Below, piece after piece: positions 1 to 64,000 of a stretch of 64,000 nt of DNA; positions within the stretch are counted from its first letter, which is position 1; every line of letters begins with the position of its first letter. Location of the stretch: positions 13,305,783 through 13,369,782 of the forward strand of contig CM026429.1 of NCBI GenBank assembly GCA_014871385.1, given 5' to 3'. The DNA is from Ceratodon purpureus (Eukaryota; Streptophyta; Bryopsida; Pseudoditrichales; Ditrichaceae). The position numbers and the translations under genes were made by a program. A model generated the notes under the pieces. That model was not told where the DNA came from. It was given only the letters and a program-made list of their open reading frames with translations, and did not search any database.

Positions 1-621
1 GCAAACATGATTTTTGATAGGAGGGCTAAATAAGAAAGCCCACCTTGATAAGATCACTTGATAAAAACATGCGCACTAATCGAAGGAGGGAAGCAATTCA
101 TTTTAATTCACCCGCGCATTTCTTCTTCAAGGCAATTCTTGGGTAGATTTGATGTGCACTTATTTGCCGTAATGATTTCAAGTCATGATCAGCTTATAAT
201 TCTGAGTTTTTAGTTTCTAATTGTGGTGCAACTTCCTTTCTAAAATGATCCCTCACAAGACTAAGAAGGGAGTACTATGCTCTTGACCGCTTAATGGCAT
301 TTGAAGGAATTCCAGGACCGTATGACAAGATGAAGAGGATGATTGTTCCAGATGTGCTAAAGTAAGTCTGGTTTTGTAGAATTTGGATTGTATTCAGTAT
401 TAGAGTAAACATTTGGTGCACACACAATTAGTGGCTTAGGTATTTAACTTCCCAGCTTCAACGAATATTTAACCTTGATTTCCATGTAAGGGTGTTGAAG
501 CTGCAACCTTGAAGGAAATTCTGTTAGCTGGGCGGCTTGTGTGAGGAGATCGGATGGCGTTATTAGGAAACCATCAAGGTGGGCTTTCTTATTTAGCCCT
601 CCTGTCAAAAATCATGTTTGC
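1..621. mobile_element. Inverted-repeat element carrying a ribosomal-protein gene fragment
   Basis: Bases 1-49 are repeated in inverted orientation at 573-621 with one mismatch that I can see. The arms enclose about 520 bp that include an RPL13A pseudogene fragment with its intron. The left arm starts at the first base of the window, so the true left end and any target duplication cannot be seen. The layout of long terminal inverted repeats around a captured host-gene piece resembles a Pack-MULE or fold-back element, but the superfamily is not established. Confidence 0.6.
245..573 (+). pseudogene. RPL13A: 60S ribosomal protein L13a fragment, broken
   Basis: The reading starts MIPHKTKKG at 245, then loses frame. 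It continues in another frame as [19 protein letters not shown] and RMIVPDVLK up to 361. This matches the conserved MIPHKTKRG...RLKxFEGxPxPYDKxKRMVVPDALK block of eukaryotic ribosomal protein L13a. An intron-like stretch (GTAAGT at 362 to AG at 490) follows. The next segment (491-573) reads KVLKLQP, RKFC, LGGLCEEIGWRY and ETIK with in-frame stops, matching VLKLQPGHKYCLLGxLSxEVGWNHYxTIK. Splice signals are kept, so this is a DNA-level copy and not a processed pseudogene. The first exons and the C-terminus are missing. The frameshift and at least three stops make it non-functional. Confidence 0.8.
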
Positions 622-3600
622 CTTGAGTTTTGCTAAGAATTCAACATTTTTAGAATGAAAAGATCCAAGGATTTTGGAACTAATATTTGGTACCATTATG
701 GATTCTGTTCATCACCAAATCATAAGCAGTTTTGAGCCTTGTTCGCATAAAGTATCTGTAATAGTTTTTGTGTGATATATTACAGTAGACAGAAACTGTG
801 TGTGCGCTAAATGTCTACGTTATGTCTTGTATGCCGGTGTCAGAGGAGAAGAAGAAGAAGGCCTAGTCCAAGGTCTTTTACAAACGCAAGAAGTGGCTAA
901 TGCTGTGCGAACACGCTTCAACGTAATGAATAGCACAACTAGAAATGTTGGCACCCATATCCTACATACTATAAATTCCTGCTTATGATTTTTCAATTCA
1001 CTTTGAATCAAGTTTGTGAGAATCAACTCTATGCGGCATCCTATTGTAAGAACTTATATCCAAAAATTACTAGAAAAGAACGTTACGTTTCTCTATGTAG
1101 GTGATTCAATACATCAGTCAAAACTCACATCATACTGTAAAGATGTTGATTCTTCCAAGTGTTACAACTTAATTTCTTTTTAATTAACAAGAATGTGGCC
1201 GCCTAAGAACGGTAGTGATAGTTTTTCTTTGTTTTTGAATTGGCATTTTGTGTTTTTTTGTGTCATCATTTTTTTGTTTCATATTTTTTGTGTTTGTACT
1301 GTATAGGTTGCTTTGAACAGGATGAAGGGATCTCAAAAGTTGAGGAGTGTAACACTCGTGTCTAGATGGATACACCGAAAAAAATCTTTAACGGCCGTCG
1401 GCTATTGATTGTGACGAGGAGGAATGCGTATGCAATAAGTTTATTTTTTATTTGATGTTTTGTTTTAGACTTTCTATTCTATTGAAGTCTTGTATTTAAG
1501 CTTCTACAGATTGTTTGCTAGAATAAATTGATTACTAAATAAATAGGAATGTAATCCAGAATTTAAGGGCCGTGAACGGCTGAAAAGGTAATTTACGATA
1601 AGCAATTTGAGGAGTAATATGGCTCCAGTGCTTCCGAAAATGTTTTAACAGCCTTGATGTTTTATAAGTTTGATTCCTTAATACTAAAACCAAATACAAA
1701 TGGTGTATGGAAGAATGTATTAGCAAAAAACTTGACAAGTCTAAAGAGAATGAAATAGTCATCTTGGAGTCTATAGATTATTTGAGCTGGATATACAATG
1801 TATGCAACCAAGTAAAGACCTCAAAGTTGTGAAGAATTTTGAAAACAAAAAATATTTAAAAACATGTGAAGATATTTATTACTACTATCGATTTAGTTAT
1901 TTAGGAACCTTTATGTATTATGTCTAACTTAGCTATAGAATGGAAAATTTATCATCATAAATTGACAATATAGTATACATATAAGTATGAAGATTTATAA
2001 AAAAAATTGAAATTTTTTATGATCCTCAACTACAAAACAAGCTACAAAAGTGAGATTATCATGTTGTTTTAAGTAAGAACGTCGATCAGTTTCTTAGTTT
2101 ATCATCTACGTACAACAAAACCAATATTATTGGATAATTTTTATCTTTATTTCCTATTTTATAGCACATTGTAAACATTTATGAGTTTTGCATGATAAGC
2201 TAGAGAATGTTACATGAATTCAATTTCAGATTCATAAGAAGAAAAATAACATGAACAAATTAGATTTACTTGGAAATATTGTAGCTAGTGCACACTTGCT
2301 TCATTTGAATAAGGAGAATTATTATGTCTTCATACTTGAAGAAAAGAACATTCTCATGTTGAAAGGAAATACAGGATTAAATGAAAAAATAAAATTCAAA
2401 GGTCATAATATACAGACTTTGTTTGATCTAGAGAGTGGTTTTTTAAGTCCTCAAATAAAGGTTTGATGGCTCAAAGAATGTTATTTCAACTAGATAACGG
2501 CTATTCTATTGTATGAGAAAGATTCTTATTCAAGCACATTTGTTATTTTAGAGTTTTGCTAATGAGATGTACTTTTTGTTGTATATAATCTTAAAAACTT
2601 TAGTCATTGTTTAATATATATATTTTTTATTTTTTATTTATTTTTTATTTTCTTCATCAATATGGAAAATCTTTTCCACTACAGCACATTCGACATATTG
2701 TTTATAAAAAATGAAGTATGTTGTTTTCTTATTTATTTTTCAAAATACATCTTACAAAATGAATGATTATATGGTATACAAAAATTAACCTCAACAATAC
2801 TCAAGCAAATGTTACAAATGTTTTCTTCCTCAATAGGATTTAATGGTAACAAACAAGTTGTAGAAGATTATATTGATTAAATCTACAAAAGTATATTGGG
2901 AATAACTAGATAACAAACTTTGTATTCAACAATCAAGATGCTTCAAATTTTCTTATAATGTTTGAAATTGACAACTTTGAAATTTGTATTGTTGTTTACT
3001 TTGCGTTTAATCATGCTATAAGAAGAGCCATTTTAGACCATTTTCAATGATGAATATAAAAATTGATATCTTGGTTCAACATCTCTAGTGTTTCATAACA
3101 TGACACTTTAATAGTTATCTATAAATTATCTCATAAATCATGCTAAATTTTGTTTAAGAAAAATAATTTGTCCCTATATTTAATGTTTTAGATTTTTGAA
3201 TTATGAAAAGACATAAGGGAAACAAATTGAAACCGCTATACACATGTGAGGTTTGTTGTGTTATCCTCGAAGATTATCAAAAGCATAAAGAAAGACATGA
3301 CAAGGGAGATCAATATGAAAGATTTCAAGATTTATTCTTGGAAAAGACTTATTGAAATCTTGGAATGTGGAATGGCTAGAGAAAAACAATTGTTAGATTT
3401 GTATAACATGTGGTGAAATTTTGGATTTAAGTTTCCACAAAATCAGGCTCCATTTTAAGACTCAGCACATGTGTCCATGAAGTATATAGATCATCACAGT
3501 ATGTGTTAAAGAAGTTTTCAAAAAGTTTAAGAAAAAAATATCATGAAAATAATTATAATTTTGAAGAAGATAAAATCAATTTTTCAATCATTCAAGGTTT

Positions 3601-6170
3601 CACATAATTGAAAGAAAATATAAACAATTGTGCGGAGATTTTAAAATTAAATGTCACATCAAAGTCTCAAATTAATAAACTTTATAAAATGGCTTCTTTG
3701 TTGGAATTGAGATGTAAACCTTACAAAAGATGAGAGAAGAAACAAGGTATTAGGATGATTATGTTTGGGCTTTATGAAAAGTATCAATATACATGGTAAG
3801 CTTCTTTTATATTGATATTTGCAATTTTGTTCTCATTTTTTCAATCTTAGGTTTTTTTTTTTAAATGTTAAGAATAATTTACTTTATATTTTTATTCATT
3901 TATTACATTGATAATTTTCTGCAGGTTTATACACCTAAATCCATGTCTCTATGGTCTTTCAGAATTATTTGCTTCTAAGTTAACATAATGTATTCAAATT
4001 ATGTCTGGTGATATTCTTTCTAAGCTTCAGAGAAACTTAGAAATTGAAGATCTCAAGAATGAGGAGGCTAGATTTGTTCTAACTCCGTTTTTGTGTATTT
4101 TAATTACACGAGATTATTCTTGCGCACCTCATGATGACCCAACAGATTATAGATACCAATTTATCATATGATTATATGCAAGTAGGTATTTTAAACTTGA
4201 AATCTAAGTTTTTTATTATTCATATAATTTTTTTCTCGATATGCTAGTAATATTCCAAATTGAAAAAACTAATAGTGTATTTTGAATTGCAGAAAGAAAT
4301 TTCAAGGTTCTAGATCTTCTGATTTTTTGTTTACCTCAATATTAAGTCAATTTTCATCCTCATAATGGTAGATTTTTCCTCATTAACTACAACTATACTA
4401 TTTATTGTGCTACTTTAAAGTCCAAGATTGATGTTCTAAGGGTTGCACTTGTTCAAAAGCGTATGGTTATAATTAAATTTAAAAAAAAACAATAAATGAT
4501 CCATCTTCAACTCTTGGAGTTTTATATTTCAAGTCTAAACAAAAATATGAAGATGCTTGGATAATTCAAATTTCATGTTGTATTTTTATGTTATTTATTG
4601 AGCTTTAAGTATCTTACTTACTATTAAATTATAATTTTTATTACTTGTTTTTGTTTTATCTTATTCTTCTGTTACAAATGTTTTTATAATATTCATCTTT
4701 TTTAACCTTGTAATATGTAATTATTTAAAAACATGAACAACATCGAGGACAGTCGGGGACGTCTAAATTTTATGAAAAACAATAGTATTCATTTGCTTCG
4801 TGTTACATAGTAGGGTTTTTGTGTTCTTATAGTATGTTACCTTTCAGAATAAAACATGTTGGTGGTACGCGCTTAAGCTTACTAAACAATTCTTAACACA
4901 TAGAAGATTCATATAATAATTTGTAATTCTTTTTGTTTAAATGGAACTTATGCTAGTGTCAGTTGGGGCATCCAAAATCAACTCAAGATATTGAAATATC
5001 AAATTATGCTTCAAAAAACAAGTTAACCTCAATATTTTGCAGGATGCTTCAATTAGGCTCTTGGTCTTATTCTAATTCCTTTACAACTTTGTCTTAGATC
5101 TACGACACAAAAATAGACATGTGAGTACGTTTTTTTGTAGTTTTTTTTATGCTGCAGACCGAAAAATCTCACATAAAATTTCAAAAGAGGGCAACCATGC
5201 TCAAATATGTTCCAATGCCAAATTTGAATTTGTACGTGACAAGTATTCACAAAAAATCTAATTAGAACTTGTGACAATACTTCTTTCATTGTGAGTGTCT
5301 TACGTAGGTAAAAATTACTGCAATAAACTAATAGACGTTTTTTCCTCTCTTATTAACAAGACTTGTAATACGGGGATAAGATGTAATTTATGGGTTCAAT
5401 AATTGCATCTTATAAAGTGGATAAGTATATGATCAAACTATGTTTTTGGAAAATTATACCAACAAATTAGCTTTTATAGTCTATTATATTTTGAATAAAA
5501 TAATGAATCAACCCATGTGTTGATTTTAAATAAACGTTAATACTGGTTTAAGGTGACTTTGTCAAATGAATAGAAGGTTCATAAAAATTATTTAATCCCT
5601 AAAGGTCCAAGAAAGCCAAAATGGCTTTTTGCTATTTCGGGCAGCCTAGATGAAGAGATTAAAAGTAATATTCTTGCCTAATATTTTTACTCAATGCTTC
5701 CTTCACCGCAATGTGTACGTGGTAAAATTTTCAAAGTCAAATTCCAATTTTAGAACCTTCAACTAGTAATTCTACGTTTTAAGTCAACTTTGGGCAGTTT
5801 TAAAATAGATTTTTTTTTTAATAAAAAAAATAGAAATATGTTTATAACCAAATCACTACTCAAAATTCAAAGTGACCCAAGTCAAAAAGTTTACTAATTT
5901 TACAAGGGCAACCTCTAAAAATTACATGAACAAGGTTCCTAGTTTTTTGTAATTTTACATTTTCTCCTTTCAAAGATTGTAAGGGGTATTTAAGTAATTA
6001 TGGACAAAACGCTCAATTATGGACTACTTTGCATCATCAGTAGACGTCCAATTCATGTGTTATCCCTCAAATTTAGAGACAAAGATGTCAAATATTTATG
6101 AAAAAATGCATTCCGTTTACAAGGGATAAAATCATTTGAGTGAATTTATTATAATGTTGAATAGAGGACA
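622..6170. other. AT-rich intergenic DNA, no supported gene
   Basis: This stretch is strongly AT-rich, with many homopolymer runs. The longest open frame near it (71 aa at 2251-2466, +) resembles nothing I recognise. Around 3243-4200 there are short protein-like stretches, for example a CxxC...HxxxH pattern near 3245-3300, broken by stops. They may be decayed transposon coding sequence, but I cannot assign them. No RNA gene or clear repeat was recognised. Confidence 0.5.
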
Positions 6171-6218
6171 TCCCAGTCCCACTGTCATGGCCGAATCTCT
6201 CGGCCAGTGGCTGACTGA

Positions 6219-6274
6219 GAACCCTAAACCCTAGAAACCCTAAACCCTAGAAACCCTAAACCCTAGAAACCCTA
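6219..6274. repeat. Interstitial telomere-like repeat
   Basis: About three copies of the 16-bp unit AAACCCTAAACCCTAG occur here. AAACCCT is the complement of the Arabidopsis-type plant telomere heptamer TTTAGGG. Each unit carries an extra AG step, so this is not a pure telomere tract. It lies at the left edge of the GC-rich island that starts near 6175. Confidence 0.8.
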
Positions 6275-6778
6275 TCCTTAGAAATCTATCTGTTCTAATA
6301 AAAGGAAATACTTGCTCTGCAAAATGTGGATCTGTGAAGTGAAGCGGGTGAAGGGAAGATCGTCGGCGACCCGCTGAGTGGACACGACTGCCAGGCATCT
6401 CACATTGGGGTGTGTGGGATCCGAGAAACTCAGAATAACCCGGAAGAGCCCCAGCCGGCGTAAGTATTCCATTAATTTTTCATTTTTTTTGGTTAATTAG
6501 GTAAAAACTGGCCAGACACTAGCAGCATTAGTAGTTAACGCAAATCGGATACTCCAGAAACGTTAAAACAGTTAACACAGGAAGTGTTCCCGGAACCTGG
6601 ATTCCGGAAACTCGGAAGACAAGACACGGAACGGGTAGACGATCCGAGTACTGACCGTTACTGTAACCGCGTCAAGGATCCGAAGCGACGCGGAAGTCAT
6701 CATGACCCGGATAGGCGTTTAACCCGGTACGTTGGCGGCTGCAATTACGGGCCGCCACAGCGTTTATTATGCCTGGGG

Positions 6779-6786
6779 TATATAAG
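6779..6786 (+). promoter_or_regulatory. TATA box of the 732-aa ORF
   Basis: TATATAAG lies in GC-rich surroundings about 150 bp before the ATG at 6938. This spacing fits a TATA promoter with a 5' leader of roughly 120 bases. It is the only good TATA in the segment and points at the downstream ORF. Confidence 0.55.
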
Positions 6787-6937
6787 CGAGGGTGTTAGGG
6801 TTTGGAGTTCCTTTTTGCGAACTGGGAGTAGAGAGTGAAAGAGCGGTGAGGTGTTTTTGTCTTTTCCGATTCACTGGCAGTTGGATTGCCGGGTTTCTTG
6901 CTGTCGGGTCGTAGAGGGAGAGAAGTAAGGAGTAGAG

Positions 6938-9136
6938 ATGGCGCACGTGCAGTGTAGCATCCTTAGCCCCGGAACTCCAGTGAGGGAATCGGATATGGAG
7001 GAACTGATCACCGACCTCACTCGGATGAGGTGTGAGGGATTGTTGGCACGGCCGTGGTTACTGAAGAGTGAGGTGATGGTGAGGGAGGTCCTGGAAGGTC
7101 CGGACAACCGGTGGGATAATACGATCCGAGGCAAGCCCACGCTGTGGAATGCGGAACAGTGGGCGGAAGCTTACGGTTTCGAGCAGAAGGGACTCCTTTG
7201 GGCGACCTGGACGGATAAGTACGTGCAGGATAGGTTCCACGGGAAGATCCATAGGAACAATGGATACGAGATAGACGCCTGCAAGGATAGGAGGCAGAGG
7301 CAGGTCTTAGCTTTCCTCGTTCCGATCCTGTACCCGCAAAAACCGGCACAGGTCACCATTACGGTCGGGAACACCATCCTCGGAGCGTACTCAGGAGAAC
7401 GCCCGGTGAATTGGGCCGCACTCATGGCGGAAGTGGTGCAGAAGATGGTTCCGACGATCGGAAAGAAGCCGACCCCACTCTCCCCTTTCCTCTTTCACCT
7501 TTACCATGCGTATGACTTGCTGACCGATAAGGAGGACGAGACGTATACGCACGCGAAGAACTGCCTCAAATTCTCGGAGATTCCGCCCGGAATGGAACCC
7601 GATCCGCGAGGTGAGCTCTCGGATACAACGTCCTCGGAAGATGAGGACGATACGAAGGAGGTTCCGAACCCTGGCGCTACTAGGGCTCAGTCCAGATCGC
7701 GATCGGAGCAGGCTCCGTCACGACACGCGGAGCCGTCTACGGCCCGGGGAGATCCGGAACGGAGAGAGGTCAGTTCCGATCGGGGATTTCCGGTGGACCT
7801 ATTTCGGGGGATTCGGGAGGAAACTCACCGGGCTCAAGCTTCTTATGATCGGATCGAAACCCTGTTCCGGAGGGTCTGTACATCGCTGGGAGGGTGCTTA
7901 CCGGAAGAGGTGATCCGAGAAGTGGAGTTGTTGAAGGATGCCCCAAATCTCCGGAGTGAGAAGAAGCGGCTGGAGCTTCAGTTGCAGGAGCTGACGAAGG
8001 AGCTGGCGGCAAAGAGTGATGAGATCCGTAAGTTCCACGCCGAACAGAAGGAGACGTTGGGGGAGCTTCGGAAGTTGGTGGGAAGTTCGGGAGCGGTAAT
8101 CAACAAGGCCCGGCTGTTTGATGAGAACGTAGTGCAGCCGGCTGATTTCGAGGACAAGCAGAGGATCATCATGATCCTCTCCAAATGCGAGCACTCGATG
8201 AACATGATCCTGAAGAAGGTCCGGCAGCTGCTCAATCCGAGTACCGGAAGTCCCAGTCTCGGAGTCGCTGGTCGGGGCCTTCCGCTCCCCGGATCGCCCT
8301 CTCGTGCCATGGTAGGAGAATCTCGCGGAGTGGGGTTCCGAACCCCGATAGGGAGTAACCTCCAAGTCGAGGAGCGGATGACAGTCGAAGAGGCCGCCAT
8401 GACAAATCGGACGATTGCGGAGGTGCTCCGGGAACACCAAGCACAAGTGGCGTCACCCGGAACCAGTACAGTCCAGCAGAGCTGCGCGATCCCCCCAGGT
8501 CAGGTGGAGGTGACCGGAACGACAGTCACCGAGAGGCGGATCGAGGAGAGGACGGTTTCGGAACAGGTGACTCGGACCGTGCCGCCGGATGTTCTTCCAC
8601 GACTCGGAGAGGAGGTGATCATTGCGAATTACCAAGGGGAGGTAGCGGGACCGGAATGGGGACGACCTATTTCACCACCCGGACGGACCCGAGTGACTCA
8701 GGAGGGGGGATTGACCCCTTCACCCACCGCCAAGACCGGAACGGTGACACCTACTCCCACCGGAACGCCAGCAGCGGATTCCCCTCCGAACAGTGTCGGT
8801 GCTTACCGGAGGTTGCGGAAAAGGAAGGAGGTCCCGATTACGATTTCAGAGTCCGACTCAGAGACGCATGGGAGCTCTCCGGTCAGGACCACCGGAACTG
8901 AAACTCGGACTCCGACGTCCGGAACCCCTCCCGCACATATGATCCCGAAATCGCCCAATTCTCCCAAGCCCCGGATCGTTACCCGGTTGTCCTTGGAGAC
9001 TCAGGAGAGGGAGTCAAAGGCGGAACGGAGTGCTAGGCGCAAGGCGGCACGAGCAGCAGGGGCGGGCGGATCAGAGCCGCGGGTGACCAGGTCGAAGGAT
9101 CGCGAGCAGGAGAGCCACAAGAAGACAAAGAAGTGA
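6938..9136 (+). CDS. Transposon-type hypothetical protein, 732 aa, coiled coil
   Basis: A single uninterrupted ORF runs from ATG at 6938, with the TATA box about 150 bp upstream. Residues 1-220 look globular: WNAEQWAEAYGFEQKGLLWA, then KPTPLSPFLFHLYHAYDLL. This style resembles plant-mobile-domain or putative plant transposon proteins, but I cannot name a family with certainty. An acidic and Arg/Ser linker follows (SDTTSSEDEDD, RAQSRSRS). Residues about 295-390 are a likely coiled coil (EKKRLELQLQELTKELAAKS). The C-terminal half is a Pro/Thr/Gly-rich tail with a basic end (TRSKDREQESHKKTKK). Codons are rich in CCGGA and GGAAC steps, very unlike the AT-rich flanks, which suggests an element of foreign or recent origin. 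No zinc knuckle, protease, reverse transcriptase or DDE motif is visible. It could be a gag-like protein of a non-autonomous element or a transposon accessory protein. The open frame is certain; the function is unknown. Confidence 0.65.
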   Translation: MAHVQCSILSPGTPVRESDMEELITDLTRMRCEGLLARPWLLKSEVMVREVLEGPDNRWDNTIRGKPTLWNAEQWAEAYGFEQKGLLWATWTDKYVQDRFHGKIHRNNGYEIDACKDRRQRQVLAFLVPILYPQKPAQVTITVGNTILGAYSGERPVNWAALMAEVVQKMVPTIGKKPTPLSPFLFHLYHAYDLLTDKEDETYTHAKNCLKFSEIPPGMEPDPRGELSDTTSSEDEDDTKEVPNPGATRAQSRSRSEQAPSRHAEPSTARGDPERREVSSDRGFPVDLFRGIREETHRAQASYDRIETLFRRVCTSLGGCLPEEVIREVELLKDAPNLRSEKKRLELQLQELTKELAAKSDEIRKFHAEQKETLGELRKLVGSSGAVINKARLFDENVVQPADFEDKQRIIMILSKCEHSMNMILKKVRQLLNPSTGSPSLGVAGRGLPLPGSPSRAMVGESRGVGFRTPIGSNLQVEERMTVEEAAMTNRTIAEVLREHQAQVASPGTSTVQQSCAIPPGQVEVTGTTVTERRIEERTVSEQVTRTVPPDVLPRLGEEVIIANYQGEVAGPEWGRPISPPGRTRVTQEGGLTPSPTAKTGTVTPTPTGTPAADSPPNSVGAYRRLRKRKEVPITISESDSETHGSSPVRTTGTETRTPTSGTPPAHMIPKSPNSPKPRIVTRLSLETQERESKAERSARRKAARAAGAGGSEPRVTRSKDREQESHKKTKK

Positions 9137-10155
9137 TAGATTCCTCTCACTGCCACTTGTCGTAACTTTCCGGATTTATAGGAGTAGATTCCGGATTGGG
9201 AGATCCGTTCTTGTCGTAAAGTAGAATTCTAGGTAGATAGTTAGGGATTAGGGTTTTGATTGAACTGCCGGCGCCGCCGCTTTTGTGAAAGCCCCTGCTT
9301 ACTTAAACCAGGCAGGCGATGCGGTCCGGGTCTTCGTTTTTGCATGTTTTCCCCCTATATTCCTTATCAGTAAAGTATTTGTGTTTTGTAAGTACTGTGC
9401 GTGATTTCCCGCTAAGTGTGAATGATCCGGGAAGGATATGAGAGTTCCGCTGTAGCTCGGATAGGAAGGTGATGGGAGTTGCGACGAGACCCGAACCGGA
9501 AAGGAAATGGGATTGAGCGGAAAGATTTAGCGGATTGTCGTAGGAGTGAAGCCTCACTGTTCCGTCCCCAAATCAACCTCATACGGAATAGCCGTCGCTA
9601 GGGTCGAAGCGGATCAAGGATTACTTGGTCGGGCTCCCTGAACTTCTGAAGAGGTTCCGTGCACAGTGAGAGGGGGAGTCGGAACGTGGTACGGGTCGCC
9701 TAGGGATAATCGGATCCTGGTTCTCCCAGATCCGGATTGGTTTGTCGTTGTAGTCCCACGGATCGGAGAGGATCGTTTGTGTGACCTGCTGGCCAGAGTA
9801 CTCTAGGACAGTTGTGAGACGGTAACTGATCCGAGACGTTGGGGTTTGTGGACGAAAACACCTAATGAGAGAGAAGAATAGAGAAAGAGATAGTTAAGGA
9901 GTTACGTTCCGAAGACACTATCCGAGCAGTGGCAAGGCTCGGAACGATTAGAAGTAACTACTTGGTGAAACACTATTGAATCCCTGGACGATACTCGGAA
10001 CCTAGTGACAGTATGGAAGTTTACGCTCAATTAGAGCGCTATCCGGATGTTAGTTGCGTTTCCGTGTTCCGACAGGGTGTCCGTCTGTGAGGACTCCGGA
10101 GTCGTCGTTTAGAATGAACAGTATTCACGGTCACAACGAATGGAAGTCCTTTGTA
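9137..10155. other. GC-rich non-coding tail of the 732-aa ORF
   Basis: The sequence keeps the TCCGGA/GGAAC-rich composition of the preceding ORF but has no open frame of note. A T-rich stretch with polyadenylation-like signals near 9340-9400 may end the transcript. I saw no direct long terminal repeats pairing this segment with 6175-6900. Confidence 0.4.
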
Positions 10156-10233
10156 GTCGGCTGGCCGCCGACTAGGAGAGCCAACCTCTTCCTCACTGAA
10201 CCGACCTCTGGAATCTCAAATACATATAAAGAT

Positions 10234-10533
10234 GATGAGGAAATAAGTCCTAGTCCTAGTGATAAAAATGATGAGTAAGCTAGTCCTAGTCGGCTATCAG
10301 CCGAGTAGGAGAGTAGGGGCTACTAGTCCTAATGATGAGTAAATAAGTCCTAGTCCTAATGATGCAAATGATGAGTAAGCTAGTCCTAGTCGGCTACCAG
10401 CCGAGTAGGAGAGTAGGGGCTACTAGTCCTAATGATGAGTAAATAAGTCCTAGTCCTAATAATGCAAATGATGAGTAGGCTAGTCCTAGTCGGCTACCAG
10501 CCGAGTAGGGGAGTAGGGGCTACTAGACTAGGT
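10234..10533. repeat. Tandem repeat, 100-bp unit, three copies
   Basis: Three consecutive 100-bp units start at 10234, 10334 and 10434 with few differences. Each contains GATGAGTAAATAAGTCCTAG and one copy of the GTCGGC hairpin motif. The array lies at the left side of the DUF7869-transposase segment, as expected of subterminal repeats. Confidence 0.85.
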
Positions 10534-10634
10534 CGACGTTGGCAATTAGTCGTCCAGAAAACCCTAGAGAAGTGGATTACTAGAACGTTTAGCAGTTTAC
10601 TAGACGAACTCGTCGGCTGTCCACTGTAGAAGAA

Positions 10635-10685
10635 GGTCGCATACTGTAGAAGTAGGTCGCATACTGTAGAAGTTAGTCGCATATT
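10635..10685. repeat. Short tandem repeat, 20-bp unit
   Basis: The unit GGTCGCATACTGTAGAAGTA starts at 10635 and 10655, and again at 10675 in degraded form. A partial unit precedes it at 10621-10634. It lies directly upstream of the 173-aa ORF. Confidence 0.75.
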
Positions 10686-10703
10686 GTCCAATATTTTGTC
10701 GTT

Positions 10704-11225
10704 ATGGTGAGGCGTGGTAACAATGTGAGACCACTGGGTTATCAGGAGTCACCGGCTGACCTCGAGGAGCTCCGGCCATGGTATAGGGTGGTGGTCGCCC
10801 GTTCTCGCAACACCGCCATTCCACGTTTCAAGTACATCACACGCCTTCTGCAGCCAGGTGCGGTGTGGTTTTGGAGTATTGCTCACACCATAGAGTTGTT
10901 GGAGATCGCTGACGCTTCCAGCATCGCCTTCCCAATGACATTCGAGGAGTCCGAGGAGTCTGAGGAGTCCGAGAGTGTTGGCAGCGTTCACTTCAGCCAC
11001 ACAGGGGAGGTGTCAACGCAGACCATGTCAACGGCAGGGTGGCTCCGCATTGTTGGCGAAGCATACGACAACTTGGAGGGTGCTGGAAGTCGGTGCTCTG
11101 GCCAAGATCAGTGGTGCAGAGGGAACGCAAGCCCGCAGTCCACGTATTCGTCGTTTGGATCCGTGCATCCATCCGTCGATACTGGGTGTAGTGCTGTCCG
11201 AGCCAAGTCTACTGCGAAGGACTGA
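10704..11225 (+). CDS. Hypothetical protein, 173 aa, in transposon segment
   Basis: The ORF reads MVRRGNNVRPLGYQESPADL at its start. It has an internal acidic repeat (EESEESEESES, residues about 80-90) and a Ser/Cys-rich end. I recognise no domain. It lies on the opposite strand to the transposase gene, between the tandem arrays and further hairpin-motif copies, so it may be a second protein of the same element. An overlapping ORF at 10975-11277 competes for the 3' part. There is no visible TATA box. The coding call rests only on length and on composition resembling that of the neighbouring coding sequence. Confidence 0.35.
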   Translation: MVRRGNNVRPLGYQESPADLEELRPWYRVVVARSRNTAIPRFKYITRLLQPGAVWFWSIAHTIELLEIADASSIAFPMTFEESEESEESESVGSVHFSHTGEVSTQTMSTAGWLRIVGEAYDNLEGAGSRCSGQDQWCRGNASPQSTYSSFGSVHPSVDTGCSAVRAKSTAKD

Positions 11226-11875
11226 TCGCTTCATGGCGTTGGCGACCATATGCAGCTTTTTGGTTTTTTGGCTTTAGGGTGAATTACTGTGTGTTAGAAC
11301 TGTCCAGCTCGTTTTCAATAGAGCTGCTTCACACACTCGGATAGTTGTAGAATTCATGGTTAGTATTTGTTACTGAGGCTTTAGGAGTAGTGGCATCTCT
11401 GATGTATACACAATACAAAGTAACATGTAAAGGGCGGAACACTACCGTTGTACTCCGATAAGAATATAATGAAATGGATAAATATTTTTTCCCAGTTTCT
11501 CAAAGCGCATAGTGGTTCTACCAATGTTGTGGAAAGCGTCGGCGGGCAGCCGACTAGAGTAACAGTGTCCACCGTAAAAATCACAGGCCATACAATATAG
11601 ACCAGCCTCACAAAGTCACCGTTCATGATGCTTATCTAACATGGTTAGAGGCATCGGCGGACAGCCGACGACCACCGAAGAAGGAAAAGTAAGGTATCAA
11701 AACAACAAATAGAAGACAAAGCGTAATACATGACTAGTATTGGGTCAATGGTAGAATACAATTCTTATTCGAAGGAATCACAGTGTTTACAATATTCAAC
11801 TATAACGTTTACAGAGGAAACCATCACTAGCTACATCTTCTACAGCTAAGATCACAATCGTCGGCGGGCATCCGA

Positions 11876-14800
11876 CTAGTCTTCCTCCTCGTCATTCCAG
11901 TTCATCGAGATTCCATGCGATTCGAAGTTTGCCATGGCAGCAATCACAACATCTTCGGGTATTAGATGGGACTTTGGGGGCCCCTCATGCGTAGTTTTCT
12001 TGGTCCTATGAGTGTATACAACGGATTTACACTCCACCCACTCCGCAAGAGTCAACTCCCTTTCCCACCGTCTTGTCCAGCACTCTCTCGCAACCTTCTT
12101 CTTACCTTCCTTCTTGCCCTTCATCGGAGTCCACCATTCAACCTTGAACTTACCGTAATTAGGACCAGGCTCTGTTATAACAGGCTCTATCGCCCTACCC
12201 ATCCAAATGGGTAGGTGGTCTTCCTTACACGGACGACAGAAAACCCAATCGCCACGTAAAACGTCACGATATGGGTTAAACACAGACTTCGGCCTAGAGT
12301 TTTTCGGACCACAGAAAGGATAGGGCTCCACCTCATCCTCGTCACCGGGACGAATATCCGGATCCGGTATATATTCGTCCTGTGCATCGAATGTGGTGAC
12401 GTGGTCCCGCTTCCAATCTGAGATAGGCCAGAATCCTTCCTGTAAGGTGGCGGAATTGGGGGGCAGTGGCTCGTTGACCTCCTTTAAAATTCGTTCCCAA
12501 TACAGTACATATGGTAACATGTCTTGTGCGTATTTCTTATCCCGAGCCATGCCAGTTCTCCAGTACTCAATGTACTTAGATAATCCACTTTTAATGAAAT
12601 TTCTCTTCTCTGAACACTCCGCTGCCCTTGCCACCTCTTTATCCGTGTTCTTCTTGCCCTCATCGACTTCAACACTACCCCATAAGTGCTTATGAGGAAC
12701 CGGTTTGGGATCACCGACGGGCAAACGTGGTTTACCCTCTTTGTCTGCCCTCCACATTTTCACGGGTTTGCCAGGTGGAAGCCATGACGGATCAGTTGCA
12801 CGCTTCTTGTACCTCATTACGGGCCACCCCGCATCCTCCCCATCCTCCACGACATAGAACTTAAAAAGATGCATTTCACTGTGACCTTCTATCGCATTAC
12901 CTCCGTCGTGATGAAAATCAGCAACATAACTTTTGAAGTCTGCCACTTCCTGAACAACCTCTGGAATAAAGGCAACTGTCTTCTGAGAATCCATGAATGC
13001 CTTCATAAGGTCTGCAAAGCAGTATGTGTTCTTTCGCTTAATGAGTTTCGATAGGTGACTGAAGTGGGCGTCGATGTCCTCATGTGTGTGTCCCACAATC
13101 AGGAAACCAACTGTAACTTCCTTGAATATTCGCCTCGCCGTCAGCAACGAGCAGAATGCTAGAAGAAACCGGTTCTTGTTGTCCTTCGCAGAATTGTCAA
13201 GCTGGAGATACAACTTCTTCGGCAAAGGAACAGCAGGCCTACCAGGCAGAGGTGGAGTGAGTGGCTCATCTCTAGAAGGTGGAATTGAGGGGATGCAACG
13301 TGACGATCCATGCATTAGCGCTGCAAAGAAATCATTCTGTGGCGGTGCCTCGAAGAGTGCTTTTGACTCCCGGACAGGTAGTCTCTCCAAGGCACGGAAT
13401 ACCCTGCACAACGAGGAGATTGTGAAATTTGGGTCTCCTGGCCACAGGGCAGTTGCATAGTGTGCGTAGGCGCCATCTCCGTGACCGTGAGTCAGCATTC
13501 CAGTACAGGAAATCGGAATTTGACCAAGCCCTGCCGTAGCCTTCGTGATACGTTGCATGCGGGGGATCGCTGTTTTTGATGTGTCCATCTTATCATGTAT
13601 GATGCATAGGAACTCAGTAGGACTCTGTATAGATTGGGTTGTCCATCCGTAATAAATGTTGCGACAAGCTCGCTGATAGTTCAAATGCCTGGTCCTATCC
13701 TCTGTCAAGCTCTGCCACTCGTCCGACCCTCTAGGATACTTGGCAATGAGTTCAACGAGGAAGTCACACTCAGTGCACTTGGAGAAATTACTTCCTACGG
13801 CCTTGACCTCAACGTTGCGGAAGTACTCCTTCCTCATGCGACTAACGGAGGACTGCGAAATCAGCTTCGCGTTGCACTGCTCATTGACCTGAATAGCACA
13901 GAGTGAGGTCGATCAGTTGGGAAGTTCGTCATCCAGTCGGCGGGCAGCCGACGATAGTAATCACTACAATTCAGTAAACTATCCAAAGTGAAAGAAGATG
14001 AGGAGGAACTTACGGCGTTGGCCATTTCGCGCATGTGATTCCAGTTCATCGCAGACGGGAGTACTTTGAGCGCGGCCACTCTCTTCTTGCCAATCATCCG
14101 AAACTCATTGGGCATTTGGTCGGCATTCTCATTAACGATAGTGGTCAACGTCGCGCGGGCCTGGATTGTGTGAATCTGGGGACGATGTACACCGGAATTT
14201 CCGTGACTCCCACTGACACGACCACTTCGGGCCGCAGCCTTGTAGCTGTAGTACGCGGATTTCGATACTCCGTGAATGATATACCACGCCACTTCACATA
14301 CGTCAACGTTCGCAAGAGTAACATAGAGCTTCCGCTTGCCGGGTACAGTATGTAAGTGCCCTTGCACAGCGAAGGACATCTCTCGCCTCGCCTGGAATGT
14401 TGTTGCGTAAAATTTACGCCGAATACTCACAATATCTTCCCATCTAAAAGTCTGGCAACATCGGTCCTTGCAACAGCGCTTTGAGCTCACTAAGCGGCAC
14501 TCAGCAGGGACAACCATTCGACGAAGCTTAGTGGAAGAGACGTCATCTTTTTCGCGGACTTTCCTCCGCACCGATCGATAGGCATTCTTCGAGACACCAT
14601 CCAGACCATCGTCCGCGTCGGCGTCTGCTAAATTCTCGGAGCAGTAAGTAATTATATCAGAGAGAAGGTGACCCCCTTCTAACCGAGTGTGAGTCAGACG
14701 CCATCTGAGAGTTGTCATCTGCAGATGATCGTCTTCAGAGACGAAGAGAACCCCAACCTCTGTATCCCCTAGGACTTCATCATCACATGCCTCGTCCGGT

Positions 14801-15144
14801 AAACATACTTGAATCATTGCTCTACCACGGACTGATAGATCATCATTAAGAAGTTCGACATACCGATTTCTCCAGAGGTGGCGGTCAGGATAAGAAGCAT
14901 CTGGAGTGGAAGGAGTACCCGAGGTCCCGGAATCCGGACCCCAACAATGATCATCTGTTTCTACGTCGGATTCCCCTTGTTTAGACACATCGTCGTCACT
15001 GCTGATATTCAGTGGAGACCTAGTCCCCAGATCCTGCTCAGACGGAGCGGAGTTGCTTTCATCAATTTCTTCATCTTCGTTCCCCAAGTGAGGCTCCGTC
15101 GGCGGGCAGCCGACGGGACATGTGCCAGCCAACGCGCCGTTCAC
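11876..15144 (-). CDS. DUF7869-type putative transposase, two exons
   Basis: Exon 1 is 15144..14014 and exon 2 is 13888..11876. The intron (14013..13889) has a GTAAGT donor and a CAG acceptor, phase 0, giving 1047 aa. The N-terminus is acidic and Ser-rich. A Cys cluster follows (SKRCCKDRCC), then the VCEVAWYIIHGVSKSAYYSY and HGN blocks that precede the catalytic part in this family. Exon 2 carries a second Cys pair (FSKCTECDFL), then HDKMD, LQLDNSAKDNKNR and VGHTHEDIDAHFS. Together these give three well-spaced acidic residues, as in RNase H-like DDE/D transposases. Family membership is from the known DUF7869 signature (QLDN...NKN, VGHTHEDID); calling it a transposase is inference. Both exons are open. 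The GTCGGC hairpin motif lies in codons 11-16, in the intron and at the stop, so the true start may be downstream of 15144. Confidence 0.75.
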
Positions 15145-17055
15145 AAGTGGACAGACCTTGTATCCACTCCAAAGTACGGTTCAAAATTTGAGATTTAGGA
15201 ATTTTTCAAACTTTTTTTTTTCTAGGATTCATAAACACATAGATGTAACTTTTTACTGTTATTTAAGTTTGACCATATTGTGGGTTTTGTACCTCCTTCT
15301 GGAAACTAATTTGCATGAAGGCCCAAAAAATCAAAATGAATCACCAAAATTTTTTATGGAGGTGCCCACCTTAGTAACCTAGATGGAAAAAATATGAGAA
15401 AATGTTTGGGGTAACAATCATCAAGTTTCCCTTGGCACCATTTAGACTATGCCTTTCCGACAAAGCCGAAAAAAAAAAAAAAAAAAAACCGGTAAACTTT
15501 GATTGTTATAATCTCACAAATGGTCAAGATCCAACGTTTGAAATTTGACAAGGTCTTAGTGAACATAGTTAGGTTGAAGATCTTACGGTTGGATATACCA
15601 GAAAGCAGATTTTATTGGAAACATACATCAATTTCCCTAAAGTGGTCAAAATCTCCAGTTTTTGGTTTTGGAGGTGCAAAAACACCTTGGACCTTTAGGG
15701 GTTGATAGCACCTAATAGATAGCGAACCCTTTGTTTCTTCTGATAGAACAATTGGGTTATAAAGAAATGTTCTCGCTACTCAATCTTCTATACCTCATCT
15801 TAAGCTAAAGTTAAAGCATAAATGGTAAACCGTAAATTTATGTTTCAAATAGAGACAATACCTTATCGTCTTTCTTTTTCTTTTATTAATTTGACCTCCT
15901 AGTATTCTTATCACAAATTAGTTTTGTGCTTTACGGTCCTTTGATTTGTATTGCCTTTAAAAATTTGTAGAAGGAATAAAAATATGAGATCATTTTACTT
16001 CTTCATGATTTTTTCTCCTTAATTCGAAGAAAATGAAATTCTTAAACAAAGTCCCATTTCAATGCAAATTGTTCTTCTTTGTCAATTTATCATATTTCAA
16101 CCTTAAACGCTTAAATGCTTCGAGTGCTTTCAGACCATAAACTGCCCTTAAACACATTTTTGTAAAGCGCAATTTTAATCATAGGATCTTAAAAAATTTA
16201 AGTATAGGATCTTAGAGCCAATTTATACAAACATTATTTTCCAAAATTTTAGAGGGAGAAACAAAACCAATTGCAAGACCATAATGTTTAAAGATAAAAA
16301 AACAAGGTTCTTTTCAATCCTTTAAAAAGTTAAAGTTTTTTTTCAACAAATTTTCAATAAAATTTGCTTTGCAGTTTTAGAACACACAACTTCATATTCA
16401 TGTTTTAAATAACTTGAAAGTCTATATAAAAATTCATAAAACAAAACCTTGATTTTTCATCTTTAAAAGATATATAAATAAGAAGGTGTAAAATAAAACT
16501 AAAAACTAAATTGCAAATTACGTCCACAGAAAAGTGTATAATGTCAATTCCAATAGTGAAAATGATGTAACATGAAATCTATTTTTTTTGCAATTTTAAT
16601 TTTTGGTAAATTTGTGAAAATTAAATTCAAAATGGATTGTATAGGATATTTTTTATGAAGAGTTCACCAATCTACCCACATAACATGACTTCTCATATCT
16701 CTTACTTAACTTAGTCAAATGGACTGACTTAAAACTTTTTATATAAATACAAATCTTTACAAAATGACAGTATTTATTTATTTATTTATATATTTTTATT
16801 TATTTAAAAAAATTATGTAATTTTTTTATTTTTTATTTTTTTGCGGTGCCTAGGTTGAGATTTAAAACCTTCAACATTACATATTGGAATCTTATGTAAC
16901 AAAACTTGGCATTTACATAATGACCTAAAGAATCTACATACAAAACCTTAAAACTTAGCAATCATTTTTGACATTGTAGGAACCTTGTCCAAAATAAATA
17001 GCCTGCAACCACATTTTGATTTCCTAATCACTTAAGGATTAACTGCTTGATTAAG
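15145..17055. other. AT-rich intergenic DNA
   Basis: Composition drops sharply from GC-rich to AT-rich at about 15185, the right edge of the transposon island. There is a poly-A run at 15470-15488 and a TATTTATT microsatellite near 16770-16805. No gene or element end was recognised, and no terminal inverted repeat could be paired with the left side of the island. Confidence 0.5.
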
Positions 17056-17276
17056 TAAGGTAGGATGCTGCAAAACAGATCACAACCGAAAACGGTTAAG
17101 ATGTAGCACATTTGTTCATTCTAAGGTAGAAATATAGTCCTGCATTACTTGTCTTTATTTTCTGTGACCTTAAAAATAAGCCATGTACTAGGTAGGTGCA
17201 TTATCAACCTGAAATGAACATACTTTATGGATATTAACCGTTTTCAGTCGTGATCTTTTTGCAGCATCCTACCTTA
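17056..17276. repeat. Fold-back element with 44-bp arms
   Basis: Arms at 17056-17099 and 17234-17276 are imperfect inverted copies. Both read TAAGGTAGGATGCTGCAAAA from the outside inward and end in ACGGTTAA. The 134-bp loop has no ORF. It has the shape of a MITE. TAA/TTA flanks could be a target duplication, but the arms themselves contain these bases. Confidence 0.6.
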
Positions 17277-17506
17277 ATATTTGAACCTGGGTACCAAGAG
17301 ACCCAACATCATCAAAGGGCCTGAGGTCAAGCACTCTGACAAGCTCGCAATTGTAGTTCAAATTGTTTCTAATAAATAAATTTTTGCTTGGACTCAAGTG
17401 TCCATGTCATGTCACATCAACAAATGGAGCAATTTGAAAAGGAAACATAGGGCAAGTTGGCATCAGTCTTTCATCATTTCATGTGCTTGGGAGGGATCTG
17501 TCTATT

Positions 17507-17647
17507 CACTAATAGAAATATGGTCCTTAAAGACTCGTCCGTAATGACTTAAATGGTCCAAAATGATTCATTTTCACTCAATTTAAGTCATTTTGGACCA
17601 TTTAAGAAATCACGGAAGAGTCCTTAAGGACCATATTTCTACTAGTG
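17507..17647. mobile_element. CACTA-type MITE, 141 bp, with ATT target duplication
   Basis: The left end is CACTAATAGAAATATGGTCC and the right end, read inverted, is CACTAGTAGAAATATGGTCC. The two halves pair over nearly the whole length, forming a hairpin around 17575. CACTA termini and a 3-bp target duplication are hallmarks of the CACTA (En/Spm) superfamily. ATT is present on both sides, at 17504-17506 and 17648-17650. It carries no coding capacity. Confidence 0.8.
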
Positions 17648-17650
17648 ATT

Positions 17651-18342
17651 TTCCCCTATTAAGCGGTGCTTGGGCGGTGGGTCGGAGGCCAGGCTCGGGG
17701 GGTGGGGAGGGGAGGGGCAAATCTCTGCCCCTATTATTTGCCTTGAGTGGAGGTCCTAGTGAACTCATGGAGACCTCCTAAGGATATATTGGGGCCTATG
17801 GCCGCAAATTTATTAAAGAAAAACCAATAAAAAAGACCCTAGGACCCCAAAACGGGGAGGGGCAGCAAAATGGAACCCACCGAGCCTAGCAACCAAACCA
17901 ACGGTTGCACCTCTCGATGGGGGAAAATAAAGAGACCCGCTTGGGAGGAAGATCCATAGAAGGGGGTATGTGACACAAAAGTGTTCTCTTGCAAATCCAG
18001 TCACAGGTTGAGTTGTGAACTAGTTCTCATTTGTCAATTCCTCTACCTTTAAAGTTGACCATCACATGTAATTGTCCCATGATATTTAATTCTCATAGGG
18101 AGTATCTCCATCAGCATTCAAAAGAAAAGCAACTATGTTGAATTCCTCAATTATCACGGTTTCCGTGCAAGCAAGAACTGCTAGGAAAAGGCCATTCTCT
18201 TTCCCATAACAGAGTCCCAAAAAGAAAACTCCATGTACCATCAATTCAATTTGTTTTACACCTCAATTTTATGCCACCGGAACCCAAACATAGAAGCTCC
18301 AATTTCAATCTGTTCAAGAAGACATGTCAAAACATATGAGGA
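17651..18342. other. Intergenic DNA before the LINE
   Basis: A GC-rich patch lies at 17660-17780 (GGGGAGGGG-type runs). The rest is ordinary AT-rich sequence. I see no supported gene. Confidence 0.4.
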
Positions 18343-18846
18343 GAGCTAACCTTACACCTCCTCAGAGGTTAGTGCATATTTGGTCAAGCAGTTCGCTTTC
18401 GGAGGAAAGGGCGTAGAAGCTGTGGTCGCTGCTACGAGGTGTTGGACTTTGGTGTATCTGGCTGGCTAGGAATAGTGTAGTTTTTCAAAATGAATTCTTA
18501 AAATTCGGCAATTTATCTGGGATAATCTACTAGACTATGGTAGAATTAGTTGGAAACGAACACTCAAGGAGATTGCTAGAGCAAGCTTTGAAGTTCAGAT
18601 TCAAGATGCACTGAAAACCTTCGATTCGAAATGGATGAGCAGGCACATTCTTGGCAGCAGAGAAGGCTTGACTGTTAAGTGGAACTTACTGCCCCCGGGA
18701 GGGATCATTCCTAACTGGGTTTAGCTGTTTCTCTGTGTTCAGATTTCGTTCAGTTTCTCTGGTCCAGTAGTCCTTTTTCCGCCCTAGACTCCAGTCTGAT
18801 GAGGGCTTGTTACTTTTTATTTTGCAATGAATCTCTTCATTTGCCT

Positions 18847-18886
<40 letters not shown>

Positions 18887-18888
18887 AA
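18343..18888 (+). mobile_element. 5'-truncated L1-type LINE with poly-A tail and 14-bp target duplication
   Basis: Near 18450-18510 a frame reads CIWLARNSVVFQNEFLKFG, matching the region after the reverse transcriptase in plant L1 elements (the zf-RVT region, WxIWxxRN...F). A frameshift follows, then IWDNLLDYGRISWKRTLKEI. A typical 3' end (CTTCATTTGCCTC) leads into about 38 A residues at 18847-18884. The 14-bp sequence AAAACATATGAGGA flanks the insertion at 18329-18342 and 18889-18902, as expected of target-primed reverse transcription. The element is a dead 3' fragment. Confidence 0.85.
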
Positions 18889-18902
18889 AAAACATATGAG
18901 GA

Positions 18903-21900
18903 ACCTGTTCGTACAGAGTTTGTATGGAGCCTGCAAAGGCTAAAGGGGTTACATGGTGAAAATTGCAAGTTTCATAAAGAGTTGCAAAGATAAAAATGAA
19001 TTTCACCATTTTGTATCATCAAAATTTGTTATTGTAGATGTGAATAATAACTTGAATCTTGTGTTTCTAACCAGTTTTGGGCCAGCATGATCATGCGTTA
19101 CTAAGTCAAATACATTGCCAGTTTACAAATAACTCTCATGTGTCTTGGAAATCCAAAAAAAAAATAGTCTAAAGTTGTTTAAATTGGTGTAATAGGTAGT
19201 TTTTTTTATCTAAAGGCTATGTGGAATAGAGATGGTTTCCTACAAATAATTGGCTTATCTAGAAAATCAAGCCTTGCTTCCTTATGAGCGTCAAAACATG
19301 ACACAAATAGAAAAATGGAAAATAGACCAATCACAATGTCAAATAATTTTAGAGTTGAACAGAAAAAGATCACTCTTCACTCAAAGTCTTCCTATGTAAT
19401 CGATTTTTTGCCAATTGATTGACTAAGTGCATATTGTGAAAATTAAGAAAGAGGGAACAAATGTCTTAAAATTTGATGTGCAAATTATTGCTTTACAATG
19501 CATTTGATGCTTAGCAAGCCCAATTTAGCTCCTACAAGAATGCCATTTTTGGCTTTCAATTGTTCATTACAACTTCAGAGCACCCCAATCCAAGCCACCA
19601 TCTTGCAAATTACAATTAGATTGGTGTTATATTTTTATTAAATTTTGAAGCCTTCCAATCATGATTTGGATTATTAAATCAATTTTCTTTTACTACCAAA
19701 TCTCCTTGTTTCATATACTTCAAATTTTAGTATATCTTCATTTCAAGAATGTAGTTGGTTTAAAGATTGACTATATGGTAGAAGATCCAAGTGAGGAGTC
19801 CATCTTCTTGTCTTCAATTCTAAACCAATTGAGGTGAATTGAAAAGTTGACTTTCAATTCTACTTTATTTTTGAAACAAGATGAAGTTTGTTCCAATGCA
19901 AAAATACATCACTTTAATTGCACACTAAACCATACATAGCATTCCTTACCATCAAGTTTTGACTTTGAGTTAATATATTAGATGGAACTTGGAATTTCAT
20001 TATTTAGGCTTGAGCTACTTCCTTAGGGCTGATGCTCACATATAAGTCTCTCTTCAAGGGTCATTTGTACTCACTTAGTTTGACTCAAGAGTCATTATAA
20101 GAAATTATTAATGTACCATATATTTCTACATTTAATAGGTCAAGTTTTGGCTATACGACACTGTGGGGCTCTAAACACATCAATTATGTATAATAATCAC
20201 TTTCAACTCTATGACTTCTAAAGGCCATTGTATAGTCCATATTTTACACTAACCAACACAAAACGAAGAAAAGAATGCATCATAGTACAAGACACCTTAC
20301 AACAAACAAACTCAAAACAATTACTCTTCACTACACTACTTTTAGCTACCAACACCTACTACACCAATCAAACTAAAAAACCATAACTTTCTACTCAAGA
20401 TGAATATTCTCACAAGCTAAACTTGTAAAGATTCTTCCACATGAACAACATCAACATCCTCCCTTCTATCAAAAACTCGAATCTTTTGTAAAAAGCAAAT
20501 TTCCTCGAAAGAATACTGAACATCGGTAGTGCTATTACCCAAAGTAACTAGTGCACTTGAATTGCAATGGATCAGGCAACAAAAGTGAAGAAAATCCATG
20601 AAGCTCCCAGGATTGAAAGAAACTCTGGATGGTTCGGAAGCTGGGGAGCATCCGGGGAGTAATAAGTTGGCACAAAAACGTACAGTGGGGGGAGATATAT
20701 ATGATAAGAAACAGGGACGTAAATGAATGCAGTGAATGATGAGCCTGGTGCCTGGTGCCTGGTGCAGTGGGGAGGGATTTTTTGTTGGTATGCACTTTTG
20801 GGAGCATTGAATGGTGGGCTATCCTGATGAGTCCCCGTCAGGAAGAAGGGCCGGGGAGCAGCCAATGCGTTGTGAAGCTTCTGCGAGCCATGTGCAGGGG
20901 GCTCGCAATGTGCGGTGGGCAACGAGATACAGACACGGCCCCTTGCCAAAACGGGGCTGCAAAAAGGCCCGACGGGATTCCGGGGCCCAGAAGCTGCGAC
21001 GCCCCTGCGAGGATAATGTCGCGGCGATGGTGGTGATGATGAGGCGCCTGGTCGCCCGCCAGTAGCAGCGCCGCGAGCAGCTGGAGCCTCTCTGCTGTGC
21101 GCGCGCTGCGGGCGGGACACCGGATGGCCACCGGGTGGGCGCCTTGGTAAAACCAGTTTGGACTCACTCCCAGTGGGGCAGAGGCCCAGTGTTCTGCTGT
21201 GGAACTGCTCCAACTTGGCTTCCCCACTTGCCATACCACAAGTGATTCGCAATTGGAACATTGTTCTTGTTAAACGAATTGGCCTCTACTGACTCAGGAA
21301 AACACATCATCTGTCAGGAAGAAAGAGAGAGTCCAACTATGGATTCCGAAGGAGTCTGATATGAAAAGCCTGATCTGAAAAATCTGTTCGTCATAGATTA
21401 CACATAGATTAGTGGTCTAAAATTACAACCCTTTTCAGGAATAAACACTTTCAATCAACATGCTATGCTCTTAATAACCTTAACCTTTGAGGCCCACTAG
21501 GCCTTGACAAGGTTGAATTCATGCTGGAACAAATTTCTCAGAATAAATGGTGATATATAGATTTTAATCACAACATGACATTCCTTTGTTGAGTTGTAAT
21601 ATCTTTCCAATTGCTAAATTTTCTGTCGATACCTTACATAAAAAATATGTGACTTTGAACTCTTAAAGTACTGGACTGAATCGTATGGATAGTGAGTGCT
21701 CTAAGTCATAACTTAGGGTTAAAGAATGAAGCATGTCTGTCAAGAAAGAAGGTGAATATAGGTTCAAAAGAATTGTCAAGTGATGACAAATATATTCGAA
21801 TGCTCATTCACTATAATGGATGAAGAGGAAATACGAAGGGACACTTCAATTGTAGGAGTTAGTAGAAGAACAACTCCCGTCAATGTGACCAATATGAATA

Positions 21901-22220
21901 AGAGCCATATTGGGGGTAGTGCTACCCAATCGTAGGAGTTTGCAGTTAGAATCATCCACTTGCAGTGAGAACTGTAGTTGTTATTACGGTACTGGGTGAA
22001 CTGGTGTCGAAGTTACGCTGCCACAGAAGTAGCCAAAACAATATTTCACTCCGCTCCAGCACCAGGTGATGGTGAGCACGGTATGGATCTGACGCCGGAG
22101 TGTCAGATAATCCACGGATGCAATGGCCCTGGCATCTGCATGGGCTGCGTGCTGCAAGGAGTTGACCCTCGCAGCCAGTAGCAGCATTCTCCGCCGGGGT
22201 CCTGCCCCATCTCAGAGCCA
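18903..22220. other. Intergenic DNA with GC-rich patches upstream of the MYB gene
   Basis: 18.9-20.5 kb is AT-rich with nothing recognised. 20,740-21,240 is GC-rich and holds a 229-aa minus-strand frame (20572-21261) of low complexity (Pro, Arg, Ser) with no domain. I regard it as chance. A second GC-rich patch is at 21,960-22,200. These patches could be distal promoter sequence of the MYB gene. Confidence 0.4.
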
Positions 22221-22228
22221 TATTTATA
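22221..22228 (+). promoter_or_regulatory. TATA-like box of the MYB gene
   Basis: TATTTATA lies about 365 bp before the chosen ATG at 22594, in a locally GC-rich leader. The long 5' leader between them has no splice signals that I could confirm. Confidence 0.4.
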
Positions 22229-22593
22229 CACTCATCACTTCTCTTTTTCTCTGACTCTTGCCTCCTCAATTCCTTCCTCCTTCAGCTGCCTGCCAAGCAT
22301 TTCCTCGCAGCACCAAAATCAAACTCATTCCAGCCGCTTTTAAGTTCTAACTTTGCACCCTTACTATCACTGACATCTCAAGGCACAGCATTTGAACCTC
22401 ACAGGCACTAGAGCCTGGTCAGGAGCTTATTAATTTTAGTGGTACATTGCGGGTTTAGATTCTTCTTCAAGCTTTAGTGCTAGTTTGAATTTGCAGGTCC
22501 GCGACAGTGTGCTTTTTAGTCAGAACCGTGTCTGGCAGGGAAGGCAGTGAGGAGGGGGGGTTTGATACGAGAGTGTTTGTTGGTGCGGTAGCT

Positions 22594-24214
22594 ATGACGA
22601 GGCCTCCCTCATGTGCTGATGAGAGGGAGCAGGGGCTGAAGAAGGGACCGTGGACGCCTGATGAGGATCAGAAGCTGGTTGCGTACATTCAACAGCATGG
22701 TCATGGCAGCTGGCGCTCTCTTCCTATCAATGCCGGTATGTAGCAGTACTGGCAATATGTTGTGAATAGTGGATAGTGATATCTTTGTTGTTTGGAGCTG
22801 GTCCTAGGATGCTTTGATGTTTGAAGGTTGCTGAGACTAAACATTTATATGTTATTGCTGGTTTGCAGGTCTTCAGCGGTGTGGAAAGAGCTGTCGATTG
22901 CGGTGGACAAATTATTTGAGGCCGGACATCAAGCGGGGGAGATTCTCGCAGGAGGAGGATCGCATGATTGTGCATCTCCATGCAATTCTTGGCAACAGGT
23001 GAAATACTGACCCCTGATGTTCAGTCTCATTTCCATATAACATGTCCTGTTTGTCGCTACACCTTCGAATGAGAAGTCGCCGATCGAGAATGCGTATTAA
23101 CATTCAAATTTGGTGATGATGCAGATGGTCAGCCATTGCCAACCATCTGCCACGCCGAACAGACAACGAGATCAAGAACTACTGGAACACGCACCTCAAG
23201 AAGCGTCTGCTGCAAATGGGCATCGACCCCGTGACGCACAAATCCACATCAACGACGGAGGACCTCGACAGCTGCAGTATCCTCCCTTCTCTGTCACGTC
23301 CCGTGGTATCTTCCACGCTCTCACACATGTCCCAGTGGGAATGTGCGCGTGCTGAGGCCGAAGCCCGCCTCTGTCGACAATCCGCAACATCACCAACCTC
23401 AGATTTTGTACAGTCAAGCGTTCCACAACAGATCACCTTCAACACGGTGAATCCTAGGGGGACTCAGGATGCGTCCACCAGCTTCATGACCTCGTGGAAG
23501 GCGCAGGTTGCGGAGACTTTGCGTCCTAGCTTCGGTGTCGTGGAGCTGGACAAGACGCCCGCCAACCCCGTCAACCTGCAATCGTTTCTGCAAGACTGGG
23601 AGTCGTCTCTCCAGGGGCCGCAACAACCCACGTCGACATCACCAGGTCCATTTTCGGCGTACGACTCACCCATCAACTTCCCGGACTTCACCTCCAGCAC
23701 CGCGTCCGCAGTGGTGTCTCCCCAGTACACCACCCCGAGCCATACATTACCGTCGTCGGCCCAGATCACCGAGCGTCTCCTGGCGTCGCGTGGGTTCAGC
23801 AACGACATTTCGCTAATTCTACCCCCACCAACCAAAGTTTCCAGCTATAGTCTTCCAGGAGAGTCGAACCACTTTATCGATTCTCCCACGAGCATCCTCC
23901 AGGCCCCTGAATATGACTCTTCCTACACCAACAGCCCGTGCGTGAGCAGCAGCGGCGGCGACAGCTTCGATCTCATAGCACAGAGTTTGGGCTTGATTAA
24001 CCAGGAAAATGAACAGTCCCGGAGTAGCCTGAACATGTTTCCAGCTGAGCCGCCTTTCTGGTCTCGGCAGCAAGTGGCGATGTCGAACACGCTGCAACCA
24101 TCGGAGCCTTACTTGATTCTCCCGCAGCTGAATCCCCCGAAACCGAGCTTCATGTTGAGCCAAGTTGAAGTTCCGAACAACATACCGATCCCACAGTTTG
24201 ATTTTTTGTGTTGA
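22594..24214 (+). CDS. R2R3-MYB transcription factor
   Basis: Three exons: 22594..22735, 22869..22998 and 23125..24214. Junctions are GT-AG and the frames join exactly (453 aa). The 130-bp second exon and both intron positions are the classic R2R3-MYB arrangement. R2 reads [20 protein letters not shown] through [18 protein letters not shown]3 reads [20 protein letters not shown] through [18 protein letters not shown], with Phe replacing the first Trp as usual in R3. The bHLH-interaction signature is absent from R3. The C-terminal 330 residues are Ser/Pro/Thr-rich and of unknown subgroup, presumably an activation region. It should bind MYB core sites in the nucleus. An upstream in-frame ATG at 22507 exists, but [20 protein letters not shown] is the usual short MYB lead. 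The subgroup was not assigned. Confidence 0.95.
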
Positions 24215-25220
24215 GAGCATGCGCTTCAGTTGATTCGTAGTGCACGGTACATATTGATTTTGCCAATTTTTTCATTTTCCATGTTTTATTTTTTGGGCTA
24301 CTATTGCATCCCTGTGAGGAGATGGACGCTTAGTACTATTCTGACGGCAATTGTGAGTGGCGGAGACGACGTCGACCATGCCAGTTCGATCTCCGCGTTT
24401 GGAACTCAGTGATGGACTTTTCTATGAGTTCAATTGAGACCTGCGACGGACGAATGTGCAGCATGCACCAGTTTTGTAGATAAATGAGACTAGTAGTGTA
24501 ATGAGATGATGGCAGCAGTAAGGTTGTAATTTCAGACCATTTTTTTGAGTGACGTTCCTAGACATATCAGGATATGACCAGGAGTGCCCATTTTGTAACA
24601 TGCCCATTTTTTTGGAGGTTAATTTCCAGATTCGATTTGAACAACTGCATCATATAATCAAGGTGTCACTGACGCATGCATGTCCTTCATATGTGAATGA
24701 TGTTCCTCTTTCAAGTTGCGACTATATATTCTCTGCGGATTTTTTGAACTCTTGCATCTTCTGGTGCATCGGTGGTTGCGCTTTTCCCTACAACATCATG
24801 AATATCTCTTTAAAGCACTGGGTCGGATAGTAATCATAGTACTGAACTAAGGAAAATACTTGCAGATGGCACAAACCTCGAGCTGGGCTGCTCAGTCAGG
24901 TCACTTAGTGACCTCTTCGACAGTCACAGTGAACACGTCCACTTTCGCTTCGCTCTCGACCACCCAGTGCAAGATAATGTCGCTAAATACTTCGGCTCTT
25001 GCACCGCAGAATTCAAGTCCTCTGACAAGTCCTTTCTAGATCAACTAGTGCTCAAACTATAGATAGCTTATACATGCAAACGCATACATGATATCGATAA
25101 TTTCCATGCAATGTATACACGATATTCATAATTTCCATGCAGCCTTCAATCATGCATGACTTGTTCAGAAGCAAACTGTTGAACTTCAATGGATTCTCAG
25201 CCGGCTTTCCTGTGATAAGA
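24215..25220. other. 3' flank of the MYB gene
   Basis: This holds the likely 3' UTR and ordinary intergenic DNA. No gene, RNA or repeat was recognised. Confidence 0.5.
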
Positions 25221-25956
25221 GGGGAAGCACAATAAAGTGGACCAAAAAAGTGCTTATCTTTTCACCAATTTCAGCCCCTTCCATAAACACTAGGGAAAGT
25301 GGGATCTACGTTATGTCGATGCATGATTAAGTTTGGGATACGAATAGTAGACTTGATGGACTTTAACTTCCCAAAGTTTCGGGAGAAGACATTGAGTTTA
25401 CCATGGAAAACAGAGACGTCGAACTCGGACAAAGTGAACTGACTCATTTGGAAAAGTGAGCATAACTGTTTAGGGTTTTGTCCAAAATCACTTTTAATTT
25501 CGCGGGGCCCTCCGTATGTTTGAGAGGTATTCTAAAATAGTCAATTCATATACTCATTGATTGATTTAGGGTTCCAAAAGTGTCGCAAGGATGCTTTTTA
25601 AGAGGGTCTTTTCCACGATACTTTTTGTTACTTTTTTTTCACCGAACATTGTTTTTTAAATTGAAAAAAACATCATCTAAAGACAATAGAGGGCCCCAAA
25701 TGAAGAAATCAAGACTTTGGAAAAGTTCATTTTCATGATTTTGAACTAGTGGTCAAATTTAGTTTCAATTGAGGATGCTCTGTTTGTGAAGATGTGCATA
25801 AGATACCTTATGATACCTTAAAAAGTGACTAAAATGCTCAAAAACTACACCAAAATGCTCAAAATCGGCTTTGAGCCTTCAAAAACAGCACACTTCATAT
25901 TCACTTGTTAGTGGTCACATTTTGCACTTTGTGGTCCACTTTATTGTGCTCTCCCC
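25221..25956. mobile_element. TIR element, about 736 bp, non-coding
   Basis: AGCACAATAAAGTGGACCA at 25226-25244 is repeated exactly in inverted orientation at 25932-25950. The similarity extends inward to GTGC and outward to a GGGG run. The interior is AT-rich without an ORF. The superfamily and target duplication were not resolved. Confidence 0.65.
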
Positions 25957-28000
25957 CATAAATCTTTTTTGTTTTCTTACATTTTGATTTTTTTTTTAAA
26001 ATTATTATTGTTTTGATGTCTTTCTTCTGATCCGGACTTATCTCCACACTGTGGAGAACAAGAAACATTACGTTTCAGGGACTTTAGAGAATCAGGATAG
26101 CGTGCTGTCCAATGACGGAAGAGATAAAGTTTTACTATCGGGCTGCCTTTTTAGCCTGAAATCATGGAACTTGTTCTTACGTTCATCTGAAGTGCGTCAT
26201 CGTACAGTATTGGCTAGCTCGGAATAGACTCAGGTGATGGGCTTGTCTATAATTGGGCTCACAAGCGCAGCCCAATACTGTAGAAGCCAGGGATTCATCG
26301 CTTAAATTGGCACCGTATTTCAGGAGCTACTCATGCCTAATAAATGAACCGCAACGAAAAAACTCCTTTTTGGCCGGAGCATCATAAAAGCCAAAATACG
26401 AACTGAAAATTCCAAAAGTACGTATTCGACTTAATCTAAGGATGGAATTCAATTTGTGCACTTTGAGGCATCAGCCCATAAATCAGCACTATTGTTATCG
26501 CCAATCTATGGCCCCTTCCCAAGTGTCGTTTCTTCGGAGCGGCTGACTTACATCAGATTTTTCACAGATTCCATTTTCTCAGAAGACCGGTTCCATCAAT
26601 TAATTGAATTGGATGAACCAAAATTGGTTCTGAGCCTTTTCATGAATTGAGGGGATTCCTTGTTCCCTGATTAAGTGTTAAATTTTTTGGAACTGAAATT
26701 AGTCTATAAGGGTGCAGCTGTGTGGCTGGAATTAGCTTAGGCACCGCCCATCTCTGACTGCTTAATAGGTTCTTTTGGATTTTTTGAATTTTTAACATAT
26801 TTTATTAAAATTTTGTTTATAATATGGAAATGCGAGAAGGTGAGAACATGAGCTGAACGGGTAGTTAGAGATGTTGCATTGTTGCACCAGCACTGCCCGA
26901 ATGAAACATGGATGAGCCTTCAATTCGCGGCACTTCAGTTCGCGTTGGCCAATCATTGAATCAAAGGCAACGCGAAATCCAGGTAAAATTCTGAAACCCA
27001 GTGGCCTCCACCTCTCCTCCATCTGAGTTACAGTCCCACCCTCCAGAGTTCAGGCATCCGACCTCGAAGCACTGCCTCTGCATTCATTTGGAAAAATCAC
27101 CAATACTTATTCACGTTGGACGCGCTAATCTGCACACAAAATCATTGGAATCTCTTCCCAACACCGGGACACAGGCTAAGTAACCTACTCAGTTCATTGT
27201 ATTGCCAACCTTCGATCGCTGTAAGTGCTGATTTCGCTGTCACTGTAAATTACTTCTAAATGATCCTCATGCTAATTTTCACAACCGGACGAGAAACAAA
27301 CCACCAGACTCTACTAAATATTAATGACAAAAAGTTGCGTTCAAAATGGGGGTATCTCACTTGAGATGCAGTCAAGTGCATTGAGGTAAATATAGTAAGC
27401 ATGTTGAGGACTTGAGCAAGATAGAATTATGTGGCCCAAATAATCTCCGAATGCTCAAATAATCAGCATCAATTTGCAACTAATTGTAGTAGTGCCCACA
27501 TGGGCAATACATGACGACCAATGAGTGTTGAGATACAGATAGTCGAATCGATTTGCAAGCTCTTGTAGTAGTAGTACCCACATGGGCAGGACAAGGCGAG
27601 CACTAAGTGTTCAAATATTTGACCACTCAGGAAGAGCATGGAGTATGAGTTTAATTACAGTAAGGTTTGTTCTCTTGTAACACACAGGCATTTCAGCAAC
27701 TTACAAGTTTCGAATTCCAGACTATAGCTCCAGTCTAACTACTAACAAGTATCCTAATTAGGAGGGAACCGACTTGGCCTAGACTTTGTACAGGAACTTA
27801 CCGTATCTAGATCTGAAGTGATGATCCATCCTTGATCTGTGTCTCCGATAAAATTTGAAAAACAGAGAAATGAAAACAGATGAGGTAAATACAGTACTGG
27901 GTTACCCCTGGTTGAACAAGAGTAAAGACGGGCTCCCAGGCATCCAGGCAGCTCCTTGCTTGAATGTATTCAAGACACACCATATTTTGCTTCCATGGAA
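25957..28000. other. Intergenic DNA, diverged direct duplication near 27.5 kb
   Basis: 27,478-27,536 and 27,557-27,620 share diverged blocks (TTGTAGTAG...CCCACATGGGCA...AGTGTT), suggesting an old tandem duplication. Nothing else was recognised. Confidence 0.35.
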
Positions 28001-29635
28001 CTATATTCTAGTAGGAAAAACACCATTGGTCTTCATGTAGGACATCAACTGGTCTGGCAGTTCTTTCAATAATTTCTTTGCCGCAGATTCCAGACTTCCT
28101 CCTTTGATGGGCACAAACTGAACAATGTCGCGAGCAGCGACTCTTCCATTTTGAGTGGTCAGCTTCTTCTTGTCAGAATCCAGGAAGTTCATTGCGCTAA
28201 AGTCAGCATTGCCTACACCAACAATGAGAAGCGAGAGTGGAAGATACGATGCCTCCACAATTGCTGCAATAGTGTCTTGCATATCGAGAATTTCTCCATC
28301 AGTGATAATGAGAAGCACAAAGTACTTGAGCTGTCGCTGATATTGTGCTGCAATGGAAGCTGCCTGCCTCACCACAGGAGCAAACCAGGTAGGCCCATAA
28401 AGCTCTACTGAGTTCACTGCCTGCGAATATACAGCCTCTATTCCCGCAATGCCTTCCACCTCGGGATTACTCACGTTGTTGTTCAGAGGAAAACAGTGTG
28501 ATAGAATTCCATTAACTTTTCCTCCAAAGCCCCAACAAGGAAAGTGTTTGTCGGTGTCATAAAACTGAAGAACCCCACCAACTGTTTGAATTGCCGTCTG
28601 ATAGGCATTGGGGCGTCGTCCGTATATATCAATGTAATGTAGAGAGCCTGGTGAACGAGGATCTCCATTTGATGCAGTGAAATCGACAGCTACGAAGAAA
28701 CTAATCTGACAACCACCCATGACATAGTCCAAGAAGTTGAAAACAGGGGAAATCTTACAGATACTTACAAATAGATTCCCTCGGCTCTTGTTTAGATTCT
28801 TGGAAGTTTTGGATTGTCGTGTGAGGTTCAATGAAGTCCTTTCCAGGAAATGCCTCTCAAGTTGATTGAGAGTAGTTTTGACCTCTCCAATGAGTTTGTG
28901 TTTGCCATTGCTGTTGTAGTCGAGGCACTCAACCAGTAACGTTTTGTCCTTGTTCCCGCTGCAAAGTTGTTGGAGATTCACCAAGAATGGTTTCCATGTG
29001 GGATTTAAATTATTCTGAATCACTTCGGTCTGGCAGACGGGTGTCCATGTGCCGTCTGCTTGCAACTTTGAAATCCTGATACACGGATCGCTCTTGGAAA
29101 ATATTTCTAAATTTTCAAGGTTAGTGCAACACAGAACCAGCTCAACCTCCTCAGGCCTTCCAGCTCCAGTTTGCACCTCTTCAGCACGGATTGTAAGTGT
29201 CCCACTCGGCCCTATCAAATCATTGACGTTCTTGAGGCCCGCTTCGAGGGGTCGTGTCAACTTCTGCCAAGGTGAAACGATAATCTCTGCAAGGTTGGTC
29301 CTAATCTCCCCCAGAAATTCCTGCTTCTTGAGCTTGAATTTGTCCGATGTCTTTTCTTTGTAATTTGAGTCTACATCAAAAACAACGAAACGGAGAGGTT
29401 GAACCTCCTCAAAGCGGTACTGTATGGTCAAATGATATACCCACTTGGGATTTAAAGTATTTGGTGTCGCTTCCGACCGTCCAAGCTCTATTTCCTTTCC
29501 TTCGGGATCGATTCCGTATGCCACCAGCATGGGGTCACTTGTGCCCATCACATCCCTGTTGCGTAAACCGCTTGCTTCAAACGACAATTGCAGTATTGAA
29601 CTTGGAACCCCGCTGGATGCAGCAGGCCAGGCCAT
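28001..29635 (-). CDS. Copine (C2-C2-vWA), single exon, 544 aa
   Basis: Copines are Ca2+-dependent phospholipid-binding proteins. Plant BONZAI members act at the plasma membrane in growth and defence. Here C2A spans about residues 12-140 (Ca-ligand Asp in RNRDVMGTSDP and FDVDSNY) and C2B about 150-285 (SKSDPCIRI, LDYNSNGKH). The copine-type vWA spans about 310-525, with the MIDAS signature VDFTASNGDP and RDIVQFVPIKG near the end. Length and domain order are normal. Two oddities: the frame has no intron, whereas flowering-plant copine genes known to me have many, so it may be a retrocopy. It also starts MAWPAASS, without the Gly2 that plant BON1 uses for N-myristoylation. A TTGTCCCAG acceptor-like sequence lies just before the ATG, so an upstream exon is possible, for instance the proline-rich frame near 31402-31623. 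No stop or frameshift interrupts it. Confidence 0.92.
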   Translation of the reverse strand: MAWPAASSGVPSSILQLSFEASGLRNRDVMGTSDPMLVAYGIDPEGKEIELGRSEATPNTLNPKWVYHLTIQYRFEEVQPLRFVVFDVDSNYKEKTSDKFKLKKQEFLGEIRTNLAEIIVSPWQKLTRPLEAGLKNVNDLIGPSGTLTIRAEEVQTGAGRPEEVELVLCCTNLENLEIFSKSDPCIRISKLQADGTWTPVCQTEVIQNNLNPTWKPFLVNLQQLCSGNKDKTLLVECLDYNSNGKHKLIGEVKTTLNQLERHFLERTSLNLTRQSKTSKNLNKSRGNLFVSICKISPVFNFLDYVMGGCQISFFVAVDFTASNGDPRSPGSLHYIDIYGRRPNAYQTAIQTVGGVLQFYDTDKHFPCWGFGGKVNGILSHCFPLNNNVSNPEVEGIAGIEAVYSQAVNSVELYGPTWFAPVVRQAASIAAQYQRQLKYFVLLIITDGEILDMQDTIAAIVEASYLPLSLLIVGVGNADFSAMNFLDSDKKKLTTQNGRVAARDIVQFVPIKGGSLESAAKKLLKELPDQLMSYMKTNGVFPTRI

Positions 29636-32245
29636 ACTGGGACAACCACCTTAGTGAGAGGTTTGAGAACGAAAATATACCCTCCCGTATCAAGACAACC
29701 CTTCTCAAATCCACCGACGGACAGAAACCACACAAACTAATGTTCGCCACTGATGCCAATGTTATATTTCCCACCAACCTGCTAGCTGCAGAATAATTGT
29801 CCTTGCCTTCAATGAGGTGGTTTGCAAACTTCTGGAAAAGATCAAATACATTAATTAGTCTTGAATCTCCGTTCCTTGCTCTCTCTGAGAAACGGGTACA
29901 ATGTGATCAGCCATATAAAAAAATATGTTAATGGCTAGGCATGTGAGGAAATTGTTTTTCATCCCAATCCTCATATACTTGGACTTCTTTAAGTATGTGT
30001 TGATTTTAGAATTGAAGGAAAACATAAAATAGAATCCTAATTATAAAGTAAGGATCTACCCCTCCCTCATCTGCAGGCATGAGCTCATGTTTGAAAACAA
30101 GCTCCACTGATGGACCAATGAGCAACACCACAGGAAGAGTAGATAATGGTTACGGTTTAGAAAACCTAATCACAATACGAAAAAAGAATGAACCATGCCA
30201 CCAGTGCAATTGGCATTAAAAGTCAACCGAATAAGAAAGTGAACCTCGATATGAACATCATCACCAATACAACACGAAAGACTTTTCAAAATGGGAGTCA
30301 CCTACTTCGCACTTAAGCTTACTATGATCTACACGACCGGTCTTCCCAAACCCTAAGCCAGCTTCGACCTGTTAATTCTCGAGTTGCTGAGCGTCTTCAT
30401 AGTTACCATTAGCTTTCCCAACGTTCACCAAAGGTCAGGGTTTAGGGTTTAACTAAAGCAATTGAGAATCAGATTCGACAGGAAAAGTTTTTCTTAAATC
30501 CACAATAGACTCACAATATTGTGGATTACTCTTAAATTACTCTTAAATTTGCTTAACTAATACGGTTCAACAGAAGACACAATTCAGACCCCGCTTACCC
30601 TCTCTAACTTCGACTTCACCACGTTGGTCGAGCAAGGTAATGGGTTTCATTCATGGAACTGATAAAACTCCTCTCAACCAAACCACCCACAGGAAAAAAA
30701 ACAAACCCAGTAGAAAGCCCTTCAATGATACTCCAAACAACCAACCAAAGAACGGCACACACCAACAGCCACACATTCCCACTCAAACGATGACCCTCAT
30801 CTCGAAGTCACATGACCAACACACATTGATCATCCAGTCACACCACTGATCTCCTCTACAAGTGCACCGCATTGTCAACACCGAACAATATCACATATAA
30901 CCCCAACAAACAACAACCCATCATGGAGCAACCACCGAGGCGAACCCAAAACAAACCAAATGATTCAAAGAAAGAGAAGCAAACTAGTAACCCACCTGCC
31001 AGTACTCACCCGTAGATCAAACCATGCAGATCAGTTTGTCAAGCTGATCGATCAATACTCCAGCACTAGATCGCAAACTCAATCGGCCGAACATATATAT
31101 ATCCAGCCTGCGAACGCGTAACTGTGGCCCACCGACTATTGCTAGAAAATACCGAACCGTGTCCAGTGCCGACGAACTAAAACCTCCAGATTTGTTACTT
31201 GGAAGGCCCGGACCAACTGCTGATCCTACTAGGGACTAGAATACATAAATCAACAAGCGACAAGATGGAAATGACCAAAATCAACAAGACTCCGTCTTAT
31301 TGTCAATGTAAAGTCATGATTTAAAAATTCGTATGAAATCGAATGCAGAATGATGGTTCCGCCATACGCGGTTCTCTGCATGGTTGTCGGCGTATAATTG
31401 GTCAGGGGTAGGGGCGTTCACAAGGTGGTGGCACAGAGGCGTACCCAAGACCGCTACTATACTGTGCGTGTGACCGAGCGGGAGGGGGTTCGTTTGATTG
31501 GCTGAAATCTGGAACACGGTTAGGGGGTGTCGGATCTGATCGCGTGGAGGTTGCGTCTGGGACCTGGGTGGGTTCCGAGTTTCCGTATGCGGGGGTGTTG
31601 GGAGGGGGAGGGGCGTGGTACACGAGAGGACGCTCTTTCGGTACCCAGGTCCTGATTCCTGGAATGTGTAAGGTAGAGATGATTCCCGTCAGTTTAAGCC
31701 ATTCACCATATTTGGGATTGAGAAAACTATGGGGATATTATTTATACAAATAGAAGCTAGGTTGAAAATCACAAATCTGATTTTTTAATATTTTTTCGAA
31801 ATTTATCAAATTTTCATGAATATTTGAAATGCAACATTGTAGACTACTATTTCCGTGAGTAGGTATATGCAATACAAAGATTCTTGCATGGAGAACATGA
31901 TAGGTTGTTATACAATCTGCTGAGTGTGGTAGTCAGGTGCTTTCTGCTTAGATATTGGTGCACTAATAGGCCACGGAATTAGAACCCTCACGGGAATACC
32001 GATCTCTACCTTATTGGAGGTGTTGAGGGTTGGGAAGGATTTTGAGTTTGGATTTTAAGTTATTCTGACTTGTATTTGACTTTTTAACATCAAGGACGAG
32101 AGTTTTCTTTGATGTGTGTTGCACATGGGTACATATTCCCTACATATTATAGATTCTCCTTGTAGGGTTGTTGAATTTGTAGCACATTTTTATTGCATTG
32201 GTTATGTTTAGGTTTTGAATAGTGTGGTTATTTATGACTTCGTAA
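29636..32245. other. Region upstream of the copine gene
   Basis: No supported gene. A minus-strand frame at 31402-31623 (73 aa, rich in Pro and Ser, ending PPCERPYP) sits in a small GC-rich patch. It could be a 5' exon of the copine gene or chance. TATATATA occurs near 31096. A short telomere-like GGGTTTAGGGTTT occurs near 30438. Confidence 0.35.
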
Positions 32246-32691
32246 GAGCATCCACACACTTGCGCGGGGTGCGAGACACGCCACAGCAGGTTTTGAGGGC
32301 CCTCGCAATGGTGCGGACTCGCAAGATTTCGGCCCCCCCACCCCTCCGTGTCAAAATTTTAACAAATCGCGGTCAAGCCTGTTTTGAGGCACTTGCGATG
32401 CTGAGGTGGCCAAAGGAGCTGGAGTAAGGAGCTAGAGTGAGAAGCCGGAGGAACAGGAGTGAGGAGCCAAAAACAACCCAACGACGACGCTATACGGCAA
32501 ATCTCTATCCTAGTCAACGAAAAACGGGCATGCAATGGCAAAATGGGAGTACATCAAAGTAGAGAGCCTGGGCACATTTTCTTGGAGCCCACAAACTTCA
32601 AACTGGATTCGTAAGCACGGGTGGGGGATACAAATGAGGGCCCGCAAAAATTCTACACACGCACTCTTGGCTCGGCAGGGTGCAAATGCTC
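32246..32691. mobile_element. PIF/Harbinger-like MITE, 446 bp, TAA target duplication
   Basis: Ends are GAGCATCCACAC (left) and GAGCATTTGCAC (right, inverted). TAA is present on both sides, at 32243-32245 and 32692-32694. The 3-bp TAA/TTA duplication is the mark of PIF/Harbinger elements. Ends starting GAGCAT are common among plant MITEs. It is GC-rich inside and has no convincing ORF. Confidence 0.6.
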
Positions 32692-32694
32692 TAA

Positions 32695-33495
32695 ACTTCT
32701 CGTCATCACGTTCGTTTATTCTTTCCATGAACTTTGTAGCATTGATTTGGATATTTTAAGCCTACCTGAACATGTGCCTTCAAATACACTTCCACTGAAC
32801 TTCTTTGTAAGTGTCTCCGTCTTTTTGTTGTAATGTAGGAAATGACTAGAGGGTATTTACAGTTGTGGCATTTCTACACAAACTTCTAGAACAAGTCCGA
32901 TATATTTCAGGTATACGGTGTCAAACAATCAATTTTTCTTTTCATATTTTGGAAAACGCAGGATCCGTAGTACAAGATATTGCGGGGTTTACACTAGTGT
33001 ACACTCAAAAATTACAAGCCTGAAACAATTAGAGTATATACACTAAGCTGGCGACTGTAGTTTTCTACATGTTCGTTTACCTTCCAAACATGTCATTCTA
33101 CGAAATTAACAGGGGATTTTAAATATCACATTCAAGTTGAAAACCAGACGCATATTTGTTTCAGGTGAAAGACTAACAAGCCTCAGTCGACAGTCATGTT
33201 ACAAAGTTTCACAAGCTTCAGGCCTTACAGTACTAGCTCCTAAGTGAAGGCAACGGAAGCACATCCTATTCCTCTTGCATCTATTTGGAAGGCATGGACA
33301 GCTTACACATGTTTACAGGCTGGCAAAAAGCGCAAGTTAACTACCCCAACTAGATAGTCATGAATCATATCAGACGTGGTGATCCCTCAATCAATATAAC
33401 TGCTCTCTCGCATGCTCAGTATTGCCGCAGTAGTGTCAAAAGAATAATCAGTGAGCACAGACAAGAAACTTCGACAAATCAAACTCCTACTCTGT
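32695..33495. other. Intergenic DNA at the 3' side of THF1
   Basis: AT-rich sequence holding the likely 3' UTR of the minus-strand THF1 gene near its right edge. Nothing else was recognised. Confidence 0.45.
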
Positions 33496-35579
33496 TTAGG
33501 CTCCCTCAGTCTTTGCAACAGTCTCAGCTGACTTCGCGTTTGCTGCAGCAGCGTCTCGCTCTGCTTGCTTTTTCTTCTCTCTGTTTCAGATTCGATAACA
33601 TCATCAGAAAATGTAACCAAGGGAACAAAAACAGCGCCAGTAAAGAGTTTACTCTCACTGGACAAATTTAACAAAACCTTCACCGGACCCATTTCCCAAG
33701 TTAATATTAAAGTTCAGCTCTAGCCCTTCAAGACGGAGTTCACATGAGAGGGGAGTATGGGATCAGATCGCTGACCTCTCGTTGTACTCCTTGATCAGCT
33801 CCTTTCCTTGAGCCAACTTCGAGAGTAAATTCCTATACACGTCCAAGTCCCGGTCGACGCTCCGCTTGCTGATGTTCAGTGCCTTAGACAGCTGTAAGCA
33901 AGTACCCACCCTCAACATAAAAACTTGAGTTTTTGCACATCCAACGATTTGACGTGAAGCCATACGTGTAGAGAAAGTGCTACCCAATCATATAGGTGTG
34001 AGCATATTTCGTGGTCCAAGCTTTTACGTAGCTACACGTTCCAACTAACTGAAGAAACATGCTGCTTTCATCACTCAAAATGTGACCACTCACTGAAGTT
34101 TTTAGATGTGGCTTATACCATTGAGCCCCCTTATCATGATAAGTGGCGTACTCATTTGGGCAATGGGATACCAAGCACGAAGACTTTGATACTTTCGCAT
34201 CCATGTTCTCAAAGAAATGTAAGAAGGAATTAAATTTATTAGGTCAGGATATTCAAAATCAGATAAGAATAGCCAGTAAAACTTACGTTCTCCAAAACAG
34301 CTGGGTCGGAAGCGTTAGCCTTCTCAAGGAGCCGGAATAATCCAATTGCGAAAAATCTACTGTAATGGAAGGATTCTTTGCCTGCCGCACGCTCTGCAAT
34401 ACCCTTGAGGGCAGCCTCGACTTCTCCGTCTTTGCTTGCAAAATCAGTAATTGCGCCTCCACTTTGGGCAGCTGCCCACTCCTCTAACTTCGTGGCATCT
34501 TTCCTGCAGCTCCCAAAGTGGATTATTTTGGTCAATAAATGTCAAACCCCATGTAATCTCAAATTAGTGCAAGTAGCCCTGCAATAGTTCTCCTGTACAT
34601 GTGTGATGCGCAATTGCTCGGAATCTTGAAGAATTAAAAAAAACGGTGAAAACCAACCTGTACAATTCGGGATCCTCGTTCAATGAAGTGATGTATGCCT
34701 TGAAAATCGCATCCCGGTCCGCATCATTAGGGTAACCGTCCATAAGCTGATCATAGACAGTGACAAAGCCCAGAGCGAACACTGGGTCATAAGTGTAGGT
34801 CGAATTGTATCGCATCAAATGCTGCTGCACCAAGAGCTCCTGAATCACGGTGCTGTAAATGCTAGGGATTGGCTTCCTGTAAGACTTAATAAAAGCTCCC
34901 TTTGTATCCGACACAGTTGGTACGTCTGCCCTGACCAAAGTGCCCCCAAGTCTCATCAAAATCCAACCCACATTGTCTCCCAACCACATATCCCACACAT
35001 CACCCCATCCAAATCCCAAATCCCACCTACATACCAAAACTTATCCACACCTCAACCCAACATTCACATCACATCCTTCAAACACCCTCCCTCAACACCC
35101 TCACAAACAGACCTATAACACTGTCACTCTCCTCTCAACCCCTTTCTTCAATTCATCACTCACTCGCCCGTGCTGATTGTCACATGCCAATGTAATCATT
35201 TGTTGCCACATACATTCCCTACGATTCATATTCAATTCCCAACATCCCAAGGCAAAGATGAACCACTCTAACCACCAAAAAAAATCATACAAAAATCATT
35301 CACCCCTAAGCTACCCAAAAACTCCAAACATGGTCGATTCATACCAGTAGAAGTAGCAGCAGGAGCAGCAGCAGCAGCACACGCCACAACACCACGCCTC
35401 TTACTAACAACAGGCACACTAGAGCCGCTCTTGGCAACACCAACACAGCGCAGCTGCTCCAGAGGACAGGCACCCACTTGCCATCTCACGCTCCTGGCCT
35501 TGTCAGCAGCTCCAGCATTGAAGCTAACCGCAGCCTTGACACAGCAGGGAGCCACCGTGGAACTGGACAGAGCCGCCAT
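33496..35579 (-). CDS. THF1: THYLAKOID FORMATION 1 / Psb29, plastid
   Basis: Five exons on the minus strand: 35579..35345, 34925..34658, 34503..34287, 33891..33776 and 33580..33496. All junctions are GT-AG and frames join exactly (306 aa). Residues 1-78 are a chloroplast transit peptide rich in Ala, Ser and Val, starting MAALSSSTVAP. The mature part reads TDVPTVSDTKGAFIKSYRKP, QHLMRYNSTYTYDPVFALGF, YPNDADRDAIFKAYI, FHYSRFFAIGLFRLLE and KRSVDRDLDVYRNLLSKL. These are the conserved Psb29/THF1 blocks. The C-terminus is a short charged coiled coil (REKKKQAERDAAAANAKSAE). In plants and cyanobacteria the protein supports thylakoid biogenesis, photosystem II dynamics and FtsH protease accumulation. 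The in-frame GTG-initiated extension upstream of 35579 is not needed. A TATA box lies at 35911-35918. Confidence 0.95.
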
Positions 35580-35910
35580 GGTTACAATGTTAATCCCAAT
35601 CCCAGCTGAGGCTCCTCCCAACACTCTGTGCAATGAGACTCAAACCAGGGCGATGGTAGCTTGCATTGGCATGGAGTTGTGAGTTTGGGGAGAGTGAGCC
35701 TGGGAGATAGGCTTATCCTTTGATAGGGGGGAGTGAGTGACGCAGGGGACAAGGGGCCGATGGGAGATGATGATCCGGGGTGTGTGTCGCTCATGCCATG
35801 CCAACACTGGCTGTGCCTGCCAAGTTGCGCCTGGGAACGTGGCCTTGCTCCATGCTCCTCCCTTTTCCTCCCCTTGCTTCCTTTGCGGACATGTCACCCG
35901 GCTCCCATAT

Positions 35911-35918
35911 ATTTTATA
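35911..35918 (-). promoter_or_regulatory. TATA box of THF1
   Basis: On the minus strand TATAAAAT lies about 330 bp upstream of the THF1 ATG and is the clearest TATA in this flank. Confidence 0.5.
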
Positions 35919-37180
35919 CGTTCATAAGAGATTTCATGCGGAAGTCCAGTGCAGACCTCGAATTACTTAGGGTTACTCTATTTGGAGGTCAAAAGGGTTA
36001 CATTGTTTGGAGGTCAAAAGGGTTATTCTATTCGGAGGTTAAAAGAAGTTTGACTACTGTCGTGATTGGAAGAAAGATTCGAGAGAGGTGGAGAGCCTTC
36101 ATAGGATTAGGATTACAAATGACATGGATCCATTGCCGCTTTATGTATTCGTACTTCATGTTTAAGTTACCCCGGAAGAATATATTATCATCCCACTCTT
36201 CTTCAGATAAGGTAGAGCAAACTCTTCCCTTTGAAAATCTGTATTAGTTTCCATAAATGTACTTGTGTCCAACACCTACTTCTTCGTTTGAGCAGACTCT
36301 TCCTCTTTCAAGGAGAAATCCGAAATGAGTGTAGTAAGTGACTCCACCTACAAGTCAAAAGTTCATTGCTTCTCCATTGTTTGTGATACGAAATAATAAT
36401 TCAATAAAGCAAAATTCATGGTATTTTTTTTTAAAAGTCAAGGTGACTTCAAAGATAACACAGTTTGTACCTTAATGCCAAATCCAATTTTTGTATGCTT
36501 GACTATAAAGTGGAAAATTGTTAGAATAATGGTATGTGATTTGCGGATGATAAGTTTGCAAGAATGGATTAGCATATTGACATAGATAGTTTGGTAAATG
36601 TCTTAGGTATGACATGAAGCATAGCAATTTTTTTAAATCATCAGCGTACTTCCAAATCCCGTATACATGAAATTAATGAACCTTGAAATGCAATACTAAA
36701 TTTTGAAGTTTCAAAAATTGTAATTAATGGTTGTATTGAAACTTCTCATTCATCAAACATTTAAAATCTCCTTGTTGGTACTGTAGTAGATTAAGGTAGA
36801 ATTACTATCAATTAACACCAAAATATTCAAATTTAAAAGTGTGTGTATCAATACACTTGAAATGATAAATTTTTTAGATCACACTACAAATAGTTTTCTA
36901 GTCAAATACTAGTAATACCTTTATTTATTTATTTTTAATTATGTTTTTTTCTTTAGAAACATTGTGAGCTTATAATAGTTAGTGCAAGTGAGAGTGATTA
37001 TTGTTTTGGATGTAATACGAGTGACAAGATGATTTTCATTCTAAAGAAAAGAAGAACATAAATAATGGAGATTTTTATTATTTATGATATTACATATTTG
37101 TTTTAATGATATAAGCACATGCGTCTTAAGAAATTTTATTCTCAGGTTCATACGTGGTGCGATGCTAATATGATGATAGC
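35919..37180. other. AT-rich intergenic DNA
   Basis: A short tandem echo of TTGGAGGTCAAAAGGGTTA occurs near 35980-36045 (about three diverged copies, including CTATTTGGAGG and CTATTCGGAGG). The rest is featureless AT-rich sequence. Confidence 0.45.
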
Positions 37181-37195
37181 ACGAGGTGATGGTAA

Positions 37196-38056
37196 TTTAA
37201 TAACCAAATCACTCAAGTCTATAACTATATTCTAATACATCTAGTCTAATATATCTAATCTAATACATCTAGTTTCTCACAATCTGATGTTTCTTAGATC
37301 AGTAAAGAAGATTGAGTCACTCACATCTTATATGTATAGTTACTCACATTTGAAAAATATCTAATCACTCATATTCACTTCTATCTCGTATATCTAGTTA
37401 TTCACAATTCCATTTTATATATCTAGTTATTCACATCTGGCATATCTAGTCACTTACATCTAGCATATCTAGTCACTTACATCTAGCATATCTAGTCATT
37501 CACATCTCCTGTATCTAATCACTCACATCTGACATATCTAGTCAATCACATCTGGCATATCTAGTCACTTACATTTAGCAACTCTAGTAACTCATATATG
37601 GCATATTTAGTCACTTACATCTAGTATATCTAATCACTCACATCAAACATATCTAGTCACTGACATCTGGAAATTTAGTTAGCTACATTGTGCATACTTT
37701 GATGATTCTGAAGTCACCAGAAAAATCGAGTCAGTCTCATATGGAACCTGATCCCTCTTATAGAAGTCATTCTGAACTTGTTTAAACTTGTCCCCTTCCT
37801 TGTCATGAAGTTATGTCTGTAGTCGCGTTCCTCTAACCACCTTGGACCTTGGTCCGATGATGGTCGGTTATACTTTTTTTCTTTATAATGAATTTCATTC
37901 ATTTGCTCCAAAATAAAAATAAAATAAAATAAAATAAATCACATCTGGTATATCTAGTCACATACAAAGGACCATCCTTTAATGTTCATACTATCTCCAA
38001 AAAATATCAGGTCACTCGTATCTAGTACTATATTCTAGTATGTCTAACCACTCTCA
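37196..38056. repeat. Minisatellite, about 23-bp unit, interrupted
   Basis: Diverged units of the type CATATCTAGTCACTTACATC run from about 37196 to 37670 and again from about 37940 to 38056. The clearest units are near 37440-37560. The array is split by a LINE-like 3' end. Confidence 0.8.
37671..37938 (+). mobile_element. LINE-like 3' end inserted in the minisatellite
   Basis: The right part (GGACCTTGGTCCGATGATGG, then TTCATTCATTTGCTCC and an A-rich tail with AAAAT repeats) parallels the 3' end of the LINE at 18343-18888 (GACTCCAGTCTGATGAGGG, CTTCATTTGCCTC, poly-A). ACATCTGG flanks both sides (37663-37670, 37941-37948), but the surrounding satellite contains similar words, so the duplication is not proven. 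Confidence 0.5.
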
Positions 38057-39816
38057 TAAAATTCTGCTATGGTGTCCCTATGATCATTAGAGATAATTAT
38101 CAATGAATAATTTTCAGAAGAAAAACTGAGCGTAGAATGCGATGATTGTGTCAGCAATATCAATTTCATTACCATGCTAATAGATGAAGGTAAAGATGAT
38201 AATAATGCGAATTTTATTCTCATTAATATTATGAACACGTATTAGCCAATGGTAACAAAGATAGTGAAGGACAACAATTTACTTTTTACAACGATAGAAA
38301 GCGGGTCTAAGCGCAGCAGAGCCCAAATGTGCCATTTCGACCAGTAGAAAACCTCTAACAGTGGTGGTTTCTGGTGCCACCACCTTGTGTGGATATATCA
38401 ATCACATGGTTTTAATAAAGCATGAACTGTCAATTATGTGAGTGCCAATTAAAAAAACGTTTGTTCTCCTTGAAACAAGTGCCCACCAAGGCTCACACAT
38501 TGCAAATAATTTCAACCCACCACAGGATTCTCACATTACTCCGGTCAACAGTACAAACAGTGAATACTGTAGCGTAATCATTGCAGTATTCAAACACGAA
38601 AAACCAGATGAGGTTGACTACAGTTCCCCTCTCCAGAATAGCGTGGCCGGTACACAAGGACCACTCCAACGTAAATCACTTGGAAGACTCACCAAATAAT
38701 AATCTAGTCACTCACATCCTTAACTTCACAAATCCATTTAAAAAATAAATTATATCTGAAAATTAAAAAAGCATGAATTGGGAAAAGACGGAATTCAGCA
38801 ATCATTGTGCTGTGCAGTGTTCAAATAAATGAGAAATGGATGAGGTTGACTGGGCACCGGGACAGGACAGAATAGTAGCGCGGCCGTTTAAAAAGGATCA
38901 CTCCAACGTAGAAAATCCAGCGTGACATTCCCTTCAACTACCACTGTGCTTGGCGGAGTCACCAAATTTACACCAACTTCCTGACGCGTAAGCCAGCTTT
39001 CCGATCCTTCAATTCCGGCAGGCGCTCAACTTACGACTTACTACCCCAGAAGTAACTTACTACTTCAAGCTAAATGGCTATTTACTAACTAATCACAAAC
39101 ACTAAACACCTCGCTAGTGATGCCATTCATGAGATCGGATGAATCTCCTGGAGATAAGGCGTAGATCTCACAGGTGTGGAATCTAGGAAATGGGGGGAGT
39201 ATCTAGGGGATGGGAAGAAGGGATTGGCGGAATTGGAGATTTTGGAGCCTTTGTCAGAAGATGGCTCGTGGGAAGGGGAAGGGGAAGGAAGGGAAGGGGC
39301 TTGGCTATGGCGGACATAAACCCTCGTTGCTGGATGGGGGAGATGAATCCACGGAGGTGAGCGCGACTGAACTGCGGCCTTGAAATCCGAATCCGAGTCG
39401 TGCTGTGTCACGCCGTTGAATAGAAACAAACGGCGCGGAATTTGGTGCAGAGATGAGCATGCTTCATATCTTGGGGCATGTTGATGGCATGGTGAAGAGC
39501 ATGGTGAAGAAGGGTATGGTTACGGATATGTTGTGATATCGTCTCGTGGAGTTTACCGGGTGTGTGCAGACGGTGGTTATGATCGTGCTGGTGATTTTTG
39601 TGGCGAATCTGGGGAGTTTGGGATGGGGTTGATTGGGTTGGAGGTGGATTAGGGTTTGGGGGAATTCGATTATTGGGGTTAGATCTAGGGTGGGAGGGGG
39701 ACGGATTCGGGGAGGAGGAGGGGGATTGTTTGGTGGGTTGTCGATGAGAGGGGCGGTTTATGATAGTTTGCGGATCAGGGGATGGAGTAGGGGTGGGGGT
39801 GAGGGGGGTTGCAGAC
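38057..39816. other. 5' flank of the bromodomain gene
   Basis: Two diverged direct copies are visible, about 38565-38697 and 38785-38970. Both contain AGATGAGG/GGATGAGGTTGAC, an AGAATAG block, CACTCCAACGTA and GAGTCACCAAAT-like endings. 39,130-39,800 is purine-rich on the plus strand and probably leader sequence. Its antisense frames are artefacts. Confidence 0.4.
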
Positions 39817-42800
39817 ATGGCCGAGCATGAAGTCGCGGGCGTGCCTCAGGAGCAGGCAGGGACGTCAGGAGCTGCTGAGGCCGCTGCGTGTTGGGGGACG
39901 TGCGAAGAGCTGCTGCTTGTGAGTGCTGTGAAGCGCCACGGCGTGAACAACTGGAGCCTCATAGCCTCGGAGCTCAAGGCGCGGGCCATCACTCTGAACG
40001 TCAGCCCTTTGTATTTCTCGGAGACTGTAAGTTCGCATGTGTTTCTGAACGTTTCTAGTTGAAGGATTGCTTGGGTCGCACTGAGTAGCAATTATTATTA
40101 TTTGGTTAGAAGGATTGATATTTTAATCCATTAGATAGGTTGTATTTTTGGATTATTTTAATGGTATGTAAAATGGGATTTTTTTTGGTTGGAGAGGATC
40201 TCATCTGTAGCTATTTTCCCTTCGAATATACATACTTTGTTTATATTCCCGCTGGGCTGATTAGCAATCGCACTCAAGCTAGATATTTCTTGCCAGCAGA
40301 TCATGAATGTGTTGGTTTCGACATGTAGATGTATGTTCTTTTTGTACTGGATTCAATTGTGTGTGGAAGCGGGTTATGTCATGTTCGTGATTAACATATA
40401 AATGTGATGCGATCTGTTGCGATCGATTTCTTGCATTGAATCGAACACCGAGTTTTGTCAAGTGTTTTGATATTAGTATTTTAATTTACTACAGGAGTAA
40501 TTTAATATGGCTTGTTAAGTAAGTCAAAAACTAATCGTTTGTGTTTTTTTTTGTTTTTTTTTTTTTTTGTGATGTCTGCTCATTTATTTGTCTTATTTCT
40601 GACAGGCTTGCAAGCAAAAGTATGACGTCCTTAGAGGGCGGTTTGCAAGCTGCAGTAGCTCCACCATGAGCCAGTATGTCATTACCCGCTACTACTGTTG
40701 CATAATTTATTATTTTATTTTATTTTAAGCATTCATTCGTCTCATAATTTTCACTTTTGAGTGAGTTCCGATTTTAAGATGAGAGTTTATGTCGGTTGAC
40801 AGGGATGAGGATGTGGGGAATGATATGCATTGGTTTGAGGAGTTGCGCAAAATAAGAGTCGCTCACTTGAAGCGGGAACTTGAACATTATGATGGTTCAA
40901 TCGGGTACGCTTTGTTTCAGTGATGGCTGCTTGTATGCAGGCTGTTGTTACATGGATATTTGGTGCAAGATCTGGCAGATTTGTCATTCATTATTAGATG
41001 GAAGCGATGTTTACGTTCTAGCGGATGGTTCACAAAATTCTGAACTGTCTCGTGATGATTTTCATCAGGTCCCTTCAAGTGAAAATAAAGAGGCTGAAAG
41101 CTGAGAAGGCAGGAGACATAGCAGCAATCAAACAGCTTGGGAAAAGCATAGCAAATTCCCAGCCAAATGATCAAGTGCCAGAAGACAATCAGCTTGGAAA
41201 AAACATCACAAAACCCAAGCAAAATGATCAAGTGCGAGAAGTTTCTACCTGTGAAGTTCCTGTACAGTGCAGCCCCATTGATGACGAGATCGGAAAGGAT
41301 TTGTCGAAAAGCTTTAACCTCAAGCTTTGCTCTCAAGCTTCTCTAGCTTTGAATACGGAGAAGAGCGTACACGATAATGCCTTCATTCAAGACCCAGTCA
41401 ACTTGCAGCATGTTAATCCTGAATGTGACCAGTGGCATGATGCCGTGGGAGATCTTCAGGGTGTCTCCTCTGGGCCCACGGATATCACAATGAATGCAGA
41501 TGCTCACAGAGATAATACCAGGGAATCTAGGAATCTTGACCGCAGGGTTGAGCAGCATGATGGTACAATGTCAGTTACTGTCGAGCCCAACGTACCATCG
41601 GGAGGTGGTGTGGATGAATTGCAAGCTGTAGAAGCAGCTGGGGTTGCTACCGTATCTGAAGTAGACGAAGACGTGAAGATACCAGAGAAAGGTGAGCAAG
41701 CTGATATAGTGCAGGGTACACATCTGGTGGACCGGTCAGCAGAGTCTCTTTCCAGGGACCATGAAGCAGGCTTATTGGTGCTGGATTCTGGCAATGAGGA
41801 TAAACTCAAGGCAGGGGTGGATGGCTTGAACACGGTTGAACAAGGTATACAAGAATTAGTTCGGGATGAATGCACTAGTATTCAGCCGGATCGCAAACCT
41901 GGAGGTGATAAAACATCATCAGCCGCTGCTGATACAATATCTAATTTAGACACTTGTGAAAATGGTGGTACCGTACAGCCTATTCATCCTGATTTGAGAG
42001 CCCATGCAGAAGGCCATTCGATTCCTTCTCCTAGTTCTTCATTGTTATGCCCAGAATCCTCTGGATCTATGAATTTGGGAGAAGCAGGAGACAAACAACC
42101 CGAGACTCCTACAATTTCAGAGGAGAAAGCAGCGTCGTTGAACCCTCAGCAGAGTGCTGATGAGTTACAAAAGGAGACGTTAGAAAATATTGTGGGTACT
42201 CCTAGCCCACAAAAGGAGAATGATGCGGAAGCAAGTCTGTGCGCACAATCACACGCAGGTCGCCCCCTCGATACAGATCATGATGACAACACAGGGCAAA
42301 TCAGTAGCGAGCATGACAGTTTGGGTGATGCACAAGGATCACACCAGATTGATAAGAGCTTGAGTAACTTGGCACAGGATGCAAAGGCCGATGAAATTAC
42401 TTCTTCTGAGCCCGTCTCAGAGATTTCCAAACTTCAGGAAGATGTTCCTGATTCTCAGGTATCGAAGGAGGTCTCGATGTCGGGTTTGGACAGTGCAGAG
42501 ACAGGTCCAGAGTCCAACACCGCCGCTGCTGAGGGTGTCACAACGAGTCAAGATGATCATACGATCGTATTAGAGAAACCCGAATCTGAGGAATCATCTA
42601 AGGCTTCCGGATTGTTACATCCTCTAAGTGCGGAACTTAAGAGTTCCAGCCCTGAGAGGCATATCGTTATTGCCCTGGATGAGCCCAATGACAATATTCC
42701 AAGTCGTGGAAGTAAATCTACCAGTGCTTCAAAGGAAACGGTGATGAAGGTGGATATGTATATTGGGTCGGATGCAGTTAGTGGTGTGGAGGCTGAAAGC

Positions 42801-45580
42801 ATGGAGGGTAAAGAGCAAGCAGTTGAGACATCATGTGAGGATGTTACAAGTGGCGAGTGTGATCCTCAGGAAAAAAGTACAGCACACGTATCCTCTGCCA
42901 ACGCAATGGATTTATTAAAGGAAGAATATGGAGCTCTACCATCCAAAGGATCCGAACTACCGTTAATTTCAGTGGAGTTCGTCCAAAAGCCTGAGCCTGA
43001 AAAGACTGCAGCAACTTCAGATCTGTCCCTTCCGTCAGGTATGGAAGCTTCCAATTTAACTAATTATGGTCCGGCCAGATCAGATCCAGTAGATAATGAT
43101 ATGCAGATGGTGGAGACGACAAGTAAGGTTGTCGATGAGCCAAGAACTTCAGAATTGGACGTTAAAACAGATTTGGGTCAGGTCGCTCAGGACTTAGAAG
43201 TCGGGCATAATGTAGAGGGTGTTGAACACATTGATTCACATGCAGCTATTGCTGCAGTGCTTCCTACACCAGGAAGCTTACCTGTAGGTCACACGGAAAG
43301 TGACCCCGCCATTAAATTTGGCAGGGATTTACCAGAATTTCAAGTGGCTAGCATTGTTAGAGAGAGAAAGTTACAGGGAATTATTTTAGATGTAAAATTG
43401 GAGATCAGCAAGGAAGAAAGTCTTGATGGCCAGACATCCGCATCCAGACAACAATTGAGTGAAGTCATTTCAGAAGGTTCAAGGGGCAGAGATTTGGACA
43501 TTAGTAGTGTGAGTTCTCCTGATGCAGCAGAAGGAAGAGATCATTCTGATAGAGATTTGATTATGGAGTCAAACGAGTCAAAACCTTTGACTATAAGTCC
43601 TGCAAAAGTGAAGGAAGAAATCATAGAATATGTTAGGGATAGAAATTTGCAGGAGATCATGGACAGTGCTCCCAAATCTAGCATTAAACTAAAGGCAGAG
43701 CCAAACAGCCCAGTCGAGTCCCTTGGTGGAGGTCTGGAGTCCAAGATTCCTTCAAGCCATGAAGGGAGTGACAGTGTGCAGGAGCGGTACAAGGATGGTG
43801 GTGATCATAGTGGAGAACGTGAAGAAAGACGGCAACGATTGCGGGATTACGGAGAAAGCCAGATCGATAAGAGTGAAGCTGGATCACCTGCAGATGGGCA
43901 TGATGGAATGTCTCCTTCAAGTAGACGTAATCGACGTGAACCTCGGGTTCCTGGGAAGTTGGTCCCACTCCTCGAGGTTCTTCGCAATATTTGCAACCAC
44001 AAGTCGGCATACCTCTTCAAAGGAAGGCCAGAGGTCAGGAAAATATCTCATGCACCATCGTCCCCGTTGCAATTCCTTATGACAGCACATTATTACTTCA
44101 GTGCGCATGCAGAGAGTCAGAGTAGGGATTTTACTTCAAGAATATGGTGGATATGCAATACATTGGGCTCTTATAATTCGCCAGATTTTTTCTCCAGCTC
44201 TTCAATTGAAGTGAGCTTGTTCGGAAAGGAGTCTTTTAAGGGCCTAAATTGTTGATATTCAGCATGTAGAAGTTTTCTCCAGGAATCTATGAGGAGCTCT
44301 ATACGATGTAAAGATATTATGATTATAGCCTTGCAGCTGTCTGGTACTGCAAGTGGGTGCAGAGAAACCGAGGAGGAACCGAAAAATAACAGCTTCACAT
44401 TGTCTAATATGCGATGGCTGTCTATATGCAGGACCCTAGATACAATCTGCTCATTCGGAGACATATGGATTTGACTAATGTGCGGGCACGGCTGGAGGAG
44501 GGGGTGTATTCTGGCAGCAGTGAGTTCTTCCGTGATCTACTACTAATTTTCAACAATGCAATGGTGTTCAATCCTTCTGGTTCAACAGAGTTCGTAGGTG
44601 CAAAGGCCCTTTTGACTGAGGCAACGAAGGAGCTGAACAGAATTTCCCAAACCGAAGCATTATTGAAGAGAGACGGACCTGCCACACGAACGAGGGAGTT
44701 GAAGAAACCAAAAACAGCAGTAGCGGTAGTTGCTCCTCCTAAGGTAGTCACACCTTCCCCAATCGTTGGAACCTCCTCTGGGAAATTGATGGTTTCAAAC
44801 CCGTCAGCCACAAGTCTGCCTGATACCGCTACCAGGAAACGACCCAGCACTCGGTCGGGGGCACTAGAAACTTCCACCAATTCCGGGGCTGTAGTTGATT
44901 CAGAGGGTGGAACAGCACGAAGTGCAAGTGTAAATATAATTGCTGGCCCAAGCACTAGTCGCGCCGAAGAAACAAGGGATTCACGTGATGATGACCAAGA
45001 GGTTAATGGCAGTTTGAAAGGTGGAAAGAAGCTCCATGTAGGAGGTGGTTCTAGTAGGGGGACAACACGAAGTCATGAAGAACTGCAGGAGGGAACATCG
45101 TTGAAGATTGGTGTGAGCAAGGCTTCAGGTAGACCAAAGTTGAGGGACCTAAAAGATGCATCAGAAGTTGCAAAACGACCAGCAGTTTCTGCAAAGGCAG
45201 CAGGGGCAGGGAAGCTGAAGGCTGAGAGAGAGAACGAAAGAAAGAGAGAAAAGGAACGAGAGTTGAAGGAGAAAGAAAAATTGAAGGTTAGTGAAAGGGA
45301 CGACATTGATGACGACGACTTCCTCCTCCGCAAGGGGAAAAGCCTTGCTAAGTTGAAAGACCAGGAAATTATCCAAGAGAGAGTTTCTGTCGCAAAGCCT
45401 GCATCAAAGGCCAGAGCTTCAACAGCAGCAGTTCGCTCAGCTTCTAACTCTCAGGACACGCCTACGTTGAGCCTTGCACGTCCAGTCCGGGGTGCTGCAC
45501 GTAAAGCGGCTGCTGCAAGCTCTGCAAAAGAAACTGCTCGGGTTCCGGAACAGCAACCAAAGAAGCGAGTGAGGAAATGA
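39817..45580 (+). CDS. SANT-bromodomain nuclear protein, 1497 aa
   Basis: Five exons: 39817..40026, 40606..40673, 40803..40904, 41069..44033 and 44432..45580. All junctions are GT-AG with matching phases. Residues 20-70 form a SANT/Myb-like fold (ELLLVSAVKRHGVNNWSLIA). A charged coil follows (RKIRVAHLKRELEHYDGSIG, KIKRLKAEKAGD). Then come about 950 acidic, Ser/Glu-rich residues with little order. The bromodomain (about 1096-1190) is split by the last intron: VPLLEVLRNICNHKSAYLF joins DPRYNLLIRRHMDL, then FFRDLLLIFNNAMVFNPSGS holds the acetyl-lysine-pocket Asn. The tail is basic and ends KKRVRK, a likely nuclear signal. The order SANT, coil, linker, bromodomain is that of Arabidopsis DNA-binding bromodomain proteins of the At2g42150/At2g44430 type. 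It presumably reads acetylated histones. The linker is far longer than in those relatives. ATG 39760 is an alternative in-frame start. Confidence 0.9.
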
Positions 45581-46254
45581 TTTTTTTCAATTAGCACTTA
45601 CCCATTACAGCTTGTTTATTTGTAAGAAAACACATACATTTGCGAGATTGATCAGGAACCTGGGTCCCGATGGTCTGGACAGATGACTATCCTATGGTGA
45701 GACCCATCTCAGTCTGGCCGGATAGATGACTTGTGTAGTCATATCTCCGACGGACGGCTTCCTAACAATGCTAGCATAGTATGAAGGATTGTATATTGTG
45801 GCCGATGTATGTTGGGACATCTGCGCACTGTAACATGAATTTTTTAAAACTGCCTCCACAGTGAGGCGCTTCTCCGGCTTCTAGCTCCGCGTACATCCGA
45901 TTGTGTTGTGAGAACGTGAGTGTTGTCAGTGTGGCTTTGGAACGAGGGTTTCCGGAATTGCAATGAACGGAGAAAGTAACTGGGGTTGCCATGGTTGTTA
46001 ACAGTGTCTGCATTTGATACTGTCATTCATTCTAGATTATCTCGTTTGCTGCTTGCAGTCCGTGGAGATTTGAATCTTTCGAAGTCTAGTTGACAAATTG
46101 TTTTCTACGGCCTGGAATATATTTCATTGGTTAGGACTTGCTTTCAACTGCAATTGTGCGGTGGCTGGATCTTCTGTTCTTTCTTGGGTTACAAGTGAAT
46201 TTTTTATTCTCCTACTCTACAAGCTCCTCGTCTGTATTCAATGCAAGGGGCTTC
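45581..46254. other. 3' flank of the bromodomain gene
   Basis: Likely 3' UTR followed by intergenic DNA. The 121-aa frame at 46098-46463 runs into the MITE and has no domain. Nothing else was recognised. Confidence 0.45.
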
Positions 46255-46257
46255 TTA

Positions 46258-46956
46258 GGGCCGCTTCCGACGTCCAGAGGAGGAGGGACTGTCCACTGTC
46301 CCAAACTTGGTTGAGAGGAGAAGCCTTTGGGCTGGAAAGTAATCTTAAAATAATCCACTTGGTGGCTTTGGGCGGGCATAGTGTGAAGCCCAAAGGAGAT
46401 GGCCAAAGGCCAAGAACTATGATCCAAATATTCAGACATTTATATAAAATCGAAAAAAAATAAAAAAAATCTGAAAAAAATAGGGAAGGTGTATATACTA
46501 ATGAAGAATACGTGGAAAAAATTTCAGCAAATTCTACATAGTTATGACAAAGTTATGAGCAATTGAAGTTCAGCTTATTTTAGGACAGCATTGGTCTAAA
46601 CCCAATGATTGTCAAAAGGTTCATTGAATAGTAAATGACAAGGCTAGTGGAGCATGACCAGCTCTTATTAGCCCATGAGCCTTGTCTTCTTGTGCATATT
46701 TTAATGAAAAAAAAGTTTCTCCTCTCGATGGAAGTTTGGGTCGAGCAAAATGCTTGACCCAAACTTTGGTCAAGAGGAGAAACTCTTGGCGCCAAAACTA
46801 GCTAAAAGTGCTCCCACCTAGGTTCCTTTGGTGGTGACGTCCTTTGGACTTCGGCCTCTAGTGTGAAGGCCGAGAGGAGGAACTTTGGCCATTTAAGTGT
46901 TTTCATTGATTGGGATGCTTCTCCTCTCGAAGTTTGGCCATAGTGGGAAGCGGCCC
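46258..46956. mobile_element. PIF/Harbinger-like MITE, 699 bp, TTA target duplication
   Basis: Ends are GGGCCGCTTCC at 46258-46268 and its inverted copy at 46946-46956. TTA is present on both sides (46255-46257, 46957-46959). GGGCC-type ends with a TTA duplication are typical of PIF/Harbinger (Tourist) elements. Inside, a second hairpin with GAGAGGAGAA arms occurs (46718-46789, arms TTTCTCCTCTCGA and TCAAGAGGAGAAA), so the element is nested or compound. It has no coding capacity. Confidence 0.75.
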
Positions 46957-47287
46957 TTAGTCATTTTTCAATTGTTATGTGGAGTCTATAGTTTAAAACG
47001 TTCAACTCAATATTTTATTTTATTTTTTACGAATTCCACCAGCAAAAGAAAAAGAATTCTAGTGCACTTTAAAAACATATTTCGTAGACAACAACATGAA
47101 TAAGTCATAAATTTTTAAGATATTCACTCAAAATAAATCTATTCTGCTAAAATTTTCACGGCTATTTGACATACATTCTTCACAAAATTATCGAGTACTT
47201 CCTAAAGATTTTCCTGAATCTGGCATGGGCCGTAAAATTTTCATGTGCCTAGGTTTATCGCAAGTGTTGAAAATTTCAAATGACTAA

Positions 47288-47706
47288 AGGTATGTTCCCA
47301 CTTGGCCTTAGAGGGGGTTTTAAGAGGGGGTGTTATCTCCATTAAAAAGTGTGTGTTCCCACCTACATGCTTTAGTAATTACCAATCCTACATGGATGTC
47401 CACATGGCACACTTTTAAGAGTAGGTATTAGTTAATATTTAAGAAGACAAAAGAGCTTTGAGAAATAGTAGGCAATACTTATGGGGCCACCAATATTGGC
47501 AAGATTCTCTACTTTTCCTCTCATAAGAGTGGTCTTATATATATTGTCCCATTTGGGGGACCATTACATAATCCCCTTCCTATTGATAAGGCCTTTACGA
47601 ACCTCATTGATTACACCTTTTCCAAAAAGTAGGCATTGCTCCCCAAATTGTGGAGTTGTTAAATTTTTAAGCACGTTCTTTGCTAAGGCCAAGTGGGAAT
47701 GGGCCT
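47288..47706. mobile_element. PIF/Harbinger-like MITE, 419 bp, TAA target duplication
   Basis: TTCCCACTTGGCCTTA at 47295-47310 is exactly inverted at 47684-47699. The outer bases AGG/CCT also match, and TAA flanks both sides (47285-47287 and 47707-47709). Its right-hand T plus the TAA form the TTAA used by the piggyBac element next to it. Confidence 0.7.
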
Positions 47707-47719
47707 TAACCCCTTTTGC

Positions 47720-48576
47720 ATCTTTGCGTTGTCAATACGGTAGTCTTCTGGGAGCGTATGAGGCAACTGTTCCGGCTACAGACGTGATTTAGGGGAGGAG
47801 GGAATGTGATTTTTGAGCTCGAATTTTTGCGGGATACAGACAGTGAGATCTGCGACGTGACCCAGCAAAGACATCGGGGAAAAAAGTCACACAATTCCGT
47901 GTAGAAATTCGACAGTGCGGGGGGGTGCTCGGGAGGGAGAACGTATGCTTCCATCTCGCGTCAGCGTAGAGAACGTGCAGTCCTGACGCCGGGAGGTACG
48001 GGGTACGAGGGCCACGCAGTGACGGTGGCTTCATGGCCGTGCGAGGTTACCGGTGTCCTTCTGACCTGCAGAGCCGGTGGCGTGGAGGAAACTGACGTCA
48101 CCGGGTTGACATGGCAGAAGCAGGACCATCGAGAACCGGCGTGCTTAGAAGGGGTACTGCCTAGATATCCATGTCCCGGGACACTGAAGTCGTTACTGCA
48201 CGGGAGAGACGAGGACTCGCCCCCAGCGGATTGGCTAGAATCGGAGCACATCACACCTAAACGAAAAAGGTTTAGGACACATAGAGCTGTGCAAAATCAG
48301 GAACATGGCTTTGAATTTACAAGTAACAGAATCCGCAGAGTAGAGGTCGTGTAAGACCTATGAGTTCTAAGTGCAACTGTCCTACCACGCTGTGGTTGCT
48401 AAAAACTGTACACACACTCTCAGACGGAAGCAAAGGAAATTGCACGCCGCTACCATGACGACCCGAGGAGGACGATCAAAAAGACATCACAGAACTCCTC
48501 CTACTGTCTATACTACATTCAACAAGTCCTTCAAGCTGCCGAGGACACTTCCTGCAGACCAGCTCCATATTGACAG
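47720..48576. other. Left part of the piggyBac element, unassigned
   Basis: GC-rich DNA between the left end and the B3 gene. A plus-strand frame at 48019-48354 (111 aa, with a basic TPKRKRFRT stretch near its end) is open but has no recognised domain. It may be a 3' UTR or an unrecognised exon. Confidence 0.3.
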
Positions 48577-49342
48577 TCACAGCTTGCGAACCTCGAACTC
48601 CGCTTCACCGGCCTCCACAAATATCAGAGTATCCCCCATCTTCAGGCGGTTGAGGGCGACGAAGTCCACCCACCCTTTGGTGAAGTGGCAGAATGTTTGC
48701 TTCTGGGAGTAGTACCGGGCCGATTTTACCTTCACCGTTTCTCGAGGACCACAGAGATTGTACCAGGGGCCGTCGAATTTGACGTCGCCTACTGCGCGCC
48801 AATAAGCCGTGGGGACGTCCTGTTCAAAACAAAACAAGCCAAGGAACAGCGGAGGGCTTGTGAGGCATCGCAGTGAGAGAAAACGGCGTTGGTAGATGGA
48901 AGCCACGTACCAGAGGTACCGGCAGCGACAGCGGGAGGCCATGCGGAAGGATAGGATTCGGTTCGCGACTTACCAGCCGGGTCGACGATGCAGGCCGAGT
49001 ATGGCAAGCCCGCAGCGTCTTCTGAAAGTGTCGGCGCTCTTCCTCGTACTTCGGCGGCGGGAGCACATTCGGCGGTGACGAAGCCTCGCTGCGGTGAATG
49101 ATGGCTACGAGCGTTGCACTGTCCACCTCCTCGAAGACGAGCAACGCTGGGAGAGTTATCACGGCGTCGGTGAGGAAGCGCTGGTAACCCCTGCCGACAG
49201 AGCGCCAGGCGGTTGTCCCCGAAGAGCTCCCGTGCTGCTCCATCCGGACTGGCCACTGCTTGGGAGTCTTCAACGACGTCATAAGGCTGCAATTCGGCGT
49301 GGCGGGCCATCCGGTTTTCCGAGTGAACGCAGGCGGAATCTC
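48577..49342 (-). CDS. B3-domain protein carried by the piggyBac element (partial model)
   Basis: Two exons are well supported. Exon 49342..48974 (123 codons) starts after a CTTGTAG acceptor and ends at a GTAAGT donor. Exon 48819..48577 (80 codons plus stop) starts after a T-rich TTTTGAACAG acceptor. Both are phase 0. The first encodes a B3 fold: EIPPAFTRKTGWPATP, QWPVRMEQHG, GRGYQRFLTDAVITLPALLV, VFEEVDSATLVAII. The second holds a further B3 domain: VKFDGPWYNLCGPRETVKVK, FCHFTKGWVDFVALNRLKMG, DTLIFVEAGEAEFEVRKL. Both follow the plant B3 pattern W-x-V ... GW-x-x-F ... L-x-x-x-D/GD-x-L-x-F. B3 domains are plant DNA-binding domains, here of REM-like style. The 5' exons lie between about 49.4 and 50.9 kb and were not resolved (a donor CAGCTG|GTAACC occurs near 49463). 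It lies downstream of the transposase in the same orientation. Confidence 0.65.
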
Positions 49343-50949
49343 CTACAAGTGAAATGACACAAAAAAGGTCAGACCGGGGGGGACCAGAGTACAAAGCCCG
49401 AGGCGATGGCATTCGACGGTAGCATGGCGGGCAGGGGGGAGGAGGCCAACGGGGAGGGGGTTACCAGCTGGGAGCTGTGGGCCTGCGAGGAGAGAAGCAC
49501 GGTGAAGTACACCACTCGGCACTCATCCAGTTCGGCCACCTCCACCTGTGGATGTGTGTCCATGTCGATGATGGATCTCCCTCGAAGAAATGCACCTGCA
49601 CCAACTGGCAACGGAGCAATGTGAGAATGCAGAGTCTGCGAATGGAGAAAAGCCAGAGCAATCGGGAGAATGAAGCTGACGAGTGCACAGAAAAGGGAGA
49701 GGCAAACAATATGACAGGGGAAGGGAAGGAGTAATGGCACCTGGAGTAGCGACGGCACTGGAGTCTGCGTATCACTCCGATGGCGGACAGGGTGGACTAG
49801 GGCCATTACAGCAACCGAGAAGCTAATACAGATAGGTACGTCGGATAATGAGCAAACCATCACGTCCGCGATGATGGAGATCCGGGGCCGCGGCGGCGAA
49901 TGATGACACAGATCCTCATGATTGTTCGCCCGGGATATAGATTGCATAATAACTCCTGCATTTCACTATCACGGGTCAACACGACGACACCATCGAACAT
50001 CACTAGCACATTCCAGGCGGATAAGGAATCATGACGACATCCCAACGAAGTGACAGATGGGACAGGGGATTCTAAGAGCAAGTACCGAAATCAAAATTCA
50101 AACGAAGTGATTAGTCGGTGAACGGACCTATCAAATACATTTCAGAACACTGCTACGAATACGGCAACGTCATGGACATAACCTTGTTCTCTGTGACAGA
50201 CACACTCAGAGGCCATAGCCATCACGATCCACATCGTCAGAGAAAACCTCCACACCCGAGGTACAGAGACACGCAAAGGACATGTGTTAAAACATTACAG
50301 ATCGGGAATGGGAGGTTATCCGCTGCTCCTGCACACAGAGCACACAACCTCAAAGTCCGATTAGCCAGAGCAGAATCAAGGTATTAGCCGAGGTGCTTCC
50401 ACTGCTGGAGCGATGAAGTGTTGCAGCGGACCGTTTACAGAGGAATACATAAGTCATCCGAGATGTCTGAATTAAAAAGACGTTACAGGGTTCCACAAGC
50501 GTCTGTAAGGTCGCCTGTAGTGGCATTTACAAAATAAGTCACTGCTTCAAAAATCATCCAAGTAACTAGAGTCCCATTGAAAAAAGAGTGCCCATGGCGC
50601 CTACAAAAATTAACAAGCTCTGTTCCGGCTGAAGCAGCGAGCTTCTTCGTCCGATTGCCCTCACTGAAATCCTGTGTGGTTCGTAGTGGCTGAAATCCTG
50701 ATGCAAGACGACATCGGAGATTGATACTCCCGGATCAATCATGCGAGAACTTTGTGGAAATCGAGCTTCCAAACATTTCAGTAGACTGCCTCATATTGAT
50801 GCACGGCGACTGAGTGCCCTTGTATTGCACGGATCCGGCCCCCACCATGGGGGCAGAACGGCACCACGAACCACTGCCCGGTTCCCGCTCCTGCGCAGCC
50901 CCAATGTACCCTGTCACCCAAACAAGCCCACCTTTAGATACAAATTCTC
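49343..50949. other. Between the B3 gene and the transposase gene
   Basis: Several overlapping frames exist, of which the minus-strand 49369-49947 frame (RSIIDMDTHPQVEVAELDEC...) may contain 5' exons of the B3 gene. From about 49.95 to 50.95 kb there is no good frame; this should hold the transposase 3' UTR and the B3 promoter. Confidence 0.3.
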
Positions 50950-53857
50950 TCAGCGACAAACAGATTCGTGGTGCGTTAGGTAGCACAGTTCCTTGCACAT
51001 CCACTGTGGACCGCAGGCAGCGCAGTGCCAGCGCTGCAAGTGCCCACAGACTACGCACTTGCGACGTAGCAGCGTCCTGACGGGGCAATGCACAGTGGGG
51101 GCCCTCCTCCACCTTCGTAGTGGGACTGCGGCGGCTTTCCCCCTGGCCGCAACAGCGGCTTCGATGAGATGTTTACCAACCGCAATTTTGAAGGCTAGGT
51201 GCGGCTTGGCGCGCAGCCCTAACTCTTCCATCTCCCGCACCCAGGTAACGTAGGCATTGACGAGGGACTGGTCCACTATGAAATGGAAAATTTTAATCCA
51301 CCATTTGTGGCACCTCAGCTGACTCGAATAGCTTCCCCTGAGCTGATCTGTTACGTCTACGCCACGCATGTACTCAACGTACTGCGTGTGCATGGGGGAG
51401 GATGGAAGGATCAACCTTCCCCGGAGTCCTTTTTTGCGCCGAAGGACCTGTACATCCGGAGCCCAGGGCGGCGCTGCTGTGCTGAGCAGGGTAACGAGCT
51501 TCGTATCCTGCCATGACACGACTCCCATCTGCCGATGCACATGGGTTCTGATAAGCATGGAGCCGCGTTCCTCTGGTACCGTTTTCCGGTTAAGTCCTCC
51601 TGGCAGATTCTTCGAGCGTAACTTCACGGTCCCTGTTGCCCAGATTCCCCTGACCATAAGGTCGTGGAATAAGTTGACAGAGGCAAAAAGATTGTCCACG
51701 ACGAGGCAGTGGCCACGCCCCTCAAGACCGTCTACCATTCTCTGCACGACATGGTAGCCAAGACCATGCTCACCCACACCCGTGCCCTCTCCAAAATACA
51801 CCTCGATGCGCCACACGAACCTGCTCTTCGAACTTGCAAGCATCCATATCTTTATTCCGAAGCGTATTGGTTTATCCGGCATGAATTGCCTGATAAAGCA
51901 GTACTTACCCTTGTACGGGACCACGCATTCATCAACCGTGATCTCCCGTTCCAGACTGTATATTGACTCTGAGACCTCCACAAATCTGTCCACCAGCCAG
52001 CGTGTCTTCGCAATTCTGTCGAAGCGTCTATCCTTTGTGTCCCTGACTATTTCTTCGTTGTCTACAAGGTGTAAGCAGCCCAGGATCTGTTGCCATCTGC
52101 GGAGACTCATTACACTTGAGATCAGCTTGCAGTGGACCAGGGGCTCAGTAACCATCCAGTAGTGTTTGACTGAAGGCAGTCTCTTGCAACCCATGAGGAT
52201 GCAGATGCCGATCCACCCCCTGATGTCACTACTGTCGACATCCCTCCATGTAGGACCTCCCTTCGTCACAGCCGGCTCTGTCCCCGTAGGCAAGATGACC
52301 GCCCTCGCATACCTATTAGTCTCCCGCGCTATGCGCTCCACAGTCTGGTCATCCCAATACTTATCGAAAATACGATGTGGCTGTGGGACTCCAGTTTCTG
52401 TCCTGGACTTCAACCCGGGCTGGGGACCTGTGAAGTTATCACGGCTTCCTATGAAGTCAACGGAAGCTGAGCTCCAGGACTCCCTCCGATAATGCCTTGC
52501 CAACTGAGACATATCCAGATACGATGGAGCGAATGCCTCGTCCCGCATGCACCAGTTCTCCATCCCCGTGGGCTCGAGGTCGGGGTCGTCATCCTCACAG
52601 TCCACCTCAAAGTCCGGATTCAGCAGACTCTATGACGTCTTCGAACTCGCACAACCATTCCCTGTCACTTGAGTCGTTGCCTTCTGCTACAGAGTCCTCT
52701 CTCTCTTCCCCGCTCTCATCTGAGTCACATTCCGGGACCTTCTTTTTACCTGTAACCATGTAATCAGGAAGTGCGTGACTTACCTTCGGGAACGTCATTC
52801 TGGCCGTTGAGTTCTGCGTCCCGTCGATGCCTTCCTCATCTTCCGGGACATCGTAGTCCGCGATGGGCAGTCCCGGGGGCTGTGAGCCCCATGGCGTTGC
52901 TTCCCCGTTGTCTCCGCAATGCTCGGTCTCCCCTGGCAGCCCATCCGTCCCGCATGGATCCCCGTTGACAGTTCCACCCGACGTACCCGCTCCACTCGAA
53001 GTCCCTGCCCCATCGGGAGTACCTCCCCCGTTTTGAGTAACCACTGCAGGTCGCTGGCCGAAGCAGTGCTGGCGCTTCTGCCAGCCATATCCATGCCCGC
53101 CCTCACTTCCCACCGCTCTAATGTCGGGCCCAGTCGCGACCCGGACGTCATGGACCTCCATATGGCGTTCGCTGTCTGCACCGCCGAGGTCCACAATAAT
53201 CATCTTCTTCCCGGTCCCGATGTTGATGCCCTCACCCACGATGTCTCCCTGAGTCCACGACGGGGTGTCTCCCGTGTGGAACGAATACTCAGAGAGGTAC
53301 CTATTCGGCACCAACACAGCCCAACCGCGTCGCGTGGCGTTCCAGTCACTGTACACATGAGCGTACCGCGCCGGCACCTCCTCCGGTTGCAATGCAATCG
53401 GCCTCTTTCCCACTGACCCGCCAGGATGGGTTGCCTCAAAGCCGTCCACCTTCCTAACCGGTTCGTAATACTTCCAAACATCCTCCCTGAAGACGTGCTC
53501 CCAGAGATCAACGTTGCAAGTCTCCATGGATCCGACTGTGTGTTGCAATTCGGGTGCAAGCAACTCTTCTACCCCGTCATTTTCCGATGGTACATGAATG
53601 TTTGCCAGGACTTCGATGATTGCAGCATCGTCAAGTGCCTTCTGCCGCCGGTAGCCTTCCTCCAAGTACCACGCTCGCCGGGTGATGACGCCACTCGTGG
53701 GGTTGGGCGTGATACAGTCAGGAACCCAGCGGGTAGGCTTCCTCGGCTTATGAGCTGCTGCCTTCCCTTTCTCCGCTTTGGTCGGCCGACGTCTTCTGCG
53801 CCCTTGCGCTGCACACGTTCGCCACGAATTAGGCATATGGCATTCGACGTTCTAAAA
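50950..53857 (-). CDS. piggyBac transposase, catalytic core plus N-terminal domain
   Basis: The catalytic part (50950..52605 and upstream) shows the DDE_Tnp_1_7 signatures in order: WIGICILMGCKRLPSVKHYW, TVDECVVPYKGK (first Asp), VVDNLFASVNLFHDL (second Asp) and GVDVTDQLRGSY (third Asp), then KWWIKIFHFIVDQSLVNAYV. The C-terminus is a Cys-rich domain (CVVCG, CAACG, CKELC, final C), as in piggyBac. A 409-aa frame precedes it (53836..52607; MPNSWRTCAAQGRRRRR, later EVPARYAHVYSDWNATRRGW and an acidic DSDESGEERE end). It is in another frame and stops at 52607. The two join in phase 0 if an intron from GTAAGT at 52783 to AG at 52630 (154 nt) is removed; a one-base frameshift is the alternative. The acceptor TTTTAG at about 53858 opens the N-terminal exon. 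No stop breaks the core, so it could be active. Confidence 0.8.
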
Positions 53858-54263
53858 CCAGAGAGTACCCCACATTCCTCGTACAGAGAGAGACGAATAC
53901 GTGAACCATTCTGCTTGACAATCTTACCTCGTGGCGGAGTCGGTGAAGTTGGAGGAGGAGGACCGAATGCCCGTGGGGAGTCCCACGCCGGCATTGGTGT
54001 TTGCGTCTGCGCATTCCCTTCGACTGCGTTTTGATCCATCTCGCGTGGCGCTCCCCTTTTCCGTGTCACTGGCGTCACGTGCCCGACCTTGTCCCCGAAG
54101 AGCTCCCCTCCTTCGCCGCTTGCATTCATCCGCTCCAGCTCCATCACCTGCGGAGGCTGCAAATCCACGATAGGTACGTCAGTCCTATACAGCCGAGGGT
54201 CATGTATGGAAAACTTAGCCAAACTTCAAGGAAGGAACCCGTTACACAGATTTGGGGACGCAC

Positions 54264-55459
54264 CTGTTTCTTTGTCCTCGGTTTCCGTTTCGCTGGAACC
54301 TTCGGCGGTGGTACCTCTGATGGCAACCCCTGGCCGCACTGAACCTCGAATCCCGATTCGGGGTCCGTCTCCATCATCCCCTGTCACCTCAGAAGTCAGG
54401 AAAAGAAGCACACATTTTACCTTCACCTTGTTCTCTCTGCGGAATCGGATTCTGTATGAAGTCATAGTGCGTTGCAGAAACGTACCACGTGCTTGGCTCT
54501 GCTCTTGCGCTTCGCCGGAGGCTTCCGGATGGGGACGCTGAGTAATGTCTGCTGTCCCTGGCTGCAGCGGATTGGCTCCTCTCCATGTAACTCCACTTCC
54601 GGTGGTACCTGGAAGGAGACATACATTCGCAAGGTAAGTCACGGGATAGGTGTCAGTGAATTTTTGAACTTGCACAGGCATCACGTCCAATTGAGAGCAA
54701 CGCAACGCACCGTCTGTTTGGCTCGCGATTTCCGCACCCGACGCTTCTTTGGCTGCGGTATATTCGCTATGCCAATCTCCTGTTGGGGGGCCGTTCCGAA
54801 CGACGCCATCTGGTTGACATGGTTACTTTAGTCTGGTCCGAAACACGTGTAGCCCTCAAGAACAGGGCCTCCGAAGTTCAAACATCCAGAGCTGACTTCC
54901 ATATCAATACTGCGGCCCGAACGACATGCACAGAAAACCATGCCCAGGTTGCACAGCAACATATGCATCTCGGCTCACTCACCTGTAACCCGTCGGAGCA
55001 CAGCACCCCGGTCCCCTGAATTCCACCTTGCGCTGTTGTCCCTATGGCTCTCGATTTGCGCACCCGTGGCTTCTTTGGCTCCGGGACTCTGGCCCCTCCA
55101 ACCTGCGTCAGCAGCAGAGTCTCCACGGTCTGCAGACGCAAATATCAGAGTATCCCCCATGTCAGATAGCTTATGAGACACAATCAGCGTATACATGGTG
55201 CGGGAAATCCTATTTGATGGAACGACCTCTGGACACAACGGCGTAAACCGTAGAGCATGGCACCGATCCCCAAAAATCGTGGAGATGTGATTTCGCTCAC
55301 CTGGTCCACTTCGGTGACTGTCTTCCCGGGTGTCTCTTGAATTCCTCCGAGGGCCGGTGTCCCTTTCAGCTGAGTAGATTTCCGCAGCCGTGACTGCTCG
55401 GGCTGCGGAATGTTTCCCACGACAATCTCCGCCAAGGGGATCCTCCCGCCCACCTGTAC
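54264..55459 (-). CDS. Array of phase-0 exons with basic RKSRAK repeats, 5' part of the transposase gene
   Basis: Five minus-strand exons with AG acceptors and GT donors are each a multiple of three: 55459..55301 (53 codons), 55129..54983 (49), 54809..54711 (33), 54608..54486 (41) and 54380..54264 (39). Each encodes a variant of one motif: IPQPEQSRLRKSTQLKG, VPEPKKPRVRKSRAIGT, IPQPKKRRVRKSRAKQT, IRKPPAKRKSRAKHV and VPAKRKPRTKKQ. The first two also share the block GTxAxGGIQ. The array looks like tandem exon duplication giving a chain of basic, AT-hook- or NLS-like DNA contacts. It leads in the same direction to the transposase core, with another open segment between (54150..53930, VMELERMNASGEGG). 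The splice join from that segment to the 53857 exon was not resolved. More exons lie upstream to about 56.1 kb. Confidence 0.6.
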
Positions 55460-56300
55460 CTGCGTCATACATGCAAAAGGGGTTAGTGAAACGTTGGACT
55501 CTCTCGGAGCCACCCACACAGAACCCTAAACCACGCACAGTTTACGAGTCTTGCTTTCTCCCACCCCGAGCCAGTTTGCAATCAAGAAAACTACAAATGC
55601 AAGAGGGCACCTGAAGGGAACTAACCTCTTCCCCGTCGGGATGTATCCCCCCCGTCCGCCGAATTCCGCTGTGGCCCTGCGATTCCGATGTGGAAGACAT
55701 CTTGGCTCGGGCAAGTCTCTTCATGTCTGATTTCTGTCGGCGATGGATAGTACTGGTGCCGTAAAAGTCCTCGAATGAACTCTGGGAAGTGCTGTCTCTC
55801 GCACCAGCCGAGGATTTTTGCTGCGTGCCTGTACCAGAGGTACCGGCAGCGTTCCTGGTGTCCAAAATCCCCCCGACGGTTCCACCTCGCAGGCCGCGGC
55901 TGCGCTAAAAGGTACTCGGAATCGAGCAATGCGACAGCCTTCCTGCTTCCCTCCTCTGATGCTCCTTGAACCCTAAACCATCGGTAAAGCTCCGCTTCCA
56001 CTCCCAGCAAGTGCTTCGTTTCCTCTTCTCCTCTCTCGGAAACTGTATCACCCATCAGTAACACTGGAAATGCTGAACCATAACGCGTAGATAAAAGCAG
56101 AAATCCCAGAACATCCACAACCTCCCGCCACGCAATCCAACGCCGCCAAAACGAATTGTGCCTCCACCTCGTCGTCCTTCTCCAGCCATCGCCGTCCATG
56201 GCTGCGCCTCCGCACAACCACGACCCCACTCCACCACTCCGCCACTCCACCCACAACAGAAACAAGTAAAAAATCCGCCCAGCACACTTCCGCAATCGGC
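55460..56300 (-). other. 5' exons and promoter region of the transposase gene, unresolved
   Basis: A likely exon reads NAAGTSGTGTQQKSSAGARD, then FEDFYGTSTIHRRQKSDMKR, ending HPDGEE at a GTTAGT donor near 55625. Its acceptor may be TTTTAG near 55912. An upstream frame with MGDTVSERGEEETKHLL near 56050 may be the first exon. These are suggestions from open frames and splice-like words only. Confidence 0.3.
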
Positions 56301-56688
56301 TCGCTCACCAAACCGTATCACGCATCCAAGAAACCCTGATGATGAAATGAACAAGCTGAGTCGCTGACGTATCCCAACTGATTTACCACCTACGCAGCCG
56401 GTCACCCCAGCCCACGTCGGATACCCACGAAGTACTAAACGTGACGTCACCGTAGAATTCCGAGCGTATCAGAGACAAGTCCCTCAGAGGACAAATTCGG
56501 GATACAAATCGATGCCCCAGTCGCTGTGATTATCAGAAAATTATGCGATAAATTGCAGAAGGTAGCGTGAACTTGTGCCCACAACATCCTAGTTTACTGT
56601 TTCCAAAGATTCCCTCACCATCCCACCTTCCCGACCGATAAACAGTGAACCGTAGGCCATTTCTGGCAGAAAAAGCAAAAGGGGTTAA

Positions 56689-58422
56689 GCATTCAACTGA
56701 ATGGGCTACATGTGAGCCCCTCATAAAATGCCAACTCACACTCAAACTGGGTGAAACGCATTTGACAGACCCGGACTCAAGGAGACACCACAAAGACACC
56801 AATTGGACTCCCCACTGTCCGACAAGTGCAAAACACGGACTCAAACACTAAAAAAATCAAATCTGACCATCTCCGACTTCACTCCCTGCAAACCCCTCGA
56901 ACGTTCCGACCCATGGAGAAGCACCCAAATCCGTCACTCCCCCCAAAACCAACATATAATATTCGAAGACCTCCAGCAACTCAAATGTACACACTCTGTA
57001 GACAACAGATACCATATCTACAGCAAGAGTGTTCTCCAAGCCTGCCCGCGCGGCCCAGGATAGGACCGAGGCGAATAAGGCGCACACAAACCCGTCACTA
57101 TACCCAAACCCGTCACTGATGTTTCACATTCCGGAGAATTCGATGGTAACGGATTTTCGGGGTATCGTTCCACTGCGTCTAAATAATGCTACTGTTCCCA
57201 AAAACCAACACTGATTCATATCCAACAGTTTTACAGAATGTACCACATGAGTAGATTTGAAGGATGGTGACGGTGTTGGGAATCCGCGCTCTTCGCCTGC
57301 CCGGCCTGCCCGCCTTCAACCCTCCGGGGTCCCTCGTAAGCGTCGCGTTCCTCTCCCACGCGCGGCGTCCACCGGGCGCCGGCCCGCGACCGGGCGCGGG
57401 ATCCCGCCCACGGCACGATCCGCCGAGCGGCGACCGGGAAGCTTCGCCTCCTTCATCCCAAAACGCTCAAAATTCTCTCTCAGTGGGGGAGATGGGTCGC
57501 AGGCACCGGCACTGAATTCGTCACATCGTTGCAAAAAAACGCTCTCTCACAGATTTAATGCACTCTAGAGAAAGCGCCACTCGTTTTTGACGCCAGCTTG
57601 GATCAGAAAAGTTGCGAGGATTAGGGCTAATTGGGGTTTGCTTCTGGGGTTTGTGCAAACTTCCGGAATTTAATCCATCGTGGTGGGCTTCGAGGACGGG
57701 ATCGTGGAGAGAAGGACAGAGGATTTGGAATCTTGGTGATGTGCGTGGTAGTTCGTTTTGGGGCGGTTTGGCAGGGAGTGAAGAGTTTTTGGGGTTGAGT
57801 CGGTTTATGGTGTGACATTGGGGATGCGCATGTGGGGGATGTGAGTGGTGGGTGGAGTTGGAGTGAGCGCTGGATGTCGTGAAGATTGGCACAGATTGGC
57901 GTAGATTGGCGCAGATTGGAGCAGATTGGGATAGATTTGAGTGGATTTGGAGGACTCTTCAGGTTTTGGTGGAGACGCTGGTGGAGGATTTGGAGACTGG
58001 TGGGGAAGGTTAGTTGGTTTGGTTTGATTTGATTGTGGCGTTTTTTTGTTTACGGTAGAGTTGGGGTTGGGGTTATGTTTTAAGTTTTTGCGTTTGGTGG
58101 CTTTTGGTTGTTCTGTTGAGGTTTCTGGGGTGGTGAGGGTTGTCTTATTATGTTTGGGAGAGATTTGTGAATTTGTGTCGTGTTAGGGTTGTTCGGGTGG
58201 TTATATGTGATTCGTCGTGTGATGGTTTTTGTTGTTTTGAGGTTTAGTAGTTGGTTTTGGTGCTTTTGGAAGTTGATGAGTGTGTGGGTTGGATTGCAGG
58301 TTTTTGAGCCATTTTTGAAGAACTTGCGGTTGAGTTGAGTGTAGGTTTCGAGGGTTTGTTGTATGGTTAGGGCAAGAGGGTGATTAATTGGATTCTGGAG
58401 GGTGGAGTTTAGAATCAAGGGT
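56689..58422. other. Intergenic DNA and leader of the RING gene
   Basis: 57,285-57,440 is an extremely GC-rich patch, probably a promoter island. 57,600-58,400 is G/T-rich on the plus strand and probably the transcribed leader of the RING gene. A TTGGATTGCAG acceptor-like site near 58300 could end a leader intron. Confidence 0.4.
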
Positions 58423-59208
58423 ATGATCGAGAGAACTGCCGTGCGACAAGACGAAGCGGAGAGTAGGTCGGAGAAATCTGGTGCAGATTGTGTGCATGAG
58501 GAGAGCAGGATGAAGCATGGAGAAGAGGGAGCCAGCTCTCAGGTTCATGCTGGCCCGAACCCGGCGGGGGGTGAAGAGGCCTCTGCGGCAGGCTCAAGCG
58601 ATCAGGGGGGGAGTTTTGATTGTAATATCTGCTTAGAGCTTGCGCAAGATCCTGTGGTCACTCTTTGTGGGCACCTGTTCTGCTGGCCTTGTCTGTACCG
58701 ATGGTTGCAGATGCACAGCATCTGTCAGGAATGCCCGGTTTGCAAAGCCAGTGTTGAAGAAGAGAAGGTTATTCCACTATATGGCAGGGGGAAGGTGAAT
58801 TGTGTGGATCCTCGCACGAAAGCTGTTCCAGGCCTCAACATTCCTCAACGCCCATCTGGGCAGCGGCCAGAGACTGCCCGGCAGGCGGAGCAACACTATC
58901 ACAATAGTGGTTTCAATTTTATGGCTGGACCAGCGGGCCCTGCTGCCACAGCACGGTTCGGCAACATCACGCTTTCGGCCGGATTCGGACTGTTTCCTTC
59001 CCTCTTTGGCTTCCAATTGCATGGATTTCCTGATACAGGTGGGCTGGGAGGAGGTCCAGGCATCCATCTGGGGACTGCGGGTGGATTAGCCGGCAGCCAT
59101 ATCCATCCCACTCCTCCGACCTCGCCTGATCAGCAGCAGGAGGCACTTCTTTCACGACTGCTGCTTCTCCTTGGTGTCTTCGTGATTGTTTGCCTGCTTC
59201 TCTTTTGA
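58423..59208 (+). CDS. RMA: RMA-type membrane-anchored RING E3 ubiquitin ligase
   Basis: Single exon from ATG at 58423 to TGA at 59208, 261 aa. A charged N-terminus leads to a C3HC4 RING: CNICLELAQDPVVTLCGH, FCWPCLYRWL, CPVCKA. The next block, EEKVIPLYGRGKV and IPQRPSGQRPET, is the conserved extension of RMA proteins. The middle is Gly/Phe-rich (FGNITLSAGFGLFPSLFGFQ). The last 20 residues (SRLLLLLGVFVIVCLLLF) form one tail-anchor membrane helix. Plant RMA1-like and animal RNF5 proteins sit in the ER membrane and ubiquitinate ER substrates. Length, order and tail fit that family. A GTG-initiated extension to 58402 is not needed. Confidence 0.93.
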   Translation: MIERTAVRQDEAESRSEKSGADCVHEESRMKHGEEGASSQVHAGPNPAGGEEASAAGSSDQGGSFDCNICLELAQDPVVTLCGHLFCWPCLYRWLQMHSICQECPVCKASVEEEKVIPLYGRGKVNCVDPRTKAVPGLNIPQRPSGQRPETARQAEQHYHNSGFNFMAGPAGPAATARFGNITLSAGFGLFPSLFGFQLHGFPDTGGLGGGPGIHLGTAGGLAGSHIHPTPPTSPDQQQEALLSRLLLLLGVFVIVCLLLF

Positions 59209-62200
59209 GCCTTCCCTGACACTTTCATTACCAACCGTACAAGTGGCAGAATTTCGCTGGTGAATCTGCACCGAGCAAATCAGGTCCGAAGTTTGTAGTC
59301 GTTCCTTTGCATCGATTGGCAGAGCGACTGGGTTCCGTCATGTAATTAGGTCAAAAGGTGTGAGAATCTTGTTGCGTGAGTAGGTGGCTTTGAATGTGGT
59401 AGTCTGTTTTAGGCAAGTTGGGAAGTTGTTCACAGCCTTGAGAGCATCTGCACTCGGAGATGTCGACCGACTATGGTAGTCATTTGTGTGAGCAATCATG
59501 CTGCTAGCTTTCTGTACAAATAGGTCAAATTTTGTCTTTCAATTAATCAACAGTAGGTTCACAAGAAGAGATTTATTGATCTGTGAAGTCCCCTCCTTGG
59601 TCAGAACAGAAATAAGATGAGCTGCAAGGATTGTATGTCTTTTGACGGCCTACATATCCAGTTTGAGATTATGCAATGTACCTGTGAATATATGGCTTTG
59701 AATGTGGTGAGCAATTTGTTCCTCGGTGCTGGAGCAAGTTTAGGTACTGCAAAACCCACTATTCAAGTAACGGACCTCTCTCGGTGTTCCTAATTTCGAA
59801 GTTTGATCTGTAGAGCAGGCTCCTGTATAATGTACAATTCATTCCATACGTTAGTTCATACTAGAACTTGGTACGTTTCAAGTTTACGATGAATGGGAAT
59901 TTAGGTCGGCATGTCGGGAATAGTCTGACATCATTTATTCTGGATTGTTAGATCTTTGACGAGTTGGAGAGGCATTTGCAGCCGAGTGAGGGCTGAAACG
60001 TCCAATGTGCAATGCTCGTATTGTTTCCGTAATTGTAAATGTAGACGAATCATGGCTTTCTGGTTTTACCAAGTTGTATTCTTCCTTGAGAGTGGTTAGC
60101 CGTGTACTTTTTTCTTAGCTGCGAATGACTTTTTCGCAGCGTTTGAATGCTTTTTTTCACGATCCTTGAATATGATCATTTCAAAATATGATCATTTCAA
60201 AATATGATCATTTCACATATTTTGGGATCATCCTTCTTGTTGGAATAACAAGATGTGAAGCTTCTATCCTGAATGCTTCTGCTTCCAGGCATATTGGGAT
60301 TATGTAAACAACTGAATGTGTTGGGTCTGCAGCTGGTTGCAAGAAATGACCACGACGTGAGATTGTATTTTTTTAGTTAGTGTGGAATGGAACGAGGTGT
60401 TTCAGTACAGCAGATGGGGAAAGTAAGTTGCCACGGTCTCGAACAGTGTCTTCAAGTTGATATTGTCAACGATTCTGGCTTGCCCGCTTGAGAGTTGAGG
60501 AGGAATTTATGGTCGAGTGATTTGAAAGTTGAGGTATGTATTGACAGATTGTTGTCAATGTTATTTGCTACAGCTGAAGGTTATTCATCTTTCTCAACTC
60601 TGACTCTTTCGGAGCCGAAGTTTTATTGAGAAACGTATAAAGTGTTCATGCTGTCAACGTGGAATCTCACAAGATTTGATTCACATGCTCCACAATTGTA
60701 AACCGTTCACACCAAAATGAACAATAGGAAATAACACGTTCTGCTAAGAAAATCCTAGCTACAAAAAAATCAACAAACAAACTCCATCGTACACCATCTC
60801 CTCACGCACTTCTATTTGAAATTTCGTTTCTCATGACAATTTCGAACATGGCGGTAGAAGCTACAAATACATATTCCTTCTAATGACTGTCAATTTGTCA
60901 CAGGAAGACCATCACAAAACGATGATAGACAAAAATGAAATTCAATTTCAATTGATATTACACTTTGTCATAGAAATGTTGGACATACTCCGATATATAT
61001 GCTGCTAGACAAAGTGCCGGGTTACACATACAGTTCAAATAATATTTCCACGAGTCATTCAAGCAAATGGCTAAGTCGACGTGCAGCTCGATCATATCAT
61101 CAGCAGTAACTTAGTCACGGCATCGATGGCGAACATGTCACCAAGAGTACTGTTGATGAAAGCACACGACTTCAAGAATGTTGTCACCTGTATCATACTG
61201 CACTATCGAAATGATACTAGAAACTTTGTCAACAAAATTTAAACCATGTCATGCAGGCTCTTTAAGGTGATATAAACACTTGGCCCCATACTGATCAGGA
61301 GTTGGTAGCGGGGCCCAGGGTGACTCAAAAGCATGGCAAGGGTCTATGACTTGCTATATTTGGTGGGCGGCCACAGAGCCTTGTGCCTTCCATGAAGTGA
61401 AGCTATTGTTGATTACGAGATTTGACTTCACTGGCACGATCGTGTATTTATAACAGCCGATTGCACCAATCCCAAGGTTCCACAGAGTGGGATGTGCGTG
61501 ATTTGTGATCTATCGGATGCCATCTCGACGGCGCCGCCGAATTAAATAGTTATAATATTCATTCCGATACTCTTTGCTCGTACATAATTTGGTTCAGGCG
61601 CTGAGATTGCAGCACCTAGTTTCATTTTCTATATTCGCTAGAGCAGGCCTCCCAAATTCCAGTGCTCACGCAACATGCTCCAAACTTTTAGCTTGCAAAC
61701 AATATGTTTGTTTTCTATAAATTAGTGGAGATGTGAGGTTCAGTCGTCCTATCTTCAACCTTGATTTCCTGCATTTGGACTCATGGGCCAGCCATTTCTG
61801 TGTTCTTGGAGAGTACCTTTCTAAGGTCGTGTTTATGGATTGTACTTGGTTAGGTGCTTTATTTATGCATTGGTTCATTTCTGTCGGTGCTTTGATGCAG
61901 TATTGTGTCACGTCGGTCTTTGTGCTCTTAGGGGGTGTGAAGTTGAGAGTTGGCATGAGGCGCATTGCAGGTGAAGCTTAAGAAGCTCCTCGTTGTCCCA
62001 GTTTGTTGTGCGTCGGCGACCTCATTGATGGATATGTGCAGTTTTGCACTGGGGTAGCGTGATTCTTTTGGACTTGACGACTACTACATCACCGGCTCAT
62101 CTTGATTGTCTTCATTGTGCAAGTTATCACCTCTTGTTTTGCAAAATTGCTTCAATTCTCCTGACTCTTGTTTGATGTATTTGGAAACATCGTTTAAGAG

Positions 62201-63681
62201 GTTTATCATTCAAGGCCCCTTCCCAAAATGTTGCAGAATCGTGCGAGTAAGAATGGCAGTGACCTTTCTAGAGTAGGTGTCTTTGCTACACCTTGCTCAT
62301 GAGCTAACTCGGTCCGATATTTAAACCATTTAGAATGAACATTTCAAGCTAGATTAATTGATATAAGATTGCAATGTCGATGTTAATGATTTTTTTTTCG
62401 TGTGTTGTGGCACAACGCAGAGACCTCCATTACTTGAGGCCCAAGGCGACCAGAGTCCAACGTGCTTTTGGAAATTCGAACACAGGCAGAGCATGAATTG
62501 CTTACCGGACAATAAAGCGAAGTTTTTGTATTACAAAAATATATGTGCATTCTGATGGTTTGCCACACAGCAATCCTCATGTCGAATCGCTACAGATCAA
62601 TCGCAGGTACTCTCACAGCGCATTTTGATCAATTTATGCCCTTCAAAAATACATTGCTGTGAAATGCCCCTCCAAAATTAGTTGAATCATTTTCATGCGA
62701 TGTCTAAGCACTACTAGAATACATGGTTTTTTCTACCATCGCTGGACGTCCTTTTCCAATTTTTTTCCACTCGGAGTATGGAAGTGCCCCCCGATTTATG
62801 ACCGCCATATAATTCGACCACTATCTGTACTTCCCGCGCTGTTCACTGTAGTGTCTTCTGTCATGGAGTGATGTCTTAACGTTACCACCCCAATCTTTTA
62901 CCTCGTCTGCTCCATTTCTACACCTGAATGCACACTTAATCGCCCCAAGTTAATTTTCGGAGGTAAGTTTCGCCTCCGTTTTCACGATACCGTCTCCGAA
63001 ACTAACTCACTTTTACTAGTCGGAGTGTATATGTACAACACTGTCCGAAATATCGGTGGCTTTGCTGGACGGTCTGTTTGGGGACCCCAACGCGAAATGC
63101 CAGTCTCCTATAAGCATGCGGATAAGTGATATTTACACCGGTTAAATTTATGGATTTCCCCGCGGAGTTACGAGGTTGGTTTAGATTGCAGGTCGTTGTT
63201 ACTCGAAGTACAAAAGCTTCAAGCCTGTATGCTCACTGTGGATCAGAACATTTTACTTTAAATTTTACAAACATTTTACTTCACCGAAATCAGAGGCAGT
63301 ACATTGGAAAAAAAAATGTAGAATGTTTCACAAAAGTACTGTTCCACGAGGAAAGGTGTATCCCGAGTTAGGATACATTCTACACACTAACTCATCACAA
63401 AGTCTGGCTCACACCACTATTGCCTATGGCCGATAATTTCCCTACTCGGGCACTGTTTAATTCAAAATCTGCTGGCCTACTACTTTGCGCACTGCAGAGG
63501 GGTAATGCTGGAAAAAAAATTTACAAACTACAGGTGGCTGACTAATACGGGCACAGAGAAAGGTCATCACGCTTCAACTATGGGGTGTGAATTCCATGCA
63601 ATCGCCTCACGTGTTCATTCCTACACAGATTAACGAAGCCATCCACCTTGATGAGGGACGTGATAATCCGTGGAATGCTAT
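59209..63681. other. Intergenic DNA after the RING gene
   Basis: Likely 3' UTR then ordinary sequence. Three copies of a 16-bp unit containing TATGATCATTTCA lie at about 60169-60214. A CACTACTAGAA word at 62709 resembles a CACTA terminus, but I could not find its partner. No gene was supported; the 82-aa frame at 61733-61981 has no recognised domain. Confidence 0.4.
60169..60214. repeat. Short tandem repeat, 16-bp unit, three copies
   Basis: The unit AATATGATCATTTCAA is repeated with little change and contains the palindrome TGATCA. Confidence 0.75.
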
Positions 63682-64000
63682 CTAATCAACAATCAGATGT
63701 CGGTGGAGTGCATCCACCTCAAAGGGGAATTCGCAGTTGATGTTGGAGCACCTGCACTCCAATCCCGCATTCTGGAACGCAGTATTCTCTGAAATGTCTG
63801 TTCGCTGAAGCTCCCCGAACAGCACCTCGGCAATTGACGTGTGACTCGCCACCCAGACAGCCACAGCCTTCTCCACCGCCTGGAGCTCCAACTTCACCTG
63901 ACTTATGTTCTGGCTCAAAGCTCTGGTGTTGTTGAACATGAGGACAAATCGAGCCTCGGCCTCGTCTTTGTGGCGGAGGGCTTCCACCTCATCCTGAGGG
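63682..64000 (-). CDS. C-terminal exon of an unrecognised coiled-coil protein, partial
   Basis: On the minus strand the frame is open from the window end to a stop at 63682 and ends HRHLIVD. It reads DEVEALRHKDEAEARFVL, then SQVKLELQAVEKAVAVWVAS, then a Cys-containing end (LECRCSNINCEFPFEVDAL). The first 60 residues are heptad-like and probably coiled coil. I do not recognise the family. The gene continues beyond the window. Confidence 0.5.
   Translation of the reverse strand, partial: PQDEVEALRHKDEAEARFVLMFNNTRALSQNISQVKLELQAVEKAVAVWVASHTSIAEVLFGELQRTDISENTAFQNAGLECRCSNINCEFPFEVDALHRHLIVD

Follow-up and report, generated by a model that had tools for sequence, protein, structure and literature searches.

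Is the second gene of a piggyBac element found in the moss Ceratodon purpureus a true part of that element, and what might its product do there? The question is raised by 8,983 bp (positions 47706..56688, both TTAA target duplications included, genes on the minus strand) of the window, by which we mean the whole stretch of 64,000 nucleotides that was analysed. The preliminary description had recognised here a piggyBac-superfamily element with introns in a plant genome, and the host is indeed a moss. What is new is the second gene, which that description left unnamed and whose product contains the plant B3 DNA-binding domain twice. The superfamily itself is already listed for plants: three papers give it for a fern (PMC6890710), for plants (PMC10794571) and for "all taxonomic groups studied" (PMC4438587). 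The earlier description called piggyBac best known from animals and not commonly described in plants; the superfamily is indeed known mainly from animal elements. No description of a moss piggyBac family with a B3 gene was found in the papers searched.

Our main reading, to which we give a probability of roughly 0.8, is that C. purpureus harbours a large piggyBac family in which the usual long form is a two-gene element with CCCCTTTTGC ends, and that the B3 protein binds its own element and helps its expression or transposition. The long form consists of a transposase of about 900-1,000 aa followed, on its 3' side, by a double-B3 protein of the 236-aa type, the whole being flanked by TTAA.

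Ends of the element

The transposase-5' end is placed at 56675..56688 on the minus strand and the 3' end, on the B3 side, at 47706..47719 on the plus strand. Both consist of TTAA followed by the TIR CCCCTTTTGC, the sequence at these positions being GCAAAAGGGGTTAA and TTAACCCCTTTTGC, respectively. Within the window no other mirror pair of TTAA plus ten bases is separated by more than 1 kb, and no mirror pair 1-20 kb apart appeared in 60 first-order Markov simulations of it. In the 362-Mb C. purpureus assembly the 14-mer (TTAA plus CCCCTTTTGC) was found 62 times (32+30), against once (1+0) for the reversed control, and the 62 sites yield 16 close convergent pairs with TTAA on both sides in each. 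The mirrored TTAA ends that had been proposed, and the proposed check for other copies ending at the same bases beside TTAA, were both borne out by these counts.

As TTAA is part of the 14-mer search pattern, independent support for the ends comes from the point at which similarity between copies stops. Between close copies whole-element similarity extends from TTAA to TTAA and ceases 0-13 bases beyond: it halts exactly at TTAA in the pairs C11/C4b, C2a/C8, C12/C8 and C10/C4b, continues for one base in C10/C11, and reaches at most 13 bases in the remaining pairs that arrive at an end. The exception is C4m, where the flank is the end of another element. Apart from this copy similarity runs no further than these 13 bases into the flanks, and the TTAA-flanked ends are well supported.

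An internal TIR-like sequence of 15 bases (55472..55486, minus strand) was also considered as a true end and was rejected because its exact 10-mer is present inside none of the nine other long copies, while the outer pair recurs genome-wide. If the insertion was seamless, an empty allele at this locus would read ...GGGCCTTAAGCATTC... with a single TTAA. In a search for empty sites, the two flanks of C2a and those of a 1.6-kb copy on C6, each pair put together as one query, matched their own flanks only.

The transposase and the B3 gene

The assignment to the piggyBac superfamily was confirmed by the transposase core (50950..52629, minus strand), an open frame matching DDE_Tnp_1_7 in Pfam with an E-value of 3.5e-75 (253.9 bits against a cut-off of 22.4). 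The core aligns, acidic residues included, with the solved structure of the piggyBat transposase (E 4.1e-29) and with PDB entry 6x67 (E 7.3e-20), which we take to be Trichoplusia ni piggyBac. Among 32 relatives D583 and D662 are invariant and D775 and D778 are kept in at least 90%; these four are presumably the catalytic Asp residues. The C-terminus is rich in Cys and His in the window copy and in its relatives. The moss element therefore shares with T. ni piggyBac and piggyBat the TTAA target, C-starting TIRs and a DDE_Tnp_1_7 core with aligned acidic residues. It differs from them in three ways: it falls in a separate sequence clade, its transposase has a conserved stretch of about 400 aa added at the N-terminus, and it carries the second, B3-domain gene. 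In a tree of 39 rows, several of them on long branches, the moss transposases were separated from the named animal rows with support of 100/99. Scans of IMG/VR and GTDB genomes confirmed no relatives there.

The conserved N-terminal part (52607..53851, minus strand) has no Pfam match. In the window copy its frame differs from that of the core and relatives align straight through, which indicates a break in the reading frame of the transposase near 52.6 kb; in copy C2a a single open frame (1,042 aa) spans both parts. An intron at GTAAGT near 52,786 was discarded because relatives code continuously across it. Consequently the transposase described earlier as intact is so in its core frame only, and the word "complete" holds for the ends of the element and not for the whole transposase. 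Further upstream (54200..55900, minus strand) there are possible exons with a putative splice pattern, in which basic stretches resembling PKKRRVRKSR recur; the region has three repeats of 54 bases about 325 bp apart, with similar stretches nearby.

The contrast in base composition with the flanks had been taken as a sign of recent arrival. The GC content is 0.53-0.56 in all ten long copies whatever their divergence, so that the contrast belongs to the family. Moreover the window copy shows 66.9-68.9% DNA identity to the nine other long copies in the aligning parts, the closest other transposase among the matches listed, a partial one, has 86% protein identity to it, and its own frame is broken. 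A recent arrival of this copy is thus not supported.

The second gene has three exons on the minus strand and encodes 236 aa. Exon 1 (49465..49563) starts with the ATG at 49563, exon 2 (48974..49342) encodes the greater part of the first B3 domain together with the beginning of the second, and exon 3 (48577..48819) holds the second domain and the stop codon at 48577-48579. The splice positions recur across copies, and both the second gene and the introns noted earlier are supported. PF02362 was matched in two stretches (40.7 bits, cut-off 30.1). With E-values up to 1, a profile of the family retrieved eight different PDB sequences; every one is a B3 protein and the matches are weak, the best at 0.0026; the AlphaFold model of a relative is poor (pLDDT 37). 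An independently annotated Ceratodon protein is also 236 aa long and has 68% identity to the product. Nineteen relatives were found, and the nine bearing organism names are all from Ceratodon. The likeness to the plant B3 proteins ARF, RAV/TEM and At1g16640 lies in the two domains recognised by Pfam and in the weak profile matches, which fall on B3 structures only. Unlike these proteins, the moss product is a short double-B3 protein encoded by a transposon and present in many dispersed copies.

Possible role of the B3 protein

The B3 protein probably binds DNA of its own element, where it could occupy a subterminal or promoter region. Once bound it would aid expression or transposition, by analogy with the second genes of other plant DNA transposons, some of which have such effects. 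Copies with a broken transposase, like that of the window, would move only with transposase from intact relatives. PIF/Harbinger, CACTA and Mutator include two-gene elements with a transposase and a DNA-binding accessory gene, and the moss element resembles them in this arrangement; their accessory proteins are not known to be B3 proteins.

A candidate protein-binding site is the box TGGCCTACGGT (56649..56659, minus strand), 30 bases from the transposase-5' end. It is exact in 11 of 13 copies, with TGGCCTA in all 13, and three further short copies contain TGGCCTACGGT (two) or TGGCCTACGCT (one). The other positional motif in the element ends is GGTGACC, at bases 280-291 in 8/13 copies; no distinct array of targets emerged when motifs were counted in the ends.

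The alternative that survives best, possible and clearly less probable than our main reading, is that the B3 protein acts against silencing in the manner of VANC, binding non-coding DNA of its own family and removing silencing marks with no direct help to transposition. The moss element differs from VANDAL in its superfamily, and VANC is not known to share the B3 fold. The likeness is that VANDAL of Arabidopsis, too, is a DNA transposon of plants that carries a second gene, and according to PMC10398659 VANC binds DNA of its own family and such a gene can relieve silencing. A DNA-binding type of protein in a plant host and a large family (at least 78 transposase loci) are in keeping with this alternative. 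Against it, the targets of VANC are given in the same source as tandem repeats, whereas Tandem Repeats Finder (minimum score 30) reported in the window copy two minor rows only and no VANC-like target array. Moreover each element has a single box at base 30, which fits a transposition or promoter site equally.

A broader, tentative proposal, which we would put a little above that alternative and short of even odds, is that this moss piggyBac lineage has long relied on a regular B3 second gene whose product recognises the ends or promoter of the element and frees it from silencing by the host. If so, transposon proteins would account for many of the Ceratodon genes annotated as B3, whether these are autosomal or located on the U and V sex chromosomes. 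In any case some of the annotated proteins may be transposon genes, which is a warning for annotation.

The findings suggest that these moss elements have turned a plant regulator to their own use. They add a two-gene architecture to a superfamily used as a genetic tool, with a regulator domain of plant type retained in a gene of the element itself. In a tractable moss the reason why a second, DNA-binding gene is present in several plant DNA transposons can be put to the test, as can the question of whether its role lies in transposition or in silencing.

Association of the two genes

All ten long paired copies examined contain both core sequence of the transposase and exons of B3; the two always share a strand, and the B3 gene lies 3' of the transposase. 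Scoring 78 of 1,150 transposase candidates gave at least 78 loci, and scoring 150 of 644 B3 candidates gave at least 105 dispersed loci. Among these listed matches 34 of the 78 transposases have a B3 gene within 9 kb, in every case downstream, against a random expectation of 0.41 on average (maximum 3 of 500); in six of the 34 pairs B3 is on the opposite strand. For the other 44, among the matches listed, there is no B3 within 9 kb, yet three of them (C11 and two on C4) hold one by direct search. Some transposase copies may have no B3 partner.

B3 is a plant regulator domain and the gene is therefore probably of plant-genome origin. It might thus be a passenger: piggyBac would have picked up a host regulator on one occasion and carried it along without benefit from it, as in Pack-type capture; plant transposons do capture genes (review PMC13317346). 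We consider this improbable. The divergences of B3 and transposase are correlated (Mantel r 0.941, 0 of 5000), the exon borders recur, and the main lineages of the ten long copies, all with B3, are synonymously saturated. In addition the B3 gene is under purifying selection: among 12 pairs with dS below 1.6, all of them between copies other than that of the window, dN/dS was 0.11-0.36 in ten, of which that of C11-C10 is based on a handful of changes (dS 0.02). It was 0.59 in two, both involving C4b, a copy with stops. Given this co-divergence and the low dN/dS, together with the linkage in 10/10 long copies and the 34/34 downstream positions, B3 has long belonged to this moss piggyBac family as an accessory gene kept by selection and is not a recently captured passenger.

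Even less probable is that B3 represents a separate mobile element or a host gene adjoining piggyBac copies, as might be thought from the 62 of 105 B3 loci that, among the matches listed, have neither transposase nor exact TIR nearby. Whole-element similarity, B3 included, ends at TTAA. Moreover, among the matches listed, a B3 lies within 3 kb on the inner side of 22 of the 62 exact TIRs, pointing at that end in 21 (20 at 845-1,290 bases, one at 2,221). The one pointing away and the two cases of B3 outside, the only ones, all belong to a site on C4 with a single TTAA common to two elements.

The least probable explanation, a domesticated locus serving the host, would fit the open B3 exons beside the broken transposase of the window copy; it is opposed by the related genes at those dispersed loci and by copies such as C2a, in which an open transposase frame and B3 exons occur together.

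Among the matches listed, 27 of the 78 transposases are on C6, the V chromosome; since C6 makes up 30% of the genome this enrichment is not striking. Of the six short paired copies five lack both genes and one keeps a B3 exon. Ten single-TIR loci (of 10+20 single ends) were read over 9.8 kb: two have neither gene, one the transposase N-terminus only, two B3 only and five both genes.

Ends and target site of the element

The preliminary description had placed a piggyBac transposon with TTAA ends at 47706..56688, and both 14-base ends were found there in the window sequence; the genes of the element read on the minus strand. A second mirror pair of TTAA+10 separated by over 1 kb was looked for in the window without success, and pairs 1-20 kb apart numbered 0 in 60 Markov-simulated windows. 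In the 362 Mb of genome scanned, where the window is G000:C9:13305783-13369782, TTAACCCCTTTTGC has 32 forward and 30 reverse copies, against 1 and 0 for a control, the pattern read backwards. These exact TIRs form 16 close convergent pairs spaced 1.6 to 11.5 kb, all of which were read (the window copy, 12 others and three short ones), and 30 single ends, one 46-kb pair being counted as two of these.

Since TTAA was built into the search pattern at both ends, the real test of the ends is the point where similarity between copies stops. Similarity is bounded exactly by TTAA between the paired copies C11 and C4b (mean identity 96.9%), C12 and C8 (85.5%) and C2a and C8 (82.4%); between C10 and C11 (99.3%) it overruns by one base, and in the remaining pairs reaching an end by at most 13 bases. 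The exception is C4m, whose left flank is the end of another element. The proposed TTAA ends are thus borne out, as similarity between close copies halts there. Empty sites were sought with joined flanks for two other copies (C2a and the 1.6-kb C6 copy) and none was found.

A MITE-like element (47285-47709, body about 47288-47706, TAA on either side), whose inverted ends have TTCCCACTTGGCCTTAG in common exactly, abuts the left end of the window copy. The last T of this MITE-like element together with the adjoining TAA makes up the TTAA target, which suggests that piggyBac inserted at the border of an element already present. At G000:C4:5040905-5042576 two elements seem joined at one common TTAA, with TIRs at 5040905 (reverse) and 5040915 (forward).

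The transposase and its relatives

The claim of a piggyBac transposase core holds: the open frame at 50950-52629 matches Pfam DDE_Tnp_1_7 at 3.5e-75 as well as solved piggyBac-type transposases. The frame at 52607-53851 is the conserved N-terminal part, through which the alignments of relatives continue straight, and in the window copy it is out of frame with the core. The transposase of C2a is a single open frame of 1,042 aa, and among the best 78 transposase loci of 1,150 candidates 33 have an open frame of at least 900 aa with no stop in the match; judged by sequence, intact-looking transposase copies exist. Further exons upstream, encoding repeated basic stretches, are predicted and likely.

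Among the 72 database relatives listed (from the best 8,000 candidates scored), the eight with an organism name are animal proteins at 25-30% identity, and none of these is among the relatives that are at least 46% identical. A 39-row tree (33 of the 72 relatives and six Ceratodon copies), which has several long branches, places the moss copies and the relatives without organism name in a 25-row clade (100/99 support) separate from the named animal rows.

The presence of piggyBac in a plant, here a moss, stands, but it is not new by itself, because passages of three papers (PMC6890710, PMC10794571, PMC4438587) already record the superfamily for plants. By title and abstract, no piggyBac element of moss or Ceratodon was found among the best literature matches listed; in the matching passages of a moss genome paper the word is 'piggybacking', and a Physcomitrium transposon paper does not mention piggyBac.

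A B3 gene accompanying the transposase

The second gene with introns was also recovered. Three minus-strand exons (49563-49465, 49342-48974 and 48819-48577), spliced at GT-AG sites, encode 236 aa, on which Pfam B3 scores 40.7 bits over two stretches (cut-off 30.1). The gene model is independently supported by the Ceratodon protein M758_3G094000, of equal length and 68% identical over 100%. A profile search gave 19 relatives, and all nine with organism names are from Ceratodon, the locus tags lying on chromosomes 3, 5, 12, U and V. Against PDB, the family profile found eight distinct sequences at E <=1, all B3 proteins, although the matches are weak (best 0.0026). The predicted structure of the B3 relative had low confidence (pLDDT 37). 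Splice borders and the exon-1 motif recur across copies, some borders in C12 and C4b being changed or beyond the match.

By direct search, transposase-core sequence and B3 exons are present in all ten long paired copies (the C10 transposase lacks its N-terminal part), with B3 always on the same strand as the transposase and 3' of it. Five of the six short paired copies have neither gene and one retains a B3 exon. Ten of the 30 single ends were read over 9.8 kb: five have both genes, two B3 only, one the transposase N-terminus only and two neither. For four of the other 20 single ends, in 3-kb loci reaching about 1.5 kb inside (L001, L002, L005 and L008), B3 was found in L008 only.

Genome-wide, the B3 protein has at least 191 matches (from the best 150 of 644 candidates), the 150 stretches listed collapsing to 104-105 loci, and the transposase at least 78 loci (the best 78 of 1,150). 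A listed B3 lies within 9 kb of 34 of the 78 transposases, downstream in all 34 and on the same strand in 28. Random placement, with approximate sizes for four contigs, gave a mean of 0.41 such pairs and a maximum of 3 in 500 rounds. For the other 44 transposases no listed B3 lies within 9 kb, and direct search finds B3 in three of them. At 22 of the 62 exact TIRs a listed B3 lies inside within 3 kb, directed at that end in 21 (20 at 845-1,290 bases, one at 2,221); the one directed away, and the sole two B3 outside a TIR, belong to the C4 site of two elements with a common TTAA. For 62 of the 105 listed B3 loci, no listed transposase and no exact TIR lies nearby. The six opposite-strand pairs among the 34 (on C1, C5, C6 and C11) form a subfamily with B3 still downstream.

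No description of a piggyBac element with a B3 domain gene was found by title and abstract, in a search outside which most subscription papers lie; the one paper that combines the two subjects concerns adhesion receptors. Such a second gene appears to be new in piggyBac.

Selection on the B3 gene and its possible role

Synonymous sites between the main lineages are saturated or almost so. Among 12 pairs with dS below 1.6, B3 dN/dS is 0.11-0.36 in ten, of which C11-C10 is based on very few changes, and 0.59 in two, both including C4b, a copy with stops. Pairs with the window copy (dS 1.68-2.57, dN/dS 0.12-0.29) are near saturation and carry little weight. B3 and transposase distances are correlated (r 0.941, 0 of 5000 permutations), and the two main groups of copies are identical in the B3 and transposase trees. 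Low dN/dS, matching divergence and recurring splice borders show that the B3 gene has been maintained by selection through much of the family history visible here. A host-level reason for this upkeep is unlikely because the copies are dispersed transposon loci.

We infer that the B3 protein binds DNA of its own piggyBac family. One candidate site is TGGCCTACGGT, a box lying 30-31 bases in from the transposase end and conserved exactly in 11 of 13 copies; another is GGTGACC, present at bases 280-291 in 8 of 13 copies. By such binding the B3 protein may assist transposition, activate transcription or counter silencing. It is less likely than not that the protein is an anti-silencing factor of the type of VANC, the second-gene product of Arabidopsis VANDAL transposons; VANC targets are described as tandem repeats, and none of that kind were seen in the window copy.

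In the window copy, moreover, short sequences on the B3 side recur as exact direct repeats on the 5' side of the transposase (48618=55139, about 22 bases; 48907=55831, about 21; 49213=54089, about 19), the longest across 100 simulations being 16 bases. They are absent as exact copies from the nine other long copies and may be short stretches of filler DNA copied in during gap repair. Elsewhere in the window, a GC-rich stretch holds an element-like gene with a DUF7869 domain (11876-15180, Pfam 7.2e-44) and a long open frame at 6929-9136 with no Pfam match, and the host genes around the piggyBac copy encode MYB, copine, bromodomain and RING proteins (23120-24214, 28001-29650, 44408-45580, 58384-59208).
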